Shown here: positions 1 through 51,830 of the stretch, one piece after another
Layout: each line of letters opens with the position of its first letter
How positions within the stretch are numbered: position 1 is the stretch's first letter
Assembly: GCA_028277465.1 (NCBI GenBank)
Contig: JANQGF010000166.1
Location: 1 to 51,830 of the forward strand
Length of the DNA stretch: 51,830 nt
Direction of reading: 5' to 3'
Source of the DNA: Chromatiaceae bacterium
GTDB lineage: Bacteria > Pseudomonadota > Gammaproteobacteria > Chromatiales > Chromatiaceae
Made by a program: the position numbers and the translations under genes
Notes under the pieces: model-generated
Database searches by the model: none
The model's input: the letters and a program-made list of their open reading frames with translations, nothing else
What the model was told of the DNA's origin: nothing

Positions 1-437
1 AGACCCTGGTCCAGCTGACATCTGACTTGTCACGCCTTGGCCTGCGGGTCCAGACGGCGGCCGACCTGGACGAGGCGCTGGAGACCCTGCAAGAAGAGGG
101 CGAGGGCTGTGAGCTGGTGCTCCTGGCCGCTCAGGTGTCCGGGGAGACCACCTGTGATACGATCCAGACCCTGTTGAAACGGACCCAGGGCCCTCATCCG
201 GCCGTGGCCGTGCTCGGAGAGCCCGGGAGCCAGAACCAGATGGCCGGCTGTTTCGGTGTCGGGGCGGTCGGTTTTCTCTCCAAGCCCATCGCCTTGGACC
301 GACTGACCGCATTGCTGGCCGGGGTGCTGCCGGAGCGGGTCACCAGCACATTGCCCCCGACCACGCAGGGCGACTCCAATAGGATCGGTGCGGGAGCCGA
401 CCCGCTCGACCGGCGCGAACAGATGGAGACCACATGA
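1..437 (+). CDS. C-terminal fragment of a protein ending in a degenerate receiver domain
   Basis: The frame is open from the left edge, so the gene starts outside the window and only about 145 C-terminal residues are visible. They resemble a response-regulator receiver fold: a hydrophobic strand ELVLLAAQVSG where the phospho-acceptor Asp normally sits, then GAVGFLSKPIALDRLTALL with the conserved Lys-Pro of the last active-site strand. The Asp position is Ala, so this receiver probably cannot be phosphorylated. The protein is probably the tail of a hybrid histidine kinase or a multi-receiver protein (inference). Its stop overlaps the start of the next gene by 4 bp, indicating translational coupling to a second receiver protein. 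Confidence 0.6.
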   Translation, partial: TLVQLTSDLSRLGLRVQTAADLDEALETLQEEGEGCELVLLAAQVSGETTCDTIQTLLKRTQGPHPAVAVLGEPGSQNQMAGCFGVGAVGFLSKPIALDRLTALLAGVLPERVTSTLPPTTQGDSNRIGAGADPLDRREQMETT

Positions 438-1327
438 ATCGCTACGCCGGTTTCAAGCTCCTGATCGTCGACGACCACGCACATAATCTCTTCACGCTGC
501 GCACCCTGATCGAGACGCACATGGCGGTCACCGTCTTGGAGGCCAGCTCCGGTCAGCAGGCGATCGGCATCACCCACCGGCACCCAGACATCGATCTCAT
601 CATCCTCGACGTGCAGATGCCCGAGATGGATGGCTTTCAGACCGCCTCACTCCTCAAGCTGCGCAAGCGCACCCGCGACATCCCCATCATCTTTCTCACC
701 GCTGCCTTCAAGTCCGAGGAGTTCCAGCAACGCGGGTTTGCGGTGGGCGCAGCCGATTATCTCCTCAAGCCGATCGAAGACAATCAGTTGATCAACAAGA
801 TCAGCACCTATTTTCGGCTGATCGAGAAGGAGCGCGCGCTCAACCAAGTCCTGGAGCGCAAGGTCGCCGAGCGAACCCTGGAACTGGCCGAGGCACGCCA
901 ATACTTGGAGAACATCGTCACGCACATGGGTGAGGCGCTGCTGGTGCTGGAGCCGAGCGGTACCATCAAGCTGACCAATCCGGCTGCCTGCCGCATGCTG
1001 GGTTATAGTAGTGGCGATCTGTTGGGCATGTCGATTGGCGATGTGTTCGAGGAGGAAGGGGACGAACAGGCCGGTGCCTTCATGGGGACCTGGCTGGAGG
1101 CGCTGATCCGCACGGGTGCCTTGAGTAAGATCGATGCGCGCTTCATCGCTCGCGACGGGCGGCGCGTGCCGATTCTCTTCTCGCGGACGGCGATCAAGGA
1201 CAACAGGGGCCAAATCAGCGATATCATCTGTATCGCGAAGGACATGACCGGCTACGTGCGGGTCGACGAGGACGCGGACCCGGCAATGCCTCGGACCGCA
1301 CGCAGAGAGATGTCGGAGGATGGATGA
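434..1327 (+). CDS. Response regulator with receiver, coiled-coil and PAS domains
   Basis: This 297-residue protein starts with a complete receiver domain (about 5-125): the acidic pair D13-D14, phospho-acceptor D59 in IILDVQMPEMDG, T89 and K112 in DYLLKP. A charged helical linker (about 128-155) leads into a PAS domain (about 155-275) with EALLVLEPSG, NPAACRMLGY and a PAC-like end. There is no HTH, kinase or cyclase output, so it probably works as a signalling adaptor, or passes its signal through the PAS domain. It is coupled by ATGA overlaps to the degenerate receiver gene upstream and the ArsR gene downstream. The partner kinase is probably just outside the window. Confidence 0.85.
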   Translation: MNRYAGFKLLIVDDHAHNLFTLRTLIETHMAVTVLEASSGQQAIGITHRHPDIDLIILDVQMPEMDGFQTASLLKLRKRTRDIPIIFLTAAFKSEEFQQRGFAVGAADYLLKPIEDNQLINKISTYFRLIEKERALNQVLERKVAERTLELAEARQYLENIVTHMGEALLVLEPSGTIKLTNPAACRMLGYSSGDLLGMSIGDVFEEEGDEQAGAFMGTWLEALIRTGALSKIDARFIARDGRRVPILFSRTAIKDNRGQISDIICIAKDMTGYVRVDEDADPAMPRTARREMSEDG

Positions 1328-1662
1328 TGAGCGAGCCAATAACACCAACTTTGCCCGAGGACGAGCATACGACCCTCACGGCCAATGCCCTGAAGGCCAT
1401 GGCCCACCCGCTGCGCTGGAAGATCCTTTGTTCGCTCGGAGACAGCGAGCTCTCGGTCGGAGAGATCGTCGAGCGCACCGGCACTTCACAGAGCAATATC
1501 TCCCAGCATCTCGAACAGCTGAGGAACAAGAACATCGTCGTCGCACGCAAAGAGGCGAACCGGATCTATTACCGGATCCGCAACGGCCAATTGCTCGAGC
1601 TCATTGGCATCATGCGGGAGGTGCTCTGCCCGGCCAATCTCGACGACCGGATGCCGAGATAG
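1324..1662 (+). CDS. ArsR-family winged-helix transcriptional repressor
   Basis: A 112-residue ArsR/SmtB-type regulator. The winged helix covers about residues 18-95, with the dimer/wing start ALKAMAHPLRWKILCSL, the recognition helix TGTSQSNISQHLEQLRNK and the wing NIVVARKEANRIYYRI. The classic arsenic-site helix ELCVCDL is ELSVGEI here, so the usual Cys metal ligands are missing; only isolated Cys residues remain (LCSLG and EVLCP). It probably senses something other than As(III), or a redox signal. The start is ATG 1324 or the adjacent ATG 1327, both overlapping the stop of the REC-PAS gene, so the two are translated together. The speE gene follows after 44 bp. Confidence 0.85.
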   Translation: MMSEPITPTLPEDEHTTLTANALKAMAHPLRWKILCSLGDSELSVGEIVERTGTSQSNISQHLEQLRNKNIVVARKEANRIYYRIRNGQLLELIGIMREVLCPANLDDRMPR

Positions 1663-1706
1663 GGGAGGCCATAATGGCGACCTGAATTCGCCTGGATAAG
1701 CTCGCC

Positions 1707-2579
1707 ATGCTCGATCCCAACCGATGGTTCTCGGAAGTCGTCGAGAACGAGGGCAGCGCCTTCTCGCTCAGGGTGCGCGAGAAGCTCCATGAGGAGCAGA
1801 GCCGGTACCAACGCATCGAGGTCTACGCCACCGAGGGCTTCGGCAATCTCATGGTCATCGACGGCTGCACCATGCTGTCGAGCCGCGAGAACTTCATCTA
1901 TCACGAGATGATGTCACACCCGGCACTCTTCACCCACCCGGCGCCCCGGCGGATCTGTATCATCGGGGGCGGTGACTGCGGCACACTCCGGGAGGTACTC
2001 AAGCATCCGGATGTCACCTCGGCGGTGCAAATCGATATCGACGAACGGGTGACCCGGGTATCCGAACGTTATTTCCCCGAGCTGACCGAGTCGAACCAGG
2101 ACCCCCGCGCCCAGCTCCTCTTCGAGGACGGGATTCGCTGGATTCAAGAGGCACCCACAGGAAGTTTGGACGTCCTGATCGTCGACAGCACCGACCCGGT
2201 AGGTCCAGCGGTTGGGCTCTTCACGCGCGATTTCTATGCCGACTGCTGGCGGGTACTCGACGGTTCCGGGATCCTGGTCCAGCAGAGCGAATCGCCTCTC
2301 TATCATCTGCGAATTCTCCGCGAGATGCGCGACGCGCTACGTGACGCAGGGTTCTCCGACAGGCGCAGGCTCCTGTTCCCTCAACCCATCTATCCTTCCG
2401 GTTGGTGGAGTGCAACCATGGCCGCAAAGGGGGTGTCGCTCGCAGACTTCCGCGCCGAGGACGCCGCTCGGAGGTCGTTCGAGACCCATTACTACAATGC
2501 CGAGATCCACCGCGCCGCACTCGCCCAACCCGAGTTTCTACGCCGCGAGTCTGCATTGGAAGATTGCCAAGCGGATTGA
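1707..2579 (+). CDS. speE: Spermidine synthase (polyamine aminopropyltransferase)
   Basis: This 290-residue protein matches the usual SpeE length. It transfers the aminopropyl group of decarboxylated S-adenosylmethionine to putrescine in the cytoplasm. The N-terminal beta-domain is present (QSRYQRIEVYATEGFGNLMV), then the Rossmann fold with the nucleotide loop IIGGGDCGTLREVLKH (about 86-100), acidic IDIDERV (109-115) and the catalytic loop DSTDPVGPA (160-168). Two small deviations are visible: Cys91 replaces the usual Gly in the GGGDGG loop, and the FIYHEM segment is preceded by SSREN rather than the usual acidic pair. No speD is visible nearby. The link to the upstream regulators is positional only. 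Confidence 0.92.
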   Translation: MLDPNRWFSEVVENEGSAFSLRVREKLHEEQSRYQRIEVYATEGFGNLMVIDGCTMLSSRENFIYHEMMSHPALFTHPAPRRICIIGGGDCGTLREVLKHPDVTSAVQIDIDERVTRVSERYFPELTESNQDPRAQLLFEDGIRWIQEAPTGSLDVLIVDSTDPVGPAVGLFTRDFYADCWRVLDGSGILVQQSESPLYHLRILREMRDALRDAGFSDRRRLLFPQPIYPSGWWSATMAAKGVSLADFRAEDAARRSFETHYYNAEIHRAALAQPEFLRRESALEDCQAD

Positions 2580-2689
2580 GACCGCGGCCTCGAGCTCGCG
2601 CGGTCATGGTGCCAACCCCTGCACTTGTCGCTGGTTTGGGCACCGATCTCGGCTGGTTTACCAAGGGGTCTCCTTGGTCACCGCACGAG

Positions 2690-2718
2690 CCGAAAAAAGG
2701 CGGGGCCCGAAGGCCCCG
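2690..2718 (-). terminator. Rho-independent terminator of the glnK-amtB operon
   Basis: Read on the minus strand, a perfect 7-bp GC stem (cggggcc/ggccccg) closed by a TTCG tetraloop is followed within two bases by a run of six T. It lies about 90 bp past the amtB stop. On the plus strand there is no T-tract after the stem, so it serves the leftward operon only. Confidence 0.85.
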
Positions 2719-2809
2719 AATGAATTCACAACAGACAAGAAAGAGATGGGGACTTTCGGGTTGGATGTACGACCTCTGTCCCCCAACGTTTGGTGTGCGG
2801 ATCGATCGG

Positions 2810-4126
2810 CTAGAGGATGTAGCCGCGCTCGTCGTGCAGCGCGATGTCTAGCCCCTCGGTCTCCTGCTCCTCGTTGACACGCAGTCCGATCGTGGCCTTC
2901 AGCACCAACAGGATCAAGAGGCTGACGACACCACCGTACACAAGTGTAGCCATGACCGAGAGGAACTGGATCCAGACTTGAGCGCCAATCCCGCTCACGC
3001 CGTCGGCCAAGCCAGCGCCGCCGAGAGCCGGCGCGGCGAAGACACCGGTGAGGATAGCGCCGACGATACCGGCCACTCCATGCACACCCCAGACGTCCAG
3101 TGAGTCGTCATAGCCGAACCAGTGTTTGACCTTGGTGGCAGCGATGAAGGCGAAGAGACCGCCGGCGAAGCCGATCGCCAACGCCCCCATCGGCCCTGCC
3201 GTGCCCGAGGCGGGCGTGATGGCGACCAGCCCCGCGACCGCACCCGTGGCAATCCCCAGGACTGAGGGTTTACCGTGGTTGATCCACTCCGCGAACATCC
3301 AGGTGAGTGCCGCCGCCGCGGTGGCGAGTTGGGTCACCGTCATGGCCATGCCGGCGGTGCCGTCGGCAGCCAGCTCCGAACCGGCATTGAAGCCGAACCA
3401 TCCAACCCAGAGCATGGATGCACCCACCACGGTCAAACCCAGATTGTGCGGCGGCATGGCGGTCCCCGGGTAACCCTTGCGCTTGCCGAGGACGAGCGCC
3501 GCCATGAGTGCCGCCACGCCCGCATTGATGTGGACCACGGTACCGCCGGCGAAGTCCAGCGCACCCATCTCGCCGATCCAGCCTCCACCCCAGACCCAGT
3601 GGGCGATCGGGGCATAGACCAGGGTGACCCAGAGCGCCATGAAGATGAGCATGGCGGAGAACTTCATGCGCTCGGCGAAGGCACCGACGATCAGAGCGGG
3701 AGTGATGATGGCGAAGGTCATCTGGAAGGTCATGAAGAGCGACTCCGGGATGGTCCCGGACAAGGCGTCGACCGTCACACCCGAGAGGAAGGCCTTCTCC
3801 AGACCGCCAATCCAGGCGTTCATCGCACCACCATCCGAGAAGGCGATGCTATAGGCATACAAGGCCCAGAGAATGCTCATCATGCAGGCGATGGCGAAGC
3901 ACTGCATCAGCACCGAGAGCACGTTCTTGGAGCGCACCAAGCCGGCGTAGAAGAGGGAGAGCCCCGGAATGGTCATGAAGAGGACCAGGGCGGTCGCGGT
4001 CAACATCCAGGCGGTATCGCCGGCGCTCAGCGCGGGCTCCTCCTGGGCGAAGACGGAGAGGGGCAGGATGGTCAAGAGGACCGCGAGCAGCGGTCTAGAC
4101 AGGGTCAGTTCTCGAATCGATTTCAC
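2810..4126 (-). CDS. amtB: Ammonium transporter AmtB
   Basis: A 438-residue Amt/MEP/Rh channel in the inner membrane that conducts ammonium/ammonia. A cleavable signal-like segment (about residues 10-28, ending VFAQ) precedes about eleven membrane helices. The two pore histidines are visible: H199 in GGTVVHINAG and H349 in VWGVHGVAGIVG. The cytoplasmic tail RVNEEQETEGLDIALHDERG matches the region that docks GlnK. Spacing to glnK upstream is 30 bp. The order porin-glnK-amtB suggests uptake under nitrogen limitation, with channel closure by GlnK when nitrogen is ample (known for the family). Confidence 0.95.
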   Translation of the reverse strand: MKSIRELTLSRPLLAVLLTILPLSVFAQEEPALSAGDTAWMLTATALVLFMTIPGLSLFYAGLVRSKNVLSVLMQCFAIACMMSILWALYAYSIAFSDGGAMNAWIGGLEKAFLSGVTVDALSGTIPESLFMTFQMTFAIITPALIVGAFAERMKFSAMLIFMALWVTLVYAPIAHWVWGGGWIGEMGALDFAGGTVVHINAGVAALMAALVLGKRKGYPGTAMPPHNLGLTVVGASMLWVGWFGFNAGSELAADGTAGMAMTVTQLATAAAALTWMFAEWINHGKPSVLGIATGAVAGLVAITPASGTAGPMGALAIGFAGGLFAFIAATKVKHWFGYDDSLDVWGVHGVAGIVGAILTGVFAAPALGGAGLADGVSGIGAQVWIQFLSVMATLVYGGVVSLLILLVLKATIGLRVNEEQETEGLDIALHDERGYIL

Positions 4127-4156
4127 CGTTTACTTCTCCCGAATGTTACCCATGAA

Positions 4157-4570
<414 letters not shown>

Positions 4571-5299
4571 CTAGAATTCCTTGTTCCAGCCGACCCAGAA
4601 CTTGGGATCCACGTCATAGGTGTCTCGGCTGACTTGGTCGTAGTTGAAGCTGAAGGTCCCGAACTCGCCGGCCTCGCGGCTGATGGACACACCCCAATGG
4701 CCATAGTCGTTGCCACCGTCGTTATAACGGAAGTCGTAGTAGCCGCCGTGCAGTCCCAGGCCGAGCTCGTAGGGCAGCTCGAACTCCAGGCTGGCGTGAT
4801 AGTAGAGGTCGCCCTGAATGAAGTTGGCCTCGTTGTCGGCGACGCCCGGGGCGTCATCGGCCTGACCGTAAAAGGTGTAGGCAACACCGGCGGTCACCCA
4901 TTTGTAGGTGCCGCTGGCACCGATCTCCGCGAAATCGCTGTCGCGACCGTCCGGGTAGGCGTAATAGATGAGGCCCAGGTCGTAACTGAAGTCGTCGTTC
5001 ACCGAGCCGCCGAACCCACCATAGAGATCGAGCTCATAGTTGGTCGAGTCGCCTTCGCCGAAGTCCACGTTCGAGAGCCAAGTCCCGACATAGAGACCTG
5101 TCTCATGGGCATAGTCGAGCCCACCCTGGATCGCAGGTTGATCGTCGGTCTGGGTCTGGCCGCGCCAGATGTAGTTGCTGACGGCGCCGATATTGGCGCT
5201 GATGGAGTGCGGACTCTCGGCCGCGGCCGTCTGCAAGGCACCGATGCCGAGGGTCATAGCGCCGAGGGCCAGCGCCGCGCTGGTGGGTTGTGCGTTCAT
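4571..5299 (-). CDS. TorF-family putative outer-membrane porin
   Basis: This 242-residue protein has a signal peptide (about 1-27, ending TAAA before ESPHS) and alternating aromatic beta-strands ending in a C-terminal Phe (WVGWNKEF), typical of outer-membrane beta-barrels. SANIGAVSNYIWRGQTQT and GLDYAHETGLYVGTWLSNV are characteristic of the TorF/Gcw_chp family of proteobacterial putative porins, which often precede glnK-amtB. A good ribosome site (AGAGGT) lies about 9 bases upstream of the ATG. As the first gene of the nitrogen operon it may let small nitrogen compounds through the outer membrane. That role is inferred from context only. Confidence 0.82.
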   Translation of the reverse strand: MNAQPTSAALALGAMTLGIGALQTAAAESPHSISANIGAVSNYIWRGQTQTDDQPAIQGGLDYAHETGLYVGTWLSNVDFGEGDSTNYELDLYGGFGGSVNDDFSYDLGLIYYAYPDGRDSDFAEIGASGTYKWVTAGVAYTFYGQADDAPGVADNEANFIQGDLYYHASLEFELPYELGLGLHGGYYDFRYNDGGNDYGHWGVSISREAGEFGTFSFNYDQVSRDTYDVDPKFWVGWNKEF

Positions 5300-5414
5300 T
5301 TGTTTCTTACCTCTCTGAATCTCCAGACATCATTCGAGTAATCTCGGATCGGCCACGCCGACACCTGGAGGATCGCCGGCGTGAGGAGATGACGTATAGA
5401 CACCCCGGGTACCT

Positions 5415-5430
5415 AGCACATCGCATGCCA
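5415..5430 (-). promoter_or_regulatory. Candidate sigma-54 (-24/-12) promoter of the porin-glnK-amtB operon
   Basis: On the minus strand TGGCATGCGATGTGCT matches TGGCAC-N5-TTGCW at all but two positions, with the invariant GG and GC at the correct spacing. It lies about 115 bp upstream of the porin start. RpoN/NtrC control of glnK-amtB is well known in proteobacteria. No convincing NtrC palindrome was found by eye upstream. Confidence 0.5.
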
Positions 5431-6031
5431 GAATTTCAGAAGATGCTCATGATTGGCCATCCCGGGCGAGATCGGCAGGCGATTCGAGAATCTGGTTCTC
5501 GCGTCGCTTCGTCGTCGGTCGCTGAGCGACCCGGAACGGCGGGGGATCCGATCCCTTAGCGCACGGCGTGGCTCAATCGCGCTTGCCTGACTTGGGGGAA
5601 ACCGTTAGACGTTTTTCGGCATCATGTGCCAAAGTCACAACAGAAACGCGCACCGAATTGGGGCGTCGAGCGCCTGCATCGCCGGCCGACGCCCCGAAAG
5701 AGTGCATTGATCGGCGCAGACGCCGAAAAGCTGGGCTCCTATAATGAGAGACAATTGCCCGGCCCTCCTCCGCCCTCGCGCTGGCCGGTAGCTGGCTTGT
5801 TTGCCGAAGCGGCAGGCCGCAACTGCAGACGCCTTAGGCGATTGCCGGAAATGTTTTCATACCAGATGGCGCCGGATTGAGGCTCGCCTTCAAGGAGCGC
5901 CACCAGGAGCATCGCCGGGCGATGTGACTGCCGGCGCGACGCAGAAGGCGGGCGTCAAGACCAGCCAGGTGGTACGAGCATTGACAGAAATCGCCTTAGA
6001 TCGGCAGCGACCCCAACCCAGAGGTATCCCC
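5431..6031. other. Intergenic region between the nitrogen operon and ubiK
   Basis: About 600 bp between divergent transcription units with no convincing gene. Short reading frames at 5290-5559 and 5626-5880 have no recognisable domains or ribosome sites. The region presumably holds enhancer sites for the sigma-54 promoter and the promoter of the ubiK block, none of which could be assigned. Confidence 0.4.
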
Positions 6032-6298
6032 ATGTTGGATCCGAAACAGATCGACGACCTGGTCCAGCGACTCTCCTCGGCCGTCCCGAAGGGCATCCAG
6101 GTGTTGCAGGAAGACATCAACCGCAATCTGCAGGCGTCACTCGAAGCGGGCCTTTCCCGGCTGGATCTGGTCACGCGCGAAGAGTTCGATGTCCAGTCAG
6201 CCGTGTTGGCCCGGACGCGGGAGAAGCTCGCCGCGCTCGAGACCCAAGTGGCCGCGTTGGAGGCGGCGCTCGCCGCCGGCAGACCAGCGGCGGACTGA
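6032..6298 (+). CDS. ubiK: Ubiquinone biosynthesis accessory factor UbiK
   Basis: This 88-residue protein is of normal length for the UbiK/YqiC (BMFP) family. These small proteins help the aerobic Ubi complex make ubiquinone and can form trimeric coiled coils at membranes. MLDPKQIDDLVQRLSSAVP is the typical start, and LVTREEFDVQSAVLARTREK followed by the heptad ALETQVAALEAAL is the conserved C-terminal coiled coil. The frame is open upstream, but the family start and the GAGG 7 bases upstream fix ATG 6032. comM follows after 16 bp, a common gammaproteobacterial neighbour. Confidence 0.9.
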   Translation: MLDPKQIDDLVQRLSSAVPKGIQVLQEDINRNLQASLEAGLSRLDLVTREEFDVQSAVLARTREKLAALETQVAALEAALAAGRPAAD

Positions 6299-6314
6299 GC
6301 CCGCGGCCAGGGAG

Positions 6315-7841
6315 TTGGCACTCTGCACACTTCACAGCCGAGCACGCGTGGGGATCGAGGCCCCCGCGGTGACGGTCGAGGTCCATTTGTCCGGAGGGCT
6401 ACCGGCGCTCTCGATGGTGGGCCTGCCGGAGCTGGCCGTGAAGGAGAGCAAGGACCGGGTACGCGGGGCCCTGCTCAACGCGCGTTTTCGGTTTCCCGAC
6501 GGGCGTGTCACCATCAATCTGGCACCAGCCGATCTACCGAAGGAGGGTGGCCGGTTCGATCTACCCATCGCGCTCGGGATCCTGGGTGCAACGGGCCAGC
6601 TGGCAGCCCATGCGCTTGGCGGCTATGAGTTCGTCGGTGAACTGGCCCTGTCCGGCGAGCTGCGCCCGGTCAACGGCGTCCTCCCGGTCGCGGTGGCCGC
6701 GCGGAACGCCGGGCGCGAGCTCGTCCTGCCGCGAGAGAATGCCCCCGAGGCGGCGCTGGTGAGCGGCCTCTCGCTGCGCCCCTCGGGCCATCTGCTGGAG
6801 GTCTGCGGGCATTTGAACGGAGCGCACCCCTTGGCGCCCTTCGCGGCCGATGATCCCGCGCTCCCCGAACCCAGGTATCCGGATCTCGCCGAGGTACGTG
6901 GCCAGGGCCACGCCAAGCGAGCACTCGAGGTCGCCGCCGCCGGGGGGCATAGCCTGCTCTTGATCGGTCCCCCGGGGACCGGAAAGTCGATGCTGGCCAA
7001 CCGGCTACCCGGGCTCTTGCCGCCCCTGACCGAGGCGGAGGCGTTGGAGACGGCAGCCATTCGCTCGGTCAGCGACCGCGACCCCTTCCAGCCGGACCGC
7101 TGGCGCGAGCGACCCTTCCGAGCGCCTCACCACACGGCGTCCGGAGTGGCCCTGGTCGGCGGTGGTAGCAATCCGCAGCCGGGCGAGATCTCGCTTGCTC
7201 ATCAGGGGGTCCTCTTCCTGGATGAGCTGCCGGAGTTCGACCGCAAGGTCCTCGAGGTCTTGCGCGAGCCATTGGAATCGGGCCATATCCACATCTCTCG
7301 GGCGGCACGCACGGCGCGCTTTCCCGCTCGTTTCCAGTTGGTGGCCGCCATGAACCCCTGCCCTTGTGGCTATCTGGGGGACAGCAGCGGACGCTGTCAT
7401 TGCGCCGCCGATCAGGTCGCACGCTATCGCGGCCGCATCTCGGGGCCGCTGCTCGACCGCATCGACATGCATGTCGAGGTGCCGAGGCTCCCGCTCGCGC
7501 AACTTGCCGGACCAACGCCCGAGGGGATGGAGACCAGCTCGATGGTCGCCGGCCGCGTGGCCGCTGCCCGCGGGCTTCAGTTGGCGCGCGCGGGCGGGCC
7601 GAACAGCGCGCTCGGCACGCGCGAGATCGAACGCGACTGCCTGCTCGATGCGGCCGGCCGGCGGCTGATCGAGCAGGCACTCGCGCGTCTCGCGCTCTCG
7701 GCCCGGGCCTATCATCGGATCTTGAAGGTGGCCCGTACGATCGCCGATCTGCAAGATGCGCCGAACATCGATTCGACGCATTTGAGCGAGGCGATTGGCT
7801 ATCGTCGGCTGGATCGGGGGGCATCGTCCCGAGGAGATTGA
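6315..7841 (+). CDS. comM: ComM/YifB-family AAA+ ATPase (Mg-chelatase-like)
   Basis: A 508-residue protein. The family's start (short residue, then LxxxHTRAxxG) is matched exactly by ALCTLHSRARVG from TTG 6315, so this unusual TTG is preferred over the longer frame that would overlap ubiK. Domains: an N-terminal Lon-protease-like fold (about 5-165), then an AAA+ core with Walker A GPPGTGKS (218-225), Walker B VLFLDELPEF, and a Cys-rich insert CPCGYLGD...CHC, then the C-terminal ChlI domain. ComM is a branch-migration helicase used in natural transformation. The ribosome site next to the TTG is weak. Confidence 0.9.
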   Translation: MALCTLHSRARVGIEAPAVTVEVHLSGGLPALSMVGLPELAVKESKDRVRGALLNARFRFPDGRVTINLAPADLPKEGGRFDLPIALGILGATGQLAAHALGGYEFVGELALSGELRPVNGVLPVAVAARNAGRELVLPRENAPEAALVSGLSLRPSGHLLEVCGHLNGAHPLAPFAADDPALPEPRYPDLAEVRGQGHAKRALEVAAAGGHSLLLIGPPGTGKSMLANRLPGLLPPLTEAEALETAAIRSVSDRDPFQPDRWRERPFRAPHHTASGVALVGGGSNPQPGEISLAHQGVLFLDELPEFDRKVLEVLREPLESGHIHISRAARTARFPARFQLVAAMNPCPCGYLGDSSGRCHCAADQVARYRGRISGPLLDRIDMHVEVPRLPLAQLAGPTPEGMETSSMVAGRVAAARGLQLARAGGPNSALGTREIERDCLLDAAGRRLIEQALARLALSARAYHRILKVARTIADLQDAPNIDSTHLSEAIGYRRLDRGASSRGD

Positions 7842-7907
7842 CGCCAGCCCGCCGCCCCTGCCGCAGCGACGGCTGTCCATTCTGAATCCTGACGCCAAAG
7901 ACCCTTG

Positions 7908-9809
7908 ATGCTGCAACTCAAAGATCTCAGCCTCCGTCGAGGTCCGAACCTCTTGCTCGAGCATACCTCGCTGACCCTCTATCCAGGCCAAAGGGTCGGG
8001 TTGGTGGGGTCCAACGGTTGCGGGAAATCGAGCCTCCTGGCGCTCTTGCTGGGCGATCTGCACGCCGATGCGGGCGAGGTTTGCATCCCTGCTGGTTGGG
8101 AGACCGCCCACGTCGCGCAGCACACGCCGGAGACCGACCGCCCGGCCATCGAGTTCGTGCTGGACGGCGACCGCGAGTTGCGTCGGATCCAAGCGGAGCT
8201 GGCAGCAGCCACTCGAGCCGGGGAGGGTCTTCGTCAAGGCGAGCTGCTGGGACGACTGGAGGCCATCGAGGGCTACGGCGCCGAGAGCCGCGCCGCGCGT
8301 CTCCTTCATGGTCTGGGCTTCGCTCCCGGTGACGAGCGCCGTCCGGTCAAGACCTATTCGGGCGGCTGGCGCATGCGGCTTGCACTGGCGCGGACCCTCA
8401 TGTGCCGCTCGGACCTGCTGCTGCTCGACGAGCCCACCAATCACCTGGACCTGGACGCGGTGATCTGGCTGGAGGGCTGGCTCAAGGCCTATCCAGGTAC
8501 CCTGATCCTCATCTCGCACGATCGCGACTTCCTCGACGCGGTCTGCCAACAGATCCTCCACCTGGAGCAGCGACGCCTCACGCTCTACACGGGCGACTAT
8601 TCGGCCTTCGAGCGTCAACGCGCTGATCGGCTTGCCCAGCAGCAGACCGCCTATCTCCGCCAGCAGCGTGAGATCGCCCAGATCCAGGGCTTCGTGGAAC
8701 GCTTCCGGGCCAAGGCGACCAAGGCGCGCCAAGCGCAGAGCCGGCTCAAGGCGTTGGAGCGCATGCAACGCATCGCGCCAGCCCATCTGGATTCGCCCTT
8801 TCGCTTCACCTTCGAAGCGGCCGAGCACCTACCCCGCCCGCTCCTGCGGCTCGACCAAGCGACGGCCGGCTATGGCGAGCGCGCTGTCATCAGCGGGCTC
8901 GAGCTCAGTATCGAGCCGGGCGATCGGCTCGGACTCTTGGGACCCAATGGCGCGGGCAAATCCACCTTGATCAAGGTCTTGGCCGGCACCCTGCCGTTAC
9001 AGGCAGGGCATCTGGAGGCCGCCCAGGAGCTGCGTGTGGGCTATTTCGCTCAGCATCAATTGGACCAGCTGGATCGCGACAACAGCCCGCTCGGCCATCT
9101 GAAACGCCTGGACCCGACTGCCACCGAACAGGGTCTACGCGACTATCTGGGGGGCTTCGGCTTCGCGGGTGACCGGGCGCTAGAGCCGGTCGCGCCACTC
9201 TCAGGCGGCGAAAAGGCACGGCTGGTGCTCGCCATACTCATCCTCCAGCGGCCGAATCTTCTGTTGCTCGACGAGCCCACCAATCATCTGGACCTGGAGA
9301 TGCGCCATGCGCTCAGTGAGGCGTTACAGGGTTTCGAGGGCGCACTGGTGCTGGTCTCTCACGATCGCCATCTATTACGCGTGACCTGTGACACCCTGCT
9401 GCTGGTGGACGGAGGCAAGGTGAGGGCCTTCGAAGGCGACCTGGACGACTATCCGGCCTGGCTTGCGGAACAGAACCAGTCCGCTCGGCCAAGCGTGAAA
9501 GAGGGCACTCCAGAGGACAGGAACGACCGCAAGCAGCTGCGTCGCCAAGCCGCCCAGACGCGTCAGGCATTGCAGCCCTTGCGCGAGCGCGAGCGCCTGC
9601 TGGAGCAGCGGCTGGCGAGGCTCGACGCGACCGGAAAGGCGCTCGAAGAGAGATTGGCCGCACCCGAACTGTACCAGCCCGAGAGCAAGCCGCGGCTGCT
9701 CGAGCTGCTGGCCGAGCAACGCCAGCTCAAGGCCGACCTGGAGGAAACGGAGGAGGCCTGGATCCAGGTCAGCGAGGCCATCGAGCAATTCCAGGGCCCC
9801 GGCCTATGA
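7908..9809 (+). CDS. yheS: ABC-F family ATPase, YheS type
   Basis: A 633-residue soluble protein with two ABC cassettes and no membrane segments, as in ABC-F translation factors that act at the ribosome E site. Walker A sites are GSNGCGKS (34-41) and GPNGAGKST (345-353). Both halves have the family hallmark LLLLDEPTNHLDL and signatures SGGWRMRL and SGGEKARLVLA. The linker ERFRAKATKARQAQSRLK is the ABC-F interdomain helix. The tail from about 530 is charged coiled coil. Segment by segment it follows E. coli YheS (for example LLHGLGF and RDYLGGFGF) rather than Uup or EttA. ATG 7908 is chosen over TTG 7905. Confidence 0.92.
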   Translation: MLQLKDLSLRRGPNLLLEHTSLTLYPGQRVGLVGSNGCGKSSLLALLLGDLHADAGEVCIPAGWETAHVAQHTPETDRPAIEFVLDGDRELRRIQAELAAATRAGEGLRQGELLGRLEAIEGYGAESRAARLLHGLGFAPGDERRPVKTYSGGWRMRLALARTLMCRSDLLLLDEPTNHLDLDAVIWLEGWLKAYPGTLILISHDRDFLDAVCQQILHLEQRRLTLYTGDYSAFERQRADRLAQQQTAYLRQQREIAQIQGFVERFRAKATKARQAQSRLKALERMQRIAPAHLDSPFRFTFEAAEHLPRPLLRLDQATAGYGERAVISGLELSIEPGDRLGLLGPNGAGKSTLIKVLAGTLPLQAGHLEAAQELRVGYFAQHQLDQLDRDNSPLGHLKRLDPTATEQGLRDYLGGFGFAGDRALEPVAPLSGGEKARLVLAILILQRPNLLLLDEPTNHLDLEMRHALSEALQGFEGALVLVSHDRHLLRVTCDTLLLVDGGKVRAFEGDLDDYPAWLAEQNQSARPSVKEGTPEDRNDRKQLRRQAAQTRQALQPLRERERLLEQRLARLDATGKALEERLAAPELYQPESKPRLLELLAEQRQLKADLEETEEAWIQVSEAIEQFQGPGL

Positions 9810-9825
9810 GCGGGTTGCGGCACTG

Positions 9826-10365
9826 ATGTCGGCCCCTTCCGTCGCGCGGCGCCAGACCCGGGCCATCCCGAGCCGTTGGTGGCGGTTTTCGCTTGTCCTC
9901 GGCAGGCGGTTGCTCATCCCCCTTCTCGTGCTGCTCCTGCTCTACGGCGCTTGGCCCTACACAACCCTCTGGCGCATGAACCGCGCATTGCTCCGCGGAG
10001 ACCAGAGCGCGATCGAGGCACTGGTCGACCTGACAGCGGTCCGCGACGAGCTCGCGCGCAGGCTCAACAAAGACCAGGAGAGTGCCATCGGCGCCCTCTC
10101 CGATCCCTTCATCGAGTGGCTGGAGTCAGGCATTCGCCGGAGTGGGACCGAAGCGCTGGACCACTTGGTGACGCTCGAGTGGGTACAGGAGCGATTGCTG
10201 GCCAAGTCGAACCCTGGGCATGGGTTTCTACCCGCCGTTTCGCACGCCTTCTTCGAGGGACCCCGTGATTTTCGCGTGCGCATCGGTCAGGCCGATCGGG
10301 GACCGCTTGTGACACGCCTCCATCTGAGCACTCGAGGGTGGCGCATCACCATGTTCTACTATTGA
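9826..10365 (+). CDS. DUF2939 membrane-anchored protein
   Basis: A 179-residue protein with a basic N-terminus, one membrane anchor (about 27-45, LLIPLLVLLLLYGAWPY) and a soluble C-terminal part. TLWRMNRALLRGDQSAIEALVDLTAVRDEL matches the start of the DUF2939 family, in which a short anchor is followed by two similar alpha/beta units. The function is unknown. It follows the ABC-F gene after 16 bp and probably shares its transcript. Confidence 0.7.
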   Translation: MSAPSVARRQTRAIPSRWWRFSLVLGRRLLIPLLVLLLLYGAWPYTTLWRMNRALLRGDQSAIEALVDLTAVRDELARRLNKDQESAIGALSDPFIEWLESGIRRSGTEALDHLVTLEWVQERLLAKSNPGHGFLPAVSHAFFEGPRDFRVRIGQADRGPLVTRLHLSTRGWRITMFYY

Positions 10366-10395
10366 GTCGATCTCGGAAACCCATCGAAGAGCGCC

Positions 10396-10689
10396 GTGAC
10401 GGAAGCACAGATCAAGGCATCGAACCGGGCACGCAGGCTCATCGCCCCCTTGCTCGTGCCGAGCGAGAGCCCGTTCAAAGACTACCTCAGGGCCTCCGAC
10501 TACTGCACGGCGGTGATGAGTTACACCGAGCTTCAGTCCGATCGCGAGTATCTTGCTCAGTGGCGGGCGGCCTTCGCTGCCTTGATGGTCGCCGGCGAGA
10601 GCGCTCGGCCGCGATTGTTGAGCCGGCTGCGCAGTGATTTCCGGCAGGACCGCTCTCCCCTGCCAACCCTTGCCTCGAAGCTGGATTGA
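10396..10689 (+). CDS. Small hypothetical protein
   Basis: A 97-residue frame from GTG 10396. The predicted product is soluble, mostly helical and rich in charged residues (ASNRARRLIAPLLVP, SDREYLAQWRAAFAALMVAG). No family is recognised. It sits 30 bp after the DUF2939 gene and before glgP, in the same direction, with normal composition for the region. Overlapping frames at 10338-10637 (plus) and 10228-10755 (minus) look like shadows. It could be non-coding, but this frame is the most protein-like. Confidence 0.5.
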   Translation: MTEAQIKASNRARRLIAPLLVPSESPFKDYLRASDYCTAVMSYTELQSDREYLAQWRAAFAALMVAGESARPRLLSRLRSDFRQDRSPLPTLASKLD

Positions 10690-10822
10690 ACGGACACGAC
10701 CCGGTGGGGGACCGCGAGCGTGCCAACCCGCCGGCACCAACCTTTGCGTTCGCACGCCGTCTCGGCTACCGCTAATATTGATGCCCGATGTTCAACCCGA
10801 CCCCAGAAGGATCCAAAGGCGC

Positions 10823-13327
10823 ATGTCCTCTTCGACCGACCTCATCAAGAACGAACAGCCCGCTCAATTGCTCGATCTTCCGCCCCTGCGGATGGACGCC
10901 GAGGGCCTCGCGGAGGATTTCAGGCGCTACTACGCCCACACCTTCGGGCGGGATCGGGACTGCCAGTCTCCGCACTACCCTTACAAGGCCTTGGCGATGA
11001 CGTTGCGTGACCGGCTGATGGAACGCTGGAAGCAGACCCGTCAAACCTACGACGAGACACGTTGCAAGCGGACCTATTATCTCTCGCTCGAATTCCTCAT
11101 GGGCCGCGCCCTGTCCAACGCCATGTTCAATCTGGGACTCGACGACGCGGTCGAGCGAGGCCTCTACGACCTGGGCCTGGTCTTGGAGGAGCTCGCCACC
11201 AACGAGCCGGATGCCGGACTCGGCAATGGCGGCTTGGGTCGTCTCGCGGCCTGCTTTCTCGACTCCTGCGCAACCTTGCAGCTCCCGGTCCGGGGCTATG
11301 GCCTACGTTACGAGTACGGCATGTTCCGCCAGATGATCGACAATGGCGAACAAGTCGAGGAACCAGACCACTGGCTGCGCGACGGCAATGTCTGGGAGCT
11401 CGAGCGGCCCGAATTCACCCAGCGGATCCAGTTCGGCGGTCGAACCGAGACCTATCGGGACCAGAGCGGCCGGATGATCGTCCGCTGGGTGGATACCCAT
11501 GATGTACTCGCCATCCCCTACGATATCCCGGTCCCGGGTTACCGCAACGATACCGTCAATACGCTCCGTCTGTGGAAGGCCGCGGCGACCGATGAGTTCG
11601 ACCTCGACGAATTCAATGCCGGGAGCTATCCGGAATCGGTCGCGCAGAAGAACGCCGCCGAGCACATCACGATGGTGCTTTACCCGAATGATGCGAGCGA
11701 GAACGGCAAGGAGCTGCGGCTGCGCCAACAGTTCTTTCTGGCCAGCGCCAGCATCAAGGACGTTCTGCGCGACTGGATCCGGCTGCACGGGCGCGATTTC
11801 ACTCGCTTCGCCGAGTCGAACTGCTTCCAACTCAATGACACGCACCCGGCGGTCTCGGTCGCCGAGCTGATGCGCCAGCTGATGGACGAGCAACAGTTGG
11901 AATGGGACGAGGCCTGGGCCATCACCACTCGGACCATGGCCTACACCAACCACACGCTGCTGCCGGAGGCACTCGAACGTTGGCCGGTGCGGCTGTTCCG
12001 CCAGCTCCTGCCGCGCATCCTGGAGATCATCTTCGAGATCAATGCCCGTTTCCTGGCGGAGGTCGCGCTGCGCTGGCCCGGCGACAACGATCGCCAGCGG
12101 CGCATGTCGCTCATCGAGGAAGGCTATGACCCTCAGGTGCGGATGGCTTATCTCGCGATCGTGGGGAGCTTCTCCATCAATGGCGTGGCCGCGTTGCATT
12201 CGGAACTGCTGACCGAGGGTCTCTTCCGTGATTTCCACGACCTTTGGCCAAACAAGTTCAACAACAAGACCAATGGTGTCACGCAGAGGCGCTGGCTGGC
12301 GATGTGCAACCCAGGGCTACGCGATCTGCTCGACGAGACGATCGGCAGCGACTGGGTGCGCGACCTGGATCAACTCACCCGTCTCGTCCCTTATGCGGAC
12401 GAACCCGATTTCCGCGCCCGCTGGTATCGCGTCAAGCAAGACAACAAAGAACGCCTGGCCAAGCAGATCGGCCAACTCTGCCGCGTGGATTTCTCGGTCG
12501 ATGCGCTCTTCGACGTCCAAGTCAAACGCATCCACGAGTACAAGCGCCAGCTGATGAATGTGCTACACATCATCCATCTCTATAACCGCATCAAGCGTGG
12601 CGACACCCAGAACTGGGCCCCACGCTGCGTGCTGATCGGCGGCAAGGCTGCACCCGGTTACGTGATGGCCAAGGAGATCATCAAGCTCATCAACAATGTC
12701 GCCCGAGTCGTGAACATGGATCCCGCGACCCAGGGTCTGCTGCGGGTTGCCTTCGTTCCGGATTACGGGGTCACCCTGATGGAGTCGATCGCCCCTGGCA
12801 CGGACCTCTCGGAGCAGATCTCCACCGCCGGCAAGGAGGCATCCGGGACCGGCAACATGAAGTTCATGATGAACGGGGCGGTGACCATTGGCACCCTGGA
12901 CGGCGCCAACATTGAGATCCGCGACCAAGTCGGAGAGGGGAACTTCTTTCTCTTCGGCCTGACCGCGGCCGGGGTCGAGTCAAGGCGTCATCACTATGAC
13001 CCCAATGGGATCATCGCCACCGACCCCGATTTGTTGGAGGTCATGGGTCTTCTGGAGTCCGGTCACTTCAACCGATTCGAGGGCGGCATCTTCGACCAGA
13101 TCATCCTCTCGATCCGCAACCCCCATGACCCCTGGATGACGGCCGCCGATTTCCGCAGCTACGTCGAGTCACAGGAGCACGTCGCCACGGCCTATCGGGA
13201 CCGCGAACGCTGGGTGCGCATGAGCATCCTCAACACGGCATACAGCGGTCGCTTCTCGTCCGACCGCACCATCGCCGAGTACAACCGGGACATCTGGCAT
13301 CTCGAGAAGGTCCCGCCCCAGGGCTAG
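10823..13327 (+). CDS. glgP: Glycogen/maltodextrin phosphorylase
   Basis: An 834-residue GT35 phosphorylase that releases glucose-1-phosphate from glycogen with a pyridoxal-phosphate cofactor. The family signatures are present: RTYYLSLEFLMGRALSNAM near the N-terminus, GNGGLGRLAACFLDS, the QLNDTHPAVSVAELMR helix, KVHEYKR-like VKRIHEYKRQLMN, and the PLP site EASGTGNMKFMMNGAVTIG. The frame is open upstream, but MSSSTDLIKN at 10823 has AAGG/AAAGG upstream and gives the normal length; ATG 10781 is an alternative with no ribosome site. It is the only glycogen gene here, so glgA/B/C must lie elsewhere. Confidence 0.95.
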   Translation: MSSSTDLIKNEQPAQLLDLPPLRMDAEGLAEDFRRYYAHTFGRDRDCQSPHYPYKALAMTLRDRLMERWKQTRQTYDETRCKRTYYLSLEFLMGRALSNAMFNLGLDDAVERGLYDLGLVLEELATNEPDAGLGNGGLGRLAACFLDSCATLQLPVRGYGLRYEYGMFRQMIDNGEQVEEPDHWLRDGNVWELERPEFTQRIQFGGRTETYRDQSGRMIVRWVDTHDVLAIPYDIPVPGYRNDTVNTLRLWKAAATDEFDLDEFNAGSYPESVAQKNAAEHITMVLYPNDASENGKELRLRQQFFLASASIKDVLRDWIRLHGRDFTRFAESNCFQLNDTHPAVSVAELMRQLMDEQQLEWDEAWAITTRTMAYTNHTLLPEALERWPVRLFRQLLPRILEIIFEINARFLAEVALRWPGDNDRQRRMSLIEEGYDPQVRMAYLAIVGSFSINGVAALHSELLTEGLFRDFHDLWPNKFNNKTNGVTQRRWLAMCNPGLRDLLDETIGSDWVRDLDQLTRLVPYADEPDFRARWYRVKQDNKERLAKQIGQLCRVDFSVDALFDVQVKRIHEYKRQLMNVLHIIHLYNRIKRGDTQNWAPRCVLIGGKAAPGYVMAKEIIKLINNVARVVNMDPATQGLLRVAFVPDYGVTLMESIAPGTDLSEQISTAGKEASGTGNMKFMMNGAVTIGTLDGANIEIRDQVGEGNFFLFGLTAAGVESRRHHYDPNGIIATDPDLLEVMGLLESGHFNRFEGGIFDQIILSIRNPHDPWMTAADFRSYVESQEHVATAYRDRERWVRMSILNTAYSGRFSSDRTIAEYNRDIWHLEKVPPQG

Positions 13328-13341
13328 CCGCCTCAACCGAC

Positions 13342-13362
13342 GGGCCACGGGATGGCCCTTCG
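13342..13362 (+). terminator. Weak candidate terminator after glgP
   Basis: A 6-bp stem gggcca/tggccc with a 5-base loop begins 15 bp after the glgP stop. It is followed only by tt, so without a real T-tract the assignment is weak. Confidence 0.3.
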
Positions 13363-13720
13363 CCGCCCCTGGTCCGGACGCGTCACCTCGCGAAACGGGC
13401 TTCCTCTCCTACCCCCACCGGCCGAGATCGTCATTGCGAGTCGACCGCGGAACGCGCGATCCTCGGTGGTCTTCTGAATTCCGAACTGGTCATGAACAAC
13501 ATCCAGTTCCGCAATGGAAAGCAAGTCATCGATCAGTCGGACAGGCTCGACGCCTGAGGGCTGTACGATGAAACCCCCAAAGCCAAGGACAAAATGAAAA
13601 CGACGCATCTCGCTCTGGACGCGGTTTAGATTCGACAGTAACTCCGATGCACAGTACAGACTTCTCATTCGCCATCTTCGGTTGCCACGGCGCGAGCCCC
13701 GCCGCGGCCAACCCAAAGCG
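13363..13720. other. Gene-poor boundary between core genome and island
   Basis: About 360 bp after glgP. A minus-strand frame (13333-13779) runs through it and overlaps the 3' end of the next gene. Its middle (FVLGFGGFIVQPSGVEPVRL, then IDDLLSIAELDVVHDQFGI) looks protein-like, but the flanks do not. It may be the remnant of a decayed gene or insertion sequence. No family was recognised. Confidence 0.35.
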
Positions 13721-14089
13721 CTAATCGAGAAACCCCTTCTTAACCAGCAATCTGCGCAATGACTGCCATTGTGCAACAACCGCGGCAGCTGCCAATCTGG
13801 TTGCTTGTGAATCCCCCTCTCGCTCGAACCAACGCTCAGCCTGCGCCATTAGCGTTGGCAAGGTCAATCCCGCTAGCTCCTCGCGCAACCTTTCCTCCCG
13901 GTGTCGCGTATTGAGCCATAAATGAAACTCATCCACCTCCTGAGAGGATAACTCATCTCGCAAGGATTCTGACAACTGTGGGCTGCTCAGGCTCACTGTC
14001 CCAACAATACGATTGACGCCTTTCCTTCTTCTTGAGTCATAATCGACACGGATGAGCTGGATAACACTCTTTCGAACCCGAAAGTGCAT
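13721..14089 (-). CDS. Hypothetical protein of the MHFRVRK family
   Basis: A 122-residue soluble, charged protein starting MHFRVRKSVIQLIRVDYD. The chosen start is supported because a truncated paralog at 19651-19800 begins at exactly the same residues. The N-terminal part is basic (RRRKGVNRIVGTVSL), the middle acidic and helical (EVDEFHLWLNTRHREERLREEL), and the end is Ala-rich and basic. No known domain is recognised. The basic first 35 residues followed by a helical body would suit a nucleic-acid-binding or IS-accessory protein, but that is a guess. It lies exactly where composition changes from core to island. Confidence 0.6.
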   Translation of the reverse strand: MHFRVRKSVIQLIRVDYDSRRRKGVNRIVGTVSLSSPQLSESLRDELSSQEVDEFHLWLNTRHREERLREELAGLTLPTLMAQAERWFEREGDSQATRLAAAAVVAQWQSLRRLLVKKGFLD

Positions 14090-14262
14090 GATCAGGGTCT
14101 CTTCGATTTGAGCGATGGATGTCAAGCAACCCCAATGACGAGCTGGCTGCCAAAATCTGGTAGGAGGTAGCCCGTGGACTACCACCTCCCAATAGAAAGG
14201 TACACATCAGCTAGGTATAGCGCTGCTCGATCAGTGACCAGTCTCACCGCATCCTGTTCGAA

Positions 14263-14300
14263 CTCTTTCGTGCACTTTTCATTCTTTCGTGTACTTCTCA
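14263..14300. repeat. Two-copy 19-bp tandem repeat
   Basis: The units ctctttcgtgcacttttca and ttctttcgtgtacttctca lie head to tail and agree at 16 of 19 positions. They sit between the small hypothetical gene and the end of the first sulfotransferase gene. No function is evident. Confidence 0.5.
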
Positions 14301-14374
14301 CGTGTTGCCATCGTTCATCTCAGTTTCGGGTATTGTCTCTTAACACAGGTGTCCGTCGGCAGCATTAGACCACC

Positions 14375-15697
14375 TCACCTAACACCCGCAGACGGACCTC
14401 GTCCTAGCCCACCACGCCTCGATTCCACTGATTCTCGAACCCGAAAAGAGCCTACCCCAGCGACCTGCACCACACGACCGCTAAGACCAACCAAAGCACC
14501 ACGAAGCCCCTCCAGCGCAGCGCCCAACAACGCCCCTGCCTTGCCGTCCGACATGCCTCCAGGCAATACCGAGTCGTCCCCCCTAACCCGCTGAATCAGA
14601 TCGACCCGCTCAAGTATCCTTCGTCCTACTTCCGCGCTCCCCGCCCGTTCGATTTTGCAGATATCGTCGACCTCACTAAGTTGGTCGACTTCCGAGCGAT
14701 CGTCTTGTAACGCCCTGAGGATCCCGTGCTCTAGATCCGCCCGTGAGAGCGGAATGATTGGCTGCCAATCATCTTCCGGGTCGGGCAGCCGCTCATAGAA
14801 CAATCGCCCATCTTCACGACCCAGGAATCGTCGCGCGATATACTCGTAGTCACTTTTGTTTTGCTCAATCAAGCGGCGCCGAAGCTTCGGCGACGACACG
14901 CCTAAACGTGCGCTACCAGAGCCAAGAGAACACGCGTATTGAATCAATCGTTTTCGCTTTTCCTCGTCGAAATCCAGTCTTTGGACTTCATCCAAGAATG
15001 CCATTGCTTCCCGCGAAAGTCGCTCATTCCGACGACCCATCCCGCAATCCAGGTCTCTTGCAATGTCCTCAAGCGAAGCCGACCACAAGAAATCGTGAAA
15101 GATACTTGGCCTATTCTGCTCTCCTTCATACGGTCTCGCTATGATACTCTCTTCACCAAAGGCTGAGCTCCAATGATCGAGGATAGTTCGATATACTCCA
15201 TGAAAAGCCCCGCGCGCTTCCCTATAATGGAGCCAAGACTCGAAACCACGCCCCCAAGGCGGGTGAACGACTGATGGTGTCCTCAAGCTCTGGCTGTATA
15301 CAGACTCGAGCCAAGAATCGTGTCGCCGGAAATAAACAATGACTTTGACATCGTAGGAATCAAGAAACTCTCGAACACGCTGCACCGGCCGCTTGAGCAT
15401 CCAGTACTCACTGCTCAAGACAACCGTATGGCATCCCGAGGCTACTACCTCGTCGTGCAGTTCGGCTCGATATCGCTTCAGCGCTTTCAGCCGTTCCTTG
15501 TCATTAAGATGAAGATGCTTCGGACCAAAACCCATTGCACTGCTAAGATCATAATGTGCCTCATGCTTAAGGCCAACAATCGGATACAAGACCCCGTTTT
15601 CAGCCAACAACTCCCGATGAGAACTCAGGCAGGCTTGAATCGCAGTGGTACCGGTCTTATTTGTTCCGATATGCAATATGAGACGTACCGACATCAT
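14375..15697 (-). CDS. PAPS-dependent sulfotransferase-like protein (last gene of the leftward cluster)
   Basis: A 440-residue protein from ATG 15697 (ATG 15694 also possible). The N-terminus carries the 5'-phosphosulfate loop HIGTNKTGTTAIQ (about 9-21). A 3'-phosphate strand-helix YFRRHDSWLESVYSQSL (about 122-137) follows, preceded by LSSEYW. Together these define the sulfotransferase fold that moves sulfate from PAPS to a carbohydrate acceptor. The last 60 residues are odd: Gly/Ala/Leu-rich then basic (ALLGAALEGLRGALVGLSG), with no equivalent in the family, so the 3' end may be a recombined tail. It is the most distal gene of the sulfotransferase cluster. Confidence 0.78.
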   Translation of the reverse strand: MMSVRLILHIGTNKTGTTAIQACLSSHRELLAENGVLYPIVGLKHEAHYDLSSAMGFGPKHLHLNDKERLKALKRYRAELHDEVVASGCHTVVLSSEYWMLKRPVQRVREFLDSYDVKVIVYFRRHDSWLESVYSQSLRTPSVVHPPWGRGFESWLHYREARGAFHGVYRTILDHWSSAFGEESIIARPYEGEQNRPSIFHDFLWSASLEDIARDLDCGMGRRNERLSREAMAFLDEVQRLDFDEEKRKRLIQYACSLGSGSARLGVSSPKLRRRLIEQNKSDYEYIARRFLGREDGRLFYERLPDPEDDWQPIIPLSRADLEHGILRALQDDRSEVDQLSEVDDICKIERAGSAEVGRRILERVDLIQRVRGDDSVLPGGMSDGKAGALLGAALEGLRGALVGLSGRVVQVAGVGSFRVRESVESRRGGLGRGPSAGVR

Positions 15698-16000
15698 CCC
15701 ACCGCCAATTCCCAATTCTTAAAGAGGCACATCGCGAATATTCTCATTCCTCGGATCTGCATGTAGCCGTCTCGACTCACCCTCAACTTTGGGCCGGCTT
15801 CATGACCACCGACTAACAGGTCGTTGAAACAGTTCCGCTCGATGCCCCAAGCCCATCGTCTGAGGCGAAAGATCGCACCGAAATCACCTCGCGGACCGAG
15901 AAGCAGGGCGATCTTCGTGTGTTCAGCCCGGAATGGATGCTTTGATTCCGCATGGCGGCGGCTTCCGGCACACGCGTCCTTGGAGTGTGGCGTGCCTCCC

Positions 16001-16288
16001 ACCATCCGTCGAAACTGGCGACGCGCACCAGATTGTAGGTGGCACTACCGATAGGTAGCGTTGGAACACCTCTCGCCCTGGAAGTCGACATCGGCACTGC
16101 GCCCCGCGAAAGCTCTTGTCCAATGCCCACGCCTCGATCGGCGTCCCATCGACGCTGCAGTGCGCATCCGAGACCAGATCCTGCCACTCGGCCAACCACT
16201 ATACGCGCTCGAAAAGTATGGGAATTTGGATCAGCAGCACCCGCAGCAGACATCTGAGCGGGATCGCGGGATGGCCGCGCATCGACAG
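16001..16288 (-). pseudogene. Relic of an IS5-family (DUF772-type) transposase
   Basis: Pieces of a transposase lie in three minus-strand frames. GHPAIPLRCLLRVLLIQ (16288-16202) resembles the N-terminal helix. AEWQDLVSDAHCSVDGTPIEA plus the following WALDKSF (16195-16109) matches the family's catalytic SVDGTLIEAWASxKSF strand. GSATYNLVRVASF (about 16046-16010) matches the family's C-terminal end. Most of the catalytic core is missing and the pieces are out of frame, so the element is dead. The region 15698-16427 holds nothing else recognisable. Confidence 0.6.
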
Positions 16289-16427
16289 GGGCTCCAAAAA
16301 CAAAAGGGATCGACTTGTTTCTATTGCCCCAACTCCGCTGCAACAGGACCGGGATCTTTCAACGGCCTGGTAGATCACAACTCTTGGCGTCCTCCTGAGT
16401 TGGAATCCAACCCTCCGGGACCTACGC

Positions 16428-17217
16428 TCACCTACCATACTCTGGCAGCTGGCGCTCCAAACGAAAACGTCTCGCCCAGGCCGTATTTCGCTCGTCCCGA
16501 ATCCTCTCGAATCTAGATACTCTCTCGATTGGAACGACCTTACTTTCCCGTACCCCGACATGGCGTGCGATACGTTTCACGGTCGCCAATATGTCATTGT
16601 CAAGCTCTTCATACGTGATACGCAACGGAACAATTCCATGATTCTCAAAAAAAAAGCTCCCAACCAGCCTCTTGCGCAAGAAGGTGCTTATACTACCAAT
16701 GTTCGATTTTCTCATGATCGTATTCAAGCGACTCGAGAATCTGCAGTGCTTTTTCGCTGTGCTTCTTGTTAGTGTGAAATACCTGAGAAGTCGTGGCCTT
16801 GTATAAGGACACAGACTGCGCAATGATATCACTCCTTGTAAGATAAATGTACTTGAACCCAAGAACGTAAGACATCTCGGAAATACACTTGATGAAGTTC
16901 TGAAATTGAAACCAGCTCGCTTTAACTCCTGATACCCCGTTTTTTGTCTTGCGAGACCGCATGTAATTGCGTAAGTATTCATCAGGGCTACGGCCTGGAA
17001 CTTTACGCATATTTCTTGGGATAAATTTATCATTCAGCGCCTCGGTGGGTGTACCAAAACACTTCAGCTCTTTCATCACGTCACACAGGTAGCTACTACC
17101 AGAGCGCGGCGTGATGGCGATGACATAGCAACTTCGCGGATCTGAAATACTTGCTAGTTCATCCAACTGCCTGAGATTCGGTTCGATCACAGCAAATAAG
17201 CGATCTATTCTTTTCAC
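16428..17217 (-). pseudogene. Stf0-type sulfotransferase, split by a frameshift
   Basis: Two overlapping frames form one Stf0-like sulfotransferase (the family of mycobacterial trehalose 2-sulfotransferase). Frame one (17217 down to TAG at 16693) has the phosphosulfate loop ITPRSGSSYLCDVMKE (about 35-50), the EAL/N motif and KYIYLTRSDIIAQSVSLYKA. The rest of the family fold continues in another frame down to 16428 (SFFFENHGIVPLRITYEELD, then RIARHVGV). The switch lies near 16700-16712, beside a run of four T (plus strand). A single-base indel, by mutation or sequencing error, would explain it. As read, the product stops at 174 residues, lacking the C-terminal third. Confidence 0.75.
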
Positions 17218-17240
17218 TTTGGCGTTCTTTCAGTCTGGAA

Positions 17241-19292
17241 TCAGGAGATGCCACCTGGAGAGATGTTTCGATCATCAGCATCGACATAGAACTCACTCAG
17301 CATTCTTGGAGACGCATGCTCAGACCAATGCGCAAGAAATGATTGCACCTTTTTTTCCACTTGATCACCATCTATAAGTTGCCGGATCCCCGCTCCATCT
17401 TGAGCATCTTTATTACTTATCATCTGCAATCTCTTTCTTAGCTCCAGGTCTTGCAAAGCTCCTCCCGTGAAGCCTCGAAAAACCACATCCGGCTCCGTCG
17501 AAAAGTCTTCATACTGCAATACATTATACTCCACGTTCGACTTCTTAAGCGCACTAAGCGCACCTGCTCCCATCGCAAGCGTTCGGAAAAGCCGCTGCGT
17601 CGACCAGCCGAATTTAGCGATAAAGGATGCGCTCCAATCACGAAGATTACGCTTAAGAAAAATAAAACGCGCGCGGGGAAATGTATCGATATAGGCCTGA
17701 ATTGCGTCAGAACTACTAGATCTAAGCTTGATCGCGACGAGATCCGTTCTAACGCCAGCGTAAACAGCGAGCGCGGCGACCGAACAGTTAAGTATACTCG
17801 TCCTGCGGGAATCCGCCTTATAACGATTGATCCCTGTGAAAATATCTGGCTCAGAATAGCTGACCAAACCAATACAACTTATTAACCTGCTAAACAATGT
17901 GCTGCCGCATCTTCCTATAGAAAAAACAAAGACTGGCCTTAAGGACTGATCCTCGACATCTGCAAGGTAAAGCTCTCTCATAACCGTAAGAGGCACTTTG
18001 AAAACTCTGGTTGCATGCTTGTACTGCGCTTGGTACAAGAAGGGCTCATCCATTGCCGCGCGCGGTGTGTCGACCAACAAGAAATCGTTACTTTCGTAAT
18101 CGAAACAATAGGGCGTTAATGCATGGAAGTCGATTTGCCCCTTCGCTCTAAGTGACTGCGAGCCAAGCTTGAAATCCACGCGATCAGCAACGGCCAATCT
18201 CCGTTTGCTTCGGCTAACAATTTTCCCGACTGTGATGTTTGACTGTGAAGGTATCGACTCCGAGTTTGCCGATGACTGCACCTCAGAGGCCTCTGACCTT
18301 GATTGCGCAAAGCGGCGTGCGAGAGGATCCGAATCGGAAGGAAGCTTTCTACAGATCCAAAGCACGAATTGGTCAATAATTGCCTGCCTAAGTTGCAGAT
18401 TATGAGTTTCGTTAACCGGATCGACTGCGGCCTCCAAGAATTTCGAGATATTGGAACGATTGAATAGGGCATTTAGGTATTTTGCAGAAGAAGACCAGAA
18501 CTCTTCCCCTTCCAAAGCCGGATGAACAACCTTATTCGGCATGAAGCTCTCGCCAACCTCACTCCAGGGATAAGGGAAATGAACCGTGAAATGCGTAAAG
18601 GCGCCGGGAACTAACGCCCTCATATCTCCATAACTCAGGCCCTGCCGAACGACCGTAGTCGCGACGAATGATTCGTCATTCGGATAATCCTTACAGGATA
18701 AACCATGCTCCTGGAAATTTGCGCTCAACTCCTGACGAGCGGCAAAAAGTAACTTCACAGCTCGTGCAGTCAGGCGGGTAATCGGAAAAGCACAGCCATA
18801 GATCTTTCCAGTTGGCGAAAACGTTCGAGCCTTTTCATGCCATTTCCAACTCGGAGACCTCTCACTAAAGAAAGGCGCGACAAAATCGAGTTCACAGGAC
18901 TCAAATCGGCGAAAAAATCCCCCCAGATCAGAATAAGTGAACCGCACATCAGGCTCAATCAGCCAGTACGTATCAGCCTCTATTGCGCGCTGTAGAACAT
19001 AATAGAAGTAATCTCCACATAACCATCCGATGCTCTTGCAATCGCTGAATAGACCGAGCTTTGCCAGCTCGTCATTATCAAATCCAAGCTTTTTATAATC
19101 GCGTGTGCAATCTATTTTTGCTCGCGTCTCGTCAGCAACTATAACAAGATCCTTGGGCTCTATATGCTGGCTCAAACACCGCAAAAGACGCTCTTCCTGT
19201 TCTGCGAATCGATGCAGCCGAACCGCAATACACGCTTTCCTCTTATGACCCGCTTCTAGAGGCGTACACTCTCCACCAGCCGCAACAATCAT
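17241..19292 (-). CDS. Fusion of a glycosyltransferase-like domain and a sulfotransferase domain
   Basis: A 683-residue two-part protein. Residues about 20-300 look like a nucleotide-sugar-fold domain: CIAVRLHRFAEQEERLLRCL, then TYWLIEPDVRFTYSDLGGFF, an acidic motif at a strand end as in the metal sites of many glycosyltransferases, then CKDYPNDESFVATTVVRQG. A Ser-rich linker (about 330-360) follows. The C-terminal part (about 450-683) is a sulfotransferase with phosphosulfate loop FSIGRCGSTLFSRLI (457-471) and 3'-phosphate segment ARFIFLKRNLRDWSASFIAK. It may add and sulfate a sugar on the same chain (inference). The ST domain is clear; the N-terminal call is tentative. It is relatively AT-rich. 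Confidence 0.7.
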   Translation of the reverse strand: MIVAAGGECTPLEAGHKRKACIAVRLHRFAEQEERLLRCLSQHIEPKDLVIVADETRAKIDCTRDYKKLGFDNDELAKLGLFSDCKSIGWLCGDYFYYVLQRAIEADTYWLIEPDVRFTYSDLGGFFRRFESCELDFVAPFFSERSPSWKWHEKARTFSPTGKIYGCAFPITRLTARAVKLLFAARQELSANFQEHGLSCKDYPNDESFVATTVVRQGLSYGDMRALVPGAFTHFTVHFPYPWSEVGESFMPNKVVHPALEGEEFWSSSAKYLNALFNRSNISKFLEAAVDPVNETHNLQLRQAIIDQFVLWICRKLPSDSDPLARRFAQSRSEASEVQSSANSESIPSQSNITVGKIVSRSKRRLAVADRVDFKLGSQSLRAKGQIDFHALTPYCFDYESNDFLLVDTPRAAMDEPFLYQAQYKHATRVFKVPLTVMRELYLADVEDQSLRPVFVFSIGRCGSTLFSRLISCIGLVSYSEPDIFTGINRYKADSRRTSILNCSVAALAVYAGVRTDLVAIKLRSSSSDAIQAYIDTFPRARFIFLKRNLRDWSASFIAKFGWSTQRLFRTLAMGAGALSALKKSNVEYNVLQYEDFSTEPDVVFRGFTGGALQDLELRKRLQMISNKDAQDGAGIRQLIDGDQVEKKVQSFLAHWSEHASPRMLSEFYVDADDRNISPGGIS

Positions 19293-20525
19293 TTCAACCC
19301 TCGCGCCTCTTTACCAAGCATCACTTACCCTAGCCAGAACAAAGCACAGTACCCGATGGCATCGACGCTTCATCATCGAACTGTTCAATGATCGGCCGCG
19401 AATCCGTCGATCTTAATGATTCCACAGTCTTTGGCCACACTCGTGAATAAATTATATACTGCGGAGAGGGATGCGACAATCAGGATTATTGTCGCCCGAC
19501 TCGGGTTAGGTTCATATATCGGCGATTTCGGGCAGGAAAATTCAGAATACACTCGAATGGAGTCACCAATTGACGGTTAAAGAAACCCTGCTTAATCGGT
19601 CGGTGCCGCGTGGCAGCAGGATGATAACTCGACACTTGGAAAGGTTACTTTTACTGGCACCAAAAAGTAGTCGGCTGCAGACACCATGCAACACGATCCT
19701 GGCTCACAGTTCCGACGATACGATTGACCCCTCTTTTCTTTCTCGCATCATAGTCGATACGAATAAGTTGAATGACGTTCTTTCGAACTCGAAAATGCAT
19801 GCTTGGATCTCCTCGATAGGATAGCCCGACCGCCCTCGGGCGAGGCAAACGTGTGTTCATCGCCGACGATCATCGGCTACTTAGTCCCTATCGCCCGCCG
19901 TTGGCGAAGGCTGTGGCACAACCAGATTAGCCAGATGAGGACCTAAAGCAAACCTGAATAACGGGTAGCACAGGTAGGCGGACCGAAAAGAAACTTGGCA
20001 CAGAGACTGCCCAGGGGAAAGCGATGATCCTTGTGCCGGTCCGACATCCAGCACGGCGCAACGATTCTCGGTCGCCCAACTGATCGGAGATCCAGCAACA
20101 CCATGACCCCCATTCGGCACATTCTGTGCGAATCTCGGCCAGGGTGACCGAGGCCCAGGGCATCACTAAGACCTACTGCACAGTCAATTGTTGCATAGAT
20201 GTTCGCAGTTTATAATTCATACGTGAGCATGTGCCTCGAACGGGAAGATCCCCAAACGACAGGCGGTTGTCGAGCCAAAATCAACTCGATTGCTCCACAA
20301 TCCGGAGTCGAGTCCACCGCAACCCCTTTACAGTGCCCGCCAGCGACGTTCGACGGTGTCGTGTCTCTTGCGGATTTACTCATCGCATCGCTATTCTCAA
20401 GAGAAACCGTTCCTGACGAAGCGTTTCCTGTGAACGCTTGTAAAACCCCATTTTTGGCACTCGATCGCGTCACTTGGGACGACTTCCGCCAAGATCAACA
20501 TGCAAAATAGACGTCAGAGGTAATA
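19293..20525. other. Long gene-poor interval within the island
   Basis: About 1.2 kb with one truncated gene (19651-19800, listed separately) and no other supported gene. Frames at 19881-20120, 19927-20166 and 20199-20510 have no recognisable domains, mixed strands and no good ribosome sites. The interval separates the leftward sulfotransferases from a single rightward one. It is probably scar tissue from rearrangements, plus the promoter of the gene at 20526. Confidence 0.4.
19651..19800 (-). pseudogene. Truncated paralog of the MHFRVRK-family hypothetical gene
   Basis: The first 33 residues (MHFRVRKNVIQLIRIDYDAR, then KKRGVNRIVGTVS) match the N-terminus of the gene at 13721-14089 with only a few changes. 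The similarity then stops abruptly and the frame ends 16 unrelated residues later. A clear ribosome site (GAGGAG) precedes the ATG. The remaining 85 or so residues of the family are missing, so this is a broken copy. The two copies bracket 13.7-19.8 kb of sulfotransferase genes and transposase relic. Confidence 0.7.
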
Positions 20526-21104
20526 ATGAAAACCAAAGTCTTTTGTATAGGTTTTCACAAGACCGGCACCACGAGCATCGCTGTTGCCTTGAAAAGATTC
20601 GGCTATCGTGTTACCGGGCCGAACGGAGTAGACGACCCAAACATTGGATCAAATGTACTGGATATGGCGTATAGCTTGGTAGAACAATACGACGCCTTTC
20701 AAGATAACCCTTGGCCGATCATCTATAAGGAACTAGACGCCAAGTATCACGGCAGTAAATTTATCCTATTGCTGCGAGACTCGGAGTCTTGGATAAATAG
20801 TCAAGTCAAACATTTCGGTCGCTCGGAAACACCTATGAGAAAATGGATCTACGGTGTCGGATGCCCGAAAGGAAACGAGGATATCTATGTTAAACGGTTT
20901 GAAAACCACAACAACGAAGTGAAGCGCTACTTCCAGAATCGCCCTCGAGACTTGCTGATACTGGACTTAGCTAAGGGCAGCGGGTGGGAGGAGCTGTGTC
21001 CATTTCTAGGAGTGGACATTCCTAACACTCCATTTCCACATGTCAACAAGGCGGGTGCCAGAGAAAGACGCCAGGATCGAATGTCTTGGCGTAAAAAAAT
21101 ATAA
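20526..21104 (+). CDS. Small sulfotransferase-family protein
   Basis: A 192-residue single-domain sulfotransferase-like protein. The phosphosulfate loop is FCIGFHKTGTTSIAVAL (about 6-22) and the 3'-phosphate segment is KFILLLRDSESWINSQVKHF (78-97). It ends with the basic tail ERRQDRMSWRKK, as in the Sulfotransfer_4-like group. AGAGGT lies 5 to 10 bases upstream of the ATG. It is the only rightward gene among about 20 kb of leftward genes, so it has its own promoter or arrived or inverted separately. The length is short but complete for this group. Confidence 0.8.
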   Translation: MKTKVFCIGFHKTGTTSIAVALKRFGYRVTGPNGVDDPNIGSNVLDMAYSLVEQYDAFQDNPWPIIYKELDAKYHGSKFILLLRDSESWINSQVKHFGRSETPMRKWIYGVGCPKGNEDIYVKRFENHNNEVKRYFQNRPRDLLILDLAKGSGWEELCPFLGVDIPNTPFPHVNKAGARERRQDRMSWRKKI

Positions 21105-21264
21105 GAAGTTTGCCCGGGAGGCGACAAGAGCAACGGTCAACGCAAAAGTATTTCGCCTCGCTTTCGACCGCATTACAACGGGCTCACGTCTTGCGGTCGT
21201 CTAACGCTTATCGCAGAATGATGCTCACGCGGTTTGCAATCAAGCCACCGAACGGAGGCTCCAA

Positions 21265-21957
21265 TCAGTATTGATATCCAATAAGATCTATTTCTTCGGC
21301 AAAAAGTTCTGCAATCCTCGCCCGTTCCGCGTCGCTTAGAATCTCACGATAGTTTCTCTTATCTTTCCTGAACGTCGACTTGGTCCTTGGCAATTCCAAC
21401 TTCTCTGGAATACCCAGTTGAAGCCGTATCTTCTCGAGATCTTCCGAAAGACTCTCAAATCGGCAAACCGCGTCCACCGCCACTCGGCCATCAATCATGT
21501 ACAGATCGCGACCTCGAAGCTTGAGTCGCAACGGGATATCAGAGTCAAGAAACTCCGCAATCGTGGGCCTCGGTTCTGACCTGCAATGCCAATAGTACAT
21601 CGAAATCAAACGATCCCAAGGATTTCGTTCGACACAGAACTTAAAGTAACTATCCCAAATCGGCTGACCAATATAACGCCGGATCCTATTGGCCGAGATA
21701 TGGTTGTAATACTTTCGCTCCTTCTTGCCCTTTCGAGCTAATCTCCTCGATTCCTGCGAATTCATTTCCGAACCGGTCACCAGGTAGTTCTGGGGTCCAC
21801 GGTAGCCCAACGAACGCCTTATCTCTTCATCTTTCTCCGGAATCGTCGTGATAATGTCATTCAGCCCGCAAAACCGAGACAGAGCGATCTCAATCGACGT
21901 ACCGGCTGTCTTGTTCGTCTTTATGAAAATGAACTTATAATCATGAGAAATGATCAT
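21265..21957 (-). CDS. Sulfotransferase family 2 protein (carbohydrate sulfotransferase-like)
   Basis: A 230-residue protein of the Sulfotransfer_2 type, the group that includes chondroitin and heparan 2-O sulfotransferases. Visible signatures: YKFIFIKTNKTAGTSIEIAL (7-26, phosphosulfate loop), HISANRIRRYIG (about 86-97), and FKFCVERNPWDRLISMYYWH (105-124, 3'-phosphate site). A late CRFESLSEDLEKI is also characteristic. It would sulfate a sugar hydroxyl of a polysaccharide using PAPS (family knowledge); the acceptor is unknown. It is separated from the upstream gene by 166 bp containing a mobile inverted-repeat element. Confidence 0.85.
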   Translation of the reverse strand: MIISHDYKFIFIKTNKTAGTSIEIALSRFCGLNDIITTIPEKDEEIRRSLGYRGPQNYLVTGSEMNSQESRRLARKGKKERKYYNHISANRIRRYIGQPIWDSYFKFCVERNPWDRLISMYYWHCRSEPRPTIAEFLDSDIPLRLKLRGRDLYMIDGRVAVDAVCRFESLSEDLEKIRLQLGIPEKLELPRTKSTFRKDKRNYREILSDAERARIAELFAEEIDLIGYQY

Positions 21958-22005
21958 AGTTTCTTCCAGTTGTTCATCGAGCCCCCGGATTCATCTCTAA
22001 GGAAC

Positions 22006-22074
22006 GATTCAGAAACAAGTGGTGCAACTTGAGCCGCCCTTGTTGGGCTACGGTGTGTAGGTTGTTTCTGAATC
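22006..22074. mobile_element. MITE-like element, copy 1 (internally deleted)
   Basis: A 69-bp element with perfect 13-bp terminal inverted repeats (gattcagaaacaa / ttgtttctgaatc). It is nearly identical to the element at 51738-51826 but lacks about 20 bp that form one arm of an internal palindrome. Both copies are preceded by taaggaac. It has no coding capacity and lies between two leftward sulfotransferase genes. Confidence 0.8.
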
Positions 22075-22123
22075 CTTGCTAACATCCTGAACCACCTCCC
22101 CCCGGTAAAGAAGGACAACGGGC

Positions 22124-23281
22124 TCACGTCTGGATGGGGCAAGAGTCACCGAGCGAACTCGAACGCTTTTCATCCATTATAACGGGAACATGCCTCTTCT
22201 TCCTGGTGCGAGACTCCTTGCTCATAACCCTCTCAGCCGCTAGCTTCAGCCGAAGCTGGTGCATCCATTTTGCGACCTCCTCGGCCGCCATACCTTCACG
22301 CCATCGCCTTTCATATTTCCCGCCCAATTGCTGTGCCAACCATTGCAGATCCTCCGGGCAGAAGGTCAACAGATCCTGCTCCGAACGGATAGCAACATCA
22401 TCATGTCTATAAATGTCCTCCATCAAAGGTGACCCCAAGCGGTCTTCCATCCAGTCGACATCGCGTCTTATCGCCTCGATGGCTGGCGCAATCAGACTCG
22501 AATGAAGCCGCACCTTGCCACCACGCAGCTCCCGCATCTTCCGAATCAGTGCCCTATTCTCACCAATCACCTGGGGGCCCACCCCATATCCCGGCCCATA
22601 CTTTCGGTAGGCGTAAAGAAATCCTAGCGCCTTCAAGGACAGTCCCTCGTTCGCGCGGATCGAACCGCTCGCATCAAATCTAATCCCCAGCCTGCGACAA
22701 AAATCCTGAACGACATCGCCATTAACGAAGTTCACCGGATCGAACTTCCACAAACGGACGCGGTCTTTCCCAAAGACCCGGTCAAGCTTCCTGAGATGCC
22801 AATACTTCGGACATGTCGTCTCCAATCGGTCAAAGCACTTCATCCCCCCCTTCACGCGTTGCTGAAATGCGCTCTCCATAAAGCCCTTTGGCGACCGTAT
22901 GTAGCCTACCGCCCAGACATCATGCGTCCGCTTCAAAAGGTAACCGTACAGATCCTCCAGCTCCGGACTTGCCATGTTGCTGGCCCTCTCGCCCGAGAGG
23001 ATCGCGGCTCTATCGTTCGCGGATTGCAGCTCCTTCTCCAAACGCAAGAACATCCTCTCTCGAAGACCTGCAACATCCCTTCTCGTCAATCCGCGCTTTC
23101 TGTGAGGATGAAACCTATGCGGGCTTGCGCCAAAAAGCGTTCCCATAGCGCCGCTGAGATTGCCCCGTCGTCCCATCCTGACAAAATAGAACCGATCATC
23201 CGTTAGATTGGCACAGAGCGACTGTTGTATAGATGAGGTACCTGTCTTATGCATCCCTACATGGAGGATACAACTATTCAT
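22124..23281 (-). CDS. Sulfotransferase-like protein
   Basis: A 385-residue protein with the phosphosulfate loop CILHVGMHKTGTSSIQQSL (4-22) and 3'-phosphate segment WAVGYIRSPKGFMESAFQQR (123-142), preceded by ILSGERASN at the position of the family's conserved Ser/Glu. The C-terminal third is basic and helical (KWMHQLRLKLAAERVMSKES) and may hold the long acceptor or bind a membrane. It belongs to the same broad group as the gene at 14375-15697 and the N-terminal domain of the next gene upstream. Confidence 0.8.
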   Translation of the reverse strand: MNSCILHVGMHKTGTSSIQQSLCANLTDDRFYFVRMGRRGNLSGAMGTLFGASPHRFHPHRKRGLTRRDVAGLRERMFLRLEKELQSANDRAAILSGERASNMASPELEDLYGYLLKRTHDVWAVGYIRSPKGFMESAFQQRVKGGMKCFDRLETTCPKYWHLRKLDRVFGKDRVRLWKFDPVNFVNGDVVQDFCRRLGIRFDASGSIRANEGLSLKALGFLYAYRKYGPGYGVGPQVIGENRALIRKMRELRGGKVRLHSSLIAPAIEAIRRDVDWMEDRLGSPLMEDIYRHDDVAIRSEQDLLTFCPEDLQWLAQQLGGKYERRWREGMAAEEVAKWMHQLRLKLAAERVMSKESRTRKKRHVPVIMDEKRSSSLGDSCPIQT

Positions 23282-23334
23282 GGTCTCCTGCGCCTCTATC
23301 TTCCGATTTTGCCTTCACAGACAACACCCGAGAC

Positions 23335-25272
23335 TCATGTCGGCCTTTCCTCAAGTGCACTCTGAATCTCATGAATGAAAGCCATTAGCTTTTCATCTTG
23401 CTTCACCATCGCGACTTGGCCGGAAATCGCCGTCTGAGCCAAATCCCAATCATAAGGCGCTTGATCTAAATCGAGATGCTCCAGGATCATCTTTGTAAGC
23501 CCGTTGGGAGAAGCAACGAGTTCTCCATAATGCACCAGCAAACTGGAATCGGGGTTTTTCGCCAGAAACTGCCGATACACCCTATAGTGGTCACCTATCT
23601 CCCGAAGAATCTTCTTCACCTGGACTTCACGCTCTTCCCGTTCTGAGAAACTCCATTCCTCCATCGCCTCGGATGCGTATAGCCGATTTCGAACAACTTC
23701 CGCGACATCCCGGAGCAGAAAGACGAACTTGCCTCCCGGGAAGAGCACCCGCAACAAGTTTAGTACCGCCATATTATTGTAAAGAACCTCCCTGAAGCCC
23801 CAACGCATATCGCCCCGAAGGCGGCTCCCAAAGTAGTCACAAACAAAGCCACGAAGCCTCTCCTCAAATCCTGTCAACGAAATCGGGTTTGCCCATTCTA
23901 TGGCCGCGTTCGGATCCTGCAATGTCGGAAGAAGTAGAGCCGGTCCAGCATTCTCCGAATCGACTTTCGGGAATCGCTCCTGCCTCCTCATTTGCGCATA
24001 GGCCTTGCCTAAGCCATTAAGAAATCCGCCGTGTTCGCCCCAAAGGACGAGGTGTGGGTGACAATTGAGGAGTCGCTGCACCAAGTCACTACCCGCGTGT
24101 GCAGTCGACATCACGAAAACCGGTTCTTCCAAATCGCCCCGTTTCTGAACGTTCATTATCTCAGCATTGCTGGTTTCCGACCTCGACGCAGGTTGTCGGT
24201 TCGACGGGTCTCCAGCTTCCTCGGGTTGCCCTGCCGAGCCGCTAAGTTCGTCCACCCTCCTTCTCAACTGCGCAACCTCATCAAATTGTCGTTTCAGCAA
24301 CAATAAGAAGGAGGTATTGATCTGACCTTGCGTCACACAAAAGTCCTTGTGTGTTAGCGCACTCGTGTCTATTTCTGATTGGCCGAATCTGGCAAGAACC
24401 TTATTCAGTCGCTCTCGATCCTCTTCGACATCACCCTTAACCGACAACAGGTCCTCTTCCGAGGGCAACATCTCCGCCAGATCGCAACCACCCGGCTGGT
24501 TTACCAAAAGACCTGCTTGTTCAAGCATCCTTTGCAGCTGTATCGGAAGGATCGGCTCATAAAACTGGTTATTAAACAACGCCCATAAGGCCAGAGCGAC
24601 AGGATTCGGAGTCTCATTAACACGCGCAATCGCAAACTGCGGCGTCAATAACCTGTAATACTCCAGAAAATCAACCACAACGTCGCCGCATGCGTCGAAG
24701 TTTCGCACCGCCATATCCGACCATTCCTCACTGAGCCACACTTTCAGCGAGGGATAGAATTTGAGCTGCCAATCCCGGCGCCATTCAGCAAACGGACGAA
24801 TGGGGCCATGGTAGGTTTTATGCTTTAGACCCCATTGCAAGTACGCACTACGGGCCCAAGCATCATGACGCCGAATATAGACAATCACCCTAATCGCGAT
24901 CTGTTGCCGTTTCAAAGCCGTCAGAATTGGCACGATAAGCTTGCCCTGCACAAACATGGATTCATTGGACCAGATCGCCCTGGATAACCCCTCGCTCCTC
25001 CATGCTCCGATGGCTTCGGACAACATCTCCTCGAGTTGTACCGCGGCCCGCCGTCGTCCAGCGCGCAATAGCTCAGGCCACCCGCTCGCTTTTTGCCATG
25101 GGAAACGCTTGACGGGTGATCCCTCGCCCATGAGACCAAGATACGCCGTCTGCTGCTCGCGCAATCTTTCCTGATTATCCCGCAGTGTTCCTTGAATCGA
25201 CGAAGATCCCGTCTTGCCTGTGCCAATATGCACAATCAGCTCGAATTCAGCTGGCGCGCGCTCTCTTATCAT
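23335..25272 (-). CDS. Protein with two sulfotransferase-like domains
   Basis: A 645-residue protein. Domain 1 (about 10-330) has VHIGTGKTGSSSIQGTL (14-30) and a 3'-phosphate segment VYIRRHDAWARSAYLQWGL (131-149). A helix and Pro/Ser linker (about 325-380) follow. Domain 2 (about 383-645) is a second sulfotransferase-type fold with FVMSTAHAGSDLVQRLLNCH (386-405) and KFVFLLRDVAEVVRNRL. In domain 2 the loop Gly-x-Gly-Thr is replaced by AHAGSD, so cofactor binding may be altered. The stop of the upstream GT4 gene overlaps this start by 4 bp, so synthesis of the two is coupled. It could sulfate two positions on the same chain (inference). Confidence 0.75.
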   Translation of the reverse strand: MIRERAPAEFELIVHIGTGKTGSSSIQGTLRDNQERLREQQTAYLGLMGEGSPVKRFPWQKASGWPELLRAGRRRAAVQLEEMLSEAIGAWRSEGLSRAIWSNESMFVQGKLIVPILTALKRQQIAIRVIVYIRRHDAWARSAYLQWGLKHKTYHGPIRPFAEWRRDWQLKFYPSLKVWLSEEWSDMAVRNFDACGDVVVDFLEYYRLLTPQFAIARVNETPNPVALALWALFNNQFYEPILPIQLQRMLEQAGLLVNQPGGCDLAEMLPSEEDLLSVKGDVEEDRERLNKVLARFGQSEIDTSALTHKDFCVTQGQINTSFLLLLKRQFDEVAQLRRRVDELSGSAGQPEEAGDPSNRQPASRSETSNAEIMNVQKRGDLEEPVFVMSTAHAGSDLVQRLLNCHPHLVLWGEHGGFLNGLGKAYAQMRRQERFPKVDSENAGPALLLPTLQDPNAAIEWANPISLTGFEERLRGFVCDYFGSRLRGDMRWGFREVLYNNMAVLNLLRVLFPGGKFVFLLRDVAEVVRNRLYASEAMEEWSFSEREEREVQVKKILREIGDHYRVYRQFLAKNPDSSLLVHYGELVASPNGLTKMILEHLDLDQAPYDWDLAQTAISGQVAMVKQDEKLMAFIHEIQSALEERPT

Positions 25273-26516
25273 AGACTCTTGCTTGAACTGTTCAAACGCT
25301 GGTAGAGATCAATATGCGTGTTGGTACTGTCTTCTACCGAAGTATAGCTGGGCAACGACTCGCAGATGCTACTGTGGATCCCAGCGTCATCAATGATACG
25401 ACTAACGACTGTAGATAGCGAAATACTGTCGCGAGCGCGATAATTCAGTCCGCCTACTCCAGGTTGTACCTTTTCAGCCATTCCACCGATGTCGGGACAA
25501 ATCACCGGTCGGCCAAACTTGAAGGCCTCCTGTATGACAAGAGGCGAGTTCTCCCACCAGACCGATCCCATTATCACCCAGTCCACCTCGCCCATGAGAC
25601 GACCCATTTCCTCGGGCTCATACGGGCCATGCATCCGAGCCACACCTTTCAACCGATCGAGCAAAGAACTAATTTTGGCTTGAAACTCCGCTGATTGATA
25701 GTTCAGCGCTGAGCCGAATAAATCCAGCGTCACCTGCTTACGCTCTTTCAGGCTCAAATTAACAAAAGCCTCGAGAATGACATCCACCCCTTTGAAGGGA
25801 TTGATCTGGCCAAAGTAGGCAAAACGCGTCCTTTTTTCGTTCGCAACAAGTGGTTGGAGCGGTACGCGATGGCCCGCTGGCAATCCGTTCTCAATAATCG
25901 AAATCTTGTCCTCCGATATCCCCCAAGCCACATAGCGGTCCTTCAGGAAGCAGCTTGGAGACACAAAGGCATCCACTATTCGGAAGAAGCTCTTGATATA
26001 TTGCTCCCGCAGGAAAAAATCTTCCGGTGTCAGTTCCGGATAGCACAGGTGACATTCGCGTGGGCTGTACCGGTAACACAGCCGACCATCAGTCTTGGTC
26101 ATTTGACCGTTATTCAAGCAGATCGCGATATACTCATGCAGAGTCAAGACAATGCTAGCCGTGGGACAAGTTCTCTTCGCGGCATAGATCATCTCCAGGC
26201 CGAGATGAAAGTAGTGATGAAAATGGATGACATCCGGGCGAATACTCCGCAGCAGGACGGCAAAATCACTGTCTTTCCCGAGCGGAATTGTCGCAGTGAG
26301 GTTGTGGATGTCGGCGTTTCCCGAGATCAGAAACTCGCGCGGGTTCACACCAGAGATCGGCGTCCCAAGGTGCAGCAGCTCTTGCGGGGCGCGGCCAACG
26401 AACCAGGCTTCATTCGCTGCCGTGTCGTTTATCCCGTTAAAGAGATGATAGGCTGCTAGCTCGCCGCCGCCCTTACTGAAGTTCGGGTGACCGTGGCTCA
26501 AGATAAGCACCCGCAT
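25269..26516 (-). CDS. Family 4 glycosyltransferase
   Basis: A 415-residue GT-B fold enzyme. The N-terminal Rossmann domain starts VLILSHGHPNFSKGGGELAA (3-22), with DVIHFHHYFHLGLEMI. A Cys cluster (ICLNN, RLCYRYSPRECHLCYPE) follows HEYIA, as in some GT4 enzymes. The C-terminal donor domain has FAYFGQINPFKGVDVILEAF and the EX7E-type ENSPLVIQEAFKFGRPVI. It is expected to add a sugar from a nucleotide donor to the growing capsule repeat in the cytoplasm (inference). It is separated by 2 bp from the gene upstream and overlaps the gene downstream by 4 bp. Confidence 0.88.
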   Translation of the reverse strand: MRVLILSHGHPNFSKGGGELAAYHLFNGINDTAANEAWFVGRAPQELLHLGTPISGVNPREFLISGNADIHNLTATIPLGKDSDFAVLLRSIRPDVIHFHHYFHLGLEMIYAAKRTCPTASIVLTLHEYIAICLNNGQMTKTDGRLCYRYSPRECHLCYPELTPEDFFLREQYIKSFFRIVDAFVSPSCFLKDRYVAWGISEDKISIIENGLPAGHRVPLQPLVANEKRTRFAYFGQINPFKGVDVILEAFVNLSLKERKQVTLDLFGSALNYQSAEFQAKISSLLDRLKGVARMHGPYEPEEMGRLMGEVDWVIMGSVWWENSPLVIQEAFKFGRPVICPDIGGMAEKVQPGVGGLNYRARDSISLSTVVSRIIDDAGIHSSICESLPSYTSVEDSTNTHIDLYQRLNSSSKSL

Positions 26517-26518
26517 GA

Positions 26519-28936
26519 TCAGCCCCCTGCCTCGTCGGGGCTCGCAATCTCACCTGACCGAATCTTCTTGACATACCGCCAACCATTGTAAAAGGTCAAT
26601 AGCTGTCTCGATCCGACGATCTCCGAGGCGTTTTGCGATTGACGCTCAAGATGCCAGAGCGCAGCTGCAGGCACTAGCCAAAGCCGCTTGCCCTCTTTAC
26701 GCAGTGCGAGACAGAGGTCACTATCCTCGAAATCACCGATGAGATATCCCTCATCCAGGCCACCTGCCTCTAAGTAATCTCGTGTGCGGAGCATGATACA
26801 AGCGCCTGTAAGCAATGGCTGCTCGACGGGTTCCTGGTCGCCGTTCCACGCCTGTCCCTTGCCGGGATGAATGTTCAACAGAAAACCTGGCAGGACGGGG
26901 TCCTCTCGAGGACGCATGCCTGCATGTTGAATCGAGTCATCGCTGAATAGTAGAAGTGGGCCCACGGCCCCCGCCTCCGGCAGACCCAAGAGCGAACGGT
27001 GAAGCTCGCCGAGCCAACCGGGATGCTTGGGAATGACGTCGGAATTCAACAGCAGGAGAGTCTCGGCCCGTGCCAACTTAGCGCCAACGTTATTCGCACC
27101 GGCAAACCCCAAATTCACGCCATACCAGACCACCCTGAACGGGAGCTCGAACAGCTGATAATAGGATATTGCCATATCCTGCACCATATAGGTGATCGAA
27201 GGATCATCCACGACATAGATGAGATCGACATCGCAGAAATCCGGATCCCCTACAAAGTGTGCAAGTTGGTGACGAATGAAGTCAAAACGCCCAAACAGAG
27301 GAACGATCACTGAAACACTGGGTTGGCTTGGTGCCTCTCCAAACTGACGCTCGACCACATTGGGGGAAGAGCGCGTCCCGCTCGTACTTAGCGCTGCGAT
27401 GGCCCGGCCGAGGCCATTGTCAAAGACGTCGAACAGAGATGCGCGCGGCGCCGGTACCAAACCTAGTACTTCTTTCACCAAATCCAACGAGCTCTTGTTG
27501 GTCGTATCCGTCGGCACTTTCAGCCAGACCTCACCCAACTCGCCATAGTCGAAACATAAGACACGCGCCTCGCCACGACGCGTCGGCATAGGAGCAAGAC
27601 AAACGAAACCACATAGTTCCTGAACTTCAGAGAAGCGGGGCCGGTGTATCTGAGCGACGTCGTTTCGGATCAGCGGCGAAAACCGCCCGTCAAGCCCGAC
27701 TGCTTCCCCTTCCTCGCCCCTAATAGAAATAGATTGTGGCTCACGCATCGGAAAGAGCTTCCAGCCAAATATCAGCACCCCTTCTTCGTCCAGCGGGAAG
27801 GCCCGATCGATAGCTCCGATTAGTCTGACCGGATCCTCAATGTTGAAAGGCGTGTTTGGGTAACGCGAGTAAAACTCCTCTCGTTGCAATCGTCCGATAT
27901 TCTCTCGCGAAACCTCAGGATCCTGTGAACTCTGCAGTTCTGACAGAAGCTTGATGACATGCCCGGCCAGGCCATGGTAACCCCCAATAGCCGCCGATAA
28001 TTCCGGCCAGGCCAACTCCCGAGCGGATGTGAATATCGTCTCCACCTGCCCATTGCGATCTCTAATCTTCAGCCTGAGCTCCTGCGGCCACTTCTTGTCC
28101 TTTCTCAAAACACAGACAAAGCCCAAAGGTTCCTCGGTCGACCAAGGAAACCGCGGCAATAGATCGGGGCGAGCATACCTGCGTATTCGCGAGGAAATCT
28201 CCTGGGTTTCACCCCCGCCGATCAGTTCCAGCACCTCCATCTGATCCGGCCGTATCGCGATCCATCCATTCAGGATCAAGGTCCGATCATCCACGATAAA
28301 GCCATGGTCGCACGCCGCAAACTGACGAGTTGGCAATGCACTCGAAGTGACACTTCCAGACAAAGTAGCGGCAACCTGGGTGAGCGGATGATCAGAACCG
28401 AGAGAGTGCCGCAAGGCAGCAAGGAACTGCGGGCCCGAATGTAGCCAATACTGCTGCAGAACAGGTTCAATATCTGCACGATGTCTCAAAGGTACGAATG
28501 GAAGAATCACATACTTGCCACTTGGCATTGCCATGGCGAGACTGGCATTCTCCTCACAACGAGGCACAACCAGGACGAATCCATGCTTGCCTGCTCGATC
28601 CTCGACCTGACCCGACATCGCTTGGGCAACATCCAGACGCGAAACACGGTCGATCGTAACCCGATTGATACCACTTACGAGCGGCGTAACCCGATAGGAC
28701 CTCTTCTCCAAGACCCCGCGACGGCGTTCGGTCAGAATCGCAAACCCTTGCACCTGATCCTCTGGATCGAAAACCCAGCCGATGATCGCCAGATCACCCT
28801 CTTTCGACATGGCCGCGAAGTCCACATAGGCCTTGACATTCACGGCGGATCTGAGAGTCTCGACCTTGCTAGCACCAACCTCCTTGACCGAGGTGACCTG
28901 GCTCGTTTCAGCTTGCTGCATAGCGTTCTCTAACAT
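26519..28936 (-). CDS. Glycosyltransferase (GT2) with three N-terminal beta-repeat modules
   Basis: An 805-residue protein. Three related modules (about 45-150, 212-305 and 383-478) each start with an acidic strand and GW (IIGWVFDPED, ILNGWIAIRP, IFGWKLFPMREP) and end with GFV (GFVLVVP, GFVCVLR, GFVCLAP). They look like beta-sandwich modules and may bind glycan or partners. The C-terminal GT2 domain (about 540-790) has SVSVIVPLFGR, YVVDDPS (D577-D578), NLGFAGANNVGAKLA and LLLLNSDVIP (D633), then a late ED motif DFEDSDLCLALR. The modules are not recognised as a named family. The start overlaps the stop of the upstream gene by 29 bp. Confidence 0.82.
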   Translation of the reverse strand: MLENAMQQAETSQVTSVKEVGASKVETLRSAVNVKAYVDFAAMSKEGDLAIIGWVFDPEDQVQGFAILTERRRGVLEKRSYRVTPLVSGINRVTIDRVSRLDVAQAMSGQVEDRAGKHGFVLVVPRCEENASLAMAMPSGKYVILPFVPLRHRADIEPVLQQYWLHSGPQFLAALRHSLGSDHPLTQVAATLSGSVTSSALPTRQFAACDHGFIVDDRTLILNGWIAIRPDQMEVLELIGGGETQEISSRIRRYARPDLLPRFPWSTEEPLGFVCVLRKDKKWPQELRLKIRDRNGQVETIFTSARELAWPELSAAIGGYHGLAGHVIKLLSELQSSQDPEVSRENIGRLQREEFYSRYPNTPFNIEDPVRLIGAIDRAFPLDEEGVLIFGWKLFPMREPQSISIRGEEGEAVGLDGRFSPLIRNDVAQIHRPRFSEVQELCGFVCLAPMPTRRGEARVLCFDYGELGEVWLKVPTDTTNKSSLDLVKEVLGLVPAPRASLFDVFDNGLGRAIAALSTSGTRSSPNVVERQFGEAPSQPSVSVIVPLFGRFDFIRHQLAHFVGDPDFCDVDLIYVVDDPSITYMVQDMAISYYQLFELPFRVVWYGVNLGFAGANNVGAKLARAETLLLLNSDVIPKHPGWLGELHRSLLGLPEAGAVGPLLLFSDDSIQHAGMRPREDPVLPGFLLNIHPGKGQAWNGDQEPVEQPLLTGACIMLRTRDYLEAGGLDEGYLIGDFEDSDLCLALRKEGKRLWLVPAAALWHLERQSQNASEIVGSRQLLTFYNGWRYVKKIRSGEIASPDEAGG

Positions 28937-31556
28937 CAGTAGTCTCGGCGTGAGTCAAAAAGAGGTCATTCAAGTCCCTTGGGCGACGAGCAAGTTCGAT
29001 CGCCATCAAATGATCCGCTCGCCCCAACCTCCGAAGTCGCGCGGCTATCGCTCCCAGATCAAAGGCGAAAATCGGGTAACCTGCCTTGAGCGCAATCGAT
29101 AAGGTGTAGCTGTACGTCTCCGGCCAAAGGGAAGGCAGCCAAACCACATGTGGCCGCAGCGCGCGAAGCTTATCTAGCGCCTCCTGCTCCTGGTATCTGC
29201 CAGTCAGACGGACGCCGGCCTCCTCGAGTAGCGAATCGTTCATGCTGTAGCCCATCAAGATGAACTCCAGGGGCAATCGCCTGTTCCTCGCATCGCGGGC
29301 ACACGCCTGTAAGACATCATAGCCCTTCAGTCGATCGATCGCACCAAGCACGACAACCCGCTGCCATTCGCCTGGATCCCGCGGGATCGGTTCCAGACTC
29401 AGTTCGTCAAGACCAATTTCTTCATGTGGCGACACCTGAAATCGAATCTCCGGATAATAACGGCCTAGCCGCAGAGAAACGTCTTCATCCGGCACCAGCA
29501 CTCTATCGCAAGCCAACAATGAATCGCGATGCAACGATCGCCATGCCCCGATATCGGTTACCTCGCGGGCACTACCACGACTCCTCAGGCAACGATTACA
29601 TCCGGCATCCGATGGCTCGCCGCAATAGTGCCCATTCTCATCGACGAGATTCAGCCTCGGACAAATAACCTCATAATCATGGATCCTGACCTCCCAGACC
29701 ACGCCCATCGTCCGAACCAACCGAGCCAGATCGGTCATGGCTTGTGGCTCGAAATCGACAAGACTATGAGTGTAAATCTCGTTAATGCCAATTTCCGCCA
29801 ATGTACTCCGCAACCTACTCGTGTCAGAAAGTCGCAGCAAGGATAGATTCGGTATGGAATGAATGAGTGGAGACTCAAGCGATGCAAATGCTGGGTTTCC
29901 CGAAGCTGGACGTAAGAGAAACACGCCGAGCCCGGCCTGCAAGAATCGCTCGAACTCTTCTCGAACATGCCGTTCCGTGCCGCCGCCTCGGCGATGACAA
30001 ATGATGAGCACGTTCCTGTCTCGACAGGTCCGCTTCATCCTTGCCCAATCCAGGCGACGGCGTGCAACCTCCAATGGGTCTCGCTGGATGAACTCCGCGA
30101 CCTGCTCGCGATATCGAGGGTATCGCTTGTCCAGGACTTTGAGAGCGGCTTGGGTCCTCTTGGCCTTTTCACCCTGAAATGAAGCACCGCCACAATGATG
30201 TACGAAAACCTCCACAGCAATCAGGTTGAGCCAACCTCTTGTGATGGCACGCTGGCAAAGGTCATTCTCCTCGCCATAGCCTCGCCCGAAAACACTCTCG
30301 TCGAAAAAACCCGTCGCATCGAGACAGGCTCGTTTAAGGTAAAGACAAAAGCCGACACCGGTCGGTGACTCTACCTCCATTCCGTAATTGACACGACTAG
30401 CCAAGTCGTCCAGTTCAGCAAAGGATACTTCGAGCAGACTAGCATTATCATGCAGAAACTCCGGATAACTGCAGATGGTCGCGTTGTTGGAAAGCGGTGT
30501 CACTGTTCCACATCGATCGTGGCGGTACGCGACGCAACGAAGTCGGTCGAGCCAATTACCATAGACCTCGGTATCAGCATTGAGCAAGACCACATCCCGC
30601 GTGGGATGAAGCCGCATCCCAAGATTCGCTGTTCCTACAAAGCCTCGATTCTTAGTATTCTCGATCAGGGTAAAGAGGCCCTGTTCTGCGAGGTCGCGCA
30701 GTTCAGCCGACAGATCTCTATCGGGGCTGACATCGTTGATCACGACCAACTCGAACGGTGTTACAGAAGACGCCGAGAGCACACTGTACAAGCAGCGCAG
30801 TGTCTCGAGCCGACCATTGTAAACCGGCACTACGACATCAATTCCAGCGTTATCGACACCAGCCCGAGGTCCCAACTCCGACCAGCACTCAGGGTCCGGT
30901 GGCTCGATCGGCGCGAGATCCACCGAAACTCCGTGCGGCGATTCGGAGCCCCAGCCGGGCACTGCCGGTCTCCCTTCCAAGCGTCCCCGCCGGAGGTAAT
31001 GCAGCAGTGGGTTGATGCGTGCATTTGCCACCTCGGGGTTGCTGCGCAGATAATAGGCACCATCAAACTCGGTATTCGGAGAGCGCCCTTCGATCCCCCC
31101 CCACGTCAAATAGTGGAGCAACGGGTCACAGCCGGAGCTTACAACATCCGGATTATTATCGAGGTAATATCCAAGATCAAAAAAAGGGCTTGGCGCCAAA
31201 CGCAGAAATCGACCTACATACGCATAATGCAGCAGGGTATTAAACTGTCTCGCTACACCCTTGATCTCGCGCCTATAGTAGCTGGGGTCGAATAAGGGCA
31301 TTGGCCAGCGTCCCTCGCGATCCCCGTAGCTCACATAGTGACGCAAAGGGGGCATTTTCGACTGCAGGACGTCTGGATTGGAACTCAGATAAAAGCTTCG
31401 GTCGAAGAGTTGCTGACGCTTCAGCAGACCAATTAATAGCGATCTGTATCTTCTACATAAGCGCAACGGCTTGCAGGCATACCCGAGAAGCCAGAGTAGA
31501 CCGATTAACACCCCACCCCACCAAGCCTTGATCTGATCGCGTATAGGGATTCTCAC
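28908..31556 (-). CDS. Bifunctional glycosyltransferase (repeats + GT2 + GT4-like), copy A
   Basis: An 882-residue protein from a GTG start. A hydrophobic N-terminal segment (about 12-30) precedes four 37-residue repeats (about 50-199) of the form FDxxYYLxxNPDV...PLxHYLxxGxxEGRxP. Next is a GT2 domain (about 238-480: DVVVPVYNG, VINDVSPD, NRGFVGTANLGM, VVLLNADTEVY). A C-terminal GT-B/GT4-like part (about 520-870) carries a four-Cys cluster (CPRLNL, HYCGEP, CNRCL) and VVVLGAIDRLKGYDVL. Such proteins can add two sugars in turn. It is a tandem paralog of the gene at 31626-34262, with the same domain order and many identical blocks. Confidence 0.87.
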   Translation of the reverse strand: MRIPIRDQIKAWWGGVLIGLLWLLGYACKPLRLCRRYRSLLIGLLKRQQLFDRSFYLSSNPDVLQSKMPPLRHYVSYGDREGRWPMPLFDPSYYRREIKGVARQFNTLLHYAYVGRFLRLAPSPFFDLGYYLDNNPDVVSSGCDPLLHYLTWGGIEGRSPNTEFDGAYYLRSNPEVANARINPLLHYLRRGRLEGRPAVPGWGSESPHGVSVDLAPIEPPDPECWSELGPRAGVDNAGIDVVVPVYNGRLETLRCLYSVLSASSVTPFELVVINDVSPDRDLSAELRDLAEQGLFTLIENTKNRGFVGTANLGMRLHPTRDVVLLNADTEVYGNWLDRLRCVAYRHDRCGTVTPLSNNATICSYPEFLHDNASLLEVSFAELDDLASRVNYGMEVESPTGVGFCLYLKRACLDATGFFDESVFGRGYGEENDLCQRAITRGWLNLIAVEVFVHHCGGASFQGEKAKRTQAALKVLDKRYPRYREQVAEFIQRDPLEVARRRLDWARMKRTCRDRNVLIICHRRGGGTERHVREEFERFLQAGLGVFLLRPASGNPAFASLESPLIHSIPNLSLLRLSDTSRLRSTLAEIGINEIYTHSLVDFEPQAMTDLARLVRTMGVVWEVRIHDYEVICPRLNLVDENGHYCGEPSDAGCNRCLRSRGSAREVTDIGAWRSLHRDSLLACDRVLVPDEDVSLRLGRYYPEIRFQVSPHEEIGLDELSLEPIPRDPGEWQRVVVLGAIDRLKGYDVLQACARDARNRRLPLEFILMGYSMNDSLLEEAGVRLTGRYQEQEALDKLRALRPHVVWLPSLWPETYSYTLSIALKAGYPIFAFDLGAIAARLRRLGRADHLMAIELARRPRDLNDLFLTHAETTDVRERYAAS

Positions 31557-31625
31557 CGAAAAAGCAACACTTGAAGGGAGTTCTGAAAATAAGCCTGATG
31601 ATCAGGCGCCGACATGAACCACACG

Positions 31626-34262
31626 TTAAGGAAGATCGCTTCTATGCCAATGACTTATGCGATACTGAATAAACAGCGAATTAATCTCGGAGGGGTCGCA
31701 TGCGAGCGAGACGGGGCAAACGATACACGACCTACCAATCTTTCGTAAACGCTCTGATATCGCCCCGAGATCGAACGAAAACACAGGATAGCCGCCTTTC
31801 AGGGCTAGAGAGAGTGTATAACTGTAGGTCTCGGGCCAAGTATAGGGAAGCCAAATGACATGCGGAGAAAGCCCGTGCAGCTTGCCTTCAGCCTCCTGGT
31901 CGATATAGCGGCCGGTCACTTGGACCCCCGCCCGCCTGAGTGAGCTGTCATTGTAACTGTAACCCATGAGAATGTAATCAATGGGCAGATGGCGCTTTTG
32001 GGCGTCACGGGCGCATGCGTGAAGAACCTCGTAGCCCTTGATCTTGCTGATCGCACCGATCACGACGACGCGCAGAGATTCCGCCGATGCCAGGCGCGGC
32101 TCCCGGATCACCACTTGTGATGGGTCCAGGTCCTCATGGGGCAGGATCTCGAAATGCAGCTCGGGATAATACCGTGAGAGGCGTGCGGCAACGTCCGAGC
32201 TCGGCACCCAGATCTTCTCCGCTGCCTGCAGCACCCTGCGATGCCGTTCCCGCCATGCCCGGATGTCCCGCACATCAAACTCATTCCCTTCCGAAACGAG
32301 GCATTGGTCGCACAGCCGCGGCTCGGGCTCCCCGCAATAACGGCCATTGCGATCGACAAGGTTGAGGCGCGGACAGATCACCTTGTAGTCATGGATGTCG
32401 ACCTGTAACGAGGCGCCAATGGCCTTGGCAATCGCCAGTAGGTGCTCGGGCGCCTTGGCGGTGAAGTCGACCAGCCCATGGCTGTGTATACAGTTGATGC
32501 GGAGCTCCCTCAGTTTCTCCGCAATCAAGCCGAAATTCGCGAGCTCGTACGTCGGTAGGTTCAACAGCTGGCGACAGTCGGGGTGACCGAAGCGGGCGTG
32601 CGTACGCCGCCCACGCTCTGGTCGAAGATAGAAAACGCCCTTGCCTTCCGCCTGTAAACGCCGCGTATCCTCCTGCACATGTCGCTCCGCGCCACCCCCA
32701 CGATTGTGGCAGGTAATGAGCACGTTCTCATCCCGAACCGTCGCCTTGAAGCGCTCCCAATCCAAACGGCGACGCACACTCGCCAGTGGATCCTGACGAA
32801 TGAATGCGTCTAGATTCTGATGATATCCAGGATGCCGTCGATGCAATAGCTTTGCTGCATTGGCAAGTCGACCCGCCCTCTCGCCCAGGAAAGAGACACC
32901 GCCGATGTGACGCACGAACACGTCCGCAGCGATCACATTCCGCCAACCGTTTTTGATCGCAAGTTGACAATAGTCGTGATCCTCGCCATATCCTTTGCCG
33001 AATGCCAACTGGTCAAACAAACCCAATTCCTTCAGCGCATCGCGACGAAGATACATGCAGAAGCCGATACCCGTCGGCGTCTCGATCTCGACGCCTGCAT
33101 TGACCCTTGCAGTCATCGCGTCGAGCTTGTCATAACTGGTCTCCAGCGGATAGGGGTTGTCTTGCAGAAAGCGCGGATAACTGCAAATACCCGCATTATT
33201 CGAGAGTGGAGTAACCGTCGCGGTGCGAACGTGACGATAAGCGGCGCTGCGAAGACGATCCAGCCAGTTGTGATACACCTCTGTATCGGCATTGAGTAAT
33301 ACGACGTCGCGCCGTTCATGCATCATCATGCCACGATTGACTGTCCACACATATCCCCGGTTGACTTCATTATGGTGTAGTTTCAGGATACGCTGTGCGG
33401 AAAGCCTGTGCAGCACATCGGCCAGATCTGAATCTGGACTGCAATCGTTGATCACGATCAGTTCGAACGGCGTATCATTCTTTGCGGAGAGAAGGCTCTT
33501 GATGCAGCGCAGAGAGATATCCCGATCCCTGTAGATCGGAAGGATGACATCGACACGCGCGTTTGGCTCGTCGATCCGAGTAGGATTCGTGGCACTCAGT
33601 TGCCGACCGTCCAAGAAGTCGACCTGTCTAGCCTGGATTTCCGGCTGATCGACATGATTGAGCTCGCGTGTTGCGCGATCGGAAAAACGCCCGACCTGCA
33701 AATAATGGATCAATGGATTGAGATCAGCCTCGCGCACCTCCGGATTCGTGCGCAAGTAGAAGGAGCCGTCGAACTGGGGGTTGGGTGAACGCCCTTCCAA
33801 CCCACCCCAAAGGAGGTAATGCCTAATTGGTTCATGGCGCGATCGCGCGACGTCCTTGTTATGAGATAGATAATAGCGCAAGTCGAACCAGGGACTTGGC
33901 GAGATACACAGATAGCGCCCGACGTAGGCATAGTGAAGCAGCGCATTGACCAGCACCCGACGGGCTTTTGCGCGACTGCGATAATAAGAAGGGTCGAACA
34001 AGGGCATCGGACATCGCCCTTCCCGATCGCCATAAGCAACATAGTGTCGCAGAGGTGGCATACCTGTCTGCGCCACATCAGCATTGCTGTCAAGATAGTA
34101 ATCTCGATCGAAAAGATCGGTCTTCTTTAATAGGCGAATGAGCAGCCCCCAGTGGAGCCGCCGCAGCCCACAGGGCACGCATAGGAGTCCGAACAAGGCA
34201 ACGGTACTGAGAAAGAACTCTCCCCGCCACGCCTTAATTCGATCCCGCAGGAGAATTTTCAC
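31626..34262 (-). CDS. Bifunctional glycosyltransferase (repeats + GT2 + GT4-like), copy B
   Basis: An 878-residue paralog of copy A, also from GTG. It has the same layout: hydrophobic start, four FDxxYYL...HY...EGR repeats (about 50-199), and a GT2 domain with DVILPIYRDRDISLRCI, VINDCSPDSDL, VVLLNADTEVY and NWLDRLR. The GT4-like half has RGGGAERHVQED, the Cys cluster CPRLNL...YCGEP...CDQC and VVVIGAISKIKGYEVLHACA. Differences between copies are spread along the length, suggesting an old duplication with possible donor or acceptor change. It lies 69 bp upstream of copy A in the same direction. Confidence 0.87.
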   Translation of the reverse strand: MKILLRDRIKAWRGEFFLSTVALFGLLCVPCGLRRLHWGLLIRLLKKTDLFDRDYYLDSNADVAQTGMPPLRHYVAYGDREGRCPMPLFDPSYYRSRAKARRVLVNALLHYAYVGRYLCISPSPWFDLRYYLSHNKDVARSRHEPIRHYLLWGGLEGRSPNPQFDGSFYLRTNPEVREADLNPLIHYLQVGRFSDRATRELNHVDQPEIQARQVDFLDGRQLSATNPTRIDEPNARVDVILPIYRDRDISLRCIKSLLSAKNDTPFELIVINDCSPDSDLADVLHRLSAQRILKLHHNEVNRGYVWTVNRGMMMHERRDVVLLNADTEVYHNWLDRLRSAAYRHVRTATVTPLSNNAGICSYPRFLQDNPYPLETSYDKLDAMTARVNAGVEIETPTGIGFCMYLRRDALKELGLFDQLAFGKGYGEDHDYCQLAIKNGWRNVIAADVFVRHIGGVSFLGERAGRLANAAKLLHRRHPGYHQNLDAFIRQDPLASVRRRLDWERFKATVRDENVLITCHNRGGGAERHVQEDTRRLQAEGKGVFYLRPERGRRTHARFGHPDCRQLLNLPTYELANFGLIAEKLRELRINCIHSHGLVDFTAKAPEHLLAIAKAIGASLQVDIHDYKVICPRLNLVDRNGRYCGEPEPRLCDQCLVSEGNEFDVRDIRAWRERHRRVLQAAEKIWVPSSDVAARLSRYYPELHFEILPHEDLDPSQVVIREPRLASAESLRVVVIGAISKIKGYEVLHACARDAQKRHLPIDYILMGYSYNDSSLRRAGVQVTGRYIDQEAEGKLHGLSPHVIWLPYTWPETYSYTLSLALKGGYPVFSFDLGAISERLRKIGRSCIVCPVSLACDPSEINSLFIQYRISHWHRSDLP

Positions 34263-34335
34263 TGTACCCGAATGCGATAAAGGGAGAAGCTCGCAGGGAT
34301 TCTACGACTTGACGCGAAGGATGTCCGGTAGCATC

Positions 34336-35415
34336 TCACGTTCGTCGGCGCGCTTCTTCCGCCCGACGAGTCTCGCCGATTGGCTCAACCGGCGGTCGCA
34401 CGGAAGCTGCGGGAGACCCCCCCCAGTGTGAATCCCTTTCTCTTCGATGTCGGGCCTTGAGTGCGAGTCGCTCGAACGTTCGACGTGCGCCCACGAGCAA
34501 CGACTCGCGGAGTGAATCGTCCTTGGCGAGACGCAAGATCGCCTCGGTCCAGGCATTGTGATTGAGCTCGACAACCAGCCCGTCGACATTATGGCTTACG
34601 ACCTCAGCGCTGGCTGATCCCGGCGAATAGATGCCGACACCACCACAGCGGGTAATATCGAAGAACTTGGTATAAGATCGAGCCCGATTGAAGGGCGAAT
34701 CGAGCAGCGGAGCTAGACCGATATGCCGCCCCGGCATTGCGCTGAACATTCGGTAGGCCGACCAACTCATTGGATGCACGACCGTCACGCGCGGTAACCG
34801 ACGATAGAGACGATAGACGTTTCGACCGCCAATGATCTCGAAGGAGAGCCTCTCATCGGACCCCAGGACCTCTTCGACGGCAGGACGCAGCCACCGAATC
34901 TCCCGACCGTGAGAAGCGGTCCCGTGATAGAAGAAGCGACGAAGATCGATGGAATCAGCAGCAGGAACAGGCAATAGCAATCTGGGATTCCAGTCGGCGT
35001 ATTTGCGCTGCAAATAGGCCGTTGAAACCCAAAGCGCCGCATCTTGGCGCCGCAGCCAATCCTTGCGGCGGCCAGCCAACCGCGCCAACTTCAGCCGGTA
35101 GGTCAACGACAAACCTTCCGATGCACTCGGATCGAGCAGGTCATCGTCCATGAAGAAGACCAGAAGCCGAATCTTCGCCCGCGCGACTTCAATGAGCTTC
35201 AACCAGGAACGCGGCACATAACGGACGAAGACCACGGCTGCGCCTGCCAGATCGCCAGGATCTGGAATATCATGGAAGCCGCATCTGATCACCCGGCAAT
35301 CGAGCGTCTCGAGCGCCGGTTCCACGAAACAATCGGTCGAAGGATTGATCCGCTCCTCAACCACATACACGAGGCGCCTAGCCTTACCGGCATCGATGTC
35401 CGTCGCGGTTCCCAT
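34336..35415 (-). CDS. Glycosyltransferase-like protein (GT-B fold)
   Basis: About 359 residues from ATG 35415; the frame is open to ATG 35478, and ATG 35424 or 35437 are also possible. The shorter form leaves about 85 bp for promoters facing the divergent kpsC. RLVYVVEERINPSTDCFVEP opens a Rossmann-like domain. VVFVRYVPRSWLKLI, the acidic strand LLVFFMDDDLLD and the C-terminal IGLAPLLDSPFNRARSYTKF then GGVGIYSPGSASAEVVSHNV look like the donor side of GT-B enzymes. It is the first gene of the leftward island transcript. The basic, Arg/Glu-rich tail (about 320 on) is not typical of the fold. Confidence 0.68.
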   Translation of the reverse strand: MGTATDIDAGKARRLVYVVEERINPSTDCFVEPALETLDCRVIRCGFHDIPDPGDLAGAAVVFVRYVPRSWLKLIEVARAKIRLLVFFMDDDLLDPSASEGLSLTYRLKLARLAGRRKDWLRRQDAALWVSTAYLQRKYADWNPRLLLPVPAADSIDLRRFFYHGTASHGREIRWLRPAVEEVLGSDERLSFEIIGGRNVYRLYRRLPRVTVVHPMSWSAYRMFSAMPGRHIGLAPLLDSPFNRARSYTKFFDITRCGGVGIYSPGSASAEVVSHNVDGLVVELNHNAWTEAILRLAKDDSLRESLLVGARRTFERLALKARHRRERDSHWGGSPAASVRPPVEPIGETRRAEEARRRT

Positions 35416-35499
35416 GACTGGCATTCTACAGAACCCCATACCCGCGCGCATCGCGCACTCGGCCAATCTCCCCACCATTGCCCATCCAGAATGAATGCC

Positions 35500-37455
35500 A
35501 TGATCAGGATCATGTCACCCGGCATTGCACGAATTCCTCATCTCGACGCCTTGCTCGGGGAGGAGGTCTCGAAGGAATCCCTTCTTGGCGGACAAGAGAC
35601 TCCGCGGGCCGTCGCTGGCTGGGGCCGAAAACCCACCACGGCCAAGGCGCGGCGTTATGCCAGATCCCACGGCCTGCCCTATCTTTGCTTGGAAGACGGA
35701 TTTCTCCGCTCCGTCGGTCTCGGTCACGAGGACGCGCCACTCTCACTCGTGATCGATGACCTTGGCATCTATTACGATGCGACGACCCATTCGAGGCTGG
35801 AGGATCTGGTTCGGCGCCCAAGATCGGCAACGGAGGTGGCTCGGGCACGCATGCTGAAACAGGCCTGGCGCGAGACCCGGGTCTCAAAATACAATCACTT
35901 ACGCGAGTTCGAGGGCACCTTGCCGACGCCTTACGTGCTCGTTGTCGACCAGACCTTCGGGGATGCCTCGATCACCTATGGACTGGCTGAGCCAGCGAGC
36001 TTCCACTCCATGTTGTCAACCGCATTGGAGGAGAATCCAGGGCTGACGGTACTGGTGAAGGTACACCCGGATGTGATTGCGGGGCGCAAGAAGGGGCACT
36101 TCGATCCTACCGCCCTGGCCCATATGCAGCGTGTTGCGCTCATCGCTGATGAGGTACACCCGACCAGGCTCATCGAGTCGGCCCGGTCTCTCTACGTCGT
36201 CACCTCTCAGCTGGGATTCGAGGGCTTACTCTGGGACAAGCCCGTGCGAACCTTCGGTATGCCCTTCTATGCAGGTTGGGGCCTGACAGACGATGCGCTG
36301 CCTCCGCCAGTGCGACGTCGGCCGGTTCCTTTGGAGAGCCTCGTCCATGCCGCACTGGTGGACTACGCACGCTATCTGGATCCCGAGACCGGCTCGCCCT
36401 GTGAGGCCGAGCGACTGTTGGACTGGATGGGATTGCAGCGAAGGATGCGGCAGCGTTTTCCCCGCCTGCTTCATGGGGTGGGCTTCTCGCCCTGGAAAAG
36501 GCCGATCGTTCGGGACTTCCTACAGGGTAGTGCCGTGCATTTCGTGAAACGGCCTGAAGCAGTTGCACCGAACCAGACGCTCGCGGTCTGGGGCCTGAAA
36601 GAGACGGGATCCATGAGCGCCATTCGGCTCGAAGACGGCTTCCTACGGTCCGTCGGGCTCGGCACAGACTTGATCAGACCCCTATCCTGGGTCACGGATC
36701 GCACCGGGATCTATTACGATTCCAGCCGACCGTCGGACCTGGAGCAAACCCTTGAGACCGCACCATTCGAACCCGCCCTACTCGCTCGCGCCAGGGCCTT
36801 GCGCGAGCGAATCGTGTCCTCTCGGTTGACCAAGTATAATGTCGGCGGTCAGGCCTGGCAGCGCCCGAAAGGCGCGAAGAGAATCATTCTAGTTCCGGGA
36901 CAGGTCGAGACGGATGCCTCCATCGCCTCTGGGGCACCTGGGATTCGGCGGAACATGGATCTTCTGCGTACCGTTCGTGAGGCCAATCCAGAGGCCTATC
37001 TCCTCTACAAGCCACATCCGGATGTCGTGGCTGGCTTACGTGCGCGGGGACAGGGAGAGGAAGGCGCCTCCCAATGCTGCGACGAGGTGGTGGATGGCGA
37101 TTTGATCCAGATCCTTGGCCAGGTCGACGCCCTTCACGTCATGACATCCCTGGCGGGCTTCGAGGCCCTACTGCGTGGCAAGGCGGTCACCTGCCACGGC
37201 CAACCCTTCTATGCGGGATGGGGCTTGACCACAGATCTGGCCCCGGTTGCACGCCGTACCCGACGCCTCTGCCTGGACAGCCTGGTTGCGGGAACGCTCA
37301 TTCTATACCCGACCTATATCAGTCGCGTCACAGGACGCTTCACGACCCCCGAGCGAGCGCTGGACGAACTGCTCGAATGGCGATCGAGAAGATCGAGGAC
37401 ACTGCCGCTATGGCGTTACCTATTCCGGATCCTGCTCCGACTGAACAAACGCTAA
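35500..37455 (+). CDS. kpsC: Capsule polysaccharide Kdo transferase KpsC
   Basis: This 651-residue protein has two homologous halves, as in KpsC, which builds the poly-Kdo linker on phosphatidylglycerol that primes group 2/3 capsules. Half one has LCLEDGFLRSVGLG, VVDQTFGDASITYG, VLVKVHPDV and FYAGWGLTDD. Half two repeats IRLEDGFLRSVGLG, LVPGQVETDASIASG, LLYKPHPDV, MTSLAGFEALL and FYAGWGLTTD. The start MIRIMSPGIARIPHLDALL aligns with E. coli KpsC MIGIYSPGIWRIPHL, so ATG 35500 is chosen over upstream starts in the same open frame. It points away from the leftward island and ends directly against the stop of kpsE. Confidence 0.93.
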   Translation: MIRIMSPGIARIPHLDALLGEEVSKESLLGGQETPRAVAGWGRKPTTAKARRYARSHGLPYLCLEDGFLRSVGLGHEDAPLSLVIDDLGIYYDATTHSRLEDLVRRPRSATEVARARMLKQAWRETRVSKYNHLREFEGTLPTPYVLVVDQTFGDASITYGLAEPASFHSMLSTALEENPGLTVLVKVHPDVIAGRKKGHFDPTALAHMQRVALIADEVHPTRLIESARSLYVVTSQLGFEGLLWDKPVRTFGMPFYAGWGLTDDALPPPVRRRPVPLESLVHAALVDYARYLDPETGSPCEAERLLDWMGLQRRMRQRFPRLLHGVGFSPWKRPIVRDFLQGSAVHFVKRPEAVAPNQTLAVWGLKETGSMSAIRLEDGFLRSVGLGTDLIRPLSWVTDRTGIYYDSSRPSDLEQTLETAPFEPALLARARALRERIVSSRLTKYNVGGQAWQRPKGAKRIILVPGQVETDASIASGAPGIRRNMDLLRTVREANPEAYLLYKPHPDVVAGLRARGQGEEGASQCCDEVVDGDLIQILGQVDALHVMTSLAGFEALLRGKAVTCHGQPFYAGWGLTTDLAPVARRTRRLCLDSLVAGTLILYPTYISRVTGRFTTPERALDELLEWRSRRSRTLPLWRYLFRILLRLNKR

Positions 37456-38538
37456 TCAATCACGATGATCACGGATGATGGCAACCAACAGCTGGGTAAT
37501 GAGGGCAGCCAGTAAGGCGACGATGGCGAAAACCGTCGCATTGTACAGCCGCCTGGGACGTGTCGAGTATTCCGGGTAAGTCGGGTTCTGCAGAACCGAG
37601 ACCTGTTTTAGCGAGCGCGCCGCCTCGACACGTGTGTTCTCGAGCGCCGTGATGGCACTGGAGTAGAGTTGGCGAGTATGCTCGACCTGAAGGTTTAGCA
37701 TCTCGTACTCCGACGCGAGCTGGTTGAGCGCACGACCCGACTGCTGCGCCAACCGCGCGCGCTCGAAAGCAATCTGCTTCTCCAACGCCTCGATCTCGCT
37801 CTTTGAACGCAGCATGTCCGGCGAGCGCTCGCTCTGGGAAACGCTCAAGGCGAGCCGCTTAGCATTGGCCTTCGCCAGCGACTGCTCGAGCGTGGACACA
37901 ACCGAACTCAGGCTCTGGACGGTCTCCGGCGGTGAGACTAGACCATGTTCGTTCTGGTAGGCCAATAGAACGTCGGTCGCCTCCAGCAAACGATCTCTGA
38001 GGTCTTCCACTTGGACCTCGATGAAGCGCACCTGCCCCTCGGCCAGACGATGGCCCATCTCGTTCATGTGAACCTCACCCTTGCTCAGCATGAGCGTGAC
38101 GATCGCGCGAGCCGTCTCCGGATCACAGGCCTGCGCAGAGACCCTGAGCACCTGCGCATACTCGTCCAGTTCCACCAAGACCCGCTTCAGATAATAGCGA
38201 TGAAAATCCTCGATGGGCACATCCTGGGATGACAACCGCGAGAACCGGTCAAGATTCGGAGCAGCATAATGCGCACGCAGATTCAGCTCCTCATCCAGCA
38301 TCTCGAGCATGTCGACCGACAAGAGATAGTCACGCAGAATCAAAAGGTCATTGGAGCTGCTTCCGCTGAGAATGGCGTCCAAGCCGGCGCCACTTTGAGT
38401 GACCTGTGCACTCATGATTACCACATTGGCTCGCGAAACATAGCGATCCGAGGCCAGCAACAACCAGTAGAAACCGACCACACAGATGGAGACCAGGCAA
38501 ATGAGCCAGACCGGATTCATCGAGGCCAGTCTTTTCAT
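37456..38538 (-). CDS. kpsE: Capsule export inner-membrane protein KpsE
   Basis: A 360-residue polysaccharide co-polymerase-type protein that spans the periplasm and links the KpsMT transporter to KpsD. It has membrane segments near both ends (about 10-28 WLICLVSICVVGFYWLLLA and about 335-355 ATVFAIVALLAALITQLLV) and a long periplasmic coiled coil between (about 170-310). The motif LQNPTYPEYSTRPRRLYN just before the second membrane segment is the family's conserved Pro-rich stretch. Its start overlaps the kpsT stop by 4 bp. Its own stop abuts the kpsC stop (convergent, no spacer). Confidence 0.9.
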   Translation of the reverse strand: MKRLASMNPVWLICLVSICVVGFYWLLLASDRYVSRANVVIMSAQVTQSGAGLDAILSGSSSNDLLILRDYLLSVDMLEMLDEELNLRAHYAAPNLDRFSRLSSQDVPIEDFHRYYLKRVLVELDEYAQVLRVSAQACDPETARAIVTLMLSKGEVHMNEMGHRLAEGQVRFIEVQVEDLRDRLLEATDVLLAYQNEHGLVSPPETVQSLSSVVSTLEQSLAKANAKRLALSVSQSERSPDMLRSKSEIEALEKQIAFERARLAQQSGRALNQLASEYEMLNLQVEHTRQLYSSAITALENTRVEAARSLKQVSVLQNPTYPEYSTRPRRLYNATVFAIVALLAALITQLLVAIIRDHRD

Positions 38539-39200
38539 GCGGCTTTGGTGCCCTTCCGGTAGGCATTCAGCGCATCCTGAATGCTGTCGAACCAGATCGC
38601 CTTACCCTCACGCAACCAGAGACCGGCCTGGCAGAGGTCTTTCAGGATCCCCTCGCTGTGCGAAACCATGATCAGATTCGCCTTGTCGATACGCTCCCTG
38701 AACGCCTTCTTGGCCTTTTCCTTGAACGCGAGGTCTCCAACGGAAGTGGCTTCATCGGAGAGATAAAGATCGAAATCAAAGGCCAATGAAAGCCCGAAGA
38801 GCAGTCGGCTGCGCATACCGCTGGAATAGGTCTTCACAGGCTCATCGAAGGCCTTGCCGATCTCGGCGAAGTCCTGCACGAACGCGATGATCTCGGCAAT
38901 CCGGGCACCGTCACCATGCACGCGGGCAACGAACTTGACGTTTTGCCGACCCGTCATCGCGCTCTGGAATCCGCCCCCCAGACCGATCGGCCAGGACACC
39001 CGACAGTGACGGATAATCCGGCCCCGATCGGGGTGATCCATGCCTCCGATTAAGCGCAGAAGCGTGGACTTCCCGGCGCCGTTACGGCCAACCAAACCAA
39101 CGCTGACGCCTTTCGGCAAACGAAAGTCCACGCCACGCAATACCCAGTTGCTCCCCGCATGGTTGTGGTAGCGTTTATAGACGTCTCGAACTTCAATCAT
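38535..39200 (-). CDS. kpsT: Capsule export ABC transporter ATPase KpsT
   Basis: A 221-residue cytoplasmic ATPase. MIEVRDVYKRYHNHAG is the family start, and its ATG overlaps the kpsM stop by 4 bp, so the longer open frame to 39287 is rejected. Walker A is GRNGAGKST (38-46), the signature SSGMRSRLLFGLSLAF, and Walker B LYLSDEATSVGD, as in KpsT/CtrD. It powers export of the lipid-linked polysaccharide with KpsM. Confidence 0.93.
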   Translation of the reverse strand: MIEVRDVYKRYHNHAGSNWVLRGVDFRLPKGVSVGLVGRNGAGKSTLLRLIGGMDHPDRGRIIRHCRVSWPIGLGGGFQSAMTGRQNVKFVARVHGDGARIAEIIAFVQDFAEIGKAFDEPVKTYSSGMRSRLLFGLSLAFDFDLYLSDEATSVGDLAFKEKAKKAFRERIDKANLIMVSHSEGILKDLCQAGLWLREGKAIWFDSIQDALNAYRKGTKAA

Positions 39201-39979
39201 CTTGCTTTCAAATGCGAGGCATACCGCACGTGGAGGGCCAGACCCCAGGCGATCAAGCTCAGGGTCCAGAGCCAGAGATAGGCCCAATCGACCCCACTCA
39301 GGCTCTTATAGGTCGCGAAGAAGCTCGATCTCAATAACTCCAAGCCGTGCAGAACGGGATTGTAGAGAAGGATTTCCTGCAGCCAGAACGGCAGATTCTG
39401 GACCGGCAAGATGACCCCCGAGAGGATGAACATGGGAAACATCATGATACTGACGACTTGCTCGGACTCCGGGAAGAGACTGACCATCACCGAGACCACC
39501 AGACCAGCCCCAAGGCCCAAGAGCCAAAGCGAAACCCAAAAGAAGATCGCACTTAGTGGATCGGCCGGAACAATCGGGTAATCCAAGAGGGCCGCACCCG
39601 TCAACAGGATGATGAAGATGATGGTCTGGAGTAGGCCCTCTAACCCAGCACGGACGAGCACTGGATCGATTGGCTTGACTTGACGATAGGCAAAGAGGCC
39701 TTGATTGGCCGCGACCGCACCCATTGTGCGCTTCAGCCCGGCGCGAAACACGAAGAAGCCCACCATGCCAACGAGGAGCCAGGGTATGTAGTCGGCGCCA
39801 ATGACGTCGCGGGAGCGGCCCAAGACGAAGTACCGGATCGCAACCCACATCATCAGAAAGGCGATGGGCTCCGCCAGCATCCAGAAGGCCCCCAGACGGT
39901 CGCCCATGATGCGGGCAAGCGCCTCGCGCATGAACAGGGCGTACCAGACGCTCTTTGTGACCTGCCAGGGCGAGCGCAT
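39197..39979 (-). CDS. kpsM: Capsule export ABC transporter permease KpsM
   Basis: A 260-residue ABC-2-type permease with about six membrane helices, normal for KpsM. The N-terminus VWYALFMREALARIMGDRLGAFW contains the family's amphipathic entry helix with LGAFW, and GVILPVQNLPFWLQEILLYNP is the usual segment before the last helices. Only 3 bp separate it from kpsD, and it overlaps kpsT by 4 bp, so the operon is read as a unit. Confidence 0.93.
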   Translation of the reverse strand: MRSPWQVTKSVWYALFMREALARIMGDRLGAFWMLAEPIAFLMMWVAIRYFVLGRSRDVIGADYIPWLLVGMVGFFVFRAGLKRTMGAVAANQGLFAYRQVKPIDPVLVRAGLEGLLQTIIFIILLTGAALLDYPIVPADPLSAIFFWVSLWLLGLGAGLVVSVMVSLFPESEQVVSIMMFPMFILSGVILPVQNLPFWLQEILLYNPVLHGLELLRSSFFATYKSLSGVDWAYLWLWTLSLIAWGLALHVRYASHLKAR

Positions 39980-39982
39980 GGA

Positions 39983-41710
39983 TCAATTCAGTCTCGACAG
40001 GTTGCCGATATCCAGGACCACCCGGGTCGTCACCGCTAGATTGTAGAGAATCTCGGCGAGCACCGAGGCAACCTGTAGGTTCTTGGAAGGAATCGCGGGG
40101 AGAACCAGGATCTCGTCCCCGGGACGCAGACGGGCGTCCTTGGCTGCCACCACCTCTCCGTTCTGTCTCGCGATGAGGATCTTCGAGGAGTCGGCGCGTT
40201 CGGTGAGGCCTCCTGCGCGCCGAATATAGTCGTCGACCCTGTCCTTCGGGTTGAAGACCATGGCCTGCGGAACCAAGATCTCGCCGCTGATGAAGAGCGC
40301 ATCCGATTTGTTTGGAATCGTAATGATGTCGCCATCCTGCAATCCGATGTTGCTGATCTCACCGTGACGCGCGACCACCAGACGACCCGTGGGCGCCAGA
40401 AGCTCGGCGCGCTTGACGAAATCCTGGATCAGCGCCGCTTCCTTGACGCGGATCTCGGCCTCTTCAGCCGTCGCCGAGGAGGCACCCAGATAGGCTGCCT
40501 CGAGTCGGCGCAGGCTCTCTCTCAGCGACTCGCGTTGTCGCAAGGCAACACTCTTGCGCTTGACCGAGACACTGGTGACATCGGCCAATCGCGGGTTGAT
40601 GGGGATGCTGTCGAGCAACTCCATGAGCCGCGCATCGGTGGGGACCGTGAAACGCGTCGGACCCTCGTAGCTACCCTCGACCTGTACCACGATGGTGTCG
40701 AGACGCTGATCCACGGAAAAGAGGATCTCATCGCCACCCCGCAGGAGCTCGCGCCGAAACTCGTCGAGCGGCAGATAAGCCGAGAAGGGGCCCCCACCAC
40801 GCACCCCATTGATCAATGCATGCGAAACACCCGGCTTGAGCTGAACCCAGTCCAGTAGGGCGCCCACGCTGACCGATGTCGAGACCAACTCATAGCGATG
40901 GGCTTGGGAGACGTCGCCCGTCACCGTGACCATCGGACCCCGCGGTCCGACCACGATGGTGTCACCCTCGGCGAACTGAGGGCGAGGGAGCTCACCCCTG
41001 AGCAAGAAGGCATAGAGATCGACCGTGGCAATGGCCTTTCCATTGCGCAGGATACGAATGTCGCGGAAGCTGCCCGATTCGATGTCGATCCCGGATGCCT
41101 GATCGAGGAAGTTCAGCACCGAATCGCCCGGAATACCTGCATAACGCCCCGGGTTCTTCACATAGCCGGTCACGAAGACAGCGACGGGCTGCACACCCTG
41201 CAGATTGGTGTACACAGAAACGTTATCGGTGAAGACCTCGCCGATCGCGGACTTGACGCGCTTGTCCAGTTCTCCTGCCGATACCCCCTGGACCTGGACC
41301 GGGCCCACTTGAGGGACGAAGATGTTGCCTTGGGCATCCACCGGAAACACGCGGTCCAGTTCCAAGGCACCCCAGGCCCGAACGGTCACCTGGTCACCTG
41401 GCATCACCTGGTAGGCGGGGTTCAATCCCGACGCCCGTACCCCGCGAAAGCCACCGGAAAACAGATTCGCACCGAAGGGGAGGATCTCGCCTGTACCAAG
41501 TGCCGCGGGGGTCACCGGGCCGAAGGTGCCCGTATGCGGGCCGATCGAGGGGACCGTGCGTTCCAGGCTCTCGGGCAGCGGGATCACCTGCTGTTCACGT
41601 GGAATATCTCCCTTGTCCGAGACGAGCTGCGCCCCGCTCGGCATCGAGAAGGAGGCAAACAGCAAGGTCCAGAGGGACCACCAAGCCCTCCAGAATCTGC
41701 GGCGAGACAT
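39983..41710 (-). CDS. kpsD: Polysaccharide export outer-membrane protein KpsD
   Basis: This 575-residue protein has a Sec signal (about 1-28, ending SGAQ) and no lipobox Cys, like KpsD rather than Wza. The poly-export domain (about 98-180) contains QVMPGDQVTVRAWGALELDR and NIFVPQVGPVQVQGVSAGEL. Several SLBB-like repeats follow (FVTGYVKNPGRYAGIPGDSV, VTGDVSQAHRYELVSTSVSV, VVQVEGSYEGPTRF, ISGEILVPQAMVFNPKDRVD). It carries the chain through the outer membrane. The start directly follows the stop of the lipoprotein gene, with GAGG in the 3' end of that gene. Confidence 0.92.
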   Translation of the reverse strand: MSRRRFWRAWWSLWTLLFASFSMPSGAQLVSDKGDIPREQQVIPLPESLERTVPSIGPHTGTFGPVTPAALGTGEILPFGANLFSGGFRGVRASGLNPAYQVMPGDQVTVRAWGALELDRVFPVDAQGNIFVPQVGPVQVQGVSAGELDKRVKSAIGEVFTDNVSVYTNLQGVQPVAVFVTGYVKNPGRYAGIPGDSVLNFLDQASGIDIESGSFRDIRILRNGKAIATVDLYAFLLRGELPRPQFAEGDTIVVGPRGPMVTVTGDVSQAHRYELVSTSVSVGALLDWVQLKPGVSHALINGVRGGGPFSAYLPLDEFRRELLRGGDEILFSVDQRLDTIVVQVEGSYEGPTRFTVPTDARLMELLDSIPINPRLADVTSVSVKRKSVALRQRESLRESLRRLEAAYLGASSATAEEAEIRVKEAALIQDFVKRAELLAPTGRLVVARHGEISNIGLQDGDIITIPNKSDALFISGEILVPQAMVFNPKDRVDDYIRRAGGLTERADSSKILIARQNGEVVAAKDARLRPGDEILVLPAIPSKNLQVASVLAEILYNLAVTTRVVLDIGNLSRLN

Positions 41711-42115
41711 TTAGTCGGACCTCACAGGCACACCGGTGTAATCCAGTGGATCAAAAACGGGCCAACCCCCTTCCTGGAGCAAACGGACGCGTTCCCAGAT
41801 CCCATCATCCCCCTGGCAGGCCAGCGCGAGCCGCGGAGGCCCTTCGGTTTGCACCGTGAGCTTGCGGCAGAAACGCCCGCTGGCCGCCCAATAAGTATCG
41901 TGTAGAACCAGAGTGACACCCATACCCCAGGGGCTCTCGGCAAACCAAACACTGGTGCCTCCCGGCTCCCGCGAGAGAACCGTCTGAAAGGTCTCCGGAA
42001 GAACCGACGAGGATGGGGGTAAATCTCTCGATTCGGATCGCTGCTGCAAGGGAAGCATGGTGCAGCCGTTCAATGTGGCCACTAACAACAGGGCCAAGGC
42101 GGCACGCAGATCCAA
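41711..42115 (-). CDS. Small lipoprotein at the head of the kps operon
   Basis: From TTG 42115 this encodes 134 residues with a short hydrophobic signal and a lipobox TLNGC (Cys about 19), then a Ser/Pro-rich linker and a compact domain (SVWFAESPWGMGVTLVLHDT, AASGRFCRKLTV, WERVRLLQEGGWPVFDPLD). The open frame runs to ATG 42253, but the added N-terminus is Cys-rich and unlike a protein export signal, so the TTG is preferred without a strong ribosome site. It touches kpsD with no spacer. A role helping KpsD assembly at the outer membrane is a guess from context. Two Cys in the domain could form a disulfide. Confidence 0.65.
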   Translation of the reverse strand: MDLRAALALLLVATLNGCTMLPLQQRSESRDLPPSSSVLPETFQTVLSREPGGTSVWFAESPWGMGVTLVLHDTYWAASGRFCRKLTVQTEGPPRLALACQGDDGIWERVRLLQEGGWPVFDPLDYTGVPVRSD

Positions 42116-42412
42116 GGTGCGTGATCCGCCACCAGGGCACGAACCCCTACTCCCTTCGCCAATGGCATAATAACAATCTGTGCAGTTAATGTCGTAACAC
42201 CTCGGTGACTTGCCGACACACTGCCGCGCACACGGCAAGGACCAGCCAGGCATGCTAGTGCGTCAGCCACCCCGAGCCAGAGCGCGCGGGGTGTCGGTCT
42301 TGTCCTCGCAGGGGCACCGCAGAGTATAACCCGTCCGCCGAGCAGTGCGCGAAGGCCACTCGGCCGGCTCGCGCACCAATCAAACGGAGCAGTCGCGCGA
42401 CTGCTTGGGTGA

Positions 42413-42862
42413 ATGGATAATCAAAGGCGAGTGAAACGCCGTATCCCGGTAACCGTCATGAAAGAATTCTTCGCGGGGCTTCTGTTAGCGTCTATCTTGC
42501 TTCCGCTCGCATTGCTCGGACTCTTGATGCTCGCCTTTTATGGGGTGACGGGGCGCGTCTCACGCGCCCGCGCGGGTGTCAGGGCGCTCGACCATTTCGT
42601 CAACGCAGCCGTATTCGACGGCTACTCTTGGGAGTCCGTATCCTCTCACGCCTGGCGGGAACGCGAAAGCAAATGGTGGGCGTCGGTCGTGATCCATACG
42701 ACAGATTGGTTTCAACCAGGCCACTGCCGCCGCGCCAACAAGCGCGAGCAGCATGTCGTGGACCTGGTCGTGAAGAAACAACTCCATGCGCAGACGATCG
42801 GCAGAAAGAAAGCACGGATTGCGACCAAGGACAACCGCACCCCTCCCATCAAACTCGAGTGA
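42413..42862 (+). CDS. Small membrane protein of unknown function
   Basis: A 149-residue protein with one strong membrane segment (about 18-45, FFAGLLLASILLPLALLGLL) and a basic soluble tail. The block ALDHFVNAAVFDGYSWESVSSHAWRE followed by FQPGHCRRA resembles small proteins seen in phage and some proteobacterial genomes (ordered as small loop, AWR, then HCR), but no name is known to me. ATG 42458 is an alternative start that begins just before the membrane segment. It faces rightward between two leftward capsule genes, so it has its own promoter. Confidence 0.6.
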   Translation: MDNQRRVKRRIPVTVMKEFFAGLLLASILLPLALLGLLMLAFYGVTGRVSRARAGVRALDHFVNAAVFDGYSWESVSSHAWRERESKWWASVVIHTTDWFQPGHCRRANKREQHVVDLVVKKQLHAQTIGRKKARIATKDNRTPPIKLE

Positions 42863-42971
42863 TGATAAGACCTCAATCGCAATCAGTCCCAGATACTTGA
42901 CCCGATCAATTCAATTGCCGGATCAGTGTCGAGCCCGACCTGATGGCGACCCTGAATTCTGCAAGGTGCTC

Positions 42972-44288
42972 TTAAGTCGCACACTTGACCAATCCCTTGC
43001 TCTTCGATTGCAGCGCCTGGGCTGGACGATCCATCGCCGGCAGGGAAACGGGCATCTCTTCGGGTTCGAGAATCGGCGGCCAAGCCACTCCGGTATGATT
43101 CTTGAAAACTGGCAATCGACGATAGAAGTTTCCGTTTGCCTGGTTGTGGGCCATCAACCACGCCCGGAACCCTAGAAAGAGCTCATGATCCACCGCGCCA
43201 GGCTCACGCCAGAAGTCGTCCAACCGCCCTTGATAGGTCAGCCCGGCGAAGTGATAGATAGGGTCACCCAAGACGCAGACGGGCGTCTCGTGAAGAATCG
43301 AGGAAAGCCCAACTGTACTATTGACCACGATCGTACCAATAGCATGACGCAATAGGTTGGGAAGATGTACGTCGTGGACATAGACCACACGACCATCGAC
43401 TCCATACTTTCGGATCATTCTCCGCAAGAAAGCATGATAATCGCGATATCCTCTATCCAAAGGATGGTGCTTGAAAACGAGCCAATGGCACGGATCGGCG
43501 TGGTTGGCGAATGAGCAGACCACAAACTCGACGAATTCCTCGATCGAAGAGAAACGCGAGTGAACTCGAATCTGGGAGTCATTGTGCGTCTGGAGTGGAA
43601 CAAGAAAAAAACGCCCCGATAGAGGACCTTTTAATGTCTCCCCGAGCGCGCGCTGACGATGCCGATAGACCTGCTTACGCCAACCGCTGCGCAGCCAGAA
43701 GAAGGCCTCCTGAAAGGGATTGAGCGGACGATGGTGCCGGTAATGCGGGAATAAAGGCTTGAAAAGAAAGTTGGCAATCGCGTAACAGGATGCATAGACC
43801 GCCGCCCGCGAAAAGGCCCCCTTGACCGGCTCGACCTTCTGCCTCGAGATGGGATGGATGGGACGCGAGCGATAGAAGTCCGGATCACGTGGAACGGATG
43901 AGAAGTTGTTGGCCCCCCCACGGTCCAGGGTGATGAAATCCGGTCGGAGATAGCCTTCTTCGAACACGTAGAGCTGAACCCGCCGCCAGCGCAAGACATG
44001 TGGCACGACGATGTGGTAGTGACGACAGTCCCCGAACAGAAAAACCACATCGATCTTGTGCTCGGCGAGGAGCGCACTCAGAAAGGTCGGCCAGTCTTCT
44101 AATTTACCCCGAAAATTAATGGATTTGGATGGATAGAAGAGCCAATCCCCCGCGCAGAAATTGACCTTAAGAACCTCGGCCCCCGCTGCTTCCAGATCCC
44201 TTCGCAGGCGTGAAAAAAAAAGTCCCATAGGCCCCTGAAGCAACAACACGCGTTTTCTCGCAAAGGATGACAGCACCTTGATCTCCAT
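42972..44288 (-). CDS. kpsS: Capsule polysaccharide Kdo transferase KpsS
   Basis: This 438-residue protein belongs to the capsule-synthesis (KpsS/LipB) family, which adds the first Kdo to phosphatidylglycerol. Motifs: RVLLLQGPMGLFFSRLRRDL at the start, FLFGDCRHYHIVV, QLYVFEEGYLRPDFITLDRG, FFLVPLQTHNDSQIRVHS, WLVFKHHPLDRGYRDY and VVNSTVGLSSILHETPVCVL. It is longer than the 389 residues of E. coli KpsS, mainly at the C-terminus. It is not next to kpsC: the export operon and a small membrane-protein gene lie between. The ribosome site before the ATG is weak. Confidence 0.9.
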   Translation of the reverse strand: MEIKVLSSFARKRVLLLQGPMGLFFSRLRRDLEAAGAEVLKVNFCAGDWLFYPSKSINFRGKLEDWPTFLSALLAEHKIDVVFLFGDCRHYHIVVPHVLRWRRVQLYVFEEGYLRPDFITLDRGGANNFSSVPRDPDFYRSRPIHPISRQKVEPVKGAFSRAAVYASCYAIANFLFKPLFPHYRHHRPLNPFQEAFFWLRSGWRKQVYRHRQRALGETLKGPLSGRFFLVPLQTHNDSQIRVHSRFSSIEEFVEFVVCSFANHADPCHWLVFKHHPLDRGYRDYHAFLRRMIRKYGVDGRVVYVHDVHLPNLLRHAIGTIVVNSTVGLSSILHETPVCVLGDPIYHFAGLTYQGRLDDFWREPGAVDHELFLGFRAWLMAHNQANGNFYRRLPVFKNHTGVAWPPILEPEEMPVSLPAMDRPAQALQSKSKGLVKCAT

Positions 44289-44465
44289 TGTGTGAGCGAA
44301 CCAGGCTCGTCGCCACCCAACCGTCGCATGGCGTACGCAGTGAGAATAGGATCACGCATGATGGTAGCGAATGATTGTTACGACGCGAAGCTAGTGCAAC
44401 ATGTCTCACCCCAATCTCGACCACAACTGGCCCGAACACAGGGCCACGCACTAGTCGGAAGTCAA
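44289..44465. other. Upstream region of kpsS
   Basis: A short gap between the kpsS start and the terminator of the DUF4214 gene. It must hold the kpsS promoter, but none could be assigned with confidence. An overlapping plus-strand frame here is antisense to the DUF4214 gene. Confidence 0.4.
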
Positions 44466-44498
44466 TAAAAAGGCCCCGCCATTGCTCATGGCGGGGCC
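44466..44498 (-). terminator. Strong intrinsic terminator of the DUF4214 gene
   Basis: A perfect 11-bp stem (ggccccgccat/atggcggggcc) with a 5-base loop is followed, on the minus strand, by a five-T run. It lies about 120 bp after the stop of the leftward gene and separates that gene from kpsS. Confidence 0.9.
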
Positions 44499-44617
44499 GA
44501 AGGGCTCTAGCTGAAGGAGCAATTCACTTGGCTCCCCTTGGTACGCCCAAGCAACCCTACCTGGCCGTGGTCGTCCACATGGCCGTGCACTCCCGGTCAG
44601 GCAGATACGCCGCCTGG

Positions 44618-45730
44618 TCAGCCATACATGACATTGTCATTGGCCTCGAGAATGCCGATCAGGCCCTCGATTTCACCACTATCGGTGATGGTCCCCTCAG
44701 TCAGACCCGCGTCAATGGCACCCTCGGCATCGTCGGCAATGAAATCGATGAACTGTATGGTGTCACCATTGGTGAGGGTGACGGTCATGTCCCAGAAGTC
44801 CTTGTCGGCGAAGAAGGTCTCATAGCGATAGCCGGGGACGCGCGCGAGAAAGTCCGTCGAGGCGTCCAGATCCTTCTCGAGTGTGACCGACGCGATCATA
44901 CCGGCAAGCTCTTCGGCATTCGAAACCCCGAGGAACTCGACGATATCGCCCTGCTTGTTCCCGAAGGGATCGAATTCCCCCTTGTTGGCGAGGATCATAC
45001 CGAGAACGATATCGTTGCCGATCGGTTTGTTCAGATCGAAGGTGACGATATCCTGCCCGAAGTCGGATCCAAGCAGATAGCCATTCGGGTCGATCGGCTG
45101 TTTGGCGAAATTGGCGACGTCGGACGAGCCCACGTTGAAGACCTCGTTCACCGGATCGAGATTCGGGTTCTCGTCCAGCCAATCTTGGCCCTCGGTATCC
45201 CCAATCGTCTCCTGCGCGGACTCTGGGGTTGAGGGGTCGGGGGCAAAAGCTTCGGGATCTACCGTCGCAAGCTGCACGATCCAGCTATTGATCGACGCGA
45301 CGGCATCCGTGTTGACCGCACTAAACTCGTCGGTGTTGGCGAATGCCATAAGCGCTTCGCCTGGGCCAAGTGTCCTAATGAGGTCCCCCCAAAATGCGAT
45401 ATCGGAAGCACTCGGAGGCCGCCCGAGAAAGTTGTTGTACCAAACGTCGACATGCTGCTCTGGGGTCAAATCGCTGCCGAACCGCGAGGTGTACTCGGGG
45501 GAGGTTAGGAACGCGTCACCAATTGCGCCGACATCCCCTTCGAAATCAGGAACGGAACCGGTACCACCCAAGAATTGGTTCACCCAGAAGAGCAGGCCAC
45601 CGGGGTCATTGGCGGATTCGCTGTCCGATGGAACGGGTGCGCGCCCCAAAGCGGCGAGGTAGGCATTTCCGAAGATATCCGCAACCGCGGCATCAAACCT
45701 AACCCCATTTGAATAAGTGATCATGGCCAT
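44618..45730 (-). CDS. Acidic DUF4214 protein, probably exported
   Basis: About 370 residues from ATG 45730 (GAGGT upstream), with an open frame to 45772. The N-terminal half has two DUF4214-like units (AYLAALGRAPVPSD...FWVNQFLGG; WYNNFLGRPPSASDIAFWGDL), a domain found in RTX-type and S-layer-associated secreted proteins. The C-terminal half is very acidic and Gly/Asp-rich (GNDIVLGMILANKGEFDPFG; GEIEGLIGILEANDNVMYG), with no signal peptide. That combination suits type I secretion by a C-terminal signal and calcium or polysaccharide binding, but no nonapeptide RTX repeats are seen. It could sit at the surface with the capsule (inference). Confidence 0.72.
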   Translation of the reverse strand: MAMITYSNGVRFDAAVADIFGNAYLAALGRAPVPSDSESANDPGGLLFWVNQFLGGTGSVPDFEGDVGAIGDAFLTSPEYTSRFGSDLTPEQHVDVWYNNFLGRPPSASDIAFWGDLIRTLGPGEALMAFANTDEFSAVNTDAVASINSWIVQLATVDPEAFAPDPSTPESAQETIGDTEGQDWLDENPNLDPVNEVFNVGSSDVANFAKQPIDPNGYLLGSDFGQDIVTFDLNKPIGNDIVLGMILANKGEFDPFGNKQGDIVEFLGVSNAEELAGMIASVTLEKDLDASTDFLARVPGYRYETFFADKDFWDMTVTLTNGDTIQFIDFIADDAEGAIDAGLTEGTITDSGEIEGLIGILEANDNVMYG

Positions 45731-45772
45731 CAGCGAAAGTACCTCGTCAGGATTGGATTGAAGTGAAGGCAA

Positions 45773-47037
45773 GAGCAGCGTAGCACGACCCTACTCGGAT
45801 GAGCACATACTTTGTCCAGTCTCCCCGAAAAATACCTGGACGCGAACCAAAACCGCCGGAAGTGGACTCAGAAAACGAAACCGTTACGTACCCCTACGTG
45901 ACTGCAATGTGTTGGTGACGCACGATCTGCAACGTTGCTCCACGACGACAAATGCCACCGCGTGACTCCGTACGCTTCAGGTGCAATCGCGCTCCTCAGC
46001 GGCAGCCCACTCGATTAGCGCACCCTCGGACTCGGCCCGACCTGGTCGAGATCGAGGCGCTACACCATTGCACTCTGCACAGCAGACCCATCGATACGCC
46101 CGAACGCAACGCCGAGGGTACACACTAACTGTTGCGCTCGCAACCTTCCGCATGTCACCGGTTGACAAAGAAACGCGAACCTCATGCCGTCGCTTTGCTC
46201 AGGGGCCGTCCGCGAGCAACTTGAGCAGTCTTCAACCTTGAGATAGCCACTCCGACTTGGCCGGGCTTTACGCCAATTGTTCAAGTTATTTGCGGACAAG
46301 CCCTTAGGCGATTTCTGTCATGCCCTGGCGGACACAAGCGTACACACAAATCCTCAGCGTGAGAGTCAGAAACTTTGGCAAAACTCACAGGACGCCAACC
46401 GCGCCCAGCTGAGCTCGCCGGTAAAGCTACAACAGTTTCCACAAAGTAGCAAATTGATCGCACCCACGCACGGCGAGCCCAGATCAAAACCAATTTTCGT
46501 TGCCGTTTGGCCCATGAGGCCTAGAAACGACTTTGAAAGAACCTCTCGTGTCAGCGACCTCCAAGAGCATCTCGGCTCCCAAAACCAACCTAGGATTCAC
46601 CGCTACAGGTCTCTAGAATGGCCGCCGCAGCGTGGGTGTGTCGTCCCGAGTCTCTCGTCACGATTGATACCATAGAGATCTCCAATCACCGTGGCAACAC
46701 CCGTCTCCGCGGAATGTGCGGGTCATGTGCCGAGAACCAAGCGGAATCAAATCGTCTGCCAGAAAGCAGCGGAGATTCTTGGCAATTGCGGCAGGCCGCT
46801 GACTTCGCGCGCGTCGCCTCCGACTTCACCGAAAGACATCGATCGGGACCATAGCTGCCTGGAACGGCGGTGCGCCGAGTGAAGGCGAATCTGAGCAGGC
46901 GGCCGAACAGCTAGAGTTCAGTTGGACTGCGGAACATCGGGATGGTGGATCGTACCTTGCGTCACGGCGACGTAAGGGCGTCGAACTCCGCTCTGGACCA
47001 ACTTGACGGAAGACGGTTGACATTGGGAGGAGTCGTC
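45773..47037. other. 1.2 kb gene-poor stretch
   Basis: No supported gene. Short frames on both strands (for example 45981-46241, 46277-46675, 46618-46854 on plus, 46281-46493 on minus) have no domains, no ribosome sites and Arg/Ser/Cys-rich translations typical of non-coding GC-rich DNA. No repeats, tRNA or hairpins were recognised by eye. Confidence 0.4.
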
Positions 47038-49278
47038 ATGCCAGAGACGCGATGCGCACCAGTGGAGGAGGGGTCTGGTCCCATGGATCGGGTCCTGCCG
47101 CTGTGGCAGTTGCTAGGAGGGTCGATTCTACTCGGGGCGGCGATCGCCGCGGCACTAGTGGGGTGGGGGTTCCTCTCGGGGCAGAGTGCCCGAGCCTGGT
47201 TTCCAACCGGAGACCAGAATCAGGCCCTGGTCGGCCTCCTCTACTATCTCCACGACGAATGGCGCCTACCGCTCTTGATGGCTGAGAATCTGGGGCCGAG
47301 CGGGATGAATATCGCCTTCACGGATAGCATCCCTTTGCTCGCACTACCGGCGAAGATCTGGTTTTCGGTGACCGGGCAAGTAGTGAACTATTTCGGCGCC
47401 TGGGTATTGCTCTGTTTCGTGCTGCAAGCGGTAGCGTTCAACCTCCTCCTGCGGCAGTTCGGTCATGCGACCCTGATCACGCTGGTCGCGGGAACGCTGA
47501 TCGCCTGCACCGCACCGCTTCTGATGATCCGCTATTGGATGGAGCACCTGGCGCTCATGGGGCACTTCCTGGTGCTGCTCGGGCTGCTCCTCGTATTGCG
47601 AGAAGGTCGCAAGCAGATTCGCCCGGGGAGGATACTGGTCTGGTGGCTGCCATTGTTGACGGTGGCGCTGTGGGTGCACCCCTATTTCCTGGCGCTGACG
47701 GCAGCGCTCTTTGTGACCGCGCGGATAGAGCGCGCGCTGAGCGATCGACGGCTTGGCGCGGAGTCAATCCGCACGCTCCTCGGGCTGATCTGGATACTGG
47801 GCGTGATGCTGATATCCGGCCACATCTCGCTCGGTGGTCTGCCGACGTCAGCCGCATCGGATACCAGTTATACGATGAACCTGCTTGCTCCACTGCTGGC
47901 CCAAGGCTTGAGCGGGCTTTTTCCGGGTTGGGGACATGCGGATCCCACCGGGCGCCAAGCCGTCGAGGGCTTTGTCTATTTCGGAGCAGGCATCTGGGCC
48001 GCGTTGATCCTGTCTGGCGCACTGGGATTGTGGCGATGGCTGAGGCCACCGGGACGTGCGACCCTGCCGGCTAGGCATCAGGCAACCGATATCGGTCTGA
48101 GCGGCTGGCTGCTCGTCGTCTTGGCGCTGGGGCTATTCATCTATGCAGTCTCACCCGAGGTCTATGCCCTCGACCGACGGCTTTTCGACTATTCATGGCC
48201 CCCGCCACTGGAGGCATTGGCCAGACATTTTCGGGTGACGAGCCGGTTCTTCTGGCCGGTGTTCTATCTGGCTTACCTCGTGGCATTGATCGGACTGCTG
48301 GCCTGGCTGCCCAAACGGTTGGCCGCACCGGCCTTGGTGGCTATAGCGGCCTTACAGTGGATCGACACCCAACCCCTGCGGGCCCATCTTCAGGCACGAT
48401 CATCCGAACTGGCGCACCTATCTAGCGATGCGCGTTGGCGCGAGCTTGTGCCGTTACATGATGAATTGCTGCTCTATCCACCCATGTTCTGCACCCCGGA
48501 TGAGGCCGGAATGGCATTGAGTTTCGATTTGCAGCTGCTCGCCGCGCACCATCAGCTGAGGACCAATAGTCTCTACGCGGCCCGCTGGAAACCGGATTGC
48601 GTTGGTGCGGTCCGGGATTCCTACCAAACGACATTGGTGCCAGGACGTTTGATCGTGTTTCAGCGCCCGCCCTATGGGCGCGGTCAACTGGCCCGAATGG
48701 CAGCTCCCCCATCGGCCTGCCGCGCCTTTGAGCATGGTTATGCCTGTAGTCTGGAGTGGACGGCTCTGCCCCCGGCGACAAGGCAATCGTGGGAAGCAGC
48801 GCCGGCGGACATCCCCAGCTATGATCCGGGACGCCCGTTGCACCTGATTTCTGGAAGCGAAGACATTGCCTACCTGGACACGGCTTGGGCACTCTCCGAG
48901 CATTGGGGGACTTGGTCGCTTGGTCGACACGCGCGCCTAACGCTGCCTTTGGAGCAGCCAATGTCAGGGAAGGGCCTCGCTGAGTTTGAGGTACAGACCT
49001 TGCTGAGCGAAGGTCTGCGATCACAGCGGGTGACGGTCTCCCTGAACGAGACCCGGCTGACGGAATGGCGCTTCACCCTTGAGCAGCCGGGCGGCTGGCG
49101 GCGCCTGGAACTACCGGCCGACCTGGTAGCAGGAGCCCGAGTGCTGACATTCGAGTTCTTGATCGCTGACCCACGTTCTCCGGCGGAACTCGGCCTGAAC
49201 GCGAATGATACACGGCTGCTGGGAATGGCGCTCATCCGTGCGCGGGTGCAGGATACACCTCCCGCAGGATCACCGTGA
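47038..49278 (+). CDS. DUF6311 polytopic membrane protein (GT-C-like)
   Basis: A 746-residue protein starting at ATG 47038, with GGGAGGAG 5 bases upstream; the longer frame is rejected. It has about eleven to thirteen membrane helices in the first 480 residues, then a soluble periplasmic part with a beta-rich end (LTLPLEQPMSGKGLAEFEVQ, VTVSLNETRLTEWRF). The N-terminal block WFPTGDQNQALVGLLYYLHD then LLMAENLGPSGMNIAFTDSI matches the DUF6311 family, whose shape resembles GT-C enzymes that use polyprenyl-linked sugars. Together with the GtrB- and GtrA-like genes next door this is a plausible side-branch glycosylation module. Confidence 0.78.
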   Translation: MPETRCAPVEEGSGPMDRVLPLWQLLGGSILLGAAIAAALVGWGFLSGQSARAWFPTGDQNQALVGLLYYLHDEWRLPLLMAENLGPSGMNIAFTDSIPLLALPAKIWFSVTGQVVNYFGAWVLLCFVLQAVAFNLLLRQFGHATLITLVAGTLIACTAPLLMIRYWMEHLALMGHFLVLLGLLLVLREGRKQIRPGRILVWWLPLLTVALWVHPYFLALTAALFVTARIERALSDRRLGAESIRTLLGLIWILGVMLISGHISLGGLPTSAASDTSYTMNLLAPLLAQGLSGLFPGWGHADPTGRQAVEGFVYFGAGIWAALILSGALGLWRWLRPPGRATLPARHQATDIGLSGWLLVVLALGLFIYAVSPEVYALDRRLFDYSWPPPLEALARHFRVTSRFFWPVFYLAYLVALIGLLAWLPKRLAAPALVAIAALQWIDTQPLRAHLQARSSELAHLSSDARWRELVPLHDELLLYPPMFCTPDEAGMALSFDLQLLAAHHQLRTNSLYAARWKPDCVGAVRDSYQTTLVPGRLIVFQRPPYGRGQLARMAAPPSACRAFEHGYACSLEWTALPPATRQSWEAAPADIPSYDPGRPLHLISGSEDIAYLDTAWALSEHWGTWSLGRHARLTLPLEQPMSGKGLAEFEVQTLLSEGLRSQRVTVSLNETRLTEWRFTLEQPGGWRRLELPADLVAGARVLTFEFLIADPRSPAELGLNANDTRLLGMALIRARVQDTPPAGSP

Positions 49279-49330
49279 CGAGCATGCTTTCCAGTTTCCA
49301 ATCCCATAGGCATGCGCTTCAGGAGCCATC

Positions 49331-50353
49331 TTGGACCTTCTTTCGATCGTGATACCCGTCTATAACGAGGAGCAATTGCTGCCACACTTGGCGGCATCGC
49401 TCCTGCGGATCCTCCGCAAGACCGACTTGGCGAGCGAGATCATTCTGGTCAATGACGGCAGCCGGGACGCAAGCCTGGAGGTCATGGTGGGGCTCGCGGC
49501 ATCCCATCCCGAGATCAAGATCGTCGACCTGTCGCGCAATTTCGGGAAGGAATACGCCGTGAGCGCAGGCCTGAGGTTCGCGCGTGGCGAGGCCGTGGTG
49601 GTCATGGATGGCGATCTTCAGCATCCACCCGAGGTGATTTCCCGGCTCATCGAAAAATGGCGCGAAGGCCATGATGTCGTATACGCAAGGCATGTTGCCC
49701 GACGCGAAGAAAGCCGGATGAAGAAGATGCTCTCGGCACTTTTCTATCTCTTCTTCAATCGGTTGACTGAGACACCGATACCGCAGAATGTTGGCGATTT
49801 CCTGCTACTTGATCGGCGAGTCGTAGACTCCATCAACACCTTGCCCGAGCGAAACCGTTTCATGAAGGGGTTGTTCGCCTGGGTGGGCTTTCGTCGCTCA
49901 GAGGTGGAGTACGAGCAGGCCGAGCGAGCCCTCGGGTCTTCGAAATGGAGTCTGTGGAAACTGTGGAATTTCGCCTTGGACGGTCTGACCAGCTTCACGA
50001 CCCTGCCCTTGCGTCTATGGAGCTATATCGGGTTGTTGGTGTCCCTGCTGGCCATGCTCTACGCTTTGTATTTGGTCTTGCGCACACTGATCCTGGGTGT
50101 CGATGTACCGGGATTCGCCAGCCTGATCGTCGTGATGTTGATGCTGGGCGGGATTCAGCTCATTTCGCTCGGAGTGATCGGGGAGTATCTGGGCCGTCTG
50201 TATCATGAGGTCAAGCAGCGACCGCTGTTTCTGGTGCGACGCACCTACGGCTTCACCGAGGCCGATGAGGGACAAGCGGATCCACCGTCGTCAGGTCTTG
50301 GTGCGAAACACCCAGGAGCGGGCGAGCAAATAGGTGAAGAGCGGCACCAGTAG
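49331..50353 (+). CDS. GtrB-like polyprenyl-phosphate glycosyltransferase
   Basis: A 340-residue GT2 enzyme starting at TTG 49331 with AGGAG 5 bases upstream. The catalytic domain has LLSIVIPVYNEEQLLPHL, EIILVNDGSRDAS, NFGKEYAVSAGLRFARG and the metal site VVMDGDLQHPPEVI. A later segment NRFMKGLFAWVGFRRSEVEY and two membrane helices (about 233-255 and 262-295) complete the DPM/GtrB architecture. It would load a sugar onto undecaprenyl phosphate at the inner face of the membrane. The last 60 residues run past the usual end and overlap gtrA convergently by 63 bp. Confidence 0.88.
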   Translation: MDLLSIVIPVYNEEQLLPHLAASLLRILRKTDLASEIILVNDGSRDASLEVMVGLAASHPEIKIVDLSRNFGKEYAVSAGLRFARGEAVVVMDGDLQHPPEVISRLIEKWREGHDVVYARHVARREESRMKKMLSALFYLFFNRLTETPIPQNVGDFLLLDRRVVDSINTLPERNRFMKGLFAWVGFRRSEVEYEQAERALGSSKWSLWKLWNFALDGLTSFTTLPLRLWSYIGLLVSLLAMLYALYLVLRTLILGVDVPGFASLIVVMLMLGGIQLISLGVIGEYLGRLYHEVKQRPLFLVRRTYGFTEADEGQADPPSSGLGAKHPGAGEQIGEERHQ

Positions 50354-50725
50354 AATCACCAGCAGCATGCCGATCCGATAGTCCCACCCTAGGGGCCGAG
50401 TGGCGAGGTAGAGGATCGCCTGATTGAGACCCAATGCGGCGAGTGTAACGATCAGAAACCGGAGAAACTGGCGCGAGCTGCGTCGTCGATGCTGAAAGGT
50501 CCACTGGTTATGGCCGTGATAGGAGACCCACACCGCGCAGGAGAAGGCGATCAGATTCGCGAAAAGGGGCTCGGACAGAAGCCTGGTTTCGACCAACAGA
50601 ACGACAACGCCAAAATGGACCAGCGTCGCGGTCACGCCAACGATGCCGAAACGCACCAGTCGCGCGACCTTGCTGAATAATGGACTGGAGCGGGCGAGTC
50701 CGATGGATTCTGAATCCATAGGCAT
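50291..50725 (-). CDS. GtrA-family flippase-like membrane protein
   Basis: About 144 residues from ATG 50725 (ATG 50719 also possible; frame open to 50770). Four membrane helices are visible, starting KVARLVRFGIVGVTATLVHF and including the family's FSCAVWVSYHGHNQWTFQHR, with the final VFRTKT. GtrA proteins are thought to flip polyprenyl-phosphate sugars made by GtrB. Unusually, it is encoded on the strand opposite to the GtrB-like gene, with the two 3' ends overlapping by 63 bp. Confidence 0.85.
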   Translation of the reverse strand: MPMDSESIGLARSSPLFSKVARLVRFGIVGVTATLVHFGVVVLLVETRLLSEPLFANLIAFSCAVWVSYHGHNQWTFQHRRRSSRQFLRFLIVTLAALGLNQAILYLATRPLGWDYRIGMLLVILLVPLFTYLLARSWVFRTKT

Positions 50726-50874
50726 TGGCGGTTTCCGGGAGATTGATTCAGGGATCGGAAAGGAGGCCAAATCCCGTTGGCGACTGACCGGCCGATGCGG
50801 TGGGATGCGGTATTTTACGAAAGTTCAGTGCTCGGATGTCAAAGTCTCTGGTTACGGCTACGGAGGTGATTGGG

Positions 50875-51732
50875 ATGGATGATGAACCACTCTCGGGGGG
50901 AAAAGCGGCCGGTGAGCAGAAGAGCTGCTTAGCGAACGCTGCGCCCGACCTACCCACGGCACTCGAGTATCTGCAAGTCTTGAGGACACAGACCCCGGAT
51001 CCTCTGACCTGGGACTGGGAGGCCACCCTGGAGCGCAGCTATCGGCGGTTCCTGCAGCCAGGCGCCAGAATCATCGATGTAGGGGGGCACTCGGGACGCC
51101 ATGCAAGGGTCTTCCTCGATGAGATCCATGCCAGCCGGGTCTGGGTGCTCGAGCCCTTGCCGCGGGAGTACGCCTATCTGCGTCACTTGTTTGCAGAACG
51201 CCCCGAGGCAACCTTGATCAACGCAGCAGCCAGTGACCACCCAGGCCGGGCGCGCTTTGTCGTGAACACGCATGCACCTGAGGAGAGTGGGCTTCGTCGA
51301 CGACACTATAACGACGAAGCACATGCCGTAACCGAAGAGATCGAGGTGGAAGTGACAACACTGGATGAACTGACGGCGGGTGCGCAGATGCATGGACGTG
51401 TCGATTTCGTGAAGATCGACGTCGAAGGGGCGGAGCTCGATGTGCTGGCCGGTGCCCGGGGGCTCGCTGCAAGGGATCGGCCGATCTTCTCGGTCGAGTT
51501 CGGCGCTGCTGCATACAGCGTCTATGGCCACCATGCCGGCGACCTATTCTCATTGGCATCGACGTGGAGTTATGTCCTGACCGATCTATTGGGGCACCCG
51601 TTTCTGGCCTTGGAAGACTGGATGGCGGGAGTGGATGCCTACTACTGGGACTATTTGATGATGCCTGCGGAGCGCCTCGAGAGCATCGGAGCTCGGTTGG
51701 CCGATGACCCATGGCCAGTCAGACACCGATAA
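50875..51732 (+). CDS. FkbM-family methyltransferase
   Basis: A 285-residue S-adenosylmethionine-dependent methyltransferase. The start at ATG 50875 has an excellent ribosome site (GGAGGTGAT, ending 4 bases upstream); upstream starts are rejected. The SAM loop is IIDVGGHSGRHARVFLDEI, with acidic VWVLEPLPREYAYLRHLF. FVKIDVEGAELDVLAGARGL is the FkbM hallmark. Such enzymes often O-methylate sugars of surface polysaccharides. It lies next to the GtrA/GtrB module and its stop codon is shared with the flank of a MITE-like element. Confidence 0.85.
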   Translation: MDDEPLSGGKAAGEQKSCLANAAPDLPTALEYLQVLRTQTPDPLTWDWEATLERSYRRFLQPGARIIDVGGHSGRHARVFLDEIHASRVWVLEPLPREYAYLRHLFAERPEATLINAAASDHPGRARFVVNTHAPEESGLRRRHYNDEAHAVTEEIEVEVTTLDELTAGAQMHGRVDFVKIDVEGAELDVLAGARGLAARDRPIFSVEFGAAAYSVYGHHAGDLFSLASTWSYVLTDLLGHPFLALEDWMAGVDAYYWDYLMMPAERLESIGARLADDPWPVRHR

Positions 51733-51737
51733 GGAAC

Positions 51738-51826
51738 GATTCAGAAACAAGTGGTGCAACTTGAGACGCCCTTGTTGGGCACGCTCCGCTTTGCCCAACC
51801 TACGGTGTATAGGTTGTTTCTGAATC
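51738..51826. mobile_element. MITE-like element, copy 2 (full length)
   Basis: An 89-bp element with the same perfect 13-bp terminal inverted repeats as copy 1 at 22006-22074. It has an internal palindrome (gttgggca/tgcccaac) of which copy 1 has lost one arm. It starts 5 bp after the stop of the methyltransferase gene and runs to within 4 bp of the window edge. No coding capacity. Confidence 0.8.
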
Positions 51827-51830
51827 ATTA

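Follow-up and report, generated by a model that had tools for sequence, protein, structure and literature searches.

A predicted GT-A-like domain joined to a sulfotransferase module in a capsule cluster of a Chromatiaceae bacterium

Could one protein both add a sugar to a bacterial capsule and sulfate it? This question is raised by a gene of a Chromatiaceae bacterium (GCA_028277465.1, contig JANQGF010000166.1). The window, which is the whole stretch of DNA that was analyzed, covers positions 1 to 51,830 of this contig. The gene is located at 17241-19292 on the minus strand, which also holds all of the protein features given below. It encodes 683 amino acids, in which a GT-A-like domain is followed by a linker (residues ~291-390, 18123-18422) and a sulfotransferase module. 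The original prediction had described one 683-residue protein joining both domains but gave no strand, and the open reading frame confirms that protein on the minus strand.

The C-terminal half belongs, by its motifs, to the PAPS-dependent sulfotransferase superfamily. The sulfotransferase domain covers residues ~451-683 (17244-17942) and is preceded by an N-terminal extension of the module (LTPYCFD...EPFLYQAQ..., 17943-18140) that is conserved in a 7-sequence alignment. The loop SIGRCGSTL (residues 458-466, 17895-17921; GRCGSTL is 460-466) is the 5'-phosphosulfate-binding loop, and R548 and S556 (17625-17651) are the 3'-phosphate-binding residues of the PAPS site. The GRCGSTL loop, SEPD, KLR, R548, and S556 are conserved in all seven homologous modules. 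This half had been called clear beforehand. Motifs and homologues bear that out, but the profile match is weaker than was implied, since PF13469 (Sulfotransfer_3) scores 24.8 bits, below its curated cut-off of 27.

Searching with the C-terminal half (tblastn) identified two Thioclava plasmid proteins and one broken Acaryochloris copy. Of 293 genomes of the host class, 6 matched a profile of the module, the window's own among them. One locus (L043) carries a generic sulfotransferase and was left out of the alignment (A9). Apart from it, the module with its extension occurs at five loci in four other genomes, alone at three (L039-L041) and fused to a GT2 domain at two (L042 and L044). None of 308 alphaproteobacterial genomes matched the profile, which says little because Thioclava, likewise an alphaproteobacterium, carries the module. 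No copy was found in the viral contigs scanned with the C-terminal half. A gene for a VTT-domain membrane protein adjoins all five gammaproteobacterial copies (L039-L042 and L044), which hints at a lipid-linked substrate. The VTT-domain protein of L041 has a weak likeness to the undecaprenyl-phosphate transporter UptA. The GT2 halves of L042 and L044 are nearest to TIGR04283, an "arsenosugar biosynthesis glycosyltransferase", at 97 and 107 bits, under its cut-off of 182.

The N-terminal half was explored through its predicted fold. The domain covers residues ~14-270 (18483-19253). Residues 14-300 were modeled with AlphaFold2 from eight sequences, each taken either from the window or from its related loci. 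The model has a pLDDT of 74.5 and a pTM of 0.73; its weak regions are protein residues 241-264 and the C-terminal end. A full-length model made with no alignment was discarded (pLDDT 32.6). Foldseek returned 245 matches in the PDB at E<=0.001, and the best 50 of the 245 are all glycosyltransferases, mostly GT6 enzymes together with B3GalT5 and LARGE1. Their TM-scores are modest, about 0.35-0.43. The top VIA match is the chondroitin polymerase CHSY3-CHPF (Z 12.9, rmsd 3.4, 184 residues aligned), and 42 of the best 50 VIA rows, which range in Z from 10.9 to 12.9, are glycosyltransferases. A similar picture was obtained against predicted viral structures, where a Tetraselmis virus glycosyltransferase came first. 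The model and these searches support a GT-A glycosyltransferase fold, of Rossmann-like alpha/beta type, for the N-terminal domain. The original prediction had been tentative about a glycosyltransferase half; the predicted fold is GT-A rather than one unrelated to glycosyltransferases, and that half is now supported by AlphaFold2, Foldseek, and VIA.

The domain also has a candidate active site. According to PMC7185993, a DXD motif, an xED motif, the glycine of the G-loop, and a C-terminal histidine are conserved in the core of GT-A enzymes, and a catalytic acid of the xED type is defined as the one that opens the alpha-F helix. In the window's protein, E113-P114-D115 (18948-18956), within WLIEPDVRF (110-118), is a DXD-like acidic motif. 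It corresponds to E100-P101-D102 of the model, directly after the strand 95-99. PNDES (204-208, 18669-18683) contains the candidate catalytic acid in an xED-like position, where D206 and E207 open a predicted helix (193-203 of the model, starting at D193-E194). H257-P258 (18519-18524) could supply the C-terminal metal histidine (C-His), in a region of low confidence with a local pLDDT of <50. GWLCGDYF (89-96, 19005-19028) contains D94. In the 14-row alignment A7, D94, E113, D115, and D136 are invariant in every row. NDES is invariant in 8 of 8 aligned sequences, as is H257, which is also found in at least 90% of the A7 rows (row L018 stops earlier). The acidic motif does follow a predicted strand, as had been proposed. 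It is invariant, and it is ExD and not DXD.

The position of this motif was compared with that of GT6. Counted along the query in the alignment, the DVD of bovine alpha-1,3-galactosyltransferase occupies positions 133-135, and the glutamate of its HDES is at 225. With 92 added, these become residues 225-227 and the catalytic Glu 317 of the literature numbering. VIA pairs 1..229 of the model with 121..360 of the bovine enzyme (2jck, printed 1121..1360), which is a shift of 120 to 131. ExD/DVD calls for a shift of 125 and E207/E317 for one of 123, and both are within that range, which comes from aligned ranges with no gaps shown. The registers of the ExD and of the catalytic Glu thus appear compatible with GT6, as a consistency check from aligned ranges. 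On the earlier question of whether the motif aligns with a DXD metal site, the register agrees with DXD as far as these ranges allow.

These residues bear on whether the domain is catalytic. It could be a non-catalytic GT-A-fold module that binds a glycan or nucleotide and presents an acceptor to the sulfotransferase, and ExD in place of DXD, the poorly modeled histidine region, and fusions to F5/8 type C modules elsewhere, which show that the domain serves as a building block, are all in keeping with this. We consider it unlikely, as the best-conserved residues are the acidic ones of the candidate active site and stand-alone versions of the domain occur in polysaccharide loci and phage-like contigs. 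A glycosyltransferase remains the preferred reading of this half.

Sequence searches do not connect the domain to known enzymes. Residues ~20-270 had no convincing match in Pfam at E<=10, where a single one (0.055) is ascribed to chance, and no match in NCBIfam at E<=1. PF00535 (GT2) did not match the N-terminal half at E<=10; the Thioclava protein compared below matches it at 1.9e-25, and a profile comparison with that protein detected no similarity to the N-terminal domain. Among chains of solved structures, the whole protein and a 14-sequence profile both returned noise (for the profile, best E 0.47 with unrelated proteins). Alignment A6 against the bovine alpha-1,3-galactosyltransferase, one GT6 sequence, gave a probability of 0.1 and an E of 0.6 in hhalign. 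There is thus no sequence link to any solved glycosyltransferase, which counts against a bifunctional enzyme. The modest Foldseek TM-scores and the near-equal VIA scores of nucleotidyltransferases and of the phosphotransferase CpsY, which share the fold, count against it as well. The remaining 8 of the best 50 VIA rows are MobA, GlmU, and KdsB (Z 10.9-11.7) or CpsY (8j2n_B, Z 11.3), so the N-terminal half could be another GT-A-fold enzyme fused to a sulfotransferase, for example a Stealth/CpsY-like sugar-phosphate transferase or a nucleotidyltransferase. This seems quite improbable, since no Stealth or nucleotidyltransferase family of Pfam matched at E<=10, only glycosyltransferases are among the best 50 Foldseek matches, and the partner of the same module elsewhere is a glycosyltransferase. 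A glycosyltransferase is therefore still favored over these enzymes.

Relatives of the N-terminal domain are few and scattered. The bacterium's own genome has no second copy. In a single-sequence search, the domain was absent from 189 other near relatives and from 368 other genomes of the host class. A sample of the phylum contained it in 3 other genomes of 398. In another class it was found in 6 of 385 genomes, three of which were already known from the phylum sample. A seventh genome (G511, loci L017 and L019) was not counted because its matches are confined to the F5/8C portion of the profile; these loci seem, by eye, to have a different glycosyltransferase-like N-terminus. The GT-A-like domain itself is fused to F5/8 type C modules in L009 and L010, and L011 and L013 were unused because of an in-frame TGA. 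Five records of Paracoccus plasmids have relatives of the domain. The plasmid match H5 (P. kondratievae) was excluded as a short fragment spanning two small ORFs. A species-level genome collection contributed six loci, two from Paracoccus aeridis and one each from P. yeei, P. endophyticus, a Rhodopila MAG, and Acinetobacter pecorum. These six are a lower bound because the scan of the collection demanded short exact motifs. The 13 other rows of A7 have 17-29% identity to the window's domain.

Two viral contigs carry relatives, while tblastn of phage records found no N-terminal domain and two viral-contig scans with remote branches of the family found none. On phage-like contigs, the domain (L021, 5061-5981; L022, 3219-4118) lies near endolysin and tail-spike genes, and in these it looks like a surface-modifying cargo gene. 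In L021, it also adjoins a gene resembling the polysaccharide pyruvyltransferase of L025. One remote branch (L018/L020) is connected to the window's family by hhalign (E 1.7e-13). L020 falls just under the cut-off of DUF3405 (PF11885; E 1.2e-5, 24.7 bits, cut-off 25), with the similarity around the ExD motif, whereas the window's domain has no match to PF11885 at E<=10. Nothing on DUF3405 was found in the open-access literature searched. Overall, the domain occurs in capsule loci, on plasmids, and on temperate-phage-like contigs, and it can be stand-alone, F5/8C-fused, or sulfotransferase-fused.

The neighborhood of the gene points to capsule synthesis. The fusion gene sits in a low-GC, sulfotransferase-rich island of a Kps-type capsule cluster. 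The island is about 11 kb (14375-25272) and has seven sulfotransferase-like genes of several families, two of which were recognized mainly by eye from P-loop-like motifs. Its GC content is about 0.47-0.55, lower than that of its flanks (0.60-0.69 upstream), and it looks like an imported sulfation island. The capsule cluster (25269-44288, minus strand) contains a GT4 gene, three GT2 genes, and genes for a KpsE-family protein, an ABC-2 transporter, an export protein, and a KpsS-like protein. Another gene of the island (23335-25272, minus strand) encodes a 645-residue protein with an N-terminal P-loop-like sulfotransferase motif, seen by eye, and a C-terminal PF13469 domain; it is possibly two sulfotransferases in one chain. 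APS kinase is present in the host genome, so PAPS can be made. In Acinetobacter pecorum (L028), the homologue of the domain lies among Kps genes, and Paracoccus endophyticus (L025) has it in a pyruvyltransferase/sulfotransferase polysaccharide locus; both loci were confirmed by profile. Neighbor genes were profile-scanned in some loci, and these are therefore given as examples and not as a frequency of context.

The island also has possible signs of decay. A Stf0-type sulfotransferase gene (PF09037) at 16428-17217 (minus strand) is split across two frames, which reflects either a pseudogene with a frameshift or a mistake in the assembly. The fusion gene itself starts with an ATG at 19292 that has a GAGG-type ribosome-site-like sequence directly 5', and the plus strand at 17241-19292 is interrupted by many stops. 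Eight genes elsewhere in the window served to train a codon model, the fusion gene being excluded. The annotated frame came out on top in all 21 overlapping segments of 60 codons. The margin is clear across both domains and negligible (0.3-0.5) in two linker segments (codons 301-390), and there, as at 421-510, the score drops slightly below zero. A single real coding frame is likelier than a chance run-on because of these 21 segments and because conserved residues are intact on both sides. Alternatively, two genes of a decaying island may have run together recently without making a functional protein. This would fit the adjoining split gene, island stretches with no clear genes, the marginal linker, and the finding of the sulfotransferase fusion only in the window among N-terminal-domain sequences, yet it is very doubtful given the consistently preferred frame, the invariant residues kept by both halves, and analogous GT2 fusions elsewhere.

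The fusion is thus best read as a functional protein, and on balance it is probably a cytoplasmic bifunctional capsule enzyme that combines a GT-A-like sugar transfer with sulfation from PAPS. The N-terminal domain would transfer a sugar from a nucleotide-sugar to the growing lipid-linked capsule glycan. E113 and D115 would hold the donor, probably with a metal and possibly with the help of H257, and E207 or D206 would be the catalytic acid. The C-terminal domain would then use PAPS to sulfate the added sugar, or one close by, while the linker would hold both sites on one acceptor. The transferase activity, donor, acceptor, use of metal, order of steps, and shared target residue are what we infer in this scheme. 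The predicted fold, the conserved candidate sites, and the context support two activities, and this reading is strengthened because the two activities recur, fused or adjacent, elsewhere, besides the capsule context. The occurrence of the fusion in one genome only and the frameshifted neighboring Stf0 gene weigh against it. If the first half is a glycosyltransferase, the sulfated sugar would be identified as well, since the second half would most likely act on whatever sugar the first one adds; one enzyme would then build and sulfate a sugar. It would also assign a function to a domain that matches neither Pfam nor NCBIfam and is borne by plasmids and phage-like contigs. A broader view is more tentative, namely that the domain founds a mobile and so far undescribed family of glycosyltransferases for surface glycans, that a single chain adds and at once sulfates one capsule sugar, and that the module is interchangeable among unrelated glycosyltransferase domains.

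No description of such a fusion was found in the open-access literature; subscription journals were mostly outside the search. Sulfated bacterial polysaccharide clusters have been described (PMC11641403, PMC11766843, PMC8205485), and the portions consulted of these papers do not mention a glycosyltransferase-sulfotransferase fusion. Among the sequences found, this exact combination of N-terminal domain and sulfotransferase is in the window's genome only. CAZy GT6 (alpha-1,3-galactosyltransferase, blood-group GTA/GTB) accounts for most of the best 50 Foldseek matches; its enzyme has DVD where the window has ExD, and sequence similarity was not detected. Stand-alone Paracoccus proteins (e.g. WP_080623233.1) and their relatives have about 28-30% identity over the domain and share its GWLCGDY, ExD, PNDES, and HP motifs. 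In P. yeei, the domain is unfused, and a separate sulfotransferase gene comes directly after it. In P. endophyticus (L025), the domain gene is followed by a pyruvyltransferase gene and then by a sulfotransferase gene, all unfused.

The closest architecture is that of a Thioclava sp. protein (WP_339114817.1, 654 aa, annotated "glycosyltransferase"), which has an N-terminal GT2 domain (PF00535) and the same C-terminal module, with 25% identity to residues 358-601 of the window's protein, extension included. The gammaproteobacterial L042 and L044 are also like the window, with the glycosyltransferase domain N-terminal and the module with its extension C-terminal. All three have a conventional GT2 half (PF00535), whereas that of the window's protein does not match GT2 and has no detectable sequence kinship to that of Thioclava. 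The glycosyltransferase-sulfotransferase fusion is a recurrent architecture because the same module is fused to GT2 in Thioclava, L042, and L044. What appears to be new here is the use of an undescribed GT-A-like domain as its glycosyltransferase half.

Follow-up and report, generated by a model that had tools for sequence, protein, structure and literature searches.

The capsule polymerase of Neisseria meningitidis serogroup W resembles by description the proteins reported here, being bifunctional and using two nucleotide sugars; its heads are hexosyl- and sialyltransferases, domain families differing from those considered below. CpsD of Actinobacillus pleuropneumoniae, a TagF-like protein of an ABC-transporter-dependent capsule locus, combines two catalytic domains with an alpha-helical repeat domain, and truncation of its TPRs results in the loss of linker elongation and in reduced processivity (PMC11666461). 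In ORF6 of Klebsiella pneumoniae O7, two GT2 modules, of which one carries an NxD motif, build three sugars of the repeat of an ABC-transporter-dependent glycan; a single polypeptide with two glycosyltransferase modules can thus assemble most of a repeat unit (PMC11231755).

Two adjacent genes of comparable design, referred to as copies A and B, are present in a Chromatiaceae bacterium (assembly GCA_028277465.1, contig JANQGF010000166.1). The whole stretch of DNA that was analysed, hereafter the window, is 51,830 nt long. The genes are separated by 69 bases and both lie on the minus strand:

31626-34262, minus strand: copy A (878 aa), four repeats followed by a GT2 and a GT-B/GT4-like domain; the conserved, syntenic member of the pair
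34116-34262, minus strand: hydrophobic pair of helices at the N-terminus of copy A (residues 5-28 and 34-48)
33666-34115, minus strand: residues 50-199 of copy A, four FD repeats of 38 residues, the second of them degenerate
32853-33563, minus strand: GT2 (GT-A fold) domain of copy A, with the NxD motif N324-A-D326 and a GYGEDHD motif
31653-32738, minus strand: GT-B/GT4-like domain of copy A, with a Cys cluster and half of an EX7E motif
28908-31556, minus strand: copy B (882 aa), architecture as in copy A; second copy found only in this genome
30960-31409, minus strand: four 38-residue FD repeats of copy B

The two proteins are 53% identical end to end (869 aligned columns, 4 gaps). The initial annotation of this region had described adjacent genes of nearly equal size encoding two similar two-domain transferases, and both points hold, as does the Cys cluster, the four residues of which (C630, C643, C651 and C654 of copy A) are kept in both copies. 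The proteins are long, but with ~880 aa each, 'large' describes them better than 'giant', as they had been called. The N-terminal helical pair of copy A reaches a mean hydropathy of 2.1 over 17 residues, and contact with the membrane is possible. Like CpsD, A and B join two catalytic domains to an alpha-helical repeat domain and are encoded in an ABC-transporter-dependent capsule locus; unlike them, CpsD is built from hexosyl- and polyol-phosphate transferase families and its repeat is a TPR. With ORF6 of O7 the pair shares two glycosyltransferase modules per polypeptide, an NxD-type GT2 motif and an ABC-transporter-dependent glycan, whereas ORF6 carries two GT2 modules instead of GT2 and GT-B and makes an O antigen, not a capsule.

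The GT2 domain, already assigned in the initial annotation, is clearly recognised in each copy (Pfam PF00535, 50.7 and 45.2 bits against a cut-off of 23.3), and the GT-A fold of copy A gave Foldseek matches to GalNAc-T and WrtF. For the domain annotated as GT4-like the outcome was mixed: the AlphaFold model of copy A (pLDDT 91.1) has a C-terminal GT-B fold matching the GT4 enzymes BshA (E 1.2e-10) and MshA, but GT4-type Pfam profiles scored below cut-off in copy A (22.8 against 29.7 and 22.4 against 28.5) and none matched copy B. The NxD motif (DxD-type metal motif), GYGE, GGG(A/T)ERH and WPETYSYTLS are kept in both copies. The EX7E motif is incomplete: its first Glu (E811) is present, and the second is replaced by Leu, Ile or Phe in the clade of copy A and in copy B. 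The position concerned, residue 819 of copy A (approximately 31806-31808), is hydrophobic throughout that clade, being Leu in copy A itself; several repeat-less relatives retain the second Glu. Since this Glu is missing from the copy-A clade and the Pfam scores are sub-threshold, the GT4-like domain could be inactive or work differently.

The alignment of the two proteins, put forward earlier as a way to find changed residues, was extended to 233 positions that are invariant in the other relatives. Fourteen of these are changed in copy A and 12 in copy B. Eight of the 14 fall in the GT2 domain, including E428D and N429H within the GYGEEND motif; copy A further departs at F304Y, and W306 differs between the copies. 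As read from the alignment, the changes in copy A are compatible with an altered specificity, of which they are no proof. The active sites are thus conserved, not identical, and we saw no sign that copy B is silent: its ORF is intact and overlaps the next gene. Of the two observations that the initial annotation had named as speaking against its proposal, near-identical active sites and an unexpressed copy, at most the first is therefore present. That one copy is redundant or decaying is highly improbable. The departures of copy A at otherwise invariant GT2 positions (E428D, N429H, F304Y) and a weak terminator-like hairpin between the genes (31593-31607) would fit such decay, but both ORFs are intact with their main motifs kept, just 12-14 of the 233 positions are changed per copy, and the hairpin scan returned 12 hairpins against a chance expectation of 9.1. 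A search of the sequence for RNA families gave no match.

The pair is surrounded by genes for capsule synthesis, export and sulfation:

20526-21104, plus strand: sulfotransferase (Sulfotransfer_4)
21265-21957, minus strand: sulfotransferase (Sulfotransfer_2)
23335-25272, minus strand: sulfotransferase (Sulfotransfer_3)
25269-26516, minus strand: GT4 glycosyltransferase
26519-28936, minus strand: GT2 protein, the first 29 bases of which overlap the end of copy B
34336-35478, minus strand: GT4-like glycosyltransferase directly upstream of copy A, a neighbour conserved in related genomes
35044-37455, plus strand: KpsC-like Kdo transferase (Pfam Capsule_synth)
37456-38538, minus strand: KpsE-like polysaccharide co-polymerase; the assignment comes from synteny and homology, with no meaningful Pfam match
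38535-39287, minus strand: KpsT-like ABC transporter ATPase (ABC_tran)
39197-39979, minus strand: KpsM-like ABC-2 permease (ABC2_membrane)
39983-41710, minus strand: KpsD-like polysaccharide export protein (Poly_export, SLBB)
42972-44288, minus strand: KpsS-like capsule synthesis protein (Capsule_synth)

The KpsC-like ORF as delimited probably starts too far upstream, its true start lying near 35.5-35.6 kb. A KpsM/KpsT pair, an export protein and KpsC/KpsS, all recognised by Pfam, place the locus among ABC-transporter-dependent (group 2/3 type) capsule loci. The overlap of copy B with the following GT2 gene points to one operon. The G+C content is 48-57% at 14-34 kb against about 60-68% at 1-12 kb, as expected for a variable capsule region. 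Sulfotransferases of three Pfam families lie nearby, so the product is probably sulfated. The low-G+C stretch at 14375-25272 contains sulfotransferase-like genes of several families, two of them (16428-17033 and 15813-16343) apparently truncated, and suggests a sulfated capsule with gene turnover. Next to the capsule genes, at 44618-45772, lies a gene for a DUF4214 protein with weak similarity to phycobilisome linkers (Pfam 3.2e-10).

We moderately favour the reading that A and B are bidomain capsule polymerases or extenders with a non-catalytic docking repeat, TPR-like in its job without being a TPR. From the architecture, motifs, locus context and evolutionary order of the pair, and from the predicted fold and spread of the repeat, we infer activity, sugars, their order and the repeat ligand as follows. 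Both copies would be cytoplasmic capsule glycosyltransferases, each adding two sugars in turn by its inverting GT2 (GT-A) head and its GT4-like (GT-B) head to an acceptor chain begun on the KpsC/KpsS Kdo glycolipid. The product would be sulfated by the neighbouring sulfotransferases and then exported by KpsMTED. Copy A would be the ancestral extender of this locus type, and copy B, an older paralogue or import, might add further residues or a variant unit. The four FD repeats would form an alpha-helical docking module by which the enzyme is kept on the growing chain, on partner enzymes or on both, and the repeat may also bind itself; CpsD is the closest experimental parallel to such docking. 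We found no biochemistry of a close relative of A or B. The E. coli plasmid pEM20-18-50_5 (L159:1256-11355) carries a compact cluster of rfbBADC, an ABC transporter, one GT2 gene and a homologue of the GT2-GT4 core; with a single further glycosyltransferase in the cluster, it suggests that this core can be the main polymerising enzyme. Against the favoured reading, the other glycosyltransferases of the Chromatiaceae locus could do the polymerising.

To ascertain how the pair arose, related genomes were compared. Thiocystis, Allochromatium, Methylotetracoccus and Methylolobus encode repeat-GT2-GT4 proteins adjacent to capsule export genes, with a single copy at each locus. The position of copy A beside KpsMTED/KpsC and the upstream glycosyltransferase is kept in Thiocystis and Allochromatium, and the copy A homologues of the two methanotrophs have a similar export neighbourhood. 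In a survey of 210 genomes of the family, seven others matched at E<=1e-150, each once and some in the GT2-GT4 core only; two copies were found in this genome alone. Among 369 genomes drawn evenly from the class, only this genome matched at the same threshold. The comparison of genomes with one and two copies that had been suggested thus gave single-copy relatives and a pair only here, in a finite sample. More distant proteins that share the core, in Rhodospirillum rubrum and on the E. coli plasmid, are 36-41% identical over its whole length and lack FD repeats, having other N-terminal modules or none.

Copy A is 60-62% identical to purple-sulfur orthologues in other genera, whereas copy B does not exceed 50-55% with any full-length relative. 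In the tree, copy A groups with the single-copy orthologues and copy B branches outside them, and a topology with A and B as sisters was rejected (AU p=0.00028). By its position, copy B did not arise by recent duplication but is an older paralogue or was imported; judged from the sequences, it would have split off at some point before the orthologues of copy A diverged. The label 'tandem duplicate' given to the pair must consequently be corrected. The view that went with it, a recent duplication into two near-equivalent enzymes acting alternately on a four-sugar repeat, fits the adjacency, identical architecture and near-equal lengths of the genes, but is very unlikely given the rejected sisterhood and the higher identity of copy A to orthologues of other genera than to B (53%).

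The same comparisons bear on a different division of labour, in which copy A is a transition transferase placing the first sugars on the Kdo anchor in all these capsules, and B with the other glycosyltransferases of the locus forms the serotype-specific polymerase. Such enzymes are known in group 2 capsules (PMC11666461), copy A and the upstream glycosyltransferase are conserved and syntenic while the downstream genes vary among genomes, and copy B was encountered in this genome only in both surveys. We nevertheless consider this division unlikely: the transition transferases that are known come from different families (CpsA, Pfam PF04464; CpsC, LicD), and the architecture shared by A and B favours similar jobs.

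The favoured reading also assigns a role to the N-terminal repeat, which has the consensus FDxxYYLxxNPDVxxxGxNPLxHYLxxGxxEGRxPxP. The 359 distinct units collected conform to F-D-x-x-[YWF]-Y-L-x-x-[NY]-P-D-V-A-x-x-G-x-[ND]-P-L-x-H-Y-L-x-x-G-x-x-E-G-R-x-P-x-P, typically spaced by 38 residues and present in 2 to 34 copies. A profile HMM built from outside genomes only found four units in each copy, with whole-protein E-values of 1.1e-44 (A) and 1.2e-50 (B); those of copy A start at residues 51, 89, 126 and 164. The individual repeats score 11-54 bits, against a maximum of 7.9 bits per repeat in 1000 shuffled N-termini, and none of the other ORFs of the window rises above noise. All four annotated repeats are therefore present, albeit with an incomplete motif in some: repeat 2 lacks NPDV and EGR in both copies and repeat 4 of copy A lacks EGR.

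Prediction of the repeat fold, another check proposed at the outset, gave a confident helical model (pLDDT 94.7 for four repeats). In each unit a short helix is formed at FDxxYYL; the PDV segment and PLxHYL form the second and third helices, and an EGR-P-P loop follows. Foldseek found no match for this model among 350,542 PDB chains at E<=10, in which the repeat differs from the TPR of CpsD, and a sequence-profile search of the PDB gave nothing below E 0.43. Pfam, NCBIfam and PHROG contain no model of the repeat; the few PHROG matches, at 5e-5 to 5e-3, cover just 15-29 residues. Literature searches by motif and by wording found no description. A TPR or another known solenoid was rejected, as there was neither a Pfam repeat match nor a PDB fold match at E<=10. 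In BFVD the model weakly matches proteins of giant viruses (Fadolivirus, Hyperionvirus), namely glycosyltransferases and FkbM proteins (best E 6e-3), hinting that the repeat may occur there as well; from such weak structural matches we make no claim to that effect.

The repeat is found at E<=1e-6 in 50 of 399 sampled genomes of Pseudomonadota (12.5%), the one phylum to which this frequency applies, and the genome scan also revealed loci in Chloroflexi, Acidobacteria, Desulfobacterales, SAR324, Cyanobacteria, Myxococcales and Sulfurovum. Among 80 collected proteins it is N-terminal in 51 and C-terminal in 15. Pfam assignments for 78 of them, in which one protein may count under several families, comprise Glycos_transf_2 (32), Glyco_trans_1_4 (24), RgpF (10), WsaF_C (8) and WbsX (7), along with methyltransferases, GT61 and other rarer partners; separate scans added sulfotransferase, HAD and NTP_transf_5 domains. 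This preponderance of glycan enzymes, seen in domain assignments, may be counted for a docking module. A smaller group appears to be secreted and comprises RTX nonapeptide proteins and a subtilase, as well as two serralysin-like metallopeptidases and two cadherin/Ig proteins. The domains thus bear out the suggestion that the motif is found again in further glycan enzymes as well as in proteins of secreted type.

Several individual proteins extend this picture. The serralysin-like metallopeptidases and cadherin/Ig proteins carry six FD repeats at the extreme C-terminus (L084:5399-9480, L085:7636-9546, L070:1203-11462), a position in which one would look for a type I secretion signal. On a plasmid of Azospirillum sp. 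B510 (L086:6952-12048) a 1698-aa annotated glycosyltransferase, in which no Pfam domain was found, consists for most of its length of 34 FD repeats. The genome that harbours A and B also encodes a coiled-coil protein ending in two FD repeats, adjoining another coiled-coil gene (L001:46-1119), and a 96-aa protein with little beyond two FD repeats (L002:267-557).

The occurrence of the repeat in RTX, metallopeptidase and cadherin-like proteins means that its ligand need not be a cytoplasmic partner, and keeps alive a carbohydrate-binding role. The repeat would then be a module that binds nascent polysaccharide inside the cell and tethers secreted proteins to the exported coat, a proposal that concerns the repeat only and is compatible with the catalytic part of the favoured reading. 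SLH domains, short helical repeats of S-layer and cell-wall proteins that bind a cell-wall polymer, could by analogy serve as a model for such a tether, although no sequence or fold relation to FD repeats was detected and the latter occur in cytoplasmic-type enzymes as well. The distribution over glycan enzymes and the extreme C-termini of metallopeptidase, cadherin/Ig and RTX proteins is consistent with binding, as are at least two genomes (G288 and G417) that encode both kinds of repeat protein, and the near-invariance of Y6 (100%), H23 (97%) and G28 (99%) over the 359 units. Conserved residues may, however, be purely structural (D2, N10 and N19 lie at predicted helix starts), and the PDB fold search revealed no structural relative among solved lectins or CBMs. 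Repeats within a genome are only slightly more similar than those of different genomes (p=0.027), the closest pairs being mostly from secreted-type proteins, and secretion of the proteins is itself inferred from their domains. On balance, we regard a carbohydrate-binding module as possible but somewhat unlikely.

More broadly, and tentatively, FD repeats could constitute an undescribed helical family with a fold absent from the PDB, common to cytoplasmic glycan enzymes and secreted RTX, protease and adhesin-type proteins, and recognising either surface polysaccharide or a shared scaffold on each side of the membrane. The glycosyltransferase pair is a variant of a known design, the multi-domain capsule transferase, and of the two the repeat is of greater interest. 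Its presence in secreted-type proteins makes the question of binding directly testable with an isolated four-repeat protein. Having no entry in the Pfam, NCBIfam, PHROG and PDB searched, the FD repeat may be a component of bacterial coat assembly that has gone unnoticed, and it offers a handle on the organisation of glycan polymerases in the cytoplasm, on their processivity and on their match to the acceptor.
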